From assembly GCA_963969395.1 (NCBI GenBank), contig OZ017803.1, positions 2,046,001 to 2,110,000 of the forward strand: 64,000 nucleotides of DNA, written 5' to 3'. The notes below the pieces were generated by a model. It saw only the letters and a program-made list of their open reading frames with translations. It searched no databases and was not told where the DNA came from. Both the position numbers and the translations under genes were made by a program. This stretch comes from Pseudoscleropodium purum (Eukaryota > Streptophyta > Bryopsida > Hypnales > Brachytheciaceae). This document shows, piece after piece, positions 1-64,000 of the stretch; within the stretch, counting starts at the first letter, position 1, and the number at the start of each line of letters is the position of its first letter.

Positions 1-199
1 AATGTAATAATCGAACGCTGCACTCTTTCATTTAAAGATATATGGTCTTACACCAATTTGAGTGAGGATAGATACATGTATTTTGGTATGATCAAGGTGC
101 AAAGTTGACTTACCTAGTATTCTGGCTGAATATGCATTGATAGTTGCTTATAAAATCGACTGTGTATTCTTGTCATTTTCTGGGGTTTGTGGTGCGCAG

Positions 200-3027
200 G
201 TACATACCTCTGAAGCGGTTTCTTTTGCCATCCGCTTTGGACGGGGACCAGTTTTTATCAAATAGTGGCATACCATCTCCTGTCTTATTTGAAGAGATTG
301 GTCAAGGTGCTTCAGGAGCTTCTGTTCGTCGCTGTAAATTTGGAGATCTGATAGCTGCAGCAAAGGTTTCCACTTTCCCAGAGCATGTATTATTAAAGTG
401 TCTGGTTGAATTACTCCTGGTGGTAAATTTGTTCTTGATAATTTGGGAAGTGCAATTCAGAGACTGTTTCATTCTTTGTAGCTTTCTTGGCAGCTGTCTT
501 TACCACAACACCTAATTATCGTATTATGATTCAATAATTGAGAGTCCATTGAATGTCCGAAGTTCAAGGTTGAGATTGAGGTTCAATATATTAGTGATTT
601 CTATTTACTGCAATGATAGCATTAATTTATCTGTTTGATTAATCACCTGACAATCGCTTTGACAGGTTCGGCAACTTACAAGTGTTGGAGAGAGCTTGTC
701 TGGAAAGGGCCCAGAAAGCAGCTGCTTGAGTGAACTGCGCATACTTTGCAGCCTTGGCAAGCATCCTTGTATTGTCACTCTGTATGGCCATCAGTTTGTT
801 TCTCAGTCAGACTCAGGTTCTCAGCTTATCATCTACATGGAACATGTCAAAGGAGGCTCTTTAGAGGTATTTCTTACTTCCCTGTGCATTTTTCTCGCTT
901 GGCTTACTTCTAGGATGAATTTGAACGCATACCTTAGTGTTATTGAGATTGCCCTGTTATCTCTAATATATGTGCTTCTGGAGTGCTTCGAAAGTAGAGA
1001 TTACCTTATCAGAGAGGCTCTTTAACAGCTACGCTTTGTATGCAGGGTGTAATCAAAGAAGTGTCTAAAGAAGGAAAAGAATTCATGTCTCCCAGGCTTG
1101 CTTGCCAGGTGGCAAGAAATGTAGCATGTGCTTTGGGTATGCTACACTCCAAAGGCATTCTTCACAGGGACATAAAGAGTAGCAACGTGCTGGTTGATAT
1201 GGACTCAAAACAAGGTCCTGATGAGGGACCTGTTGTGAAATTATGCGATTTTGATAGGGCTGTCCCGTTGAGCTCATCAGCTGCCCATACATGCTACTTG
1301 GCTCATCGTGGCGTTCCAGCTGTTGATGTCTGTGTTGGAACTCCTCGTTGGATTGCTCCCGAGGTTCTGCAAGCCATGTATGGGAGGCATGCTTATGGTT
1401 TGGTGCGTAGCTATCTTTCCTACAATGAACTATTTTATGACGTTTTATTCTAGGTTGTGCTAGAACGTAATGCTCAATTTGGTTCTGGAGCACTTCACAT
1501 ATGATGATAGGCTAATGTGGTCTCTGTCTGAGTTTCGTCAGTTGATCAACGCTATTGTCATTGGATGTGTTCTGTTGCATTTAGAAAGAGTTATTACTCA
1601 CTTACAAGAACTCATGTTCATATTGTCTTTTTGTCCCTCTCTGTTGTACGTTTCCGCCGATTGCTAATAATGATGCAAATTATTATCTATTTTGCGGCTC
1701 ACTGATGACTCATATGTTGCAGGAAGCGGATGTGTGGTCTTTTGGCTGCCTGTTAGCCGAATTACTCACTCTTAGAGTTCCATATTCAGGGCTCAATGAG
1801 TCGGAGGTCCACTCTTGTATTCAGGTGAGGTGCTTGAACTAAGTCTGGGTAACTTGTCTGCAACTTGGTTGGGATCGAGAGTAAGTTGTTTTTTGTGATG
1901 ACTCGTTGTTCAGAGTTTTACTTCATCGTACAGAAAGTACAGCTGAACGGGTTTAGGGTGTTTTGTAAGGCCCAAATCACTTGACAGGTAGTGACATTTT
2001 CGATTATGTCTAGGACAACTCATAATAGGTGTTCTTAGACTAGGTTTGAGTTGGCATGATAAGCTTCCAAAAATCTAGCTCTCCAATAGAACACTGGTTT
2101 CCAAGGACTACTGGGCACTAATGGCTGGTACTTGTTTCTTGTCTCTCTTTTGCCTTGTCGTCACTGCTTTTCACACAAACCTATGAAACACACGACTCTT
2201 TCTACCTTGGGCTCATCCTACCTCCCATGTGCTACGCAAAGTGATAAAGCAACCAATAGTAGTTATCACTGTTAGTGAATGAATCACCGGTGGATGTAGA
2301 GAGAACCAACAGCTTGCAAGCTCCGGTGAACAACCAGAGAATTCCATCACCCAAGGGTTTAGTAGGAAGATGGTTCATGATTGAGAGGCTGTGGCTTCAT
2401 CTCCCTCTTCGTAGGGTTCCTTTTCCACCTTTGAAGGATTTAACGATTGTCCTTCAATGATTCCATTCAGCAAGTCTTCTGCCTGTCTTGACACCTGCTA
2501 ATGATTTCTTTAGTTTTCTCCGAATTTTTCTTCGTGTGGTCCCTAGTCTAAGTTTGTGTTTTTGCCACCAGGAGCCGCTGACGGTGAGATCTAACATGTT
2601 TAGGTTTGCACTTTTGTGGATTCAGATGGGTCAACGTCCACATTTATCAGCCGAGTTAGAGAATTTAGTCGCTCAACCTTTTCCTGAGAAGAATGCTGCA
2701 ACTGACGATATTGAGATCCTCAGAGTGTTGGTTAAACTTTTCTATTCCTGCACAAAGGCAAGGCCGACCCAACGTCCTACTGTAAAGGAGATCTTTACAG
2801 TGCTTTCTGAGGTTTCCAGGCCTGCCTCGATAACTGTGGATCCACCGTTTCAAGAAGAAGCTGCTGCTGCTGCTGATTCCTCGAACGTCCAGGTGACCGG
2901 GCCAAACATTTTAAAACCCCTTGTAGAAGGAACTGCGACGAATGAAGCAGGGTTGCCTTGCAGTTGCGGAGGGAAGAAGTGTTCACGTTGTGAATCAGAA
3001 GACGTGCCTGAAGCGAAGTCTGCCTGA
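200..3027 (+). CDS. LRR/Raf-like protein kinase, 3' part (five exons, 5' end outside window)
   Basis: Exons 200-365, 666-866, 1046-1402, 1723-1824 and 2626-3027 join in one frame, with AG before each exon and GT after every exon except the last; about 408 residues are visible. They form a complete kinase domain: glycine loop IGQGASGAS, AAK lysine, catalytic loop HRDIKSSNVL, activation segment with CDFDRAV (DFD, not DFG) and VGTPRWIAPEV, then ADVWSFGCLLAELL and an RPT arginine motif. After the kinase comes an Ala/Glu-rich linker and a Cys-rich tail (CSCGGKKCSRC) before the TGA at 3025. The CDFDRAVPL signature recalls the plant LRR kinases of the Arabidopsis At1g04210 type, recalled rather than searched; the LRR part would lie upstream. 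The gene likely encodes a Ser/Thr kinase. Long ORFs between exons are intron read-through. Bases 1-199 are intron. Confidence 0.85.
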
Positions 3028-3780
3028 TTTTATCCAGTATGAAAAGTGGGTAGTTGATGAGGGGCCTCCTCTTTTAGTTACCAGATTTTTTCACTAGGTG
3101 AAACTGGATGGAGTTCCGCTGTTGCAGCACTGCAGTCGCCAAGACTTGGTATTTGCAGGCCCTGATGACGTAGGTCCGGAGCGTACAGTATCTAGGGGGG
3201 AGAGGTATCCAGTGATAAACATATTGCTGGTATTCCATTCTCAGCCCCTTGCTGTTTTATACAATATTTTCCTTTGAGAAACTTAGTTGCCCGTTGGAAT
3301 TGTGCATGACTTTTCTTTGTTCCCATTGCAACCTTTATAGTAGAGCTCTGGTGGAGGCAAGGGAGAGCAAATCGTCTTGGAAATTGCAAAAGCTGTGTTT
3401 CTGTGGTTTGTTAACTTGGTCTTTTCGTGTCTGGGTTGGCGTACCACAGGAACGGTCGGGGAATATTCGTAACTGGTAATGGATTTTATTTGAGTTGATC
3501 CCCAAAATCATTACTGGAAACAACTGTGTACTGTTGAGTTGGCTCACTGACGATTTTTCAGGTGTCCTTGAGATTATGTGCAGGCTTTTGTCGTGGTGGG
3601 AAAGTGGACCGGGTGTTGGGGGGAGATAGTGGCCTAGGTGCTGGAATAGTGGACACGGTGTTGAGCGGGATAACTTAAGGTAACCCAGCCTTGACAGAGA
3701 GAACGAGTGGTTAGCCCTGTTGCCATCAGCAATAGAATCCAGGTGTTTTTTCCATACGAAGACTAATGTGAAATGAAGAG
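3028..3780 (+). other. 3' UTR and downstream flank of the kinase gene
   Basis: The composition stays mixed (not AT-rich) for about 700 bases after the kinase stop and then drops abruptly to AT-rich repeat DNA. This fits a long 3' UTR plus flank. I see no clear AATAAA signal. Short ORFs on both strands here show no recognisable domain and are ignored. Confidence 0.45.
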
Positions 3781-4184
3781 ACCAATTGAAATTTTATTTT
3801 TTCTGATAGAGTATGAATTTGTTATGAATTTTTGAAGTGTGTTGTCCAATTAGCCTAGTAGAGTCTCTAGACTACCCCAAAACCAGCAAAAAAGTGTATC
3901 CATAATGTTCATCTTACCACCTAAAGTAGTCACAATATTTCTTAACATGGTTACAACATTTTTTAACATGGCCATAACCTGATGGAATAAAAAAATCACT
4001 TCTTATGATGAATTTACACAAAAAAGTTGGAAATTTTTAAAGTAGTTATTAATAACTATCTCACCATCACAATCTCACCATCACCTAAGGCATTGATTTT
4101 GGCCACTAATGAGATGTTTATGGTCCTTATTTCATTTATTAAAAAAAGTATGTCACAAGTCAAGTCCTTGGGTGGTGGAACAAT

Positions 4185-5160
4185 TTTGTTTTATTAACCC
4201 TTAAATATCCAAATTGCATTTTTTGGCAATATAAAATTTTTGGGCAATTCACTTCCAATGGAGATTTTTTTTCTTTGAAATTTTAATACAGCATGTACAG
4301 TACTTGAGGAGTAGCTTTGAGGTCCAACAAGTTTTATAACTTTTGACTACATGGTTAAAAAGTTATTGTGTGATATGTGTTTTCACTATTTAATAGGTAG
4401 TGTGGGCTGGGAAAAAAAACTTCCTTAAAAATCACTTTTTTAAGAAATTAAAATTTGAAATTGGTTCTCTAGATTTATACATACTTGGAAAGCTTTGAAT
4501 CATTCCATTTTGATCAATGAATCAAAAGTTATGAGTTTTAGATTCTAGGAGTTTGTAGATCATTATGGAATCTCTACTCTAAGACAAACTTCGAAGTCCT
4601 TTATTTAATTCATTTTTCAATATTTTTGGAAGAAAAAAATAAACACATTAGGTGTAGATTGTTTATTATAACATTACAACCATTGGGATTGGCAATTTTC
4701 AATTCCGTAAATAAATTGTTAACAATTTAGTATTTTAAATCATATTCTCGTTTTTACTTACTATTTTTTTCTTATATATTGTACAATTCCAAATGATTTG
4801 AAATTTTCAAGCATGTAGCTAATTTGACTTGAAGAATGAATTCAAAGAATAACCATCATTTTAGACATTTTTTCATACAAATGTGACCTTATGAAGTGTA
4901 GCTGCTTGGATTTTTGCAAGGACAAAAAAAAGGATTTTTGTCAATTCAAATGCTAATATCTTGCAATCTATATGGTACAAATTTCTGAAATTTTATGCAC
5001 ATTTTTTCAAACTAGTATACTACAAGATCCAATGGTAACATGTGTCCAAAAATGAATTTTTTTCAAAAATTTGGTACTTGTACTAAAAATGGCAGTTTTG
5101 GAGTGGTTTTGGTGAAAACATAGTCAAAATCATTTATAATAGGGCTTAATCCTACAAGGA
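4185..5160 (+). repeat. R2+R1 dispersed repeat, forward copy
   Basis: The block at 4,185-4,600 (R2) followed by 4,740-5,160 (R1) recurs in inverted orientation at 8,855-10,085. R2 landmarks are GACTACATGGTT and GGAAAGCTTTGAATC. R1 landmarks are ATATCTTGCAATCTA, TACTACAAGATCCAATGG and GGCAGTTTTGGAGTG. Orientation is set here as forward. Divergence is substantial with many indels, so the family is old. Confidence 0.7.
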
Positions 5161-7434
5161 CATTCTATATTCTTTGTTGGTCAAACTTCATTAGTTTTCT
5201 ATTTTGAACATTCCTTTCAAAAAAGTTGATATTTTTTCATGTGGTAATATACATTCAAAATTGAGCTTCATTTTTTTCATTATTAAATATATTAGAATGA
5301 AATTTATATGATTTTTAAAAATAATTTCTTTGTAAAAATCATAGGACTAACAATTATGCTTAAATTAGTACGAATTTTTTTTCAAAAATGGAGATTATAG
5401 TGCAACTAATGTACTTTTTGAGCTCACACTAAGAAAAATTCAATAGAAATAGTTCCTTAGTGGAGTAATTTATGCTTCTAAGATGCTATCTTCAAAGTGT
5501 GACAAAAACTATAATTTAACAATTTTTTTAATAACAAGAATGTAATAACAAGAAGATTATAGGAACTACGTTTTTTTAGTGAAGACTTAAAACATTTAAA
5601 ATCAGAAACTTTAAGAAAATTGAGGTTTGGACCTAAAACCATGCCCCTCATATATGCTTGTTTGTAATCAAAACCCTAAACCTCTAAAGTTCCAAAGCCT
5701 TTTTTCCATTAAATTTTTATTTATTTTTGAAAACTGTATTTTCTATTACAAAGAGCAAAAAACTAGTAAAATTGTTTTTCTTGCATTATCTAACAAAAGG
5801 ATCTTGCACTAGACCAATGGAAGAATGTGTGGAAGAAATTTTAGAAACTTTGACCATGTAGATTGCAAGATATTTTTTCATTTAAAGTGAAGAAAATAAG
5901 TTTTTGGTGCTCTACTTGATTAGATTTTTTAATTTTGAATCTTCTTAGTTTAAAATTTGACAAAATCAAAAGTACAAATTTTTATTTTTCTAAATTTAAT
6001 TTTCACTCATTAATAAACTATTAAGCAAAATTAGATTCCAGATTGAAGAAAAAGCTAAATTCCTAAAGCATCACCACCTGTCTTACAAAATGCAAAATGC
6101 AATGGATTTTTGGCTTGCAAAATGTAGAGCCATCTACTTTGCAAACTAGGTGGTGCGTTGTGCCCTAGCCATTCATTGTTAACAAACCAAATAACTGAAT
6201 ACGTAGAGACAGATTTCCGGAATTGGAACTTTAACTTCAAATGAGCTATAGGCATGTCAAGGAAGTGCTAGAAGAATTGCCGTGGGAAATTTGTCTTCTC
6301 CATAGAAGTATCACAGCAAGTTTGTCTCATTCACTAAGCAAATGCTGTAGCAAGTGGTTCCATTTTGTCTAACCTTGTCTTGCAACCTGTTAGCAAGCCA
6401 TCTACAAGCTAGCAAATGCACCCCATTTCTACAAGCCATCAACAACTTTGCCAACCACTTGGTTAACAAGTCATCTGATTTGTAGGACAGTTGGGGCACT
6501 TTTGCCAATCTCTCTTACAAAGTCATCCTTTTTGCTAGACGTGTGGGGATGCTTTTAATAGCTCTAAGATGGAAATGAAACACATTAATCTCAAATAGTG
6601 AGATTGTTTCAACAAGAAATCTAAGTTTGGTTTATTTATTTTAAATTGTAAAAATTGAATTCAGAAATGAATCCTAAAATTTATTTTTTTAGAAAGATGC
6701 TTGAAATGCTTAAAAAACAAGATTGTCCAAAACAGTAACTTTTACATCACTAATTCAAATGGAATGAATAAAAGCTTCCTATGTAGATAAAAATTTAATC
6801 TATGCAAAAATAAATTTATGAAAATTTAAAATTGATTTTCTGTGGTGAGGACATCTATTAGCTAAACTAAAATTTAGGCTTATTGTGCCATAATTATTGC
6901 TCTTGGACATTGATTGAAACAAAAAATTCTTTTTCAAGAAAGTTAATGTGTTTTTCTACCTTAACAAAAAATTCAAAAAATTCACAAATCACAACAAATA
7001 TCGAGACCATATTAATTATTTTTAAATTCCATTTTGTATCCAAGGGGACAATGGGACCATATGTTTAAATTTTTAACAATGAATGAGTGCAAACTAATCC
7101 AAAGCAAACAAAAATGTGTTTTTGCATCCATCAATTTTTCTAAAGATTCTTGTATTAGTTCTTTAACATATGTATGATATAGATTTTGAAGACTTTGCTT
7201 TACAGATATTCTATAATTCAAAATTTATTAGTAGGTCTAGCCTTAAACAACAACGGAACAACCTTTTCAATTCAAAAAATGACCGTTTAAAAATGATTTG
7301 AATAAAAAAGACAATTAAAAATCTTCAAAAATCACTATGATTAGAACTTCAAATTTTGTCCTCAAAGTGAAAAAAATTCTAGTGAAGATCACAAATATTC
7401 AATCTACAATTGCTCTTGGAAAGAATTTTCAATT

Positions 7435-7760
7435 GTGGGCTTCAAATTTTAACCCCTTAGGACCAAATGGTGTTTTTCTGGCAACATATCAATTTTAAAC
7501 AACTCACTACAAACAAAAAAAAAATTCTTTGAAATTTTTACACACAACATGTGCCCAAGGAGTATTTTTAAAGTCCAACAATTTTCATATCTTTTGACTA
7601 CATGGTTTAAAAGTTATATTATAATATGTAATTTTTCTCTTGGATGGGTAGTCTAGGCAAATTTAAAAAATCACTCTTTTCATATGAAAAAATTTCAAAT
7701 TAGTTTTCTAGATTTATATATACATAGAAAGCTTTGAATCGTTACATTTTGATTGACCCC
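7435..7760 (+). repeat. R2 dispersed repeat copy
   Basis: The stretch begins 'CCCCTTAGGACCAAATGG' and continues through GACTACATGGTTTAAAAG and GAAAGCTTTGAATCG, in the same order as 4,185-4,500. It is a diverged forward copy of R2 without an attached R1 block. Confidence 0.6.
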
Positions 7761-8499
7761 TAAATGCCCTAAGGGACCAAAAGTGTCCTCATATAGTTTC
7801 AAGTCCGATTCAAAGTAATATAAAATTTGCATCCGATGTCTGAATTCAATAAGACTTATTTTAAAAATTACACCCTCTATTCTAATTTGTACAGTAAAAT
7901 TTTCAAATCAATAAAAGATGTATTGATATTTTGAAAGTCAATCAAAATTCACAAGTTCAATTTGGGTCCTCTAAACTGCAATTGATGGCTGCAACTTTGG
8001 GGGCTTGTATTTCCTTCCAATGTTTGTTTTCAATAAAAAAAATTTGTTATGTTATATTTCCCTTGAAGTCTAGTTATTGTGGTCAAATTTTCATATCAAT
8101 TGAAGTTGTTTGGAATATTTGGAAGCAATTTGAAATTCAAAATCTTGACATTTTTAGATTACAATGAATTTCAATGGCTTGTTACCTCTTCATACAATGT
8201 CTGTTTCAAAAGAAATAACAAAAGTTTACGCATACTAGTCTAGTTTGTGTGTCTAAAATTTCATATCAATCCAAAAAATTATGAGTAACTAAGAATGGTT
8301 TTAGTAAGACATTCTACCACAAATGTGTTTTATGCAACTTTTCTAGCTACTTTTGACATTTCAAAGTCATTTTGCACACACAATGAGTCAATTGAATGAT
8401 ATTTTTTCACCAATGTATTTGTATGCTGGTTTTGAATCACTTTATACTTTTAAGTTTTTTCATTTGAGTAGGTTTAGAAGTTGAATTTCACCTTCAAAT

Positions 8500-8720
8500 G
8501 AGTTAGGAAAATTTCAGCATTTTTTTCAACTCTAAAACATTATAATCTTGCAATCTATGTGGCTTAATGATTCCAAAATTGATTCACATCATCTACAGCA
8601 CATATACTACAAGATTGTATAGTTGAGATTTTTATACCTTAAAAAACTTTACATGTATAACACTTCAAAAGTAATGTTGTTTTTAAACTCAAAAAAGGCC
8701 TTGAGTCTTTAGGGATTAAT
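8500..8720 (+). repeat. R1 dispersed repeat, strongly diverged copy
   Basis: Contains ATAATCTTGCAATCTATG, then TACTACAAGATTG about 70 bases on and 'CTTTAGGGATTAA' at the end. This is the same order of landmarks as R1 at 4,740-5,160, with extensive substitution. Confidence 0.5.
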
Positions 8721-8854
8721 GAGATGAAAGTTATGAAGAGTTTTAGTTTGCGGATAGTTAAGTAGAATCTCTATTGTAAAATAAACTTTTAAATTATTGT
8801 TTGAAAGTCATCATTAAATTATTATTCTAAATTACATTGCATCTTCACAATTTA

Positions 8855-10085
8855 ACCCCTAAATGATTTTGACTATTTTCACCAAAATTGCTCCAAAACT
8901 GCCATTTCTAGTATTAGTACCAAATTTTAGACAAAAAAACCCAGTTTTGGACACATGTAACCATTGGATCTTGTAGTATGTTGGTTTGAAAAGATGCACC
9001 AAAATTTTCAAAAATTTCCACCATGTAAATTGCAAGATATTAGCATTTGAAGTGACAAAAATCCTTTTTTTGGCCCTGCAAAAAATCAGGCAACTATACT
9101 TCATAAGGTCACATTTGTATGATAAAATGTCCTAAATGGTAGTTATTTTTTGAATTCATTCTTCAAGACAAGTTGGCTACATGCTTGAAAATTTTCAAAT
9201 CATTTGGAATTGTACAACATGTAGGAAAAAAATAGTAAATAGAAAGAAATAAAAATTGATTAAAATTACTAAGTTGTTATTAATTTATTTTTGGAATTGA
9301 AAAATGTCAATTCCAATGGTTTTAATATTTTAATAAGCAATCTATACCTAATGTTTTTTGTTTTTTTCAAAAAGATTGAAAATTGAGTTAAATAAAGGAC
9401 TTTGACATTAGATGAGATTTTGGGGCAATCAAGGACTATTTTAGCTATGTTTCCCTTGTTGAGAATTGCAGTAAGCGGCAAAAGAATAATAGTATCGGAA
9501 AAACTTTAAAATTTTAAAAATTCATATTTAAATCTATTTTTAAATATTTAGAAATTAATTTCTAAAATGGTATTCTCTCAACCACATCAAACTACATAGT
9601 TGGTGGCCTATTCAAAGTTTTCAAAGCCTAGAAACTTACAATCTTCTAAAGTCTCCGAATTTCTTCTAAAGAATTTGTCTAAGAGTAGAGATTCAATAGC
9701 AACCCTTCAACTTCTACAAACTAAAACTCCTCATATTTTTTAACTCATTGATCAAAATGGAATGATTCACAACTTTTTAAGTATATATAAATCTAAGTAA
9801 CCAACTTCAAATTTTAATTTCTTAAGAAAAAAATTAAAAAGAATTGTAGCCCGGACTACCCATTGAGCAATGAAAACTACATATCATCCATAACTTTTTA
9901 ATCATGTACTCAAAAATCATGAAAATTATTGGACCTTGAAGTTGTTCCTTGGGCACATATTGTATTAAAATCCAAAGAAAAAAAGAAAAAATCCATTTGC
10001 AGTGAGTTGTCCAAAATTGCACTATTGCCAAAAAAATGCAATTTGGGCATTTTAGAGGTTAAGAAATTTAGGCAACTCCTTGGTC
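8855..10085 (-). repeat. R1+R2 dispersed repeat, inverted copy
   Basis: Read on the minus strand this matches 4,185-5,160. R1 is at 8,855-9,310 (complements of CTGCCATTTCTAG, GGATCTTGTAGTATG and TTGCAAGATATTAGC) and R2 at 9,640-10,085 (CTCCTCATATTTTTTAACTC, AAATTGCACTATTGCC). It starts next to 'TTAACCCCTAAATG', the complement of the R1 end motif. The pair forms a roughly 1-kb inverted repeat with about 3.7 kb between the arms. Confidence 0.65.
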
Positions 10086-13000
10086 CTTTAGAAAGTAAGG
10101 ATTAACTCTAGAAAGATTGATGCCAAGGATGTTTTGTGTCCTGGCTTTAGATTGTCAATTAGCTTTTCTACATATTGAAGAATGAATGATTTTCATTTGC
10201 CTTTTTTGTGCAAATTCTTTGATTCTATATCCACATCATTGACTTAAGGTCAAGAAATTTTAGTTGTTTTTTGATTTTGTATAGGATAGTTTCTAAAAAA
10301 AATGATACACTATCCAATGTGTTTCAATACTTTGAGCTCTTATTCCGTAAGACTTGATTTTAACATGCAAAACAATTTTTTTTGCTTCTAAGCAAAACTA
10401 AAAAAAATGAAGCTTCTAAAGTGTAATTTTCATCTCACTTGGAATTTTTTTTAAATTCTTTAAATAAGCATTTTAGTTATATTGGAAGCTAAGGATTTAT
10501 ATCCTTATTTTACAATATAGAGTAATATAAAAATTATTATATTACAATGTTCTACACTATGATGTACTTATATTCTAAAAATTTTAGATTTTTTGAATAT
10601 GATTTGTAGTTGATATGAATTTTCTTCATTTTTTCTTCAAAAATTCATGGTAATTTGAAATTTACATCAAAAAAATTAAAAATTTTATGAAACATATTAG
10701 ACATGTGATTTCATCTTTGAAAAATAAAACCAAAATATTTCACTTTTAAATTTTAAAAATGAAGGATGCAAAGTAAAAGATTTTCAAGTTTGATTATACA
10801 ATCATAGACCTTATCATTTAAGAGTTAAGATAGGAATTCTATTGTAAACCTTGTAGTCATTGTGTACATAATTAAGGTATAGAACCATTGTAGGCCCCCA
10901 ACCCAATTCTCCCAATGCAATGCAAATCTACATGAGACATGAGTCCAACATTTTAGAGCTCAGAATTATGGATCAATGTAGATTTATATTGAATTGAGAG
11001 AATTGGGTTTGGGGTTTATAATGGGCTCTACACCTTGCACTTATTGAATTCACAAATTACTTTAGCAAAGAGCAGTTAATCAAAGAATATTTCACATGTA
11101 TTTTAATCACTTTACTTTTGCAAAAAGAACTTAAAAATTACAAGTGATCAAAGAAAAAATATATAACTTCCCATTATAGACCCCTAGTAGTAACTATTCC
11201 TATGATTTAGGATACTAATGTGATGCTACTATGGCTCTCTTGACCCCTAAATGTCCAAGCCTTTTCAAGTGTGTTCTAACTTTGAAAAAGAGCAAGGGCT
11301 TATAATTATCTCCAATGAAGCAAATTTAAAAAAAAAATTTAACCATATAAATGTTTAAAGAGCTTGCTTATTAGAATAGATGCCAATTTTGAGTGCAAAA
11401 TTGCACATAAGTTGTGAGATTATAACAAGAGAAATATATGTTTTCCATTTTTAGTATGATGACCCTCCACATAATGTTTTAAAAATTTACACATAAAAGT
11501 TCTTGGGAATTGGAGGTGACATGAACAACTACAAATTTTGTTAACACACTAAAATGTACTTCCAAAAAACTTAATTTCACATGAAAAGCTATTAATCTCA
11601 TTACACAATCCACCTTGCAATTATTGAGATGCAATTTTTTTTATATGTATAAATCACAAATAACCCCAAATGAACACTTTCTTGTTTAAATATTCAATGG
11701 TGAAAATCATGAAAACACTTTACTCTTTCCATTGAGACCATTTTCAAAGCAAATGGATTAGTATAAGCTTTCAAATCTCAAATCAAGTGAAATAACTCAA
11801 AGTTGGAAAATGAAGTAAAAATAGCAAGCTTTACTCTTCCACTAATGGACATATATGGCTTTGGAGACCTCTCAATAAGCAAATATATATCTCTTGCAAT
11901 GAAAAATGAAAATTTTCAATAGTTAATCTGAAAAACTACCCAAAAAAAATTTAAAATTGTCAAACAAATTTAACTACCCATACCAAAATGAGTATGAGAT
12001 TTCAAATCGACCATATATGGTCGGTTGGACATTTAGGGGTTAATTCCTTACATGGTTCTAATAGCAATCCAAAAGCATTTCAATCACATTAACAAATAAT
12101 AAATTCATCTCTTAAATTGTGTAGAAACCTCATCATCGTGGTCTTCATTAAATTAGTATAGTAGTGGCTTTTCAACCCAATTTCAACTCTTTGAAATCCA
12201 ATTTCTCACTGAGTCAAATATAAATTGCATTAGGACACAAAAAGAGTGAAATGGATTTTAAATTAGGGAATCTACTTACTGGGCTACCCTATTTTAGGAA
12301 AATTTATAAGAGCAACGCCAATGGTTTGGGAAAAATCAAAGGGATATTATTTTGTTGAATGAATTTCTTGTTTGCCTTGCCCATCCAACCCTAACAAAAG
12401 TACAATTCTTTTTGTGTTATATTTTTTTTAGTAAGAGCATGCAATTATTATTTGTTTTGATATTAAAAAAATGATAAAATAGGCTTTTATTTAGAATATA
12501 ATTGGCAATGCTCTAAAACAAAGTCTCTTGTAGTGTAGCTCTTTGTTTACTAAATGATAGTTCATAAAAAAAATCTTATTTAATTTTTTCAAATGGCATA
12601 AATAATAAATTTTTAATATAGTAAATAGATTGTAATATATTAGTATTCAAAGTGAAAAAGAATAGTTTTTTGGTACCTTGCCATACTAAGTTTTCATTCT
12701 TTCAATCCTTCTAATGTAAAGTTTTTGCTCTACAAAGTTTTGATGATTTTTTAGGTGAAAAATTAAATTAAATTTTAATAATTCTAGAATGGAATTTAAA
12801 CATATCAATCGCAATTGTGAGATTGTTGTAGCAAACAATCTGCATTCTATAGACCTTTGTTTTGAATTAATGTAAAAATTTGAATTTAAAAAAACCAAAG
12901 ATTACTTTATTAATAAGATGCTTTTATTGTCCACAAAATAATTCTTTGTGAGTTTCACATTACAGATCTAAATGGAATAAATCAAAGTTTTTTTGTAAAC

Positions 13001-14549
13001 ATAAATATAATCTATGAAAAACAAATAAAAAATTAATTTTGAATTTCTGTGTTTTGGAGGACTTCGTAGACTCAGCTATATTTTACACAAAAAGCATGAC
13101 TTTTGCTACTAGGCCCAAATTGCAATAAAAATTATATTTTTAGAAAATAAATACATTTCCTAACCTTCAAAAAACTGTTGAAAAATCATAGTGAAAATGA
13201 ACATCATAGGACCCTACTTGAAATCCTTAAACATCAATTATATAACTTTGAACCTTTAGGGAACAAGCATTAAGTAATGGCATCTCAAAGTATTTCCAAA
13301 TCATTGAGAGCGCATTGTAGAGTTAATGCAAAAGATTTTGTGTTGTGAGTTTATCTTACAAAATTGAAACAGAAAGTGCAAGCTATCTTTGACTAATGTT
13401 CATCATATTACTATTCAATTTTTGTTTTAAAAATTAACTACATAATTAGACATCAAAATTCATATCACTACAACTAAACTTTTCATATGAGGAAAATATT
13501 GCAAATTATGCAATGCCACTACATAGTTAGAACATATAATTATCACTAGGACAAAACCCATTGCAATGCAATAATTTGACCCATGTAGTCAAAATTTTCA
13601 TGGATGAATGGATGACCATGTCCTGCAATCAAAATTTGGTGACGAAAATGAGGTCAATTTTGTGACTAAAGTAGATGCAAGTGGACCAATTTTATGACAA
13701 AGGGTTGTAACAATGTTTGCATGTATATGTTTAGAAAGTCATGATCTTCTTAACTCATTCAGTTAGAGTTTGGGATTTTATTTTCAATTTGACAAAATCT
13801 TTTTTTGGTTATTACAAATAGGATTGAAAAAATTCTAATAACTTTGGATTGTTTGGAGACATAGAAAATGAAATGAAAGGATTGTTGGATTTTACAAATT
13901 ACAATTAGTTTAGGAATGAGATGGTTTTGAAATTAATAAAAATTCTAGCAGTAGAAATTTGGCATTTGAAATTTCTTACTTATTTAATTAATTTTGTAAA
14001 GGATACCTATTTGTATAGGAAAATTCGAAATTTGATGTACAATATGCTTACACTTTTTGAATTACCCTCTAAAGTCCCATTGTCCTCATAGGGACAAAAT
14101 GGATTTTGGGCAAGCTCTTATGGTCTCAATATTCATCATGATTTTTGAAACTTTTCGAGAAGATAGGAAAACATATTAGCTTTCCAAAAATACAATTTTT
14201 ATTCAATTGGTGCTCAAGAGCAAAAGTTATGGGACAAAAGGTGCTTTCTTTTTATATATGGCGGGCTGAAATTCTCCCTTCACAATTTAAAAACAAAATT
14301 AAAATAATTTGTTTTTCACATGTTATAATTTTGTCTACATGAAAAGATTTGATTCATTCCATTTGAACTTGTTTTGTAAAAGATATGATTAGTCTTATTT
14401 TTTGGGCAATTAGAGAATCTTCTTGAAAAAAATAACTTGTAGGATTCATTTTTGAATGTAATTTTCATATTAATTAAGAATTATTTTTGATAATATTAAT
14501 TTTGCTTGCTAAAACAAATTCTTTGTTGGGATTATAGTGTTTCAATTCC

Positions 14550-15000
14550 ATCTTAGAGTTATAAATGATTTTTTTTTCTTTCAATTTAATAACCTACTTC
14601 TACTTAACAATATTTCAAAGAATGAAAATCAAGTGTTTTTTTATTGAAATTCTCTTCTAAACTTTCAATTCAATTCTTCAAATACAAATTTTTTTTAATT
14701 CAATATCCATAGTGCCAAAAAATTCTGCAAATGGTAGTCAAAGTCATTTGAAATTGCACAACAACATTCAAAAAAAATTTATTTTCCAACTTTGAATGCT
14801 AATATCTTCCAATATATATAGTCAAGCTTCATGAAATTTTTACCACATGATTTGAAACAAGTGAAGTAAAAAATCCTATAGTTAGATGCTTTAAAACAAT
14901 TTTTTTCATTTATTTGGATGAGTGCAACAAAACTTTCAATATTGAGTCATTTTTGACAAAAAAAACATGTCCTTGGGACTTTAGGAGTTAAAAACATTAA
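14550..15000 (+). repeat. Diverged AT-rich dispersed repeat (R1-related)
   Basis: 14,790-15,000 carries GCTAATATCTTCCAATATAT and ends in 'GGACTTTAGGAGTTAA', like R1. The preceding 14,520-14,720 matches 24,195-24,365 (shared TTTCAATTCCATCTTAGAG and TACTTCTACTTAA), showing a further dispersed family. Confidence 0.45.
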
Positions 15001-16993
15001 CTAAGAAAAGTTTCAAAAATCAAAGTCTTTCATGTCATTAAAATAAAATAAAATTGAAATGTTGAATGAATGAAAATATCCAGATTTTGGATTTTGGATA
15101 ATTTCAAAAATTTTAATCATTATTAATAATATGAATGTTGAAAAAATTAATTAAGAATTATGAAAATTTGAATACCATGGACTTCGATTTTTCTAAAAGG
15201 GTAGAAGGATATTGGTATGCATTATCTATTAATGACCAACATTTAATAAGATCCCAATTAGCTGCAATCCTAATTGGAGTGATAAAGCATTTACATCTAT
15301 AAAGATGGATATAATATATATAATTGGATGAAATGACATTTAATTATTTCAAAATCATATTCAATCATCTAAATATAGTGTACATTCATCCAAAAATGAT
15401 AATATTTTTCCATTCAATAATTGATTTTTTGCAATAATTTTTCAAAAAATTTATTAATCTCATATAGTCTTGAAAGCAACTTTCAAACACTAAAATCAAG
15501 GTTTTTAATTTCATTTATTTGGGGCAATGCAAAACATGATCTTCATTAGAATGTTGAAGCAATCTTCATCTAATGTATGGATGAAATTTTATTTATTAAT
15601 TCTAAAGTGAACATATTCATTAAAAAGTGAGTCATACCATCATCTCAAAAAAGCTCCCTTGTGATTGTCATGAATGTTTCATATTGCACTAGATGCAACT
15701 TTTACTTGACTTTCATATGAACATATGATTTTAAAACTTAGTAACTTTTATAAGAGTAGAAACTTCAAGCACATTGTAGGTTAGAGAAGCACTTTGAACC
15801 CTTCTATTTTCTACGGAAATCTACATGTTTAAAACATTAAAAAAAATGATGTTAAATTGTAAATTTTTTGGAGTTATAACTTTCAATTATTAATGGAATT
15901 TCAAAACATATGAAAGTTGCATCTAGTGCAATATATTCATGAAAGTCATATCAATGTCCTAAAACAAAGATAAAAGAGTTTTTCCTAGATGATCCCAATT
16001 TTGGTGTAGCAATGGAAGTCAAGCCATTTTATCTATTGAAGTCAAGCCATTGAAGAATTAGACATCTATTTCCAAATATTCTCTCAAAAAATTGGACCCC
16101 TTTCATTTGCAGCCAACAATAAATAGCATAAAACAACTTGGTTTCTATTGAAATAGGAAAAAAAAAAGTAGGAAATCCCATAGCATGAGACAATTAAAGC
16201 ACATAGAAGCTTATAATCCATTTCCAACCACTTCAAGAGTTATGCGTATGTAGAGTGCAAATTTCTTGGCTACAAAATTTTTCCCGTATGTAGAAATAGA
16301 ATTTGTGGAAGGATTCCAAAATTCTTTAGATTTTTTTCCTCAAAACACAATCACCCCTGAATTTTTTAACTAAAGATATATAGCTGACCTAAAATAGTCA
16401 TATAAACCTTCTTATTTTTAACCACAAGCTACAAACAAAAATCAACTAAGGATGGATAGCAATATTGAGAGACTTGTAGCCAATCATAATGCATCACAAC
16501 AACTCCTCCAAGACTTGCACCATATTTGATCACTATTCATCTCCCTATGTAGGAAAATAGAGCAACCTATATCACCATAAACCACCTGTATGAAATTACC
16601 TGCTTATTTTCTAGGCGTTTTTTGTGCTGCAATCAAGTCGTAATGCCTGATAATGTGGTTTTGTCCCTTATAATCGGGCATTACAAATTTTTCATCTAAC
16701 ATTGCATTTTCATTCTAATTGTTCATCCTCATCTATTAATTTCCTATAGTAGTTTACTCTAGGCAACGCCTCTTGTCATTGGACATTTGACACACAAAAA
16801 AGAGCCTCCTCATTGGACTCCGTCTTCCTTATCGGCCCTTTTTTTAAGCGCATTGCCTTGTACTATACATAAAAGGAGGTTGGTCAGAAATAGGTAGACT
16901 ACTCAATTGGATTGTGATTCACAACTCCAAAAGGTGTGAACCAAGTTTAACTGTTCAAGATTCTCTCAAAAATAGAGTTCATTGTTTAGTTTT

Positions 16994-17024
16994 CTAACCT
17001 ATGCCCTAATGGGACATAGGTTAG
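16994..17024. repeat. Short hairpin
   Basis: CTAACCTATGCCC is followed after TAAT by GGGACATAGGTTAG. The stem is 10 + 3 base pairs with a single A bulge. It may be a foldback of chance origin or a transcript hairpin. No T-run or gene context supports a terminator. Confidence 0.4.
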
Positions 17025-18794
17025 ACATAGAGTGTATTGGACAATGGACACCCAAATCCAGATCGAACTTAGACTCTACTCCTTGCAAATTGCAATATCC
17101 CTGAATGCTTGTTGATACACCACTGACACCAAGTTGCAGCATAGGAACACCAAGTTAACTTACACCAAGTTACAACATCAATAGGAACATGAACCCCCTG
17201 TTTTTTCCATAAATAAATTACTGTAAAAGAAAATTAGTACGACTTGTTGAATTTGGAAACTAACGATAAGATACCACTCACTCCGACCAATTAGATGTGG
17301 AGTGTACATGAGAAGTCAGTTATGAGCCACGTGTCATGTCCTTGCTCCATGCAGTATATTTGCAGTCGCGCTTGGTCTTCAGTTATTTTAATTTTATTTC
17401 TAAAAGGAAATTATACAAATTTTCGGAAGTTTTTGTCTTGTTTCATTTCATTTTAGAAATAAAAATAAAATTCAAATTCAAATTCAAATGTGTGAACCAC
17501 AGGACAGGATCTGGAGTGGGGGACAGGATTTCAAAAGTGCGCGCTGCTGTCACACGTGCAGTTGGCTCCTGGCCGGGCTGAGAATGTCCAACGCATGTGC
17601 TCCAATTCGTGATCCGGGGCCTTCCTTCACTTGTATTCAAAGAACTGGACATTTGTCAAAAAAAAAAGAAGTGGCCATTTCCCTTTGTGTCAAAAACAAA
17701 CAAACAGTATACTGTACATTTTTTGATTCGCTTCCATCCAGAGTTTTGGGTATGCACGATTTTTCGATATTTGGCTACAGGACAGCCAAGAGTGAGCACT
17801 GAGACATTTATTAGGCTATTTTTTGGAAAGGGAAAATTCTCCATTTTTTGACGGTCAAAAGAGCTTGTTGCCGTGTATTTAATGACCAATAGCCGAATTT
17901 ATTATTGTTAAAAAAAGACGATTGTTTTCCATCCGTCCGCAGAGCTCTCGGCGCCGGCAATTCCGCCCCGGCACTGCAATCAAATTTTGCTATTATTCGG
18001 GGGAGCAAATGGAAATGAAGATTCCATTCCAAAAGAGAGACTCCAAGGCTGGCTGGAGTGCAAGGCTGGAGTGCAAGGCTGGAGTCTGTTCCCAGGCTGC
18101 AATCAAATTCTATGAGCTCCACAATTTTGATTGGGAGGTTCGAATTAGTGGGGCACGGAGGCCACTTGTTTTGCTCCACTCATAACCCAATCGAATATCG
18201 TAAGATATTTATTATTGGAGAATCTTCTCAAGTGCAAGAGAATTTCATCAACACCGCATCTGGGTGTTGGATTTTGTGAGAATTAGATTCGGTGTTTGGT
18301 TTTACTTGCCTCAGGCACCTCAGTACACTCGTTTGCAACGAAAATGGCGTACTCTTCATGTGTGGAAATCAAATAAGAAAGTACTATAATTTTTTCTGCA
18401 ACTAGCAAGTCAATAAACTCTCATCAGTGTCCTCAATTTTTTTTGGCTTATCGAGGGAGACAGCAAGAATCGGAAGGTGGATCCAACCATTAATTTCACA
18501 CTTTTTGCCCAAATATGAGCCTACCAATTGCACTCTTTTCACCCGAAGATGTGAAGATGGTGGGGTTTTTCTTGAAGCACCGCTCTGATACTCTTTACAT
18601 CAACTTGTTGTTTGTAGAAGAACAAGTCTTCGGTTGCCAACCACGTGTTTGCAGAGGGACACAAGAAATTTGGATGTGGTACCAGGCATTAATTCCGCAC
18701 TTAGGACCCGAGATTTGAAGACTGATGGTATTTTCAAGCACTCCTGTGGGTGCTTTCACCTACTTCCTTCGTTCGAGGAAGGACTGTCTATCGA

Positions 18795-18902
18795 GAAAAA
18801 GTATTTTTGTTCATATCCCTGTATGTACGCGAAACACTGAGCAGCACTGAAAAAGTATGTTTGTTCATATCCCTGTATGTAAGCGAAACACTGAGCAGCA
18901 CT
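18795..18902 (+). repeat. 54-bp tandem duplication
   Basis: Unit 18,795-18,848 is repeated at 18,849-18,902 with two substitutions (both read GTTCATATCCCTGTATGTA and end GAGCAGCACT). The 54-base period keeps frame, but no coding function is evident. Confidence 0.85.
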
Positions 18903-20797
18903 GAAAGATTGGCTCGACACGTTCGGAGATCCCGAAGCGTATATTTGTGACGGAATTTGAGGATCGCTAAAAACGTTCATAATTTCCTCGTAACATGGCC
19001 CCGTGACGATTCGGACGTCTGATACTGTTTGACACAGTATTAATGCTCCCCTATATTACGGCATAATTTCGCTGGTATCAGAGGGTTTGTACGAAGATAG
19101 TCTTTTGAATCAGGATCACATTGCCTGACGCAACAGATTACACCAGTTCCAAATCTCCCACTTTGTTTGAGAGAAAGACATGCTGAATTAAGCCCGTGGT
19201 TACAGTCCCCGGTACAGAAGCTCCAAGTCCAATGTAGGAGGAATTATGCATCTTACGAGACCTACAGAGTACAGATGTACGTGAGGGCAAAGTTAGATTG
19301 GTGAACACCATCTTTTGAATTGAGGATAAACCACCAGTCCTCGTTAATCATGAATATAGGTTTGAATGACGTAAAGCAAATTTCGCGAAGCTAAATGTCT
19401 CGTTCTAGAAGCTTACGTTAATGCCAAAGTCTGAGATCTGGAAAATTCAACAGAAATACGAGCTTGAACTACTCGAGAACCAATGACTAGTAGTCTGGTA
19501 TACTTGGAAATGGACATGAGATCTTGAGCAGTACTCGCTGGAGGATGTCAGATAAGACTGAAATTGACAAAGGCCATGCTATCGTATGCAGTGCTTCCAC
19601 CATCTTGAAGAAATCTTCTTCTCAGTGTTTCTCCGTCGATTGCTAACTTTGCTCGGCTTGCTTGTTCTACGAGCATATTTATTTTGCAGTAGGTATCTTT
19701 AGAATCGTAGGCTCCTGTGATGGAAGATTCAAGATAACTGAAAGTTACCATGAATTATATACACAGAGGCCTACGACTCTAAGGATGTCTACTACAAAAC
19801 ACGTCATATGTTACTGCAACTTATAGGCCGAGAAGTAAGAGCAGTGATCCAGAGCAAGCTGTCAAAAAGAGATACAAAAAGAAAATGAAGTCAGGATTTA
19901 CTGACTCCTCACAAACCTCATCGATAAATACTTCCACTCCCACAGAAGCGCCACAAAATGTTATAATAATCAAGAACGACTCGAATACGCTTCACACTGA
20001 ATACTCTTAAGACACTCAAAATAATCTACACAAGAATGCCAGAACGATGATGAGCTACAACTAACTCAGCTCGCCGGTCAGTCAAAGAACCAAAACTTCC
20101 GCGTATCACCGAACTCGATAACACGAAAACCGAAATTTCATAAATCACAATTCAATTTTAGAAGTCCCAAGCATCTCGTAGCAAAAAGATTAGCAGGTAC
20201 CACACCACACTTCGCTCAACGGGTTAACACAAACCTTAAATACTCAACACTCATGATAAGCACCTTCGAGAACGTTCTCCCGTTCTAGGTAGCTCAGCAA
20301 TGCATTTCCCCCGCTCTTGCAATTAAATCGCAGGCGTTGCAGCAGCTCAAGAAAACAAAGAAGTTCAAAGCAACGCACAATCAGATAGCAAAACTAAAGC
20401 AGTTCGACAACTCGAATAAAGAATACTCCACCGTCCTTCATAACAGCACACGATCCAACAAAAACAGCACCGCACAACTAATCACAAAAGGCTCCTTTTA
20501 TCGTTGGCCGGCCCGTACACTCAACTTGCCACCAGTACGACCAGTACCAGGTCATCACCGCGCAAAGAACGTACGCATCACCGAACAACCACCACATTCA
20601 CTATTTAAAAAAGAAAACAAATCACTACAGTATTAAAACCGCCTCCACCACTACAGTGCGCCACAGTAATAATCACACGAAACAACCAAAACAGTGTACA
20701 ATCATGATGACAATTAATCAATATATCCGAAAAAAACAAAAAGAATATATAAGATCCTCGCACCGCCTTTCAGCTGGCCCGGAACCAAATCAAGAAC

Positions 20798-20833
20798 GAA
20801 CAAACGAACGAACAAACAAACAAACAAACAAAA
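20798..20833 (+). repeat. AACG/AAAC simple repeat
   Basis: About nine tetranucleotide units of GAAC/AAAC type in a row. It is a low-complexity microsatellite. Confidence 0.8.
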
Positions 20834-20971
20834 GAAAGAAGCTAACTAAAGCGCGCAAGAACCGCGATGAGTGTGTGATTGGAAATGGCAGGAACGGAAA
20901 AAACGACTGCAGACGGTTACAACCGCCGCCGGCGAGCTAGCGAGCCGAAGCGGAATTGGAACTGAACTCCG

Positions 20972-21012
20972 AAGCAGCAGCAGCAGCAACAGCAACACAG
21001 CAACAGCAACAG
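20972..21012 (+). repeat. CAG/CAA-rich microsatellite
   Basis: An interrupted run of CAG and CAA trinucleotides. It creates artificial Ser/Gln/Cys-rich ORFs on both strands. Confidence 0.8.
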
Positions 21013-21800
21013 CTTGGGCAAGGAAAGTTTTCGCCTATTGTTCCGGAACTTGCACCGCTCCCACTGCGCAAGTAGTGTCCCGTAGCTTCGCTGAGCTTAG
21101 CTAGCCTTCTCCCTGCCTGACGGTGGCCACCACACGATAAGAAGTCATGAGCAAGCTGCGAGGAAGACGACAACTGAGGATGGCAGTAACTTCGAGCGGC
21201 ACATGACGGAGGTAGCATGGATGGCTGTGGCGAAGTCGTGTTTCGTATAAGTACTGTCTGGCCAGGGGGTCAACTTATTATAGGAGCTCGGAAGGTGGCC
21301 CTGTGGCCGTAGGATCTGCTGGGATTGGCTGGTTCGATTTTATAGGTGGGGACTGAGGGTATATTTGATTTAGTGTGCGTTGTCGTATAGTGTGGGTTAG
21401 GAATTTCGGGGGGGATATTTTATGCATGTGAACAGGGACTCGGACGGTTGGATTGCTGCTATCCGCCCAGCCCAGATTCGGAAGGAGGGAGATGATTTCT
21501 GACCAATGGGGGGCCTTGGAATTCGGAATTGATGAAAGCGCTCGTATGTCTAGTCTCTACTGTGCCTTTCCTTTTTCTCTTTCTTTTTTGGACCATTCGG
21601 GAGTCTGCACGTGTCACCCGGGAGGATAATGTCGTTTTTTCTTTGGGGAAATAAATAAGTTCTCGAGGAGGTCATCATTAGACATGCAGCAAAAAAATAG
21701 AAAAGATCAGACAGAGACATACAGTCTGATCTTTGGTAAGGTGTCTTTTGGGTGGATAGTAGTGTCAAATTGCAGGTGAACGTGAGTTTACATTGCAATG

Positions 21801-24800
21801 TGCATTGCAAGCAATTTAAATATATATTTTAAATCCCCAGCACCACCTCCCCCAACCCTCCCCCCAATCGACCCTTTTTGTAATTTCCAAATGTACTCTG
21901 TACAGCAAACAATGTGGGTTATCTTTTTGTATTTTCATATCCATAGCGTCTTAAGTATCCATATGGTATTTTTTATTCATATTGTATTTTTATATCCATA
22001 CCATTTGGTATTTTTGAAATTGGCATCACCAACGGCTAAGATGCCCAAATTCAAATTTTTGGGCATGGAATGGAGGTGGGATTTATTTTTTTACCTCAAT
22101 TGACAGCTCTTTGGGGTGGGAAGAGGAAAACATGCACATGTGGTTTCATAATCACAAAAATCTAAAAATAAATTTGAAATTCAGATCTATGGCAAGGGGT
22201 GGGATGTGGGATTTTTTTTAAAACAAGATCGATAGCTTTTGTTGTGTCTTTGAGGAGGGAGGAGGCAAAACTTCTTGTGCATGTCATCACAGTAGTTAGT
22301 TTGTGGCTCTGATAAGTTTTCATACACTTGAAAAATAACTAAATGAGAATTTTAGTTATTTTAAATTTTTGGACACAAATAAAGGAGAACCTTTACTACA
22401 AGGAATAAAAAAAATACAAGATCCTAGCTGCAAGCAGCTTGGGGCAAAACATAATAATGGTTAGAAAAATACAAGAGCCACAGGGAATGACTAATTGAGA
22501 AAATTTTGGATTTGGACATTGAACAACTGAAAAAATACATATCACAGAATCATCCATAGTTGACTACTTTAGGGATTCTACATATATTCTAGAGCAATAT
22601 AAGTCAATGTAAATTTTCATGACTTGATTAGTCCCAACTTTGAAAAGGATGAAAAACAAATTCTACACTATGGTTGGAAATTTGTTTTAGCCTTGGTTGC
22701 AACTATTTCTAGCCAAAGAAGTTGGATATGGGTCCTTGGTTGGTATTGGATGGTCTTACCATAAATAGAGAACAAATCTTTTGGATCAGTATAGTGAAAT
22801 CAAAGGCATGTTCATTTAGTGTCCTACATTTTATTCCAATGTAGGAATATACTATCTCTTAAAAAGATGCATCCCACCCTACCAAACACCACACACATTC
22901 ACCCTAAAAATCCTTAGGTGTCAAATGAGACAAAAAACAAAAGAAAGAATTCCTAATGCCGTCCATTTTTTCCCACAAAATTTGAGGGCCATTAGATCTC
23001 AAAACTCAAAAGGGGGGCCGTTGGATGCTTTCCATTAGATTTGCCAAAAATCAGTGGCCATTACTTTGGGATATAGATATAGATACATAATACAAATACA
23101 AAAATATATCCCATATCGATTGCATCTAAAGTTGTAGTCTGAAATTACAAATAGAGGTGATGGTGGTTTAGGTTGGAAATTCAAAAAAACTCTTGTCACT
23201 AGATGCCACATGCACAAGTACTTTTAAATTGTCACCTAGAGTTCACTATGCCCATGCGTTCAAAGGTTGTTAGAATTATAGTATACTTTTAGCAAGGCTT
23301 ACAAAAGAATCTATTCCTTGGTGAAATAGCACTTTGGGGTGAAGATTTTTTTATTTAATTTATTTTGTAATATTATTTAGGATATACATTAACATTTTAC
23401 TTCAATAGGAAAAAAATGTAGAAACTCAAATCAATAGGAGGTAAAAGTAGAAGTGAAGAATAACAATCTTATTGCCTATAAGAATAAGATTTAATCCAAT
23501 TAATTTTTGAACCATCTTTGACTCATGTAGTCTTAGTTTTACTTCACTATCAAAAACAACTAACACATTAACTCAAGGTATTTCATTTCTTTATTGAAAG
23601 GAAACTTTACAAGATTGAAGAGTTAGTCTATCTCAGTTTTTCTTTCTCTCTCATGATATATGGGTGAATAAGCAATAGTTCATCTCCAAAGAAAGATATT
23701 GTCAAAACAATTTGAAGCAATTTAATCCCAAAACTTTTCCAAAAATGTTTTGAATAGGCTAATAGATTGGGAGTGGCAATCTAAAAAAAGGTTTTCTTCA
23801 AAGGGCATATTTTCTTCAATTTTTTTCTTTATTTTATTTTATTCTCCTACCACTTGTTTGAATGATTAAGAGTGACAAGAAGATTTAAAGTAGTAATTGG
23901 TGGGCCCTTAACCTTTAAAGTTCCAAGTGCCCCCTTAGAAAGGTTTCTATGATCTTAATTTTTGACATGATTTTTTGAAATTTTTTTTGGAGATAGGAAA
24001 ATGCAATATTTTTTTACTATTTTTTATTTTTTTCTATAATTGCACATTTTCATGGAGTCAAATGGCCCTCTGCAAGCTTCAAATCTCTTCTAATTGCATC
24101 TTCATAAGAAAATAATGTATCAATTTTTTTTTTGAACTCAATTTTCACAATTTTGAGGGAGGAAAAAGCTTCTACAAGGTCCAATTCACTTGCTAAACCA
24201 ATCTTATTGGTATGATTAGTTTCTTTCAATTCCATTTTAGAGCTATTAACATTCTATCTTATATTTACTTCTACTTAATAATTTTTTTAAAGAAAAAAAT
24301 CAAATTGTTGTTTTTGAAAAAAGAATTCCAAACTCCTTTTTCAAATTTTCAAAATAAAAAATAGAAATTCTAAGATTGTATGTGCTATGTTGTGGAAGCA
24401 ACCTATGTTGTGACCTCGAATTGACCATTTTAGCTTTACCTTTAGTTGTGTGAACTTCCATTGTCTTTCTCAAGGTCTTTGCAAGCAACAAAGTTGTAGT
24501 TAGGATTTATAGGCTAACAATGTTTAGAATTCATGCTTCCTTTATAATCTTCTTTGTGCATATTTTGATGTAGAGTTTAGGGTTGATTGATACTTTGGGG
24601 TTGTTGGAACATCTAATGACCATTGCCACTATAGATAGCTTTTGAAGGACCACCATCTCGTGGAAGAACTTCCACTATAAGAAACCTATGTTTTAGATGA
24701 AGAACCTTAATTTTGTTTTTAACTCACTTTAGATGATGTCCAATGCAATAAACCCATGCTCTTATATCAACAAAAGAGTTCAATGTAACATCAATGTTGA

Positions 24801-26060
24801 ATGATATAATAACATGAATTTGTTGCATTGGGCATTACTTAAAATGCAATAAAAAAATAGGGTTTGTCATCTAAAGTGTCGGTTTCACGTAGTATTCATA
24901 GAAGGCGCAATGGAGTGGAAGTTAATTTCCTTAACACAGCACAAATTTGACATGCTTGTGCCTTATGTGTAGGTGTTGAAGGAGGAATTTGTATTGTTTA
25001 GCTTTGAAGAATATCGTAGCCTTTTGATAAAAAATTAGATTTTGGAGCATTCCTTTTGAGATGATTGAGGATTCACTATACACTGAAACTCGCCTACCAC
25101 CCCAGTTTCCCATTAGTTCCCCCCCTCCTCTCTCAAAAAATTTGTGAGCCATTGATTTTTTTGAAAAAAAATGCTTACCCTCAAAATTGACGTTGATTTC
25201 TCAAAAAATCACAAGATGTTGATCTTGTGAAATTTAATCTGAGCCGTTCAAATATAAAATACAAATACTGAATGCGAATACAAATACGGGTACGAATATT
25301 GGATATGAGTACAAAATATGTGTACTAAATACGGATATTGAATACGTGTATTGGATATGCGTACTAAATACGAGTACTAAATATGGGTATTGAATACGGA
25401 TATAGTATTGGATACAAGATCAATTGTCCCATATTGTTTGTCAAGAACTTTGTATTCTAAAGATTACAAGAGGGGGTGGGGGTGAGGGGTGAGGTGAGAT
25501 AAAAAATTTTAAATCAAATTCTAAATGATAGGTGGGGTGAGTGGGGGTGGTAAAATAAAAATTGAGGGGGGAAGTGCATAGTGACAAAAGTGTCACTATA
25601 CACCTTGAGTGCCTAATGACTATCTCCTTTTGAGATGATCGAGGGTTCACTACAATGTTAGAAGACCTAATTGTGGATTTGTGGTAGACTTAACAAGATT
25701 GCATTCAACCAAGGAAAAGGCAAATTAGTGGCTACTTAGAGCCTTCATCAACTCTATAGATTCTACCTACAATTCATGGTGTTGTTTCGCAAAGATACTA
25801 TTTTTTTCTTTTGTTGGTGTTGATGGTAGTTGTAGCAGCTACTTTAAGTGATTTTTTCTATCATCAACTTTATTCTTCAATAGACTTATAGAACACATTT
25901 TGAAATTGCAATATTCATTAAAAAAATTCTAAACCTTGCAAAGGGTCATCAAACTTTCATTTATTGGCATCCCGTGGTGTAAATACAAAAAATTCAAAAT
26001 AAAAATTCTATTTAAAAATATTTTTTTGGAAAAAAAATATTTAAAAAAATATAGTCAAAC
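21801..26060. other. AT-rich intergenic region
   Basis: No ORF here shows a recognisable domain. 24,195-24,365 matches the dispersed repeat at 14,520-14,720. GA/GT-rich runs occur at 25,470-25,575. The rest is featureless AT-rich DNA. Confidence 0.55.
25245..25425 (+). repeat. Degenerate TAC/TAT-phased repeat
   Basis: About 180 bases are built almost entirely from 6-7 nt words ending TAC or TAT (GAATAC, AAATAC, GGGTAC, GGATAT, GAGTAC, GCGTAC). This is a strongly degenerate short-period tandem array. Similar words appear in shorter runs at 21,930-22,010 and 23,065-23,120. Confidence 0.65.
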
Positions 26061-26089
26061 TTGATGTGGTGTTGATGTGGTACAAGTAG

Positions 26090-29037
26090 TGCTGTCGCAC
26101 GTGCAATTTAGACGTAAGCATCTTTACACATGAAAAAGTGGTAAGATGACACGAATTATTGTCCCAAGGAATTCTAGATGTTCTTTCAAACTTCAGTATC
26201 TGGATGATTGCTTTCTCCTCTTCCAACTATCCTTTTCCACTCTTTTACCGAAACCAACTACTATATAGATTCCAATCTAGATTCGGTATCACCCGGTTTT
26301 TGGTTACATCTCTCAATATATTGATTTTCAATTCCTCTGTTTTACCATCAGAGGATCCACTATTGATCTTTCGAGGGGTAGGGACTTCACCACTCTAGTC
26401 TATTCACTACATAGGCAAAAACAAACAAACAAATACCCAAGTAATCAATGTGTTGTAATACAGAAAGAAGATTTGGATCCTCACAACATTCTGGATGGTC
26501 ATTCGGAATGCAGGTCACTTAGGATTGCATTCACTCTTCTTTACTACAACGACAGATCTCAAGCATCCGAAACTAACAAAGGGGCTAGTCTTTCTAGATG
26601 TAAGATTGATTCCAAGGTTGGCAAATCTTTTGATGAGTGGGAGTTTCTCTAACAATCGCTAATCTCCGCATGGAATCGTTTCCAATTCTGGATCAACACT
26701 CACACTATTCTTCCCTAAAAATCGGATTACCATTCCAATAATTCAAAGGCACCACGCGCAGCTCCTTCGTCACGAGTCTAATACTATTACAATAGTACTC
26801 CCTCAATTTGATCTAGTTATTTGAAATCCGGATTCCTCCTCACTCGTCCTTTTCACATCTTCAACACTTCAAGCAACAAAGCAACACAATCCGGATACAA
26901 GGTTGGATCCAAAATGTCCACCAAGTGGCTCAAATTAAAGAAAAGAATGAAATACAACAAAATAATCGCTTGGATGAAATGAGAGGGCAAGAAACTTGCC
27001 TGCCCTTAAAAACCAAAACCAAAACCATAATCAACGCCTAAAAAGCCATCTCAAAAATCAGGGCAACCAACTAGTGAACAACCCGGGATATCCGGAATGT
27101 TCATTGTCCAATTGTCCCTACAAATCTGGAACTTCTAAAATAATCCGGAACTCGGGTCCACGCTTGGAAATCCCATTTTAGAACAAAAATCCTACCCAAC
27201 AACCTGCTATCATCTACCTCATTGTGCCTTCTTCGAATTGCTCTTGCTTTGATTGCTCGAAGTCTTCACCAAAGCCTTTACTAGTGTACTCTTTGTTGAT
27301 GACTAAATTTGAGGCTTATATGAAATCTTTGGAGGTGAGTCTTTGGATTTTGTCTCTTCCTCGGATCTACACTTCAACATCTCCTTTTTCGATTCCTCAC
27401 TCCCGGATTGTTGGCTTGCGGCGAATCACTCAGTTTAATCTTAGCACGAATCCGCTTTGGTGTTGATTGTTGTATATGCGAGAAATCTTGTGGATGAGAT
27501 CAGACATGATTCATCATCACTCCAATCTGTGCATCGAGGTTGTTGCAAACAACTAATTCGGGTATCATGAACTTTCCAATTGTAACTTTCCTATGTGGTA
27601 GGAGAATTTGGACAAAAACTCCTTGCATTGTCGAAACTCGCTTTTCACTTGCCCCTATCTCCAGCTTAGGTACTACTGATCTTAATGGAGTCAGTGCTTG
27701 ATTGCCTAATAGACTCGCAACTAAAGTGAGGATAGACTTCAGTCCCTCCGATTGTAGTTGAATCGGACCACTAGAAGCCTGTCGAATTGGAGTCTGTCAA
27801 ACCGGAGTATTCCAGAATATGCTCTTAGGGACTTCCGGAAACCTTTCTAAGTCAATAGCTTGTTTTGGATCCAAGTATTCCAACAACTTGTACATGTCCT
27901 TCAAAACAATCCCCATCCGAGCTTCGAAGTCGACCAGGATCTTTACCATCGTTAATCCGGTCATATATCATTCCTTCTCCAACCAAGCGGTATATAGGCT
28001 AGCTCGAATCACCGTATGCTCTAGAACTATGATGAGTTCTTTGAGGGTGTAGACGAGTTGAAGAGCCTTCGTCTCCTTCTGTCTCGTCGCATTTAGCTCC
28101 CCCTCCGTCTACTCAAGTTAGGACTTGAGGCTATCTTTTTCTTCCTCCAACTTCCGAATTTGTTCCTCCTTCTATCAGAATTCTTCCGAATTCGGATGTT
28201 TCTGGATCTCCTCCAAAATTTGGTCCGACTCCACCTTAAGTTTGCTCACGATAAGGAGCACGTGATCCTTCAGATTGCCATACATTTGTTTGGCTTGTTG
28301 CATCCACTACATTCTAGCTTCAAAGAACTCCAGTTTTTGGGGATGTTCTGGATTTTGAATCGGTTTCTCTCGTTCCGATATTGGCGCCTTCCCTTGTGCA
28401 GCCAAATCTGTGGACTTCCTTTGTCTCTAGTTCACTGCTTTTTTTTTTTCGATTGCTCTTCTTCTTTGGATTCTTTCTTCTCCTTCTCTAGCTCATCCGT
28501 GAGTGCGTACTTCACGATTTCAATACTAGTGTTCTATTGAATCGTCTTCTTTACACTCAAGACCTCCTTGTGGTAATAGAGGTAGAATAGATACGGGATG
28601 ATAGGGCTATACTTTGTCTGGCCTACGTGCTTTGCTAGTTTGCCCTCTACTCCTTGAATCCCTCTTTTCCAATGGACAATTCAATCTTCGAAAGCCCCAA
28701 AAATGGTGTTCGCCACCGTGACTGTAATCTAGGTAGGCTTTTCTGGATACAAGATCAGAATTAGAAAGTTGAGTACCTATCTATGCCTCTCATTCTTACA
28801 ATCATTAACGGCAAAACCCTCCTTTGAGTGGGCTTGACTCCGGAACTTTCTAGCTACGTACTTATCCGCTCTTTTGGCTAATTCGAGTTCATTCTTTTTA
28901 AACAAATAAACATCCGCTCAGATGTCTTCCATCCAAGCTATGAGTTGATCTTTCATTGTCAACTCGTATTGGTTCAGAACTTCGTAAATGAGTTTTTAGA
29001 TCATCTCCTCATTTTTCTTCCTCCACAACCTATTTAA
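26090..29037 (-). mobile_element. Element copy A (unrecognised multi-copy element, 5'-truncated)
   Basis: A roughly 3-kb unit matching copies B (29,046-32,661), C and D in the same order. It has a non-coding 3' part (26,140-27,200, with the landmark AATCAACGCCTAAAAAGCC) followed by the decayed minus-strand gene. It breaks off at 29,037 within the N-terminal coding part, where B and D continue. Target duplications and terminal repeats were not found, so the element class is open. Confidence 0.6.
27224..29037 (-). pseudogene. Decayed gene of element A (unrecognised coiled-coil protein)
   Basis: Minus-strand reading gives fragments parallel to copies B and D: a segment around WTEDIRADVYLFKK and a segment like YPEKP...NTIF..FEDRIVHW. 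Next comes a charged Glu/Lys-rich stretch (EKEEKESKEE), a probable coiled coil with RKLEEE, and a tail rich in Ser/Glu. Numerous stops interrupt the frame and the first about 40 codons are missing. I do not recognise the family. Its repeated occurrence inside a repeat unit suggests a mobile-element (gag-like) or hitch-hiking gene. Confidence 0.55.
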
Positions 29038-29045
29038 TTGTTGCA

Positions 29046-32000
29046 AGTGCAGTCTAGATGTAAATATCTTTACACACAAAAACGTGGTAAGATGACATGT
29101 ATCATATGCACAGTCTAGGTGTAAGTATCTTTACACACGAAAACATGGTCAGATGACACGAGTTATCATCCCAGGGGATTCTAGATGCCTTTCCAAACTC
29201 CAATATTTGGATGATCATTTCTTCCTCTTCTGACTACTCTCTTCCACTCTCTATTCCAGAATCACTCCTATCCGAATTTCAATCTGGATCCGGTATCACC
29301 TGTTTTTTCGGTTTCGTCCCTTAACAAACTAGTTTTCAATTCCTTTGTTTTACCATCAAAGGGTCTGCTATTGATCTTTTGAGGGGTACGGACTTCACCA
29401 CTCTTGTCTATTCACTACACAGACAAAAACAAATAAGCAACAAACATCCACGTATTCAAAGTGTTGTAGAGCACTTTCAAAGGTAGATCCGGATCCTCAC
29501 AACATTCCGGAAGGCCGATCCGGAATGCAGGTTACTCAGAACTGTGTTCATTTCTACTTACTACAACGACAAATCTAAGATGCTCGGAATTGACAAGGGG
29601 ATAATCTTTCTAGGTGTAAGACGGATCCTAAGGTTGACAAACCTTTCGGTGAATGGAAGTTTCCTTTGACGGTTGCTAATCTCCATATATAATTGTTTCT
29701 AATTCTGGATCTGTATACAACACTCTTCACTAGAAACCGGATTATCGTTCCGATAGTTCAAAGGCACCATGCGCAGCTCCCTTGTCTTGTATCTAACATC
29801 ATTACAATAGTACACCCTCAATCCGATCAAGTTATCCGAAATCCGGATTCCTCCTCACTCGTCCTTCTCACATTTCAACACTTAAACAACAAACCAACAC
29901 AATCCGGATACACTGTTGGAGCTAGAAGGTTCACCAAATGATTCAAATTAAAGAAAAAAATGGAATACAACAAAATAATTGTTAGGATGGAATGAGAGGG
30001 CAACAAACTTGCCTGCCCTTAAAAACCAAAATCAAAACCAAAGTCAACGCCTAAAAAGCCAAAAAGGCACCTTGAAAATTAGGGAAACCAACTAGTGAAC
30101 AACTTGGAATAACTGGAATATCCACAGCCCAACTGCCCCTACAAATCCAAAACCCTAAAACAATCCTGAACTCGGATCCACGCTTGGAATTCCCGTTCTG
30201 GATAAAAATCCTACCTAATTACTTACGTTCTATCTACCCCACCATGCCTTCTTGGAGTTGCTTCTACTTTGATTGCCCAGAGTCTTCACCGAAACCTTCA
30301 CTGACATATTCTTCACTGATGACCGAGTTTGGGGCTTCTATGAAACTTTGGAGGGCAAGTCTTCCGATTTCGTCTCTTCCTCAAATACAGACTTCAGTAC
30401 TTCTTCTTCCAACTCCTCAATCTTCTGAATCTCCGGGTCTTTGGCTTGTAGTGATTCACTTAGTTCAATCTCAACATGATCCTGTTTTGGAATCAACTAC
30501 TGCATATGAGAGAAGTCTTCTAGATGAGATCAAGCCGGATTTGTCATCACTCCAATCCGTGCGTTGAGATTTCCGCAAATCGTCAATTTGGGTACCCTAA
30601 ACTTTTTGGTCGTGACATTCCCAGGTGGTGGGAAAATCAGAATGAAAAATGCTTGTCCTGCCGGAACAGACTTCCCACTTACCCCTTTCTCTGGCTCAGG
30701 TTCTACTAGTCTTAATGGAGTTCATGATTGGCTATGTGAAGGTCCTACAACTTGGGTGAGGATAGACTTCAGTCCCTTCGATTGTGGTTGGATTGGGCCA
30801 CTTAAAGCCTGCCGGATCGGAATGTCAAATCGAAGTATCCATAAATATGCTCCTTGGGACTTCCGAAAACCCTTCTAAGTCGATGGCTCATTTCGCATCC
30901 AAGTACCCCAGCAACTTCCGCATGTCCTTCAATACAATCCCCATCCGGGCTTCAAAGTCAACCAAGATCTTTACCATCCTAGATCTAGTTATGTGCCTTT
31001 CCTTCGCCACCCAGGCGGTGTAGAGCTTAGCTCGAATCATTGTATGTTTTGGAACCATAACAAGTTCCTTGAAGTCGTAGACAAGTTGAAGAGCCTCCGT
31101 CTCCTTCCGTCTTGCCGCATTCAGCTCCCCCTCCGTCCACTTGAGTCGAGACTTGAAGTTGTCTCTTTCCTCCTCTAGCTTCCGGATTTGTTCTTCCTTT
31201 TGTCAAAACTCCTTTGGATTTGGACATTTCTGGATCTCCTCCAAAATTTGGTTTGACTTTACCTTGAGTTCGTTTGCGATAAGAAGCATATGATCCTCTA
31301 AGTTGCCATATATTTGTTTGGCCTGCTACATTCACTGGATTCCAGCTTCAAAGAATTCAAGCTCTTAGGGAGGTTCGAAATTGGGTATCGGTTCTTCCCA
31401 TTCTGGTGTTGGTGCCTTCCCCCTTGCCGCCAGATCTATGGACTTCCTTCGTTTCGGGTTGACTACTTCTTCTTTCTTTTCCGGTTGCTCTTCTTTGGAT
31501 TCCTTCTCCTCCTTTTCCAACTCTTTTGTAAGGCTGTACTTCAGGATCTCGACTCCGGTGTTGTACTCAATCATCTTCGTGGCACTCAAGACTTCCTTGT
31601 GGTGATAGAAGTGGAACAGATACAGCGTGATAGGATTGTGTTTTGCTCGGCCTATGTGCTTTGCCAGCTTGTCCACAACTCCTTGAATCACTCTTTTCCA
31701 ATGGACAATCCGATCCTCGAAGGCTCTGAAAATGGTGTTGGCCACCGTGACTATAATACGAATAGGCTTTTCTGGATACATAATTAGAATAAGAAAATTC
31801 AGTACCTGTCTACGCCTTTCGTTTTTACAGTCGCTAATGGCAAATCCCTTCTTTGAGTGGGCTTGACTCTAGAACTTTCCGATCACGTATTTGTCTGCTC
31901 TTCTGGCTAATCCAAGCCCATTCTTCTTAAACAAATAGACATCCGCCCAAATGTCTTCTGTCCAAGCTATGGGTCGACCCCTCATTGTCAATTCGTATTG

Positions 32001-32661
32001 ATTTGCAACTCCATAAATGAGTTCCTAAATCATCTCCTTGTTCTTCATGCTCCATAGCCTATCTAACAACCCAACACACCCGATATACATGAGGTCCTCT
32101 TCTAACTGTGCTCGATAACCCGGATCAGTAGGAATAACTGGACAAACCATCTGGGCTATAACTGTAGACCTTTGTGCAATCAGATTGGCAGCCACCGCCA
32201 TGAATTATTGATAACCTACAAACCTAATCCAGTACTACTCCTTCCATCTCCTCCTATCTTGGTCGCAATTCACCACTTTTTCTTTCAATTATACGTTGAT
32301 CAAGTTCAACAAGTAGAGAGGGAGAAAAAGAGGAGTGGTGGTGGGTTTAAGTACCCAATGTACGGCCGACAGTTTCCGATGGAGAATAGGTAGATGACCA
32401 TTCCCTTAACGGTCTCCTATTTTCTTAGATCGGAAGTCTAGAATGTAGGTTTGGAAAATCTAGTACTTTTCCGGATTTCGGATCCATGTTGGATTTGTTT
32501 CCGTAATGTTACTAATGGTTTTAGCAACCCAGAAACTCACTATTTCTATTATAGTAATAATATAGCATAAATCTCTAGAAATTACCAAAAATTGAAATTT
32601 GCAAATCTATCTAATCCAAATTCTAGACTAACTTATTTGCTTTGAGTTTTCGTGCTCCTAC
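29046..32661 (-). mobile_element. Element copy B (fullest upstream copy)
   Basis: Adjoins copy A directly. The low-coordinate end holds a 61-bp tandem (29,049-29,170; AGTCTAG...ATCTTTACACAC twice). The non-coding part is 29,160-30,240, the gene 30,240-32,201, and the 5' leader 32,202-32,661, which on the minus strand begins TGTAGGAGCACGAAAACTC. Copies C and D end with the same TGTRGRAG-type start, so this end is a true element boundary. I found no long terminal repeat at the other end. Confidence 0.6.
30240..32201 (-). pseudogene. Decayed gene of element B (unrecognised, about 620 codons)
   Basis: Starts with an intact ATG at 32,201 (MAVAANL) and includes LEEDLMYIGCVGLLDRLWSM and WTEDIWADVYLFKKNGLGLA. 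The longest open piece, 31,365-31,781, reads MYPEKPIRIIVTVANTIF, EDRIVHWKRVI and a Glu/Lys-rich coiled coil. In-frame stops (for example after KNKEMI, and after PNFEPP) break it. The C-terminal third is Ser/Glu-rich. The same reading exists in copies A and D, so the protein was once real. Function is unknown to me; no protease, RT, integrase or transposase motif is present. Confidence 0.6.
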
Positions 32662-33097
32662 AACATGAATTATTGTCCCAGGGAATTCCAAATGTTCTCC
32701 CAAACTTCAATATTCGGATGATCGTTTTCTCTTCTTTCGACTACTTTCTTCCGCTCTTTTTCCGGAGCCAAATACTATCTAAATTCCAATTCAGATTCAA
32801 TATCACCCGATTTCCGATTAAGTCTCTATATACACTGATTTTCAATTCCTTTGTTTTACTATCAAAGGGCCCGCTCTTGATCTTTCAAGGAGTAGGAACT
32901 TCACCACTCTAGTCTATTTACTACATAGACAAAAACAAACAAACAAACACCCACATACTTAAGGTGTTATAGCACAAAAGGTAGATCCGGATCCTCACAA
33001 CATTCTAGATGGCCGATCCGGAATACAAGTCACTCAAGATAGCATTCACTCCTTCTTATTACAACGATAGATCTCAGGCATCCAGAACTAACAAGGG

Positions 33098-33349
33098 CAG
33101 GGTTGACGAATGTCAACATCCGCCCCAAAATAGCGTCCGTTTTCCGGACGTCTGGACGCAGCGTCCCGACCGCCGTCGGAGATCGGACGGACGGCCCGAG
33201 GCGGACGCCCAGATCGTGCGGACCAGATCAGTCCGCGTGTCGATCGGATAGCCGTAATCGGGCGGACGGACGGACGGGCGGACAGGCAGACGTTGCGTTC
33301 GCCAGGACACGAATGTCAGCGTCCGCGTCCGGACGTCGTGTCAACCCTA
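33098..33349 (+). mobile_element. MITE 1 (hAT-like, GC-rich, 252 bp)
   Basis: Begins CAGGGTTGACGAATGTCAAC and ends ACGTCGTGTCAACCCTA. It is flanked by aacaaggg (33,090-33,097) and aacaagga (33,350-33,357), an 8-bp duplication with one mismatch. Element copies A and B have only one such site here, so they act as empty sites. The interior is CGGACG-rich with a conserved core at 33,200-33,268. There is no coding capacity. Confidence 0.85.
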
Positions 33350-34321
33350 AACAAGGAGGGTAATTTTTCTAAATGTAAGATTGATCCTAAGGTTGGATGA
33401 CCTTTCGGTAAGTGGGAGTTTCCTTTGACAGTCGCTAATCTCCTCATAGAATTGTTTCAAATTCCTGATGTGCACTCACACCAGTCTTCACTAAAAACCG
33501 GATTACAATTCTAGTAATTCAAACACACTATGCACAACTTCTTGCCTTCTTCGTCACAAATCTAAGATCATTACAATAGTACTCCCTCATTCTGATCTAA
33601 TTATCCGAAATCCGGAATCCTCCTCATCCGTCTTTCTTACATCTCAACACTCCAAGCAACAAACCAACGCAATCCGGATACATGATTGGAGCCACAATGT
33701 TTACTAAGTGACTCAAATTAAAGAAGGGAATGAAATACAACAAAATAATTGTTAGGATGGAATGAAAGGGCAACAAACTTACCTGCCTTTAAAAACCAAA
33801 ACCAAAACCAAAGTCAACGCCTAAAAAGACAAAAAGGCCCTTAGAAATCACGACAACCAATGAATGAACAACCCGGAATATCCAGACCGTTCACTACCCA
33901 ACTGTCCTTACAAATCCAGAACCCCTAAAAATTTGGATTCAATCTGCATCCATTCGGAATCCATTCCGGCTCCAATCTGGATCTGTTCCGGATTTGAAAC
34001 ATTTCTAGATTCCAAATCCCACACATTTCCGGATATATGATGGATCTAGTTCTGATATTGTTGAAAGTCTTTGAAAATACTTGTTGGACAACTATCCGGT
34101 TTCCAGTTTCTAAATAGGACGAAAAATGTGAATGCCCCCCTATACCACTTTATCTCAAATAAGTAATCCTATGATAGTATGATTTGCTAATCCATACTTC
34201 TAGTAATTTCTCTGTTTCTAACCAATAGAATAAAAAATATATATTGAAAATGGATTTTTTACTTCAAATTCTACTGGAAATAACTAAAATATATTTCTCT
34301 AGGTTCCGATACTAATAATTT

Positions 34322-34450
34322 GACACACCCGATATACATGAGGTCTTCCTCTAATTGCGCTCGGTGAGTTGGATTGGAAGGGATAACTGAACAAACCATC
34401 TGGGCTACAACCCCAGACTTTCGTGCAGCCGGATTGCTAACCGCCGCCAT
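34322..34450 (-). pseudogene. N-terminal gene remnant of element C
   Basis: ATG at 34,450 opens MAAVSNPAARKSGVVAQMV and continues to LEEDLMYIGCV, matching the start of copy B. It then leaves homology at an internal deletion near 34,322. Confidence 0.6.
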
Positions 34451-34914
34451 AAATCACCGACAACCTAATCCGGTGCAAATTGTATTGATCTTTCCGTCCT
34501 CTTTCTATCTCGGTCACTAACTCACCACTCTTTCTTTCAACTATATGTTCACAAAGTTCAGCAAATAGAAAGGGAGAGAAAGAGAAGTGGCAGTGGGTTT
34601 AAGTACCCGGCGTGTGGCCGACAGTTCCCGGTGGAGAACGAGTAGAAGACCATTTCCCTAAAGGTCTTCTAGTTTCCTAGACTGGAAGTCTAGAACATAG
34701 GTTTTAGAAATTTGATACTTTCCCAAATCCCGGATCTGTATCGGATTTGTTTCCGTAACATTACTAATGGTTTTAGTAATCCGAAAATTGACTATTTCTA
34801 TCATAGTCATTGTGTAGGAAAAATCTCTATGAGTTACTAAAAAAAATAAAAATTGCAAGTCTATCTAACCTTATTCTAGACTATTTTTATCCGGTTTGAG
34901 TTTCCGTACTCCCA

Positions 34915-35010
34915 CACTACCTATAAACTAAAGCTCCTCATAACTTTGACCTCATTAATCAAAATAGAATGATTCAAAGATTATATATATTGAACATTCT
35001 TAATCAATAT
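34915..35010 (-). repeat. R2 dispersed repeat fragment
   Basis: CTAAAGCTCCTCATAAC followed by AATCAAAATAGAATGATTCA matches R2 at 9,715-9,770 in the same orientation. It is a short fragment only. Confidence 0.5.
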
Positions 35011-35320
35011 AGACAACTTTTATGTGCTCCTTATTGGACTTTGCTAGATTTTAAAAGGAAAAAAATTGCCAAATTGGTGATTAATTAGGATTTGTTTGAA
35101 ATTGATTAAGAATGTCTATTCAGATTTTGATTTTTATAATCACTCCCTTCTTATTGCTGGGTATTTCTTGACAGCGAGAGGTACCCAACAACAAGAGAGG
35201 AGTGATTATAAAAATCAAAATCTGAATGGAACATTCTTAGTCAGTTTCAAACAAATCCTAATTAATCACCAATTCTTTTCTTTTAAAAATCTAGCAAAGT
35301 CCAATAAAGAATACATTAAG
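35010..35320. repeat. Imperfect inverted repeat with ~130-bp arms
   Basis: The arm at about 35,010-35,151 is nearly the reverse complement of about 35,189-35,320. Both contain TTGGTGATTAATTAGGATTT and CAGATTTTGATTTTTATAAT when read in the proper strand. The roughly 37-base spacer is at 35,152-35,188. A transcript would fold into a long hairpin. Confidence 0.75.
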
Positions 35321-35970
35321 ATGGCAAGTGCTCAATCGTCTTCTTAGTGCCAAGAGGTCCCAAGCAACAAGAAGTGATTAACCAAACGACCATCTCATGA
35401 AAGATGGAAGAATCGAACTTCCAAAAGGGCCCACAAAAAGACAATGATCAACTATTCAACGCTTTGGTGTAATTTAGCTCATTTCTTACAAAAATAATAC
35501 ATATCAACCAAATGTTTTCTTCCAAAATCTCAACAAGTCCAATTACCAACATATCAAGACAAAAGTATAGGTAACCCCCATTGGCCTCAAGTAAACCTAT
35601 GTTATTATAAGATAATAATTAACAAAAATGAAATTCAATGTGGCTAAGCTCTTTCCAAAGGTAATGAATTTCTATGAACAAATTTTTGTTTCTAAAATCT
35701 AAATAATTCCACCTACTTGCAAATCAAAAAAGAAGTGTTGGTATCTTTTTATTGACCCTAAGAAGATCCATGATGCTAAAAGACAATGATCAACCAAAAT
35801 AAAATTCATTGTGACAAAGATCATTATATATAAAAATAACTCTTATCAACAATTTTTTTTCTAAAATCTAAGCAAGTTCAACAATAGTGCATCAAAAGAA
35901 AATTATTGGTAGCCTCCTATTAGCCCCAAGAAGACCAACATTGCTACATGATAGTGATCAATCAATATTC
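35295..35970 (+). repeat. Degenerate ~172-bp tandem array
   Basis: The landmark 'CTAAAATCTAA...AAGTCCAA' recurs at about 35,531, 35,704 and 35,875. Between these, 'CCCCAAGAAGACC' and 'AATGATCAACCAAAAT' recur in the same phase. The first unit overlaps the right arm of the preceding inverted repeat. The period is close to nucleosomal length, as in plant satellites. Confidence 0.6.
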
Positions 35971-36422
35971 TATGCAAACTTATTTCCATCTTCATTCATC
36001 TTTCACATCAATTGAATTCATCATTTTCATAATGTATACTTTTAATATTTTAGACACAACATTGAAAATTATAATTTTCATTTGAATTCTATATAACCAT
36101 AGTAATAGATTCACAGTAATAGGTTCATCGGTACAAAAATTTATTGAAAATAGTAAATTTTGACCAAAATTTTAAGATGGAATGTAATTTAGAAATACTG
36201 TTATGTTTTTTAGAACTTCTTCAAATTTCAGAGCTCAATGCTCACATAATTGTTGCTCACTGTTCATAAGCTCACGCTTGCATGCTCACAAAATAGCACT
36301 ATTGGCTTAGAATTGGGTAGCCCTTTTGAGTCTTGAAGCCCCCAAGTTTTTTTTATGTTCTAAAGAATGTTGAAGAATAGTGAACTTCACAATATAAAGA
36401 AGACCTATTCACCCTTTTTGCT
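35971..36422. other. AT-rich spacer
   Basis: No gene seen. It contains a few TGCTCAC repeats around 36,235-36,290 and nothing else notable. Confidence 0.5.
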
Positions 36423-36727
36423 CAGGGTTGACAAATTTCAACGTCCGCCCCAAAATAGCGTCCGTTTTCCGGACGTCCGGACGCTAGCGGACGCAGCGTC
36501 CCGACCGCCGTCGGAAAGCGGACGGGCGGGGCGGACGGCCCGACCGCCCGAGGTGGACGCCCAGATTGTGCGGACCAGATCAGTCCGCGCGTCGATCGGA
36601 CGGCCGTAATTGGGCGGACGGGCGGACGGGGCGGACGGGGGACAGGCGGACGCTGCGTTCGCCAGGACGCAAATGTCAGCGGACGCTGCGGACACAGCGT
36701 CCGCGTTTGGACGTCCTGTCAACCCTG
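36423..36727 (+). mobile_element. MITE 2 (hAT-like, GC-rich, 305 bp)
   Basis: Begins CAGGGTTGACAAATTTCAAC and ends GACGTCCTGTCAACCCTG. It is flanked by tttttgct (36,415-36,422) and ttcttgct (36,728-36,735), an 8-bp duplication with one mismatch. It has the same interior plan and core (36,551-36,620) as MITE 1. Its GC-rich body stands out sharply from AT-rich flanks. Confidence 0.85.
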
Positions 36728-37779
36728 TTCTTGCTCAAAACATATGAAGGAAGTTAGCCCTTCAAAGCACTAAACCAAAATATCTTAATATTTGATGGTG
36801 TATGTGATATTTTAATAAAAATTAAACTATTGAATTTGACATTAGGTGATTGAATTTTGGCCCATTTTTTTATATTTAGGCATTTTCAATATTTCATTTT
36901 TTTTCCAACCCCCTCTAAAGTAATGTCCAAAAAAATATTTAATTCTTGGTTTTTTCTTTAATTAATGCTAAGTTGATAGCTGGATAAGATACTTATAAAG
37001 AAAAGATTTTTTAATCTCTAAAGGATTAAGGAGTCCACTTTGGAGTTTTTGGAATTTTGGGTAGGCTTTCTTGACTTCATAATTTGAAATTCTGCATGAA
37101 ATTCTTACAATAAATGCTAAGCATCATTCCTTATTTATATATGAAGCTTTGTTTTTTGTCATTCCAATAAATACTGCAAAATTTAGGAATTTTTAAAAAT
37201 TAAATGTTAAATTAGATAATTAAGATTATACTATAAAAAATTAATTAATTAATTTTATTAGATTTTATAGATTAATAATCACTCAAAAAAATTGAATCAT
37301 TTAATTCCAAATAATGAGGTGAAAGTTAAAAGGAGTTTTATTTTGTAGGCAATAAAGGCCCAAAAGTATGTAAAGTCATCTTTTGAACTCAATTTTGAAA
37401 ATTTACATATAAAAAAAACAAAAGTTGCCAATTGTTTATTAGAATATTTTCACCATTCATTTAGGATTAATAATTTAAATTCCTTATAAAAGTTATTAGT
37501 ATTTGAGGTTTTTCTTTCATTGAATAATACCTTACACTATTTAATCTTCTTAAAGATGAATATGAAATTTTTTTTGCTACATTTATATATAATATTATTA
37601 ATCCATTTTTCAATATATTGACTTGAAGATACAAGGTATAAGACATACTATAAGTTGTAGTCACAATCATTAGGTTCCATATAAAATTGTTTTTTTTTTA
37701 ATGAATTTTTATTCATCAACTAGAATTGGATCACAGATTTATTAATACTTAAAACTTCACTAATACTTGCAATTTTATC
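36728..37779. other. AT-rich spacer
   Basis: No gene or recognisable repeat seen. Small ORFs only. Confidence 0.5.
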
Positions 37780-38347
37780 CAGGGTTGACACAACGTCCGG
37801 ACGCGGACGCTGTCTCTGCAGCGTTCGCTGACATTCGCGGTCCCGACGGACGTAGCGTTCGCTTGTCCGCCCCGTCTGCCTGTCCCCTCGTTCGCCTGTC
37901 CCCTCGTCCATCCGCCCTGCCCGTCCGCCCCGTCCACTTTGACGTCTCTGTTTCCCCCGACCGCCCTACCCAAATTGCCTCGCGGTCACTTCCTTAATTT
38001 TTAAACAATTAAATATTAAATGAAGTGCAATGGTTTGCGATTTGATTCATATTTTCAAATTTCATGAAATTTGTGCATATGGAAGATATTCCTCATCCCC
38101 ACATTCTATTAAAAAATTTCAGCCCAAAATATGCAAATCTACAGTCACACGTATGCCCAAAAATTATATATTGCCCCAAAACACATGTTGGTCCTTTAGG
38201 GATTCAACCACATAGGAAAAAAAATTAAAACAATATCTCTTATAAGTTGAAAGATTATAAAGTTTGACCATGAGTCCATGATAGTCTTGAAACTATGAAA
38301 AAATTCCAATTCATTTTCAGAAGGCAAACTAAAAAAGTTTGTGACTT

Positions 38348-38349
<2 letters not shown>

Positions 38350-38387
<38 letters not shown>
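38350..38387. repeat. (AT)n microsatellite
   Basis: About 19 uninterrupted AT units. The equivalent position in the right copy (about 60,038-60,052) has only about seven. Confidence 0.9.
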
Positions 38388-38388
<1 letters not shown>

Positions 38389-38617
38389 TATTTAAAAGAA
38401 TCGAGATCAACACAAATACAAACATAATCAATATGGGCAAAATGTATTGAATTTAATATAGAATACCATACATTGTGGATTCAAAAATTTACATATACCA
38501 TATAGTGTGCACATTTGGCTAATTGCACATATAATTTTTTTCATTCCAACTCTATATTTCTAAACTAATTTTTAATGCCTATATAACCTATTCAACTACT
38601 ACTTCTGCACTACCAAT

Positions 38618-40111
38618 CTAATATAAATGGCGAAAATGTTCATCTGGCATCGGCCAACGATATGTATTAGAAAATCGCGTAATCACATCGGCCAAACTAG
38701 TATTTTCATCGTCAGTCTTCGAAGAAATGCGCTTCAAGTAAGCATAAAACACTTTTGCAAAGTCATGAAAGGCAAATTGTGTCGCACTAGGTGTTTTTTG
38801 TAGCATGTTGAAATACGCCCCTGACATGTTGTTTCCATTCATCCGCCGAGCAATTTTTCGAATGGCATACTCTTCCAACTTACTTGAATACATCGGAATG
38901 ACTTCCACATCTGCACCTACTTTATGCAAATATGCAATACATGGATCCATCCACCATCTTCTCTGCAAAGTTTGTTTCATCTCATTTGTTGATGTGAATG
39001 TGTACAAAGACTTCATTGGCTGAGAAGCTAAGGTGATCATGCCTCAATCGCAAACTCCAATGTACACATGTAACTCATCCTCTGGAAAATGCAACAAGAT
39101 GTTGTCCGGAGAAAGATCATTGTGCAAATGTCCAACAAGATGCACTGCATACATAATATGCATAAACGCCCATATCAGCTCCGTGCACTTCTTCCGATAT
39201 CGCCCTAAACGGTGAGCTTTTACAACCTCCTCTTCGGTTGGATTCGTATACATCAGACGGATTTGAATGTTGTCTGGATAGTCTTTATCCATATTCAACA
39301 TTTGTCGAAGAGTTCCACCATTCCACCAATACGCATAACCTTCACACGTCGTTCCGTGCACTGCAGCAAACCGTATCACACCCGCGTGTGGAATTCGAAT
39401 AGCCATTGATTCGTTTTGATGTTCTAACTTTGTAAGATCGGGTCGAGTTTGATGGTGAATGGATTTCTTTGCCGTAAACTCCCAATAAGGAAGTATTCTT
39501 GGACATCCTTTAATATGGACCTTTCGAATCGTTGCATATCCACCTCTCATCGTTCTATCATCAACAACAATCACGCATGCTGTATCTGGAAGTACTATGA
39601 GGTGTCGTTTGGTCCTTTCCGCTTCAGCAACTCCATCATTGCTTTTCCACCAAGCAATCGAACCAACTCGATTGTGCCTTTTGGCGAATGGAGCACATTG
39701 TCCCCTAAATAAGTCCACTTTCAGAATCACTTCTTCAAACTGGGTGTCATTGGGTCGATATTCCTTGCCATATTTAACCAAAATGACTTTGGAATTCCAC
39801 AAAGCGTCATGAACCTTGTTCTCCAAACATTTGGTGAAGTGCGTTTTATGCATTTCGTCATGCCACTTCGCCACATTCAATGCATCCAACAACATCTGTG
39901 TTATGTCTACCTTGAATTTAGACACGCACTCCTCTTGATATCTGATGTACTTATTGTTTAAAGACAATGTTGTTTCTGATTCATAAAATTGAAAGATGCG
40001 CTCGATCATGAATTTCTTGCATTCTACCGAAGGACTTTGGCGAGCTACCTCCAAGTTTGATGGTCCCTCTCCATGTTTTAGCTTTGCAATCTTCTTCTTC
40101 CCGTTCGGCAT
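38618..40111 (-). pseudogene. Kinase-like cargo gene, left copy
   Basis: 498 codons from ATG at 40,111 to TAG at 38,618, one frame, interrupted by a single TGA (39,044-39,046). The layout is kinase-like: glycine-rich loop RGGYATIRKV near residue 190, candidate lysine in TAKKS near 215, GGTLRQML hinge/helix region, catalytic loop HLHNDLSPDNILL near 330 (HND for HRD) and VCD at about 355. The TGA falls just where a DFG-like Gly motif continues (VCD-stop-G). The N-terminus is Lys-rich (MPNGKKKIAKLK). The C-terminal lobe is short and unusual. A CTTATAAG box lies about 220 bp upstream in a GC block. If ever active it was an atypical kinase; it may be a pseudokinase. Confidence 0.7.
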
Positions 40112-40299
40112 CGTGACAAATGAAACTGATATAGATCAAATTTTTTAATTTGAAATTAAATTCACGCGCAAGTGTCCAAAAAATTGGCAACAAGGGGGCC
40201 CCAATAAACCACTCTTGCCTTGCCTAGGAAAAGAGCCAATGGAGGATGAACCACCAAGCTCTCCGCTCCACCTTGCATTCACAAGGGACAAAGCAAAAG

Positions 40300-40745
40300 T
40301 GACAATGCAGACGGCCCGTCCGCCCCTCTTATAAGGCGCGGACAGCCCCAAACTGTCCGCCCGATTAGATGGGCCAGGAGTGGCGGACGCATCGGCCATC
40401 CGCCTGATCCAACAGGTAGTGGCGGACGGCCCCAAACTGTCCGCCCAATCGGACGGGCCGTGGCTGGCGAACGCATCGGCCGTTCGCCTCCCCGAAATCC
40501 TATAGCCACGTCCGTCCGATCCGACGGGCAGCGGCGGACGGCTCCAAACCGTCTGCCCGATCGGACGGGCCGCGGGTGGCGGACGCATCGGACGGACGCC
40601 TCCCCGAAACCCTCGAGCCCCGTCCGCCCGATCGGACGGTCACGGGGGACAAATTTGGCGTCCACCTGATTTGACAGGCAGGGGCGGACGGATTAGGTGT
40701 CCGCCCTATCCAACAGCCACGGGCGGACAAATCTGGTGTAAACCG
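40300..40745 (-). promoter_or_regulatory. CGGACG-rich GC block upstream of left kinase-like gene
   Basis: A GC-rich block in AT-rich surroundings. It is built of imperfect tandem units around 'CCCCAAACTGTCCGCCC' (near 40,346, 40,430 and 40,542) separated by 'GGCGGACGCATCGG'. At its gene-proximal end lies the palindrome CTTATAAG (40,328-40,335), about 220 bp before the ATG, in TATA-box position. The right copy has a shorter block (57,968-58,143). The promoter role is inferred. Confidence 0.55.
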
Positions 40746-41775
40746 AACGAACGGCAAAGAACGGATTGCTCTAATATCCCGATTTTTTATATGAGTTTCG
40801 AATTTGATTTTGTTTTCAAGTCATAAGACAAGCTCGGAGTCTCAAAAATGGTGCATCTGAGAGTTGATCCGCTTTTTTCATCTATTTCTTTGGATGGGAA
40901 TATTTTTTTCTCATTTTTTAGATAAAGAAAAATTGATGAGGAATTAAAATCAAGTGGTTTTGTATTTTTTCAAAGATTTGTAATTTATTTATAAATTTTC
41001 AAATGACTTGCATCATAGGTCCTTATTGTGACCCTAGGTCTTTCATAAATGGTGCACTTGCAATTTTAAATAAAAATGGAAAAGATAAAGAGAAGGATTA
41101 ACTCTTGTATTTAATAATGTGTTTTTTTTCGGTGCATTCCATCAATGTACTTGTCAATTAAAGAACCATAAATAAACCATTTCAGTGAACTTCCATATTT
41201 GAAAATAGAATCTAAAGAAGAACCACTAATTGTCTAATTTGGGCATTTCTTCATACCAATAAGAAATCATTTTAATTTTTAGCAATCGTTGAATGAAAAA
41301 TTTCAAAATTTCAAATATTCAAATAATTCAATCTTTCATAAATTAATTAGAAATACATTGTTACCATTTACGAGTTTCTCAATGTAATAAACACACAACA
41401 ATAATTTCAAAATACACACCATGCTAGTACATATTTAACCTCGAATGCTAAATTCAAAAATAGACATAATATGGCTCTTACAAAATTACATTTCTTCTTC
41501 ATATTTTTATTAATTATCAAAGTCGCTTTTAGCCTTATACATCAACAATATTATAAAATAATACAATGATGTCTTCAACAATATGCTTGCCTACATACAT
41601 ACTTGGTGTACACTATTACACAACACTTTTTGAAAAAGTGAATAAAATTGTTCAAAATTATTCTATTCATTTAAAATTTTGTACTACTTCTACCAATCTA
41701 GTGTTCTATACTTGTCGTGAGAGTAAAATGAGAAAATCGAGCAAACACATGCTCACTATATACTTGCATGTTTTT
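40746..41775. other. AT-rich spacer between left cargo genes
   Basis: Non-coding DNA between the kinase-like and UIM-like genes. The counterpart in the right copy (57,377-57,967) is several hundred bases shorter because of deletions. The part next to the UIM-like gene is nearly identical in both copies. Confidence 0.6.
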
Positions 41776-43053
41776 TTATTCGGAATCTGAATCGGACTCA
41801 AATTGTTGACCGCTGCCTCTTCTTTGTACTTCAATGAACGGACCACCTCCGTAATTTCCGTGATATCCACTCGGTGCACCTCCTTGTCCATAATTTGAAC
41901 CTCCAAAAGTGGGAGGAGGAACCAATGTAGTAGGCTCTGATCCTCTTTCATTTGAAGCCCCGTGATAAGAGGCCCCATGATGCCCGTATGAATCACTTCT
42001 AGTTGATCCCGGATAGTATTGGGTGCTTCCATGAAGAGAGCAACTATACTGCGGGGTTACATGGCTTCCTCCACTACCTTCGGAGCCCACTTGAGTGGGC
42101 GTAGTATAATATGAACTAAATCCACTAGACCTACCATAGTGCGTGCTACCATAGTGCGTGTTGCTATAGCTACCTACTCCACCTTGAGAGCCAATTTCAG
42201 GGGGAGTGCCATAACGAGAACCAACTGCACTTGAACCACCATAATGCGTGGATCCATAGCTCCCTCTTCCACCTTCATATCTATTTTGAGGATCGTAACC
42301 AGAGTATGAACCACCTCTTCCTTGTTCAGATCCTCGCGTTCCATATTTACGTCCGTAGGACCTACCATGCCTATCTTGCCGTCCATGATCTTGAAGGCTT
42401 CTGCGTGTTGCTTCTTGCATTTGTTGTTCGAATTCAATTCGTTCTCGTTCTTCTACCCGCTCGTGCCTAACTCCAAATGTAATAGGCGCTTGTATATCAT
42501 CGTCATCATCGTTATCTGTCTACGCATCTTCAGCATCTCGTAGAACAACTGAAGGTTGTTGTAGATAACCTCGATTGGACCACTCTGGCATGCAATCGCT
42601 TACGCCCCTCCACTGTGTATCTATAACGGCATCCGTGTGCATATAGTTCTCCACATTGCGACCTATAGCGGCACGCCGATCCACGTCCTTGTGGAGTACA
42701 ATCTCTGCCCAAACCATTGCTATAACATTATAATTCATTATATTTGGTTTGGTGCTTTTAATGCCAAGAACTCGATGCACTTGTGTGTATCGTTGTTTGA
42801 AGTGCTTACTTTGGCACGTAGACATTTGTCTTTCCCAACGTGGCGCTTGGTGCTCTACACGTTCACGTCGCCAAAGTTTTTGAATGTGAGTCATTTATAC
42901 ATACTTCTTGCACATTGAGCAATCCCACACTCTTGTTGGTTCTTCTTCCCATCCCGGTTCACCCACGCACAATGGATCGGTCCAAGCATTTCAATCGAAC
43001 AATTGGGGTCTTTCCTTTCGACTACTTTTTTTGGGTGTTCTATCTTTCGGCAT
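41776..43053 (-). pseudogene. Gly/Ser/Tyr-rich protein with UIM-like motif, left copy
   Basis: 426 codons from ATG at 43,053 to 41,776 in one frame, with three stops: TGA (42,991-42,993), TAA (42,895-42,897) and TAG (42,520-42,522). Residues about 20-125 form a domain shared with the RING protein (MCKKYV, HIQKLWRRE, C-x3-KHF, NYN...MVWAE). After it come WRGVSDCMPEW, an acidic run (TDNDDDDD) and a basic/acidic helix ending EFEQQMQEATRRSLQD, which fits a ubiquitin-interacting motif (acidic, then A-x3-S). The rest is a low-complexity tail of Gly, Ser, Tyr and His (GSTHYG units) ending ESDSDSE. A TATA box lies about 230 bp upstream. Confidence 0.7.
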
Positions 43054-43267
43054 GATGAAGCTGAAGCAAAGAGAATGAAACAATTAGAAAGCTTAAGAAC
43101 CAAAATTTTGATTTAATTAATTAATTAAAATTTTACAAGCGTGAACTTTGTGAAAATTTGTAACAATGTCAAAACAATCGTTCACTCAAAGCGAAGGGGG
43201 CGCACAGAGCTTCCAAGGCACTGGTCCGCCCACTCCAAAAGTGAACGACTGTTTGGAATGAGCCATT

Positions 43268-43643
43268 CGCCTCCGCATATATATATAAGCGGACGCCTCG
43301 AGGCGGACGTTCAGATCATGCGGACCACATCAGTCCGCGTGTCAATCAGACGGCCGTAACCGAGCGGACGGGTATCGAGGTGGATGGGCCGGACAATGCG
43401 GACGCCGGATCGGACGGACAGGGCCGACGGAGGACGGGTATCGAGGCGGAGAGTGCGGACGCCGGATCAAGTGGACTGGGTCGGCAGAGGACGGGGCGGA
43501 CGGGTATCGGGGCGGACGGGGCGGACAGGGTGGACTCCGGGTCGGGCGAACAGGGCGGACGGGGCGGACAGAGTGGACGCCGGATTGGACAGACAGGGTG
43601 AACGGGTATCGGGGCGGATGGGGCGGACAGGGCGGACGCCTCA
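43268..43643. promoter_or_regulatory. GC block between divergent cargo ORFs (left copy)
   Basis: A CGGACG-rich block with tandem units starting GGACGGGTATCG (near 43,368, 43,434, 43,499 and 43,602). It contains the conserved core shared with the MITEs (43,301-43,369; GCGGAC...GTCCGC inverted motif). The TATATATATAAG box at 43,277-43,288 lies about 230 bp upstream of the UIM-like gene (minus). On the other side the 149-codon ORF starts at 43,865 (plus), so the block could act in both directions. The promoter role is inferred. Confidence 0.5.
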
Positions 43644-43864
43644 TCTTAAACTCTAAACCCTAAACCCAATGAAGCAAATTGTTCTTTTTTCAAAATCTAA
43701 TGGTGTCCTGTTGTAGATTTGTATATTAGGTAAAAACATATTATAATATGTTATATTGAGTAGCTTCAAGGTGACGTCGCTCGGATATATATTTAAGAAG
43801 GTAGTTTGCTTTAGAACTTCATTACATTCGAGTAGTAGATTTTGTTTTCTATTTTAGAGTTAGA

Positions 43865-44314
43865 ATGTCGAACTGGAGGGTTTTTTCTGAGTCTCAAAAT
43901 AAAGAGCTTCAACCAGAGGCTGAATTCGAGCTTTCATTGTCACAGCTACCAGATCAACCCCTTTTAGTACGGGATCTTGCATTACCACGTAGGCATCCTC
44001 GAGATGAAGTTGGGCCTTCTAGACCGTCGAAGCAACTTCGCGTGGATTGGCGATGGCACGGTAATCTTGATACCAATGCTTGTGTTTTGGTAATCTTGCT
44101 CCAAGTTGGGTGTGTTGAGCCAGGCACTCGGGAAGTGATTTTTAAAGCGAGTTATGAAGGCAAAAACATCGATCATTATTATTGTATGGTTTGGTCGGTG
44201 GAGGGTAGTCATGGCCATCAACGTTGGTTGAAAGGTCCAGTCAACCCATTGATGAAGTCCGAGCGTACAAATTACGTTGCTGTCACCATCAAACGCATTC
44301 TCAATTTTTTGTAG
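43865..44314 (+). CDS. Hypothetical protein, 149 aa
   Basis: An intact ORF starting MSNWRVFSESQNKELQ and ending KRILNFL. It is moderately acidic at the N-terminus, then basic (PRRHPRDEVGPSRPSKQLR), followed by a compact part with VDWRWHGNLD, YYCMVWSVEG and GPVNPLMKSER. A TATA-like TATATATTTAA (43,785-43,795) lies about 75 bp upstream. It is absent from the right copy, which lacks the whole 43,705-45,920 stretch. I do not recognise it. It may be a complete small cargo gene or an exon of a larger one. Confidence 0.45.
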   Translation: MSNWRVFSESQNKELQPEAEFELSLSQLPDQPLLVRDLALPRRHPRDEVGPSRPSKQLRVDWRWHGNLDTNACVLVILLQVGCVEPGTREVIFKASYEGKNIDHYYCMVWSVEGSHGHQRWLKGPVNPLMKSERTNYVAVTIKRILNFL

Positions 44315-45920
44315 ATGAAGTGAAGCTGTGATTGAAACTCTAATTTTTTATCTCTAGTGAGCATTTATTAAATGTTAGTTACTAATTTTATACTTTGAGT
44401 ATTTTATTAAAATCACAGTGTGTGATTATAAACGTACAATGAAAATTTAGTGATTAAAAGTTAGCTAGGATTTTGGAGTAAAGGGAGAGTGTGAATGGGG
44501 ATTTAGTTTGGCATCTTAGGTGGGGTCTTGGTAGGGGCATGGGCTGATGTGCCCCCACCGCTCACTTGAGATAGGGAAGAAAAGAGGGAAAAGATGCTTA
44601 GTTAGTGTGTGAAAGAAGAGAGAAGTGTGGGTGTGTAGAGGTGTCTTGAAACCGAATTTCGGAGGGAGATATCTCGGTATGTATGAACTCTTTTGAAATA
44701 AAAATTGGTGAGTTTGTTCCTTGTCAAATTAGCTTTCCAAAAGGAGTTTGCAAGCTTGATTTGAAGGATTATTGAAGGAGTTGTGATAGTTTGAAGGTAG
44801 GAAGTTTGTAGTTACCCAATTAAAAAGAGCCGAGACTTTCGAGACCTTTGATGTCTGAACAGTAGCTTGGAATGAGCTCAAATTCGGAGGAATATTAGTA
44901 TATTTTGTTAGCTTTTTATAGACATATTACACTTTACAATTGCAATATTTTTGAGTGAGATATGGAGATTCAAAGGTAGAAAGGTCTATTGCCTTTAGAG
45001 AAGGAAGGCTGAGGCTTGCTTTGTTCACAATGTCAGGACAGTAGTTTACAATGAGCTCAAATTTAGAATGGTATTAGTGTATTTTGTTAGCTTTCTAGAG
45101 ACTTATTATACTTCACAATTGGAGTATTTTTGAGCGAGATATGGAGATTTAAAGGTGAAGAGGTCTGTTGCCTTTAGAAAAGAAAGGCCAAGACTTGTTT
45201 GTCCATAATGTTTAGATAGTAGCATAGAATGAGTTCAAATTTGGAGGAGTTTTAGTTTATTTTGTTAGCTTTCCAAAAAGTTAAGATACTTAATATTTGA
45301 AGTTGTGAAACCTATGTAATATTAGTTTGAAGTTTAGAAGTAGTGTGGGGTTAGTTTTCAATTTTCTTGTTGTGTTTTTGAACACTTCAAGAATACAAGA
45401 CATAGAGGAATGAAGAAATGAAGGAGTGAAGATATTTGGAACCCTCTTGTGTGTTGTGGTTTGAGGCCCGATTTGTTTTATTTGTTATTCTTAGCCGGTT
45501 TTGGAGGCAAGTTGTTTTTCTTTTCTGCATTGTAAACTTGTTGCGGGCTCTGTGGGTATCCAAGAGTAGCCCCATTTTGTGTTTGTGGTGACGAAGTGGG
45601 ATTGATCACCTACATGGTCATATTTTGTTGTTCCCACCGGTGAGGCACGATTGCTGGTCACTGTAGGTTTGAAGTTTAGAAGCCCATCATCCGGATGGCA
45701 TCTCATGTTATGTTGTCCCGTTTTACCCGTCCGAGGCCTGTAGTTTCTTATCACCTATCTGATCAAACCCTTATCCGTTTAGAGCCAACACAAAATAGGT
45801 CAGAGGAAGATTGAAGACCGAAGATTAAAGACCTGAAGATTATTTGAAGTCCCTGGTTAATTAATTCCAATTGCAGCCAGATACCCTGTGTATTCCCAAA
45901 GTGCATTCATCTCAACTCGA
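44315..45920 (+). other. Non-coding stretch present only in left copy
   Basis: Non-coding DNA following the 149-codon ORF, with the 179-bp tandem array (listed separately) and a mixed-composition segment (45,420-45,850) lacking plausible ORFs. It may be 3' UTR plus part of an older insertion. No flanking duplication was found relative to the right copy, so deletion from the right copy is at least as likely as insertion here. Confidence 0.4.
44861..45260 (+). repeat. 179-bp tandem repeat, about 2.2 units
   Basis: 'AGTAGcttggAATGAGcTCAAAT'-type landmarks begin at 44,861, 45,040 and 45,218. Each is followed by ATTTTGTTAGCTTT, and the first two also by 'GAGATATGGAGATT' and GTCTRTTGCCTTTAGA. Units differ by scattered substitutions. 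Confidence 0.8.
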
Positions 45921-46132
45921 CAACGGTATAGATGTTTAACCCCTAAAGTTCTTTTCACTAAAAACACTTTAAAACTGCCATTAGTAGTGCAAATACCAAG
46001 TCTTAGAAGAAAAATACTTTGGGGCATATGTAACCGTAGCATCTTGTAGTAAATTAGTTGGAAAAGATGTAGAAAAAATTTTAGACAAATCCACCATTTG
46101 GATTGTAAGATATTAGATATTGAATGTTTCAT
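45921..46132 (-). repeat. R1 repeat copy inside left composite element
   Basis: Starts at TTAACCCCTAAAG and carries the complements of GGCAGTTTTAAAGTG, GATCTTGTAGTA-like and ATATCTTACAATCC. It matches R1 copies at 4.7-5.2 kb and 8.86-9.06 kb, and is shared with the right copy at 55,340-55,540. Confidence 0.7.
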
Positions 46133-46810
46133 TTAAGGGGGCTACTCAATTATGTCTATTAATGAACAATTGGTAGGCTAACAAACCTAACTTAGCATGT
46201 ATTTTAATATTTGTTGCAATTGTTTTAGGAATATTATAACATAACACTATTATAATATTCTTATAAATGATATAGTACTAAATCATTTCAAAATCAACAA
46301 CATTCGAACACAATCTGTCAATTTTGTCTTCCATACTCCTTTAATGATATATATATATATATATAAATATATATATATATACATAAAATATATTAGATAA
46401 ATCAACATGAACAAATCAATGATTATATATTTCATAGATCTATTCTTCATCAATCAAATAAGAGTGCATGTTCAAATATAGATAAAGATGGTTTCTCTAT
46501 TTGTTCCCAAAAAATAAATAAACAAATAGAGAAAGATATGAAGTGAATGTTACTTGGAGAATTGAAGGGAAAGAAATTGAAGTACTCAATTGCATTTTAT
46601 TAAATTGGAAAATTGCATGTGGATGGCATGAATTAATCTTCATAGATGCTAAACTCATACGAGTTGCATTTCAACATTTATGATTTATGCAATTGATTGA
46701 ATTGAAAGCTCTTGTAATTACATTTTCAAATTTTCAATTCAATCATTCAAATTTGCAAAAGTGATTTATGATAGATTTATAACTTTAAATGTGAAAGCAT
46801 TGAATGCCTT
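46133..46810. other. AT-rich arm of the inverted repeat (left)
   Basis: Pairs with about 54,690-55,330 in inverted orientation. It includes an ATAT microsatellite at 46,346-46,380 whose length differs from that of the right arm (about 55,104-55,126). No gene. Confidence 0.65.
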
Positions 46811-47100
46811 CAGGGTTGACGAATGTCAACGTCCGCCCCAAAATAGCGTCCGTTTTCTGAACATTCGGACGCACGGACGCTAGCGGATGCAGCGTCCCGA
46901 CCGCCGTCGAAAAGCGGACGGGCGGGGCGGGGCGGATGGCCCGAGGCGGACGCCCAGATCGTGTGGACTAGATTAGTCCGCGCGTCGATCGGACGGCCGT
47001 AATCGGGCGGACGGACGGGCGGACGCTGCGTCCGCCAGGACGCGAAGGTCAGCGGACACTGCGGACACAGCGTCCGCGTCCGGACGTCCTGTCAACCCTG
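46811..47100 (+). mobile_element. MITE 3 (hAT-like, GC-rich, 290 bp) with proven empty site
   Basis: Starts CAGGGTTGACGAATGTCAAC and ends CGTCCTGTCAACCCTG. It is flanked by perfect 8-bp duplications aatgcctt (46,803-46,810 and 47,101-47,108). The right arm has a single uninterrupted copy of this site (complement aaggcatt at 54,674-54,681), so the insertion is younger than the arm duplication. The core is at 46,943-47,010. Confidence 0.92.
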
Positions 47101-47935
47101 AATGCCTTTATGCGTTTGTTCATCAATATATTAATTTTAAATAAATAATATATATTTTTTATAACATATGCATAAACCATTGCATTAAAAAAAACAAAAA
47201 CTAAGAGTCAAGCCAAATAGGCTGGTCAAATGAAGAGAACAAGAGAACAAGAGCCCTACGAGAAAGCAAAGGAAAAAAAGAAAATATCAAAAGGATTCAA
47301 AAGAAGGAGCAAGATGCATTCTTGCAAGACCGTAGAATACATAATGATTTCAAAATCCAAACACAAATATATTTTCTATTTCAATGAGAGCCAAAAATGA
47401 AAAATGAACTACCCTGCTCTCAAAGACTGTACAATGTACACGTTATACAAAACGAACATATAACAGAAAGAATAGAAGACATCGTTTATCATGATTGAAA
47501 ACTGAAATGATTTTTTCTTTCTATGTAGAATATTTTATGAAATGTAACAATGTATCTAATTATCATAGTAATTGGTAGAAATCTTTGTACAATACATAGA
47601 AACATTTCATTCATGTGGAGTTTTTTTATTTATTTAGGATTAAAATTGAAGTATTATACTCTACAAAGTACAAACCAAAAACAATACCATATACCTTAAT
47701 TCAAAAGTTTGCAATTGTTTTGTGAATTCATTTTGAAAACTCAAACGAAGAAATATTTTATAATCAATATCTTGTTCATTTGAATCATTTCAAAATTCAA
47801 AATCCGAATTCAATTCCTATTTATAATAGAAATTATGTTTGTCAATTTTTTAGATCTTTAAACAATGAACCCTCTTTTTTAAAATTAATATTTAAAAACA
47901 TCTGAAATAAGAATATTGGATTTATCCTTCAAAAT
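47101..47935. other. AT-rich arm of the inverted repeat (left, inner end)
   Basis: Pairs in inverted orientation with about 53,855-54,673. The homology ends exactly at MITE 4. No gene. Confidence 0.65.
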
Positions 47936-48252
47936 CAGGGTTGACATGATGTCCGGACGCGGACGCTGTATCCGCAGCGTCCGCTGACATTCATATCCCG
48001 GCAGACGCAGCGTCCACGTGTCCCCCGTCCGCTTGTCTGCCCGTCCGCCCCGTCTGCCCGATTACGGCCGTCCGAGCGACGCGCGGACTGATCTAGTCCA
48101 CACGATCTGGGCGTCCGCCTCGTCCGTCTACCCCGCCCCGCCCGTCCGCTTTCTGACGGCGGTCGGGACGTTGCGTCCGCTAGCGTCCGTGCGTCCGAAC
48201 GTCCGAAAAACAGACGCTATTTTGGGGCGGACATTGACATTCGTCAACCCTA
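47936..48252 (-). mobile_element. MITE 4 (317 bp) at a rearrangement junction
   Basis: A complete MITE in minus orientation: CAGGGTTGACATGATGTCCG at the left, ACATTCGTCAACCCTA at the right, core at 48,055-48,122. The flanks ttcaaaat and ctttgcat do not match. The left flank is the left composite copy and the right flank is mid-element D. The MITE therefore marks a breakpoint, probably recombination between two MITEs or a deletion starting at one. Confidence 0.75.
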
Positions 48253-48810
48253 CTTTGCATAAAATTGTTTCTAATTCCAAATTTGTACTCACACCACTCT
48301 TCACTAGAAACTGGATTATAGTTCTAGTAATTCAAAGGTACCATGCGCAGCTCTTTTGTCTCGTATCTAATAGCATTACAATAGCATTACAATAGCATTC
48401 CCTTAATCCGATCTAGTTATCCGAAATCCAAATTCCTCCTCACCTGTCCTTCTCACATCTCAACACTCTAAGCAACAAACCAACACAATCCGGATACATT
48501 GTTGGAACTAGAAGGTTCACCAAATGATTCAAATTAAAGAAAAGAATGAAATACAACAAAATAATTGTTAGGATGGAATGAGAGGGCAACAAACTTGCCT
48601 GCCCTTAAAAACCAAAACTAAAACCAAAGTCAATGCCTAAAAAGCCAAAAAGGCACCTTGGAAATCAGGGCAACCAATGAGTAAACAACTCGGGATATTT
48701 GGAACATTCACGACCCAACTATCCGTACAAATCTGAAACCCCTAAAACAATTTGGAACTTCTAAAACAATCCGAAATCCGAATCTACGCTTGGAAATTCT
48801 GTTCTGGAAT
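48253..48810 (-). mobile_element. Element copy D, part 1 (interrupted by composite element)
   Basis: Matches the non-coding part of copies A-C (for example copy B from about 29,685 to 30,205), including GTCAATGCCTAAAAAGCC. It ends at ...GTTCTGGAAT, where the composite element is inserted. It resumes at 60,395. Confidence 0.75.
48803..48810 (+). repeat. 8-bp target-site duplication, left
   Basis: Sequence tctggaat, identical to 60,395-60,402. Removing 48,811-60,402 rebuilds GTTCTGGAATGAAAAATTC, colinear with GTTCTGGATAAAAATCC of copy B at 30,196. Confidence 0.92.
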
Positions 48811-49024
48811 CAGGGTTGATGAATCTCAACGTCTGCCCCAAAATAGCGTCCGTTTTCCAGACGTCCGGACGCACGGACGCTAGCGGATGCAGCGTCCTTC
48901 CCGCCGTCGGAAGGCGGACGCGCGGGGTGGGGTGGACGGGAGGCGGACGGGCGGGGCGGACGGGCGGGGCGGTCGGGCGTACAGAGCAGACGGGACGGAC
49001 AGACAGGGCGGACGGGGCGGACTT
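48811..49024 (+). repeat. GC-rich 5' terminal region of composite element
   Basis: The first about 130 bases match the 5' part of all four MITEs (AAAATAGCGTCCGTTTTCC, CGGACGCTAGCGG). CGGACGGGCGGGG-type low-complexity DNA follows to 49,024, where AT-rich DNA resumes. Confidence 0.8.
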
Positions 49025-49324
49025 CGCATTGCCATTAGTCATTAGAAAATTTTATATTGTTATGTAATTTGAATGTTACACAATCACAAATGAATGCATC
49101 CACGTAAAATAAGATGTACATATAAAAATATTTTTATACGCAAATGAAAATATAGCATCTTTATATATAAATATATATGTATAAACAAAATACATGAAAA
49201 CATAGTTCCAATATCACTATTGAATCCTATAAGATCTTTTTAAGATCTAAATCTTTCACATTCTTTTTTGTTTTTAAACAATGAAAGGACCATTGTTTTT
49301 AAAAAACAAAATTCTCCTCAAATC
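49025..49324. other. AT-rich 3' flank of RING gene
   Basis: Non-coding AT-rich DNA between the element's GC-rich end and the stop codon of the RING gene. It probably includes the 3' UTR. Confidence 0.5.
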
Positions 49325-52300
49325 CTACTTTCCACCGGATGGACCACTACCTTCTCCCAAAACAAAAGGAAAATCTGCTGTACCGAGGAGTTTAGCAGAT
49401 GATTGACGAGTTGACCGTTGTTGACTTGGACGGACTATTCGCCCTCCAGATTGAACTTCGATGTCCACCTTATGAAATTGTTTCTTGGTTTCCGGAGAGA
49501 AGTCATCGTCCTCTTCACGCTTCCTTTTTTGTTTTCTTTTCGGTGATAAATCGACTTCGTTTGCCTTCAAGGTTCTCAAGTTGCTCTCCACACGATCTAC
49601 CATTGCTTGAACAACTTCATCATCTCCTTTCCCTTGCCATACTGTGAGGCAGTCTCCATCCAATAGGAAAGCCTTCCAATGCCCTATAATATCGCCAATG
49701 CGCCTATCAAATGCTGCTGCTACATCTACAGATGAATGTCATGTGCTTGTTAGTCCATTTGTATCGTAGACAGCACGAACTTTTGCAGCCTCTTCCAACT
49801 TCGACAATAGAAGGGCCCTACCTACGAGGGTGTGGTCGTATGCCTTATATTGCTCATTGAACTCTTTTCCATGGTTCACCTCCACCCAACTATCTTCTGG
49901 TCCTCTCTCCACTTTTTTATCTGGAAAACAAAAGAACTTTTCGTGTTGCAAGCTCCAATGTCCCCCCATGTTGCGACAAAACATTTCACGGGCCGCGTCA
50001 TCTACGATTCCTCGAGCCCGCAATTCCACCTCTCTATTGTAAGTCATCCACACATCCAAATCCAATGGTTGCTGAGATTCCTCGTACAAATCATGCCTCT
50101 GTTCATTTGCATTCCACCGGATTGGCTTCCCCCAATGTTGATAATTTTGAAATTTGTACGGCGCTTGATCAAGAGGAAGATTCCAATGATTGTACTCGTG
50201 GCCTGGAGGCATAGCTTCCAAGATACCAAACATTTCGTAGAACCTAGCACTCAATGGACTACGACACTCGGCACACACCGAACGAATGAGTGATGCTTTC
50301 ACAATGCAAGTGACATGGAAAGTGTGGCGACATTGGCCCATGGTTACTGCACCTTCCGGTCCGAAGAGGCCTTGGCAAAGGCTACAACAACCATCCAAGA
50401 TTGGAGAGGCTGGATCACAAGCATGCACCACTCGCTTGTCTTTCACATTGATGTGTGTTGAAAGTGTGTTGTAAGGGACCCATCCTTCCTCTACTTCCAA
50501 GGCCCAATTGATGGGTAGAGCTTGGTCCTTCTTTGTGTGGTTTAACCGCTCAAACATGGCATCCATGTCTCCCCAACATGTGATCTCCGTATATCTCTTT
50601 GAAGGATGTTGGTCAAACATAGTCTTGAACCAACTCAAAGAGTTTTGAATGGCATCGCAATTTTCATTCGACTCCATTGCCAATGTTTGAAGACCTGCCA
50701 TTGCTCGAGATACTACAGAGGGCCTGTCTTGGAGTCTTTGTACCCATGCTAACCATCGAGACTCCAAGCCGCTAGATGGCATAAACTTCTTCAAATCCAA
50801 AGACAATTGCAATCGATTCAACTTGGATTCAAAGATTCCTTTTGCTTCAATTGCCTCCTCCAATTTATGCTTCAACTCTTCAAAGTCACAACTCTCCGTT
50901 TGCGTCTCCGCATTCACGTAAACGGATGAAAGCTTTTCCATTGATGGTTGTTGTGTCGCTTTTAACATGCTCATGTCGTGACTTTCTTGTACATTCACAA
51001 TGGCAGGATTGTCGCTTGCTTCGGCCTTATCAAAAGGAAGAGAGAGTTTATCTTCACTCTCTTGACTCTCTTGACTGTCTCCGAGTACAATCACTGGTGA
51101 GATTGCAACCTCACTTGGATTTTTGGAGGTCCCTTGCAATTCTGCAATCCGTTTACACATCTTCGTCAACTCCTCCATTTGCCTTGATGATTGTTGATTT
51201 AAATGTTCAACCTCACTCTCCGAAGTCTTTAATTTCAACTCCAACACTTTGCACCTTGCTTCCACTCCTTCAAGGTCAGCAATTTTCTTCTCATATTCCA
51301 CCAATTGTAGTATGTGAACATCTCTTTCTTCGAAAAGTGGTCTGAAAGTCTTCGTGAGATTCTGAAATGCTATAGCACCTTTCAACATCTCTAGTGCTAT
51401 TAAAGAAAACTCCTTGGCCAAATTCATAAAAGTCGGAGCAGCTTGCGCTAAAAATTCAGCTGACATCGTTATCTTGAAAGTTGTATCAAGTATATGTGCA
51501 ACATCCTTTGGATCTGCAAGTGGACTCACTAGAATAGTAGTAGCACCATCATCGGGGTTCGACGATCCACCTATTTCTTCATGAAAGTTAGCAAACTGAA
51601 CCGAGAGCTTCCAAAGATTTTCCAATTGTTTTGGATTGGACATGTCTTGCAAGGTTCGATGTAGAGGACTTGGCAATGCCGCTGTAATTGGAAACTCCTC
51701 CGCCTGCCTTTTACGCTCGAAACTCCATAATGAGGATATATTATCAATCGTCACGCCTTGTCCATGAGGCGTATGTATTTTGTCTTCTAAACTTAAGGCT
51801 GGACTAGATTCAACACCTTGATGCACAGGCGGAGATTTGTAGATCAAACTATCAAAACAATTGTTGGCTATCAGACTATCAATTGTAGCATTAGCCTTTG
51901 CCACTTTCTCCACCAAGACTTCGTCTACTTTACTTTTTGAAGTTTCCCCGCATTCCGTGCAAACCTTGCCTTGGTTTACAAACTCCGTTTGCGTTTGTGC
52001 CGCAACATTTGGTGTAAAGGTCAAACGCGTTGGAGCTGTGGAAAAGACTTCACCCTCCTGCGCCTCTACATCTTTCTCCACATCTTTCCCCACATTTTTC
52101 GAAGAGCTTTCATTGATTGCTTCTGTTGGAGATTGTACAGACCGTAATTCTTCAACATTTGAGGCTTTCTCCACACCATCCGTTTTCACCTCAATAGTAT
52201 TTTTTAATATTTTTTCTGTTTCTCCCTCTGAATTGTACAAGTCAGGAATGTCCTTTTGATTGGCTTCAAGTAGAAGTGGGCAAGCTGTTGTCGTTGGAAA

Positions 52301-52732
52301 CGTGCTCCAATCGATCTTGCGCTCTAATATAAGTTCCGCATAAACCATACACGCCACGCTATAATTAATATAGCCTTTACTTCTGCGCTTGTTTCCGAAT
52401 AGAACACGCCACACCTCCTCAGATCGATGGACAAAATGTTTGTTGTTGCAAGTCCATGGTTTACAACAAAAATCCCGTGTATGACTTCTGTGCGACTCCT
52501 GAGGCCACAACTTGTCAATGTGGTACATTTTAACATAGGTCCTGCACATTTTTGATGTCCAATACTCCGCATCTTCATCTTCCCACCCGCTCTCTGCTTT
52601 AATTGTAGGGTCATTTAAAATGTCAAGCCGAAGGTCGTGCGTAGCCCCCTTCACTTTGCTTTTTTTCTTCACTTCGCTTCCCGGAGTCACCCCATCCATA
52701 TTTCGATCACCTTCGCCGTTCATGATTGTCAA
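49325..52732 (-). pseudogene. RING-H2 protein, cargo gene (1135 codons, one in-frame TGA)
   Basis: ATG at 52,732 opens 997 residues to a TGA at 49,739-49,741; the same frame then continues 137 codons to 49,325. Residues about 35-142 form the domain shared with the UIM-like protein (MCRTYV, HIDKLWPQE, C-x3-KHF, NYSV...MVYAE, DW). A long Ser/Glu-rich low-complexity part follows, then coiled coil about 465-535 (KKIADLEGVEARCKVLELK). The RING-H2 at about 781-825 has CSLC, CRHTFHVTC and CAEC, with all eight ligands in C3H2C3 order. The tail after the TGA ends in a basic NLS-like KRKQKRKREE. It is likely a RING-type E3 ubiquitin ligase, nuclear if the tail is made. A TATAAG box lies at 52,937-52,942, about 205 bp upstream. 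It may be functional with a truncated tail. Confidence 0.75.
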
Positions 52733-52936
52733 TTAGATTCAATAACCAATTGAAGTGAATAAAAAAATCTCACGTGATAGTCAAAAGTGATGGCATCAAC
52801 CGCAACACAGTAACACAAGATAGAAGACCCCAACTCTCCACCCCGTAGGAGCAACTAGCGCATAAAGCAATAGTAGCACATCCAACTTGGCACCGAAGGA
52901 GAATTGAAGTGAGAAGAAATGAAAAGTCACTCCACC

Positions 52937-53192
52937 CTTATAGCCGTCCGCCACCGGACCTGCCCTGGACCGCGCGAAGCGGCCCCGAACCTCGCGTCCG
53001 CCGCGCGGACCGATGACGTCCGCTTCGACAGCGGACGCGCCGTCTGCCCGTCGCCCCATCAGACCGACCCGTCCGACCGCCCGTCCGACTGGCACGTCCG
53101 CCCGGACTATCCGCACTGTCCGCCTTCCGACACCGTCCGCGCTTTGGACACGCCGACCGCCCCACTTAAACACTGACCGCCGACGGCGTCCA
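52937..53192 (-). promoter_or_regulatory. GC block and TATA box upstream of RING gene
   Basis: A GC-rich CGGACG/CCGTCCG block ends at its gene-proximal side in TATAAG (complement at 52,937-52,942), about 205 bp before the ATG. The arrangement is the same as for the other two cargo genes. The promoter function is inferred. Confidence 0.6.
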
Positions 53193-55339
53193 TCCAGTTG
53201 TCAATTGGTGCATCCTATGAGGCCATTATTATTCAAAAAGAGCGGTAACATTTCAAAAATAAAACAGCCTAATAATCACTGCTAAATGAAGATCAATGTA
53301 ATTGGTTTGTCATTTTTTTTTTCTAAATGTAAACCCTAAACCTTATACCCTAATTACCCTAAACCTTTTCTTTTCTCCTCTAAATTGTTTTACGAATGAG
53401 GGGAATGTGGTTAAGTTGAATATGTTTGAATTATTTACTGATATTATTCCTCTAAATAGGTTTTGAGAAGATCTAAAGATGGTGGGGATTTTTTTAAAGT
53501 TCATTAGGAAATCAAATGTTTTGCAAAAATAATCAATTCCATTTTCATTGTAAGCAAATGAAATTAAAAAAAAAGGCCCCAATACATAATTAGAATAACA
53601 GTTAAATGGATTTCAACCTCATGATATTTAATGAAAGGTTGTGATTTCTCATTAAAAGTGCATCACGATCTTCAAATGAACATCGAGTCTTTCATATTTT
53701 TTAATGAAATTTTGATTAGATTTGAAAACAAAGAAAAAGAAACAATGTTTTAACTTTCAAATCATGTATGGCTATATTTTTTCTTAAAAACATAGAAAAA
53801 TTCGTTACTTGAGTTGGTGGAGTAGAATACATTATACATGTGCTATATTTATTTTGAAGGGTAATTCCAATATTCTTATTTCAGATGTTTTTAAATATTA
53901 ATTTTAAAAAAGAGGGTTCACTGTTTAAAGATCTAAAAAATTGACAAACATAATTTCTATTATAAATAGGAATTGAATTCGGAATTCGATTTTTGAAATT
54001 ATTCAAATGAATAAGATATTGATTATAAAATATTTCTTTGTTTGAGTTTTCAAAATGAATTCATGAAACAATTGCAAACTTTTGAACTTAGGTATATGGT
54101 ATTGTTTTTGGTTTGTACTTTGTAGAGTATAATATTTCCATTTTAATCCTAAATAAATGAAAAAATACCACATGAATGAAATGTTTATGTATTGCACAAA
54201 GATTTCTACCAATTATTATGATAATTAAATACATTGTTACATTTCATAAAATATTCTACATAGAAAAAAAAAATCATTTCAGTTTTCAATCATGATAAAC
54301 GATGTCTTCTACTCTTTCTGTTATATGTTCGTTTTGTATAACGTGTACATTATACAATCTTTGAGAGCAAGGTAGTTCATTTTTGGCTCTCATTGAAATA
54401 GAAAATATATTTGTGTTTGGATTTTGAAATCATTATGTATTCTACGGTCTTACAAGAATGCATCTTGTTTCTTCCTTTGAATCCTTTTGATATTTTCTTT
54501 TTTTTCCTTTTTTTTCTGTCTTGTAGGGCTCTTATTATCTTGTTCTCTTCATTTGACCAGCCTATTTGGCTTGGCTCTTAGTTTTTTTTTTTTTTAATGT
54601 AATGGTTTATGCATATGTTATAAAAAATATATATTATTTATCTAAAATTAATATATTAATGAACAAACGCATAAAGGCATTGAATGCTTTCACATTTAAA
54701 GTTATAAATCTATCATAAATCACTCTTGCAAATTTGAATGATTGAATCGAAAATTTGAAAATGTAATTACAAGAGCTTTCAATTCAATCAATTGCATAAA
54801 TCATAAATGTTGAAATGCAACTCGTATGAGTTTAGCATCTATGAAGATTAATTCATGCCATCCACATGCAATTTTCCAATTTAATAAAATGCAATTGAGT
54901 ACTTCAATTTTTTTTCTTTTCAATTCTCTAGGTAACATTCACTTCATATCTTTCTCTATTTGTTTATCTATTTTGTGGCAACAAATGGAAAAACCATCTT
55001 TGTCTATATTTGCACATGCACTCTTATTTGATTGATGAAGAATAGATCTATGAAATATATAATCATTGATTTGTTCATGTTGATTTATCTAATATATTTT
55101 ATGTATGTATATATATATATATATATCATTAAAGGAGTATGAAAGACAAGATTGACAGATTGTGTTCGAATGTTGTTGATTTTGAAATGATTTAGTACTA
55201 TATCATTTATAAGAATATTATAATAGTGTTATGTTATAATATTCCTAAAACAATTGCAACAAATATTAAAATACATGCTAAGTTAGGTTTGTTAGCCTAC
55301 CAATTGTTCATTAATAGACATAATTGAGTAGCCCCCTTA
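53193..55339. other. AT-rich arm of the inverted repeat (right)
   Basis: From 53,855 it pairs with 47,935 downward in the left copy. 53,193-53,854 has no partner in the window. Degenerate telomere-like CCCTAAACC words lie at 53,330-53,366. No gene. Confidence 0.6.
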
Positions 55340-55540
55340 AATGAAACATTCAATATCTAATATCTTACAATCCAAATGGTGGATTTGTCTAAAATTTTTT
55401 CCACATTTTTTCCAACTAATTTACTACAAGATCCTACGGTTACATATGCCCCAAAGTATTTTTCTTCTAAGACTTGATATTTGCACTACTAGTGGCAGTT
55501 TTGAAGTGTTTTTAGTTAAAAGAACTTTAGGGGTTAAACA
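55340..55540 (+). repeat. R1 repeat copy inside right composite element
   Basis: Carries TACTACAAGATCCTACGG, GTGGCAGTTTTGAAGTG and 'TTTAGGGGTTAAA', matching R1 elsewhere. It is homologous to 45,921-46,132 of the left copy. Confidence 0.7.
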
Positions 55541-55602
55541 TCTCTACCGTGAGATTTTGAAAAAAGAACAATTTCCTTCATTAGGTTTAGGGTTTAAGAT
55601 GA

Positions 55603-55935
55603 GCCGTCCGCCCTGTCCGCCTTGTCCGCCCCGTCCGCCCTGTGCACCCCGTCCGCCGCGATATCCGTCCGCCGTGTTCGCCCGATCCGGAGTTCGCCCT
55701 ATCCGGCCCGACCGCCCCGTCCGCCCCGATACCCGTCTGCCCAGTCCGCCCTATCCGGCGGTCCCCCCGACCGCCCCGATACCCGTCCGTCCGGTTATGG
55801 CCGTCCGATTGACACGCGGACTGATGTGGTCTGCATGATCTGAACGTCCGCCTCGGGGCGTCCGCATATATATATGGGGAGGCGGACGGCTCATTCCGAA
55901 CAATCGTTCTCTTTTGGAGTAGGCGGACCAGTGCA
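55603..55935 (+). promoter_or_regulatory. GC block and TATA box upstream of right UIM-like gene
   Basis: A CCGTCCGCC-rich block containing the MITE core in minus orientation (55,794-55,857) and TATATATATAT-like sequence at 55,866-55,875, about 230 bp before the ATG. It is shorter and rearranged relative to the left block. Promoter role inferred. Confidence 0.5.
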
Positions 55936-56098
55936 TTGGAAGCTCTGCGCGCCCCTTCCGCTTTGTGTGAATGATTGTTGTGAGATTGTTACAAATTTTC
56001 ACAAAGTTCACACTTGTAAAATTTTAATTAATTAATTAAATCAAAATTTTGGTTCTTAAGCTTTCTAATTGTTTCATTCTCTTTGCTTCAGCTTCATC

Positions 56099-57376
56099 AT
56101 GCCGAAAGATAGAACACCCAAAAAAAGTAGTCGAAAGGAAAGACCCCAATTGTTCGATTGAAATGCTTGGACCGATCCATTGTGCGTGGGTGAACCGGGA
56201 TGGGAAGAAGAACCAACAAGAGTGTGGGATTGCTCAATGTGCAAGAAGTATGTATAAATGACTCACATTCAAAAACTTTGGCGACGTGAACGTGTAGAGC
56301 ACCAAGCGCCACGTTGGGAAGGACAAATGTCTACGTGCCAAAGTAAGCACTTCAAACAACGATACACACAAGTGCATCGAGTTCTTAGCATTAAAAGCGC
56401 CAAACCAAATATAATGAATTATAATGTTATGGCAATGGTTTGGGCAGAGATTGTACTCCACAAGGACGTGGACTGACGTACTGTTACAAGTCGCAATGTC
56501 GAGAACTATACGCGCACGGATGCCGTTATAGATACACAGTGGAGGGGCGTAAGCGATTGCATGCCAGAGTGGTCCAATCGAGGTTATCTACAACAACCTT
56601 CAGTTGTTCTACGAGATGCTGAAGATGCGTGGACAGATGACGATGATGACGATGATATGCAAGCGCCTGTCACATTTGGAGTTAGACACGAGCGGGTAAA
56701 AGAACGAGAACGAATTGAATTCGAACAACAAATGCAAGAGGCAACACGCAGAAGCCTTCAAGATCGTGGACGGCAAGATAGGCATGGTGGGTCCTACAGA
56801 CATGAACATGGAACGCAAGAATCTGAACAAGGAAGAGGTGGTTCATACTCTGGTTACGATCCTCAAAATAGATATGAAGGTGGAAGAGGGAGCTATGGAT
56901 CCACGCATTATGGTGGTTCAAGTGCAGTTGGTTCTCGTTATGGCACTCCCCCTGAAATTGGCTCTCAAGGTGGAGTAGGTAGCTATAGCAACACGCACTA
57001 TGGTAGCACGCACTATGGTAGGTCTAGTGGATTTAGTTCATATTATACTACGCCCACTCAAGTGGGCTCCGAAGGTAGTGGAGGAAGCCATGTAACCCCG
57101 CAGTATAGTTGCTCTCTTCATGGAAGCACCCAATACTATCCGGGATCAACTAGAAGTGATTCATACGAGCATCATGGGGCCTCTTATCACGGGGCTTCAA
57201 ATGAAAGAGGATCAGAGCCTACTACATTGGTTCCTCCTCCCACTTTTGGAGGTTCAAATTATGGACAAGGAGGTGCACCGAGTGGATATCACGGAAATTA
57301 TGGAGGTGGTCCGTTCATTGAAGTACAAAGAAGAGGCAGCGGTCAACAATTTGAGTCCGATTCAGATTCCGAATAA
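56099..57376 (+). pseudogene. Gly/Ser/Tyr-rich protein with UIM-like motif, right copy
   Basis: Exactly 426 codons, like the left copy, with stops TGA (56,159-56,161), TAA (56,255-56,257) and TGA (56,474-56,476). The first two stops are shared with the left copy and the third is private (left reads Arg there). The last 271 codons from 56,561 are open and include the acidic run, the UIM-like EFEQQMQEATRRSLQD (near residues 206-222) and the GSTHYG-rich tail. The N-terminal domain matches the RING protein. The UIM-like motif suggests ubiquitin binding; this rests on motif reading only. Confidence 0.7.
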
Positions 57377-57967
57377 AAAAACATGCAAGTATATAGTGAG
57401 CATGTGTTTGCTCGATTTTCTCATTTTACTCTCACGACAAGTATAGAACACTAGATTGGTAGAAGTAGTACAAAATTTTAAATGAATAGAATAATTTTGA
57501 ACAATTTTATTCACTTTTTCAAAAAGTGTTGTGTAATAGTGTACACCAAGTATGTATGTAGGCAAGCATATTGTTGAAGACATCATTGTATTATTTTATA
57601 ATATTGTTGATGTATAAGGCTAAAAGCGACTTTGATAAATAATAAAAATATGAAGAAGAAATGTAATTTTGTAAGAGCCATATTATGTCTATTTTTGAAT
57701 TTAGCATTCGAGGTTAAATATGTACTAGCATGGTGTGTATTTTGAAATTATTGTTGTGTATTTATTACATTTAGAAACTCATAAATGGTAACAATGTATT
57801 TCTAATTAATTTATGAAAGATTAAATTATTTGAATATTAGAAATTTTTTTATTTTTCATTCAACGATTGCTAAAAATTAAAATGATTTCTTATTGGTATG
57901 AAGAAATGCCCAAATTAGACAATTAGTGGTTCTTCTTTAGATTCTATTTTCAAATATGAAAAATAAA
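57377..57967. other. AT-rich spacer between right cargo genes
   Basis: 57,377 to about 57,757 is nearly identical to the left copy, then divergence and deletions appear. No gene; small ORFs here are reverse-strand shadows. Confidence 0.6.
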
Positions 57968-58143
57968 TCGGATCGGGCGGACGTTTGATTTGTTCGCCCG
58001 TGCCCGTCGGATCGGGCGGACGGGGCTCTAGGGTTTCGTGGAGGCGGACGGCCGATGCGTCCGCCACCCCCGGCCCGTCCGATCGGGCGGACGGTTTGGG
58101 GTCGTCCGCGCCCCAATAAGATGGGCGGACGGGCCGTCCGCAT
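57968..58143 (+). promoter_or_regulatory. GC block upstream of right kinase-like gene (shortened)
   Basis: A CGGACGG-rich block about 175 bp long against about 445 bp in the left copy. The TATA position has CCAATAAG (58,113-58,120) instead of CTTATAAG, so the box appears mutated. Confidence 0.5.
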
Positions 58144-58336
58144 TGTTACTTTTGCTTTGCCCCTTGTGAATGCAAGGTAGAGCGGAGAGCTTGGTGGTTC
58201 ATCCTCCATTGGCTCCTTTCCTAGGCAAGGCAAGAGTGGTTTATTGGGGCTGCCTTGTTGCCAATTTTTTGGACACTTGCGCGTGAATTTAATTTCAAAT
58301 TAAAAAATTTGATCTATATCAATTTCATTTGTCACG

Positions 58337-59830
58337 ATGCCGAACGGGAAGAAGAAGATTGCAAAGCTTAAACATGGAGAGGGACCATCGAACTTGGAAG
58401 TAGCTCGCCAAAGTCCTTCAGAAGAATGCAAGAAATTCATGATTGAACGCATTGTTCAATTCTATGAATCGGAAACAACATTGTCTTTAAACAATAAGTA
58501 CATCAGATATCAAGAGGAGTGAGTATCTAAATTCAAGGTAGACATAACACAGATGTTGTTGGATGCATTGAATGTGGCGAAGTGGCATGACGAAATGCAT
58601 AAAACGTACTTCACCAAATGTTTGGAGAACAAGGTTCATGACGCTTTGTGGAATTCCAAAGTCATTTTGGTTAAATATGGCAAGGAATATCGACCCAATG
58701 ACACCCAGTTTGAAGAAGTGATTCTGAAAGCGGACTTGTTTAGGGGGCGATGTGCTCCATTCGCCAAAAAGCACAATCGAGTTGGTTCGATTGCTTGGTG
58801 GAAAAGCAATGATGGAGTTGCTGAAGCGGAAAGGACCAAACGACACCTCATAGTACTTCCAGATACAGCATGCGTGATTGTTGTTGATGATAGAACGATG
58901 AGAGGTGGATATGCAACGATTCGAAAGGTTCGTATTGAAGGATGTCCAGGAATACTTCCTTATTGGGAGTTTGCGGCAAAGAAATCCATTCACCACCAAA
59001 CTCGACCCGATCTTGCAAAATTAGAACATCAAAACGAATCAATGGCTATTCGAATTCCACACGCGGGTGTGATACGGTTTACTGCAGTGCACGGAACGAC
59101 GTGTGAAGGTTATGCGTATTGGTGGAATGGTGGAACTCTTCGACAAATGTTGAATATGGATAAAGACTATCCAGACAACATTCAAATCCGTCTGATGTAT
59201 ACGAATCCAACCGAAGAGGAGGTTGTAAAAGCTCACCGTTTAGGGCGATATCGGAAGAAGTGCACGGAGCTGATATGGGCGTTTATGCATATTATGTATG
59301 CAGTGCATCTTGTTGGACATTTGCACAATGATCTTTCTCCGGACAACATCTTGTTGCATTTTCCAGAGGATGAGTTACATGTGTACATTGGAGTTTGCGA
59401 TTGAGGCATGATCACCTTAGCTTCTCAGCCAATGAAGTCTTTGTACACATTCACATCAACAGATGAGATGAAACAAACTTTGCAGAGAAGATGGTGGATG
59501 GATCCATGTATTGCATATTTGCATAAAGTAGGTGCAGATGTGGAAGTCATTCCGATGTATTCAAGTAAGTTGGAAGAGTATGCCATTCGAAAAATTGCTC
59601 GGCGGATGAATGGAAACAACATGTCAGGGGCGTATTTCAACATGCTACAAAAAACACCTAGTGCGACACAATTTGCCTTTCATGACTTTGCAAAAGTGTT
59701 TTATGCTTACTTGAAGCGCATTTCTTCGAAGACTGACGATGAAAATACTAGTTTGGCCGATGTGATTACGCGATTTTCTAATACATATCGTTGGCCGATG
59801 CCAGATGAACATTTTCGCCATTTATATTAG
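58337..59830 (+). pseudogene. Kinase-like cargo gene, right copy
   Basis: 498 codons, identical in length to the left copy, with two in-frame TGAs: 58,520-58,522 (private; Cys TGC in the left copy) and 59,402-59,404 (shared). It has the same kinase-like landmarks: RGGYATIRKV, AAKKS, HLHNDLSPDNILL and VCD before the shared stop. The first half (to 59,081) differs from the left copy at about 28 positions. The second half differs at one, indicating recent homogenisation of the 3' half. Confidence 0.7.
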
Positions 59831-60235
59831 ATTGGTAGTGCAGAAATAGTAGTTGAATACTTGAATAGGTTATATAGGCATTAAAAATTAGTTTAGAAAT
59901 ATAGAGTTGGAATGAAAAAAATTATATGTGCAATTAGCCAAATGTGCACAATGTATGGTATTCTACATTAAATTGAATACATTTTGCCCATATTGATTAT
60001 GTTTGTATTTGTATTGATCTTGATTTTTTAAATAGTATATATATATATTTGAAGTCACAAATTTTTTTAGTTTGCCTTTTGAAAATGAATTGGAATTTTT
60101 TCATAGTTTCAAGACTATCATGGACTCGTGGTCAAACTTTATAATCTTTCAACTTATGAGAGACATTGTTTTAATAACAAATCGCGAACCATTGCACTTC
60201 ATTTAACATTTAATTGTTTAAAGATTAAGGGAGTG
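59831..60235. other. AT-rich 3' flank of right kinase-like gene
   Basis: Non-coding. It aligns to 37,990-38,617 of the left copy with several indels, including the AT microsatellite and the ~190-bp segment found only on the left. Confidence 0.6.
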
Positions 60236-60394
60236 ACCGCGGGGCAGTTTGGATAGGGCAGTCGGGGGAAATAGGGTCGTCTGGGGGGACGGGGCAGACG
60301 GGTGGGGCGGACGGACGGGGCGGACGGGGCGGTCCCGGTGGACACTGTGGGCACAGCGTCCGCGTCCGGACGTCCGGACGTCGTGTCAACCCTC
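60236..60394 (+). repeat. GC-rich 3' terminal region of composite element
   Basis: Ends GCGTCCGCGTCCGGACG...GTCAACCCTC, matching the 3' ends of the MITEs and, inverted, the left copy terminus at 37,780-37,990. Confidence 0.8.
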
Positions 60395-62871
60395 TCTGGA
60401 ATGAAAAATTCTACCTAATTACCTGCGTTCTATCTAGCTTGCCGTGCCTTCTTTGAGCTACTCCCGCTTTGACTGCCCAGAGTCTTCATTGATGCCTTTA
60501 CCGATGTACACTTTGCTGATGACCGAGTTTGAGGCTTATGCAAAACCTTTAGAGGCAAGTCTTCAAATTCAATCTCTTCCTCAGATTCGGACTTCAACAC
60601 CTCCTCTTTCGACTCCTCAATCTCATGAATCTCCAGATCGTTGGCTTGCGGCGACTCACTTTGTTCAATTTCAATACGATCCCATTTTGGTGTTGACTAT
60701 TGTATATACAAGAAATCTTGCGGATGAGACTAGGCTGGATTTGTCATTATTCCAATTTGTGCATCGAGGTTGCCGTGAATAGCCAACCCGGATATCATGA
60801 ACTTTCTAACCATGACTTTTCCAGGTGGTGGGAGAATTTGGATGAAAACTCCTTACTTTGTCGGAGCGGGCTTCTCATTTTCCCCTTTCTCTGGTTCAAG
60901 TACCACTGGCCTAATAGAGTCAATGCTTGATTGCCTAATAGACCCGCAACTGGAGTGAGGATAGACTTTAGTTCCTCTAATTGTGGCTAAATCAAACCAC
61001 TAGAAGCCTACTGGATTGGAGTTTGTCAAACCAAAGTGTCTTGGAATATGCTCTTGGAGACTTCTGGAAACCCTTCTAAGTCGATAGCTTGTTCCAAATC
61101 CAGGTATTCCAACAACTTACACATATCCTTCAAAACAATCCTCATCCGAGCTTTGAAGTCGACCAGAATCTTTACCATCCTTAGTCCGGTCATATGTCCT
61201 TTCTTCAACCAAATGGTGAAGAGGTTAGCTCAAATTACCATATGCTCCAAAACTATGACGAGTTCCTTGAGGGTGTAAACAAGTCGAAGAGCCTCTATCT
61301 CCTTCCGTCTTGTTGTGTTCAACTCCCCCTCCATCCACTCGAGTTGGAACTTGAAGCTATCCTTTTCTTCCTCTAACTTCCGAATTTGTTCCTCCTTCTA
61401 TCAGAATTCTTCCGGATTCGGACGTTTCCAGATCTCCTCCAAAATTTGGTCCAACTCCACCTTGAATTTGCTCGCAATAAGGAACACGTGATCCTCCAGG
61501 TCACCGTACATCTATTTGGTTTGTTGCATCCACTACATTCTGGCTTCGAAGAACTCCAGTTCTTGGAGATGTTCCAGATCTGGAATTGGTTCTTCTCATT
61601 CCGGTTTTGGCACCTTCTCCCATGCAGCTGGATCTGTGGACTTCCTTCGTCTCCAATTCACTACTTCTTCTTTTTCCGATTGCTCTTCTTCTTTGGATTC
61701 CTTCTCCTCCTTCTCTAGCTCATCCGTGAGGTCGTACTTCAGGATTTCGATTCCGGTGTTGTACTAAATCGTCTCTTTTGCACTCAAGACCTCCTTATAT
61801 TGAAAGAGGTGGAATAGATATGGGGTGATAGGGCTATGCTTCCCTCGGCCTACGTACCTTGCTAGTTTGTCCTTTATTCTCTGAATCACTCTCCTCCAAT
61901 GGACAATTCGGTCCTCGAAAGCCTCGAAAATGGTATTGACCACCGTGACCGTTACCAGGGTAGGCTTTTCTGGATACAAGATCGGAATTAGAAAGTTGAG
62001 TACCTATCTATGCCTCCGTTCTTATAGTCACTGATGAAAAAACCCTCCTTTGAGTAGGCTTGATTCCAAAACTTTTTGGCTACGTATTTATCCGCTCTTC
62101 TGGCTAGTCCAAGTTCATTCTATTTAAACAAATAGACATCCGCCCTGATGTCTTCCGTCCAAGCTATGAGTTGACTTCTCATTGTCAACTTGTATTGGTT
62201 CGGAACTCCGTAAATGAGTTCTTGAATCATCTCCTCATTCTTCATGCTCCATGGCCTATCTAACAATCCGACACACTCGATATATATGAGATCCTCCTCT
62301 AACTGCATTTGGTGAGCCGGATTAGAAGGAATAATCGAATAAACCATCCGGGCTACAATTCCAGACTTTCATGCAGTCGGATTAGTAGCTGCCGCTATGA
62401 ATCACCGACAATTGATAACCTATTCCGGTACTGATCTATCCATTCTTTTCCTATCTCGGTCGCTAACTCACTACTCTTTTTCTCAGCTATACGTTTACAA
62501 AGTTCAGTAAGTAGAAAGGAAGAGAAAGAGAAGTAGCGGTGGGTTTAAATACCTAGTGCGTGGCCGACAATTCCCAGTGGAGAATGGGTAGAAGACCATT
62601 CCTCTAACTGTCTTCTAGTTTCCTAAACCAAAAGTCTAGAACGTAGGTTTTAGGAATCTGGTACTTTCTGGATTCCAGATCCGTATCAGATTTGTTTCCA
62701 TAACATTACTAACGATTTTAGCATTCCGGAAACTAACTATATCTATTATAGTTGTAGAGTAGTGAAAAACTGAAAATCTCTAGGGGTTACCAAGAAAAAT
62801 AAAATTTGCAAGTCTATCTAAGCTAATTCCAAACTAATTTATCTAATTTGAGTTTTTGTGCTTCCACAGTA
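60395..62871 (-). mobile_element. Element copy D, part 2
   Basis: Resumes element D after the composite insertion, beginning with the duplicated tctggaat. It contains the decayed minus-strand gene and 5' leader, and ends ...CTTCCACA, i.e. TGTGGAAGCAC on the minus strand, the same boundary as copies B and C. Confidence 0.7.
60444..62400 (-). pseudogene. Decayed gene of element D (unrecognised, about 620 codons)
   Basis: The minus-strand reading parallels copy B. The start codon is mutated ATG to ATA at 62,400. Open pieces include 62,120-62,347 (LEEDLIYIECVGLLDRPWSM, WTEDIRADVYLFK) and 61,764-61,979 (MYPEKPTLVTVTVVNTIF, FEDRIVHWRRVIQ), then a Glu/Lys-rich coiled coil and Ser/Glu-rich tail. Several stops interrupt it. 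The conserved order in three copies defines the ancestral protein; its function is unknown to me. Confidence 0.6.
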
Positions 62872-62929
62872 GTAGTCTTCTACAGTACAATGAATTCTTT
62901 TGATAGAATTCTTAGAAATCTACAATTTG

Positions 62930-63120
62930 TAGATTTGTACAAATTGGTAGAAATTGAAAAAAAAATCAAAATTCAAGAAATTTTGAAATCTATGAAATTG
63001 AATTTTTGAAATCTAGGAAGAAGGTAGATATGAAATTCTAAAATCTAGAAAAAAAGTAGATATGAAATTTTGAAATCTAGAAATCATTGAGATTAATATT
63101 TTAAAATCTATAAATCTACA
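62930..63120. repeat. GAAATCTA-word degenerate repeat
   Basis: TTTGAAATCTA-type words recur five or more times, including a near-tandem pair at 63,015-63,085 (GTAGATATGAAATT... twice). Confidence 0.55.
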
Positions 63121-63320
63121 AGTTGCAAAGAGGTTGCAAACAAGTTGCACACAAGGATGAAGTTCTTTGGATGGTGTCAGATGACAAAGAAACTTGCAAC
63201 TAGTTTGCAACTAATGTAACTTGTCCACTGCAACTATAGGCTCTACATTTTCACCTAGTTGCAAACATCCTATGCAACTACAAAATGAGTTGCATATTGT
63301 AGTTGCAAAGCCCCTCATTT
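63115..63320. repeat. Cluster of TTGCAA/GTTGCAAC words
   Basis: About ten copies of TTGCA/TGCAAC in 200 bases on both strands. It may be an array of palindromic words or a decayed short tandem repeat. Confidence 0.5.
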
Positions 63321-64000
63321 TCTTATAGTGATAGTGGGTAAATGAAAAACATATGGAAAAAACACTGCAAGGTTGTTGTTGGACCATCATTGGATATGCT
63401 ATTAACGGAGATTCTTGAAGGTAGTAGCTTATGTTGGCTGAGTATAAATCAATTGATGGGCAATGTTTGCATGTAGACTGGCTAGGGTGGGTGTTTAGCA
63501 GTAAGTTGGATTTTGATGGAAATGCTTTTAGCTTGCATGACCAGGACTTCATTCACAATGGAAGAAAATTAATAAATCCCATTGATTCCCTTGTAGGAAT
63601 ATCGTAGCTAGGATGTGACATGGTTACATTGACTCACCTTGGTTTAATTTATAATAAGTTCAGTTACAACCAACATAGATTGAAACTAGAGGACACAAAT
63701 CATTTAGATTGTTAGAATTGGACTTTAGCTCATAGAATTTGTCAACAGAGAGTTTGAGACAATCTAGCCAAACTGTGGACATCAAAGGACATCCACTAGG
63801 ATTGCACATTGGAGACTGAGTACTATTTGCAGGTTTGTTCTAACTACATTAAATTTTTTTGTCTCCACTTTTAGACTTGAGGTCAATCATAGTTTTAGCA
63901 AAAAAGGTTTCGTTTTTCTTTTGAATTTGGAAATTGTGGTTTCATTTTGGTAATTATATAGTGGGAGACTAGGAGGGAATTTGAAAAAATTAACTACAAC

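Follow-up and report, generated by a model that had tools for sequence, protein, structure and literature searches.

How does an 11.6-kb insertion that holds three genes and no transposase come to be mobile, and are its genes mere cargo? The question is raised by the 64,000-nucleotide stretch of Pseudoscleropodium purum DNA analysed here (the window), for which an original prediction described a composite hAT-like transposon with a RING, a UIM-like and a kinase-like gene. The insertion is complete and of hAT type. Its left end, CAGGGTTGA, begins at 48811 and its right end, TCAACCCTC, finishes at 60394 with a final base other than the G normally seen elsewhere in the family. These inverted ends are of the CAGGG type and lie between the two copies of a perfect 8-bp target-site duplication, tctggaat (48803-48810 and 60395-60402), which bears out the prediction on both points. 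It is equally right that excision restores a host repeat: with the insert removed and the flanks joined, two of the three paralogues tried (30061-30385 and 27031-27360) align, and the third (33821-34150) aligns poorly at the joined site. The predicted lack of a transposase also holds, as a Pfam scan of five open reading frames in the element detects no transposase domain. The window element is a non-autonomous member of the hAT superfamily. The term composite transposon is nevertheless wrong because the insertion is a single element, with one left and one right end and a single matching duplication; the two complete edge elements that a composite transposon requires are absent from it.

The element has a modular layout. 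The left terminal inverted repeat, together with a subterminal part common to transposase-bearing elements, occupies 48811-48939 (forward strand; element positions 1-129) and is followed by a swapped block (48940-53095, reverse strand; element ~130-4285), which contains the RING gene here and a hAT transposase gene in the sister elements described below. A middle block (53096-55585) is found in the transposase-bearing elements as well, at 92-94 % identity. G+C-rich repeat blocks lie ahead of the UIM-like gene (55597-55778; repeat family D3, akin to the subterminal repeats) and ahead of the kinase-like gene (57968-58109), and the right subterminal repeats and terminal inverted repeat close the element (60242-60394, reverse strand). 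The blocks that had earlier been described as promoter-like consist of G+C-rich repeats that belong to the same class as those near the ends.

The RING-finger-like gene (49325-52723, reverse strand) is a single long frame of about 1,132 codons from the first ATG, with one in-frame stop at 49739-49741 in the window; in another copy, L015, the frame is open throughout (1,137 codons stop to stop). The zf-RING_11 profile scores just below the Pfam cut-off of 27 bits both in the window frame (24.4 bits, E 2.4e-5) and in the domain region of L015 (26.3 bits, E 6e-6), and the spacing of the metal ligands is, by eye, C3H2C3. The “UIM-like” gene (56099-57376, forward strand; ~425 codons) is broken in the window and has an open frame of 409 codons in L011. 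Its identity as such is without profile support: no Pfam match to UIM was obtained up to E 10 with the window frame, the L011 frame or a 51-residue peptide, searches in which the HMMER filters may drop weak hits. A UIM motif is visible by eye alone. Profile comparison reveals that the RING and UIM-like proteins have a homologous N-terminal domain in common. This domain was considered as a relative of the BED-like finger of the transposase, an idea rejected on hhalign probabilities of 0.4 and 1.0.

The kinase-like gene (58337-59830, forward strand; 497 codons) has two stops in the window. One in-frame TGA, at 59402-59404, is present in the window element and in a second copy of the family nearby (copy B, see below), and is read as W in L013, L018, L022, L026, L042 and L043. 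Resemblance to protein kinases is weak: the Pkinase profile gives 15.2 bits (E 0.015) against a cut-off of 31.7, the window frames yield no Pfam match to it, and the best PDB matches are to a calmodulin-like chain (E 0.042) and to a kinase (E 0.068). Catalytic-like motifs, HNDLSPDN and CDWG, can be picked out by eye. A fold predicted without an alignment reached a pLDDT of 36 and was set aside. The N-terminal region of this protein has no match to those of the other three in profile comparison (probability ≤0.2).

A genome-wide search for insertions with the same ends, proposed along with the original prediction, uncovers a large family. A pattern for the right end, which spans 24 positions with some of them left free, matches 996 times and one for the left end 1,943 times; these matches are not due to chance, since the reversed-pattern controls gave 0 in both cases. 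The body of the element is present in each of the 20 further copies that were fetched, some of them deleted, rearranged or interrupted. Elements that, like that of the window, lack a transposase (R type) are usually flanked by the expected duplications: a perfect 8-bp pair accompanies 11 of the 13 R copies with the far end fetched, a tally that leaves out L011, L012, L013 and L027. In L015 the end is found and the flank does not match, and L009 has no far end in the stretch fetched. L026 has a perfect 8-bp duplication as well; L018 and L022 show no flank match by eye. The window element thus belongs to a large, high-copy hAT family. The RING gene was seen solely in transposase-less copies, and in a search of the same genome all 46 candidates scored, out of 1,617 at first look, are 92-100 % identical to it. 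As 13 full-length copies differ by 3.7 % on average in this gene, the burst of the R type is not fresh, and several copies are mosaics.

The window itself contains further members. Copy B, a second, inverted copy (37780-47935, reverse strand), comprises the kinase-like gene, the UIM-like gene and the middle block; its left part (element 1-5040) is gone and the broken edge abuts a miniature element with the same ends (47936-48252, reverse strand; no duplication by eye). Another miniature element is nested in copy B (46811-47100, forward strand) between perfect duplications, AATGCCTT, as judged by eye, and two more lie at 33098-33349 and 36423-36727 (both forward strand), each with flanks that agree at 7/8 bases by eye. 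A 2.35-kb insert in copy B (43570-45922) has a small reading frame of its own and was considered as a fourth gene. Since related DNA, besides its edge, was found just in L011 and outside the aligned body of that copy, we take it to be an unrelated insertion.

The proposal to seek a hAT transposase gene in a relative with these termini also bore fruit. Elements of about 9.8 kb (T type) agree with the R type at both ends and over the half that includes the kinase-like gene, and in their left slot a hAT transposase gene (DUF659 and Dimer_Tnp_hAT) replaces the RING gene in the same orientation. In L042 the two domains are above their Pfam cut-offs (DUF659: E 1.3e-30, 106.6 bits against 34.7; Dimer_Tnp_hAT: E 4.4e-9, 36.5 bits against 21.4), and at the N terminus the zf-BED profile scores 17.2 bits, below the cut-off of 20.6 (14.6 in L053). 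The transposase frames of L042, L043 and L053 are each interrupted or split, and no intact present-day source of transposase is found among these three T-type frames. A transposase 24-mer matches the genome 531 times and a kinase 24-mer 866 times, with up to 2 mismatches and 0 matches for the controls. The initial 14.6 Mb of C1 contain 15 transposase matches: 9 sit 1.99-2.06 kb inside a T-class left end, and for the remaining 6 no end is listed within 5 kb on that side.

The R and T types can be aligned to the left and to the right of the swapped block, but not across it. From element position ~4290 rightwards, the long aligned pieces of L042 and L043 show 92-94 % identity with the window element (75 % over the outermost ~200 bp of L043); to the left of this position only the left end is common to them, and there element positions 1-129 of the window copy are 78 % identical to L042 and 90 % to L053. 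Four of six T-type duplications are perfect, one agrees at 7/8 bases by eye and for one the end was not found. L042 and L043, which possess the transposase and the kinase-like gene without a RING or UIM-like gene, are both flanked by perfect duplications. L053 is the sole transposase-bearing copy seen with a UIM-like gene, in addition to the kinase-like gene. It was considered as a complete three-gene autonomous element and rejected, as no matching duplication is discernible by eye in its flanks and diagnostic sites are mixed along its length; given the mismatched flanks and the mosaic nature of several copies, L053 may be a recombinant.

The two types thus have common ends and 8-bp duplications, differ by one block and include many copies. 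We put at about 85 % the probability that the R type is a non-autonomous derivative in which the transposase gene was swapped for the RING gene and which was spread by the T-type transposase in trans. The window element would be one copy of this transposase-less type in a high-copy hAT family, and the T type its sister in the same genome, with ends, middle block and kinase-like gene in common and a transposase filling the left slot. Replacement of the transposase block, from element position ~130 to ~4285, by the RING gene would have created the R type, which would then have multiplied via the T-type transposase acting in trans on the common ends. Mobilisation of R-type elements by this enzyme and the direction of the swap are what we infer from the comparison of the two types, and movement of the window element in trans would fit. 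One might suppose instead that the RING gene, which fills the place of the transposase gene, points the same way and is about as long, itself encodes a very divergent transposase and that the R type is autonomous. This is highly improbable: the protein matches no Pfam transposase family up to E 10, BLASTP against the two L053 transposase pieces returns nothing below E 1, and comparison of the N-terminal regions of the two proteins by profile is negative.

Are the three genes then passengers? An ordinary non-autonomous hAT element with captured pieces of three host genes would resemble the gene-carrying Pack-hAT elements of maize and rice (PMC8903248), which are likewise non-autonomous and moved through shared ends. 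For the RING gene this is what the variants suggest, since the N/S ratio of shared variants (2.17) is near the neutral value of 2.52 and 10 stop changes are shared; in the recent burst the gene would have evolved about neutrally. As an account of the whole element, such capture is nonetheless unlikely. In contrast to Pack-hAT elements, the same genes recur here: the body is common to 20/20 fetched copies, the 46 RING genes scored are nearly identical, and transposase-bearing copies, too, contain two of the three genes. The frames are long, open for RING (L015) and for most of UIM-like (L011), rather than small fragments, and random capture does not predict a domain common to two of the proteins. 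Each of the three transposase-bearing elements read at length (L042, L043 and L053) contains the kinase-like gene, and one contains the UIM-like gene as well; the former is therefore the family's own gene and not cargo, so that the original description of three cargo genes fails. Most likely the kinase-like gene is an accessory gene of the family, and perhaps the UIM-like gene is one too. As to their roles, helping transposition or blunting host control via phosphorylation and ubiquitin would be a guess.

A more ambitious alternative holds that the R-type RING and UIM-like proteins and the T-type transposase serve each other in trans, the former for instance in the role of regulators or of blockers of host silencing. 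The N-terminal domain common to the two R-type proteins speaks for it, as does the lower N/S of shared variants compared with singletons in the UIM-like (1.85 vs 4.02, p 0.001) and kinase-like genes (1.44 vs 2.87, p 0.015). There is a precedent among other DNA transposons of plants: the Mutator elements MuDR (mudrB) and Hiun/VANDAL (vanB, vanC) have accessory genes in addition to their transposase (PMC6446971). However, once CpG sites are excluded the p values rise to 0.035 and 0.19, respectively, and for the UIM-like gene the shared N/S becomes 2.31, close to the neutral 2.51, the remaining contrast being due to high singletons; judged by these ratios, both genes would be under weak constraint at most. 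The RING gene shows no constraint, and since T types without RING and UIM-like genes bear perfect duplications (L042 and L043), neither gene was needed in cis. Mutual service is unlikely, and so is a two-part hAT system in which the T type supplies the transposase and the equally mobile R type, with RING in its place and an N-terminal domain common to RING and the UIM-like accessory protein, is a mobile regulator that employs the ubiquitin pathway and a kinase so that both types escape host control. The likeness to Mutator would extend to function only if the element benefits from its kinase-like and UIM-like genes, and 8-bp duplications and a hAT transposase place the present family in another superfamily.

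Autonomous hAT elements are those of the Ac, Tam3 and hobo kind, with which the family has in common 8-bp duplications, short CAGGG inverted ends and, by way of the T type, a transposase that combines DUF659 with a hAT dimerisation region. To our knowledge hAT elements are single-gene elements, whereas the T type has a kinase-like gene in addition and a transposase is missing from the window element. We know of no hAT elements with accessory genes, and in full-text literature searches none appears among the titles and abstract openings that were listed. If our preferred reading is true, one slot of a common chassis houses a transposase gene in the T type and a RING gene in the R type, and both types have a kinase-like gene. 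Such a family would make it testable how DNA transposons acquire regulatory genes, and whether non-autonomous elements may be more than parasites of autonomous ones.

The insertion at 48811-60394 (the window element) belongs to the hAT elements and is non-autonomous. Its inverted ends, its 8-bp duplication tctggaat and an empty site bear out the hAT-like insertion put forward in the original prediction; three paralogues of the host repeat from the same window were aligned, and two of them have the empty site. The host repeat, 'element D', occupies 26149-34818 and 60404-62764 as several copies of a ~3-kb unit, mostly 60-90 % alike, one of which is the insertion site; three of its ORFs were scanned and gave no convincing Pfam match. 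Elsewhere in the window, imperfect inverted repeats at 4436-5118 and 8876-9829 lie 4-5 kb apart and are 85-86 % alike, and part of their sequence is 72-77 % similar to element positions 6538-6711, counted from the left end of the window element.

Across the genome (313 Mb, 52 contigs), the left 250 bp of the element matched all 40 scored candidates, out of 2,860 first-look candidates, at 84-100 %. Twenty of the 39 other matches were retrieved with 10 kb inwards, and all contain the element body, with long aligned pieces 89-97 % identical; some bear deletions, insertions or rearrangement. Further copies with the same ends and 8-bp duplications, which had been called for as a check, exist: the duplication is perfect in 11 of the 13 copies for which the far end was retrieved, and also in L026, a 7.9-kb deletion copy. 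The far end of L015 is flanked by no matching duplication, no far end was found in the far-end sequence retrieved for L009, and L018 and L022 end within the retrieved stretch with no duplication match by eye. Patterns for the right and left ends gave 996 and 1,943 genome matches, respectively, and none when reversed. The first 100 matches listed for each end all fall on one contig, C1. Among those in its first 14.6 Mb (48 right and 100 left ends), 31 right ends have their nearest inward left end within 20 kb, as against seven outward pairs of any rank. Twenty of these inward pairs span 262-335 bp and are miniature elements; the other 11 span 6.4-15.8 kb. The window itself holds four miniature elements of 252-317 bp whose ends, when compared, are those of the window element (33098-33349, 36423-36727, 46811-47100 and 47936-48252); by eye, one has a perfect 8-bp duplication, two match at 7/8 bases and one has none. 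It also holds an inverted family copy, copy B (37780-47935), with a 2.35-kb insert at 43570-45922, in which a small ORF (43805-44314) has no Pfam match.

A genome search for the hAT dimerisation region, in which 150 of 664 candidates were scored, placed 17 matches on C1. The listed right ends extend over a stretch of C1 that includes 14 of them; judged by eye, six of the 14 are 7.4-8.0 kb inwards from a listed right end and share its orientation. End checks on the six gave four perfect duplications, one at 7/8 bases (by eye) and one end not found. Two of them, L042 and L043, were retrieved whole or nearly so and are the anticipated relatives with the same termini and a hAT transposase (T type). 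L042 measures 9,787 bp, has the perfect duplication TCCAAAAG and shares the middle block of the window element at 94 %. Its kinase-like gene aligns with that of the window element in three pieces (76-92 % identity), and a hAT transposase gene lies where the window element has its RING gene. The layout of L043 is the same. Counting partial copies and allowing at most two mismatches, a transposase 24-mer matched the genome 531 times and a kinase 24-mer 866 times, with no matches for the controls. The first 14.6 Mb of C1 contain 15 of the transposase matches. Nine are found 1.99-2.06 kb inwards of a listed left end, and all nine ends carry the variant CTCTACG, as in T types; the remaining six have no end at that place among the listed left ends. 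Retrieved copies with a RING gene and no transposase (R type) read CTCAACG instead, with a few single-base differences.

Alignment of R with T types covers the left ~130 bp, breaks off, and resumes at element position ~4286 to reach the right end. The unaligned block holds the RING gene in R types versus the transposase gene in T types; each gene measures ~3.4 kb and is read from the minus strand. In BLASTP, the RING protein showed no similarity to two transposase pieces. The RING gene of the window element sits in the transposase slot. Fifty-two diagnostic sites, derived from two T versus 17 R copies, are mixed along L012, L013, L022, L025, L053 and copy B, and also in stretches of L018 and L027, which suggests frequent exchange among family members and leaves the original layout uncertain. 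L053 is a single element of 12,015 bp that carries a UIM-like and a kinase-like gene as well as the transposase gene. A miniature element is nested in it, and its flanks show no matching duplication. Among the mosaics, a 404-bp block, elsewhere observed in T types, occurs in L022, L012 and L013; L022 has RING and kinase-like genes without the UIM-like gene. The RING gene of L027 is interrupted at 852-4119 (oriented copy) by a 3.3-kb insertion that contains two ORFs (318 and 289 codons) and is probably a nested element.

The RING frame has one internal stop in the window copy and is open in L015; its protein shows C3H2C3 spacing by eye, with a best Pfam score just under the cut-off. The RING and UIM-like proteins have homologous N-terminal domains, which match at E 9e-12 in BLASTP and with probability 100 in hhalign (116 columns, 34 % identity). 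The UIM itself has no Pfam support, and the label originally given to the second gene was not borne out. By eye, the motifs HNDLSPDN and CDWG can be recognised in the kinase-like protein, whose Pkinase match is sub-threshold; the W codon of CDWG is TGA in both window copies and reads W in L013, L018, L022, L026, L042 and L043.

Selection was assessed from N/S ratios of substitutions shared by at least two copies versus singletons, in an alignment of 22 copies, mosaics included, in which many sites are covered by fewer copies. The RING gene, whose divergence averages 3.7 % among 13 full-length R copies, shows no sign of constraint (shared 2.17, singleton 2.30, neutral 2.52, p 0.45; 10 shared stop changes). 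For the UIM-like gene the values are 1.85 versus 4.02 (neutral 2.51, p 0.001), or 2.31 versus 4.30 (p 0.035) without CpG sites, part of the contrast arising because the singletons are high. The kinase-like gene, represented by fewer copies, gives 1.44 versus 2.87 (neutral 2.56, p 0.015), and 1.65 versus 2.59 (p 0.19) without CpG sites.

Among the papers listed by full-text searches there was no hAT family of such make-up, which does not prove its absence. The nearest precedents for the window element are Pack-TYPE elements (PMC8903248) and the accessory genes of Mutator (PMC6446971). The kinase-like gene is most likely an accessory gene of the family, and the UIM-like gene is perhaps another. 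The transposase of the T type would most likely be the enzyme that mobilises the window element.
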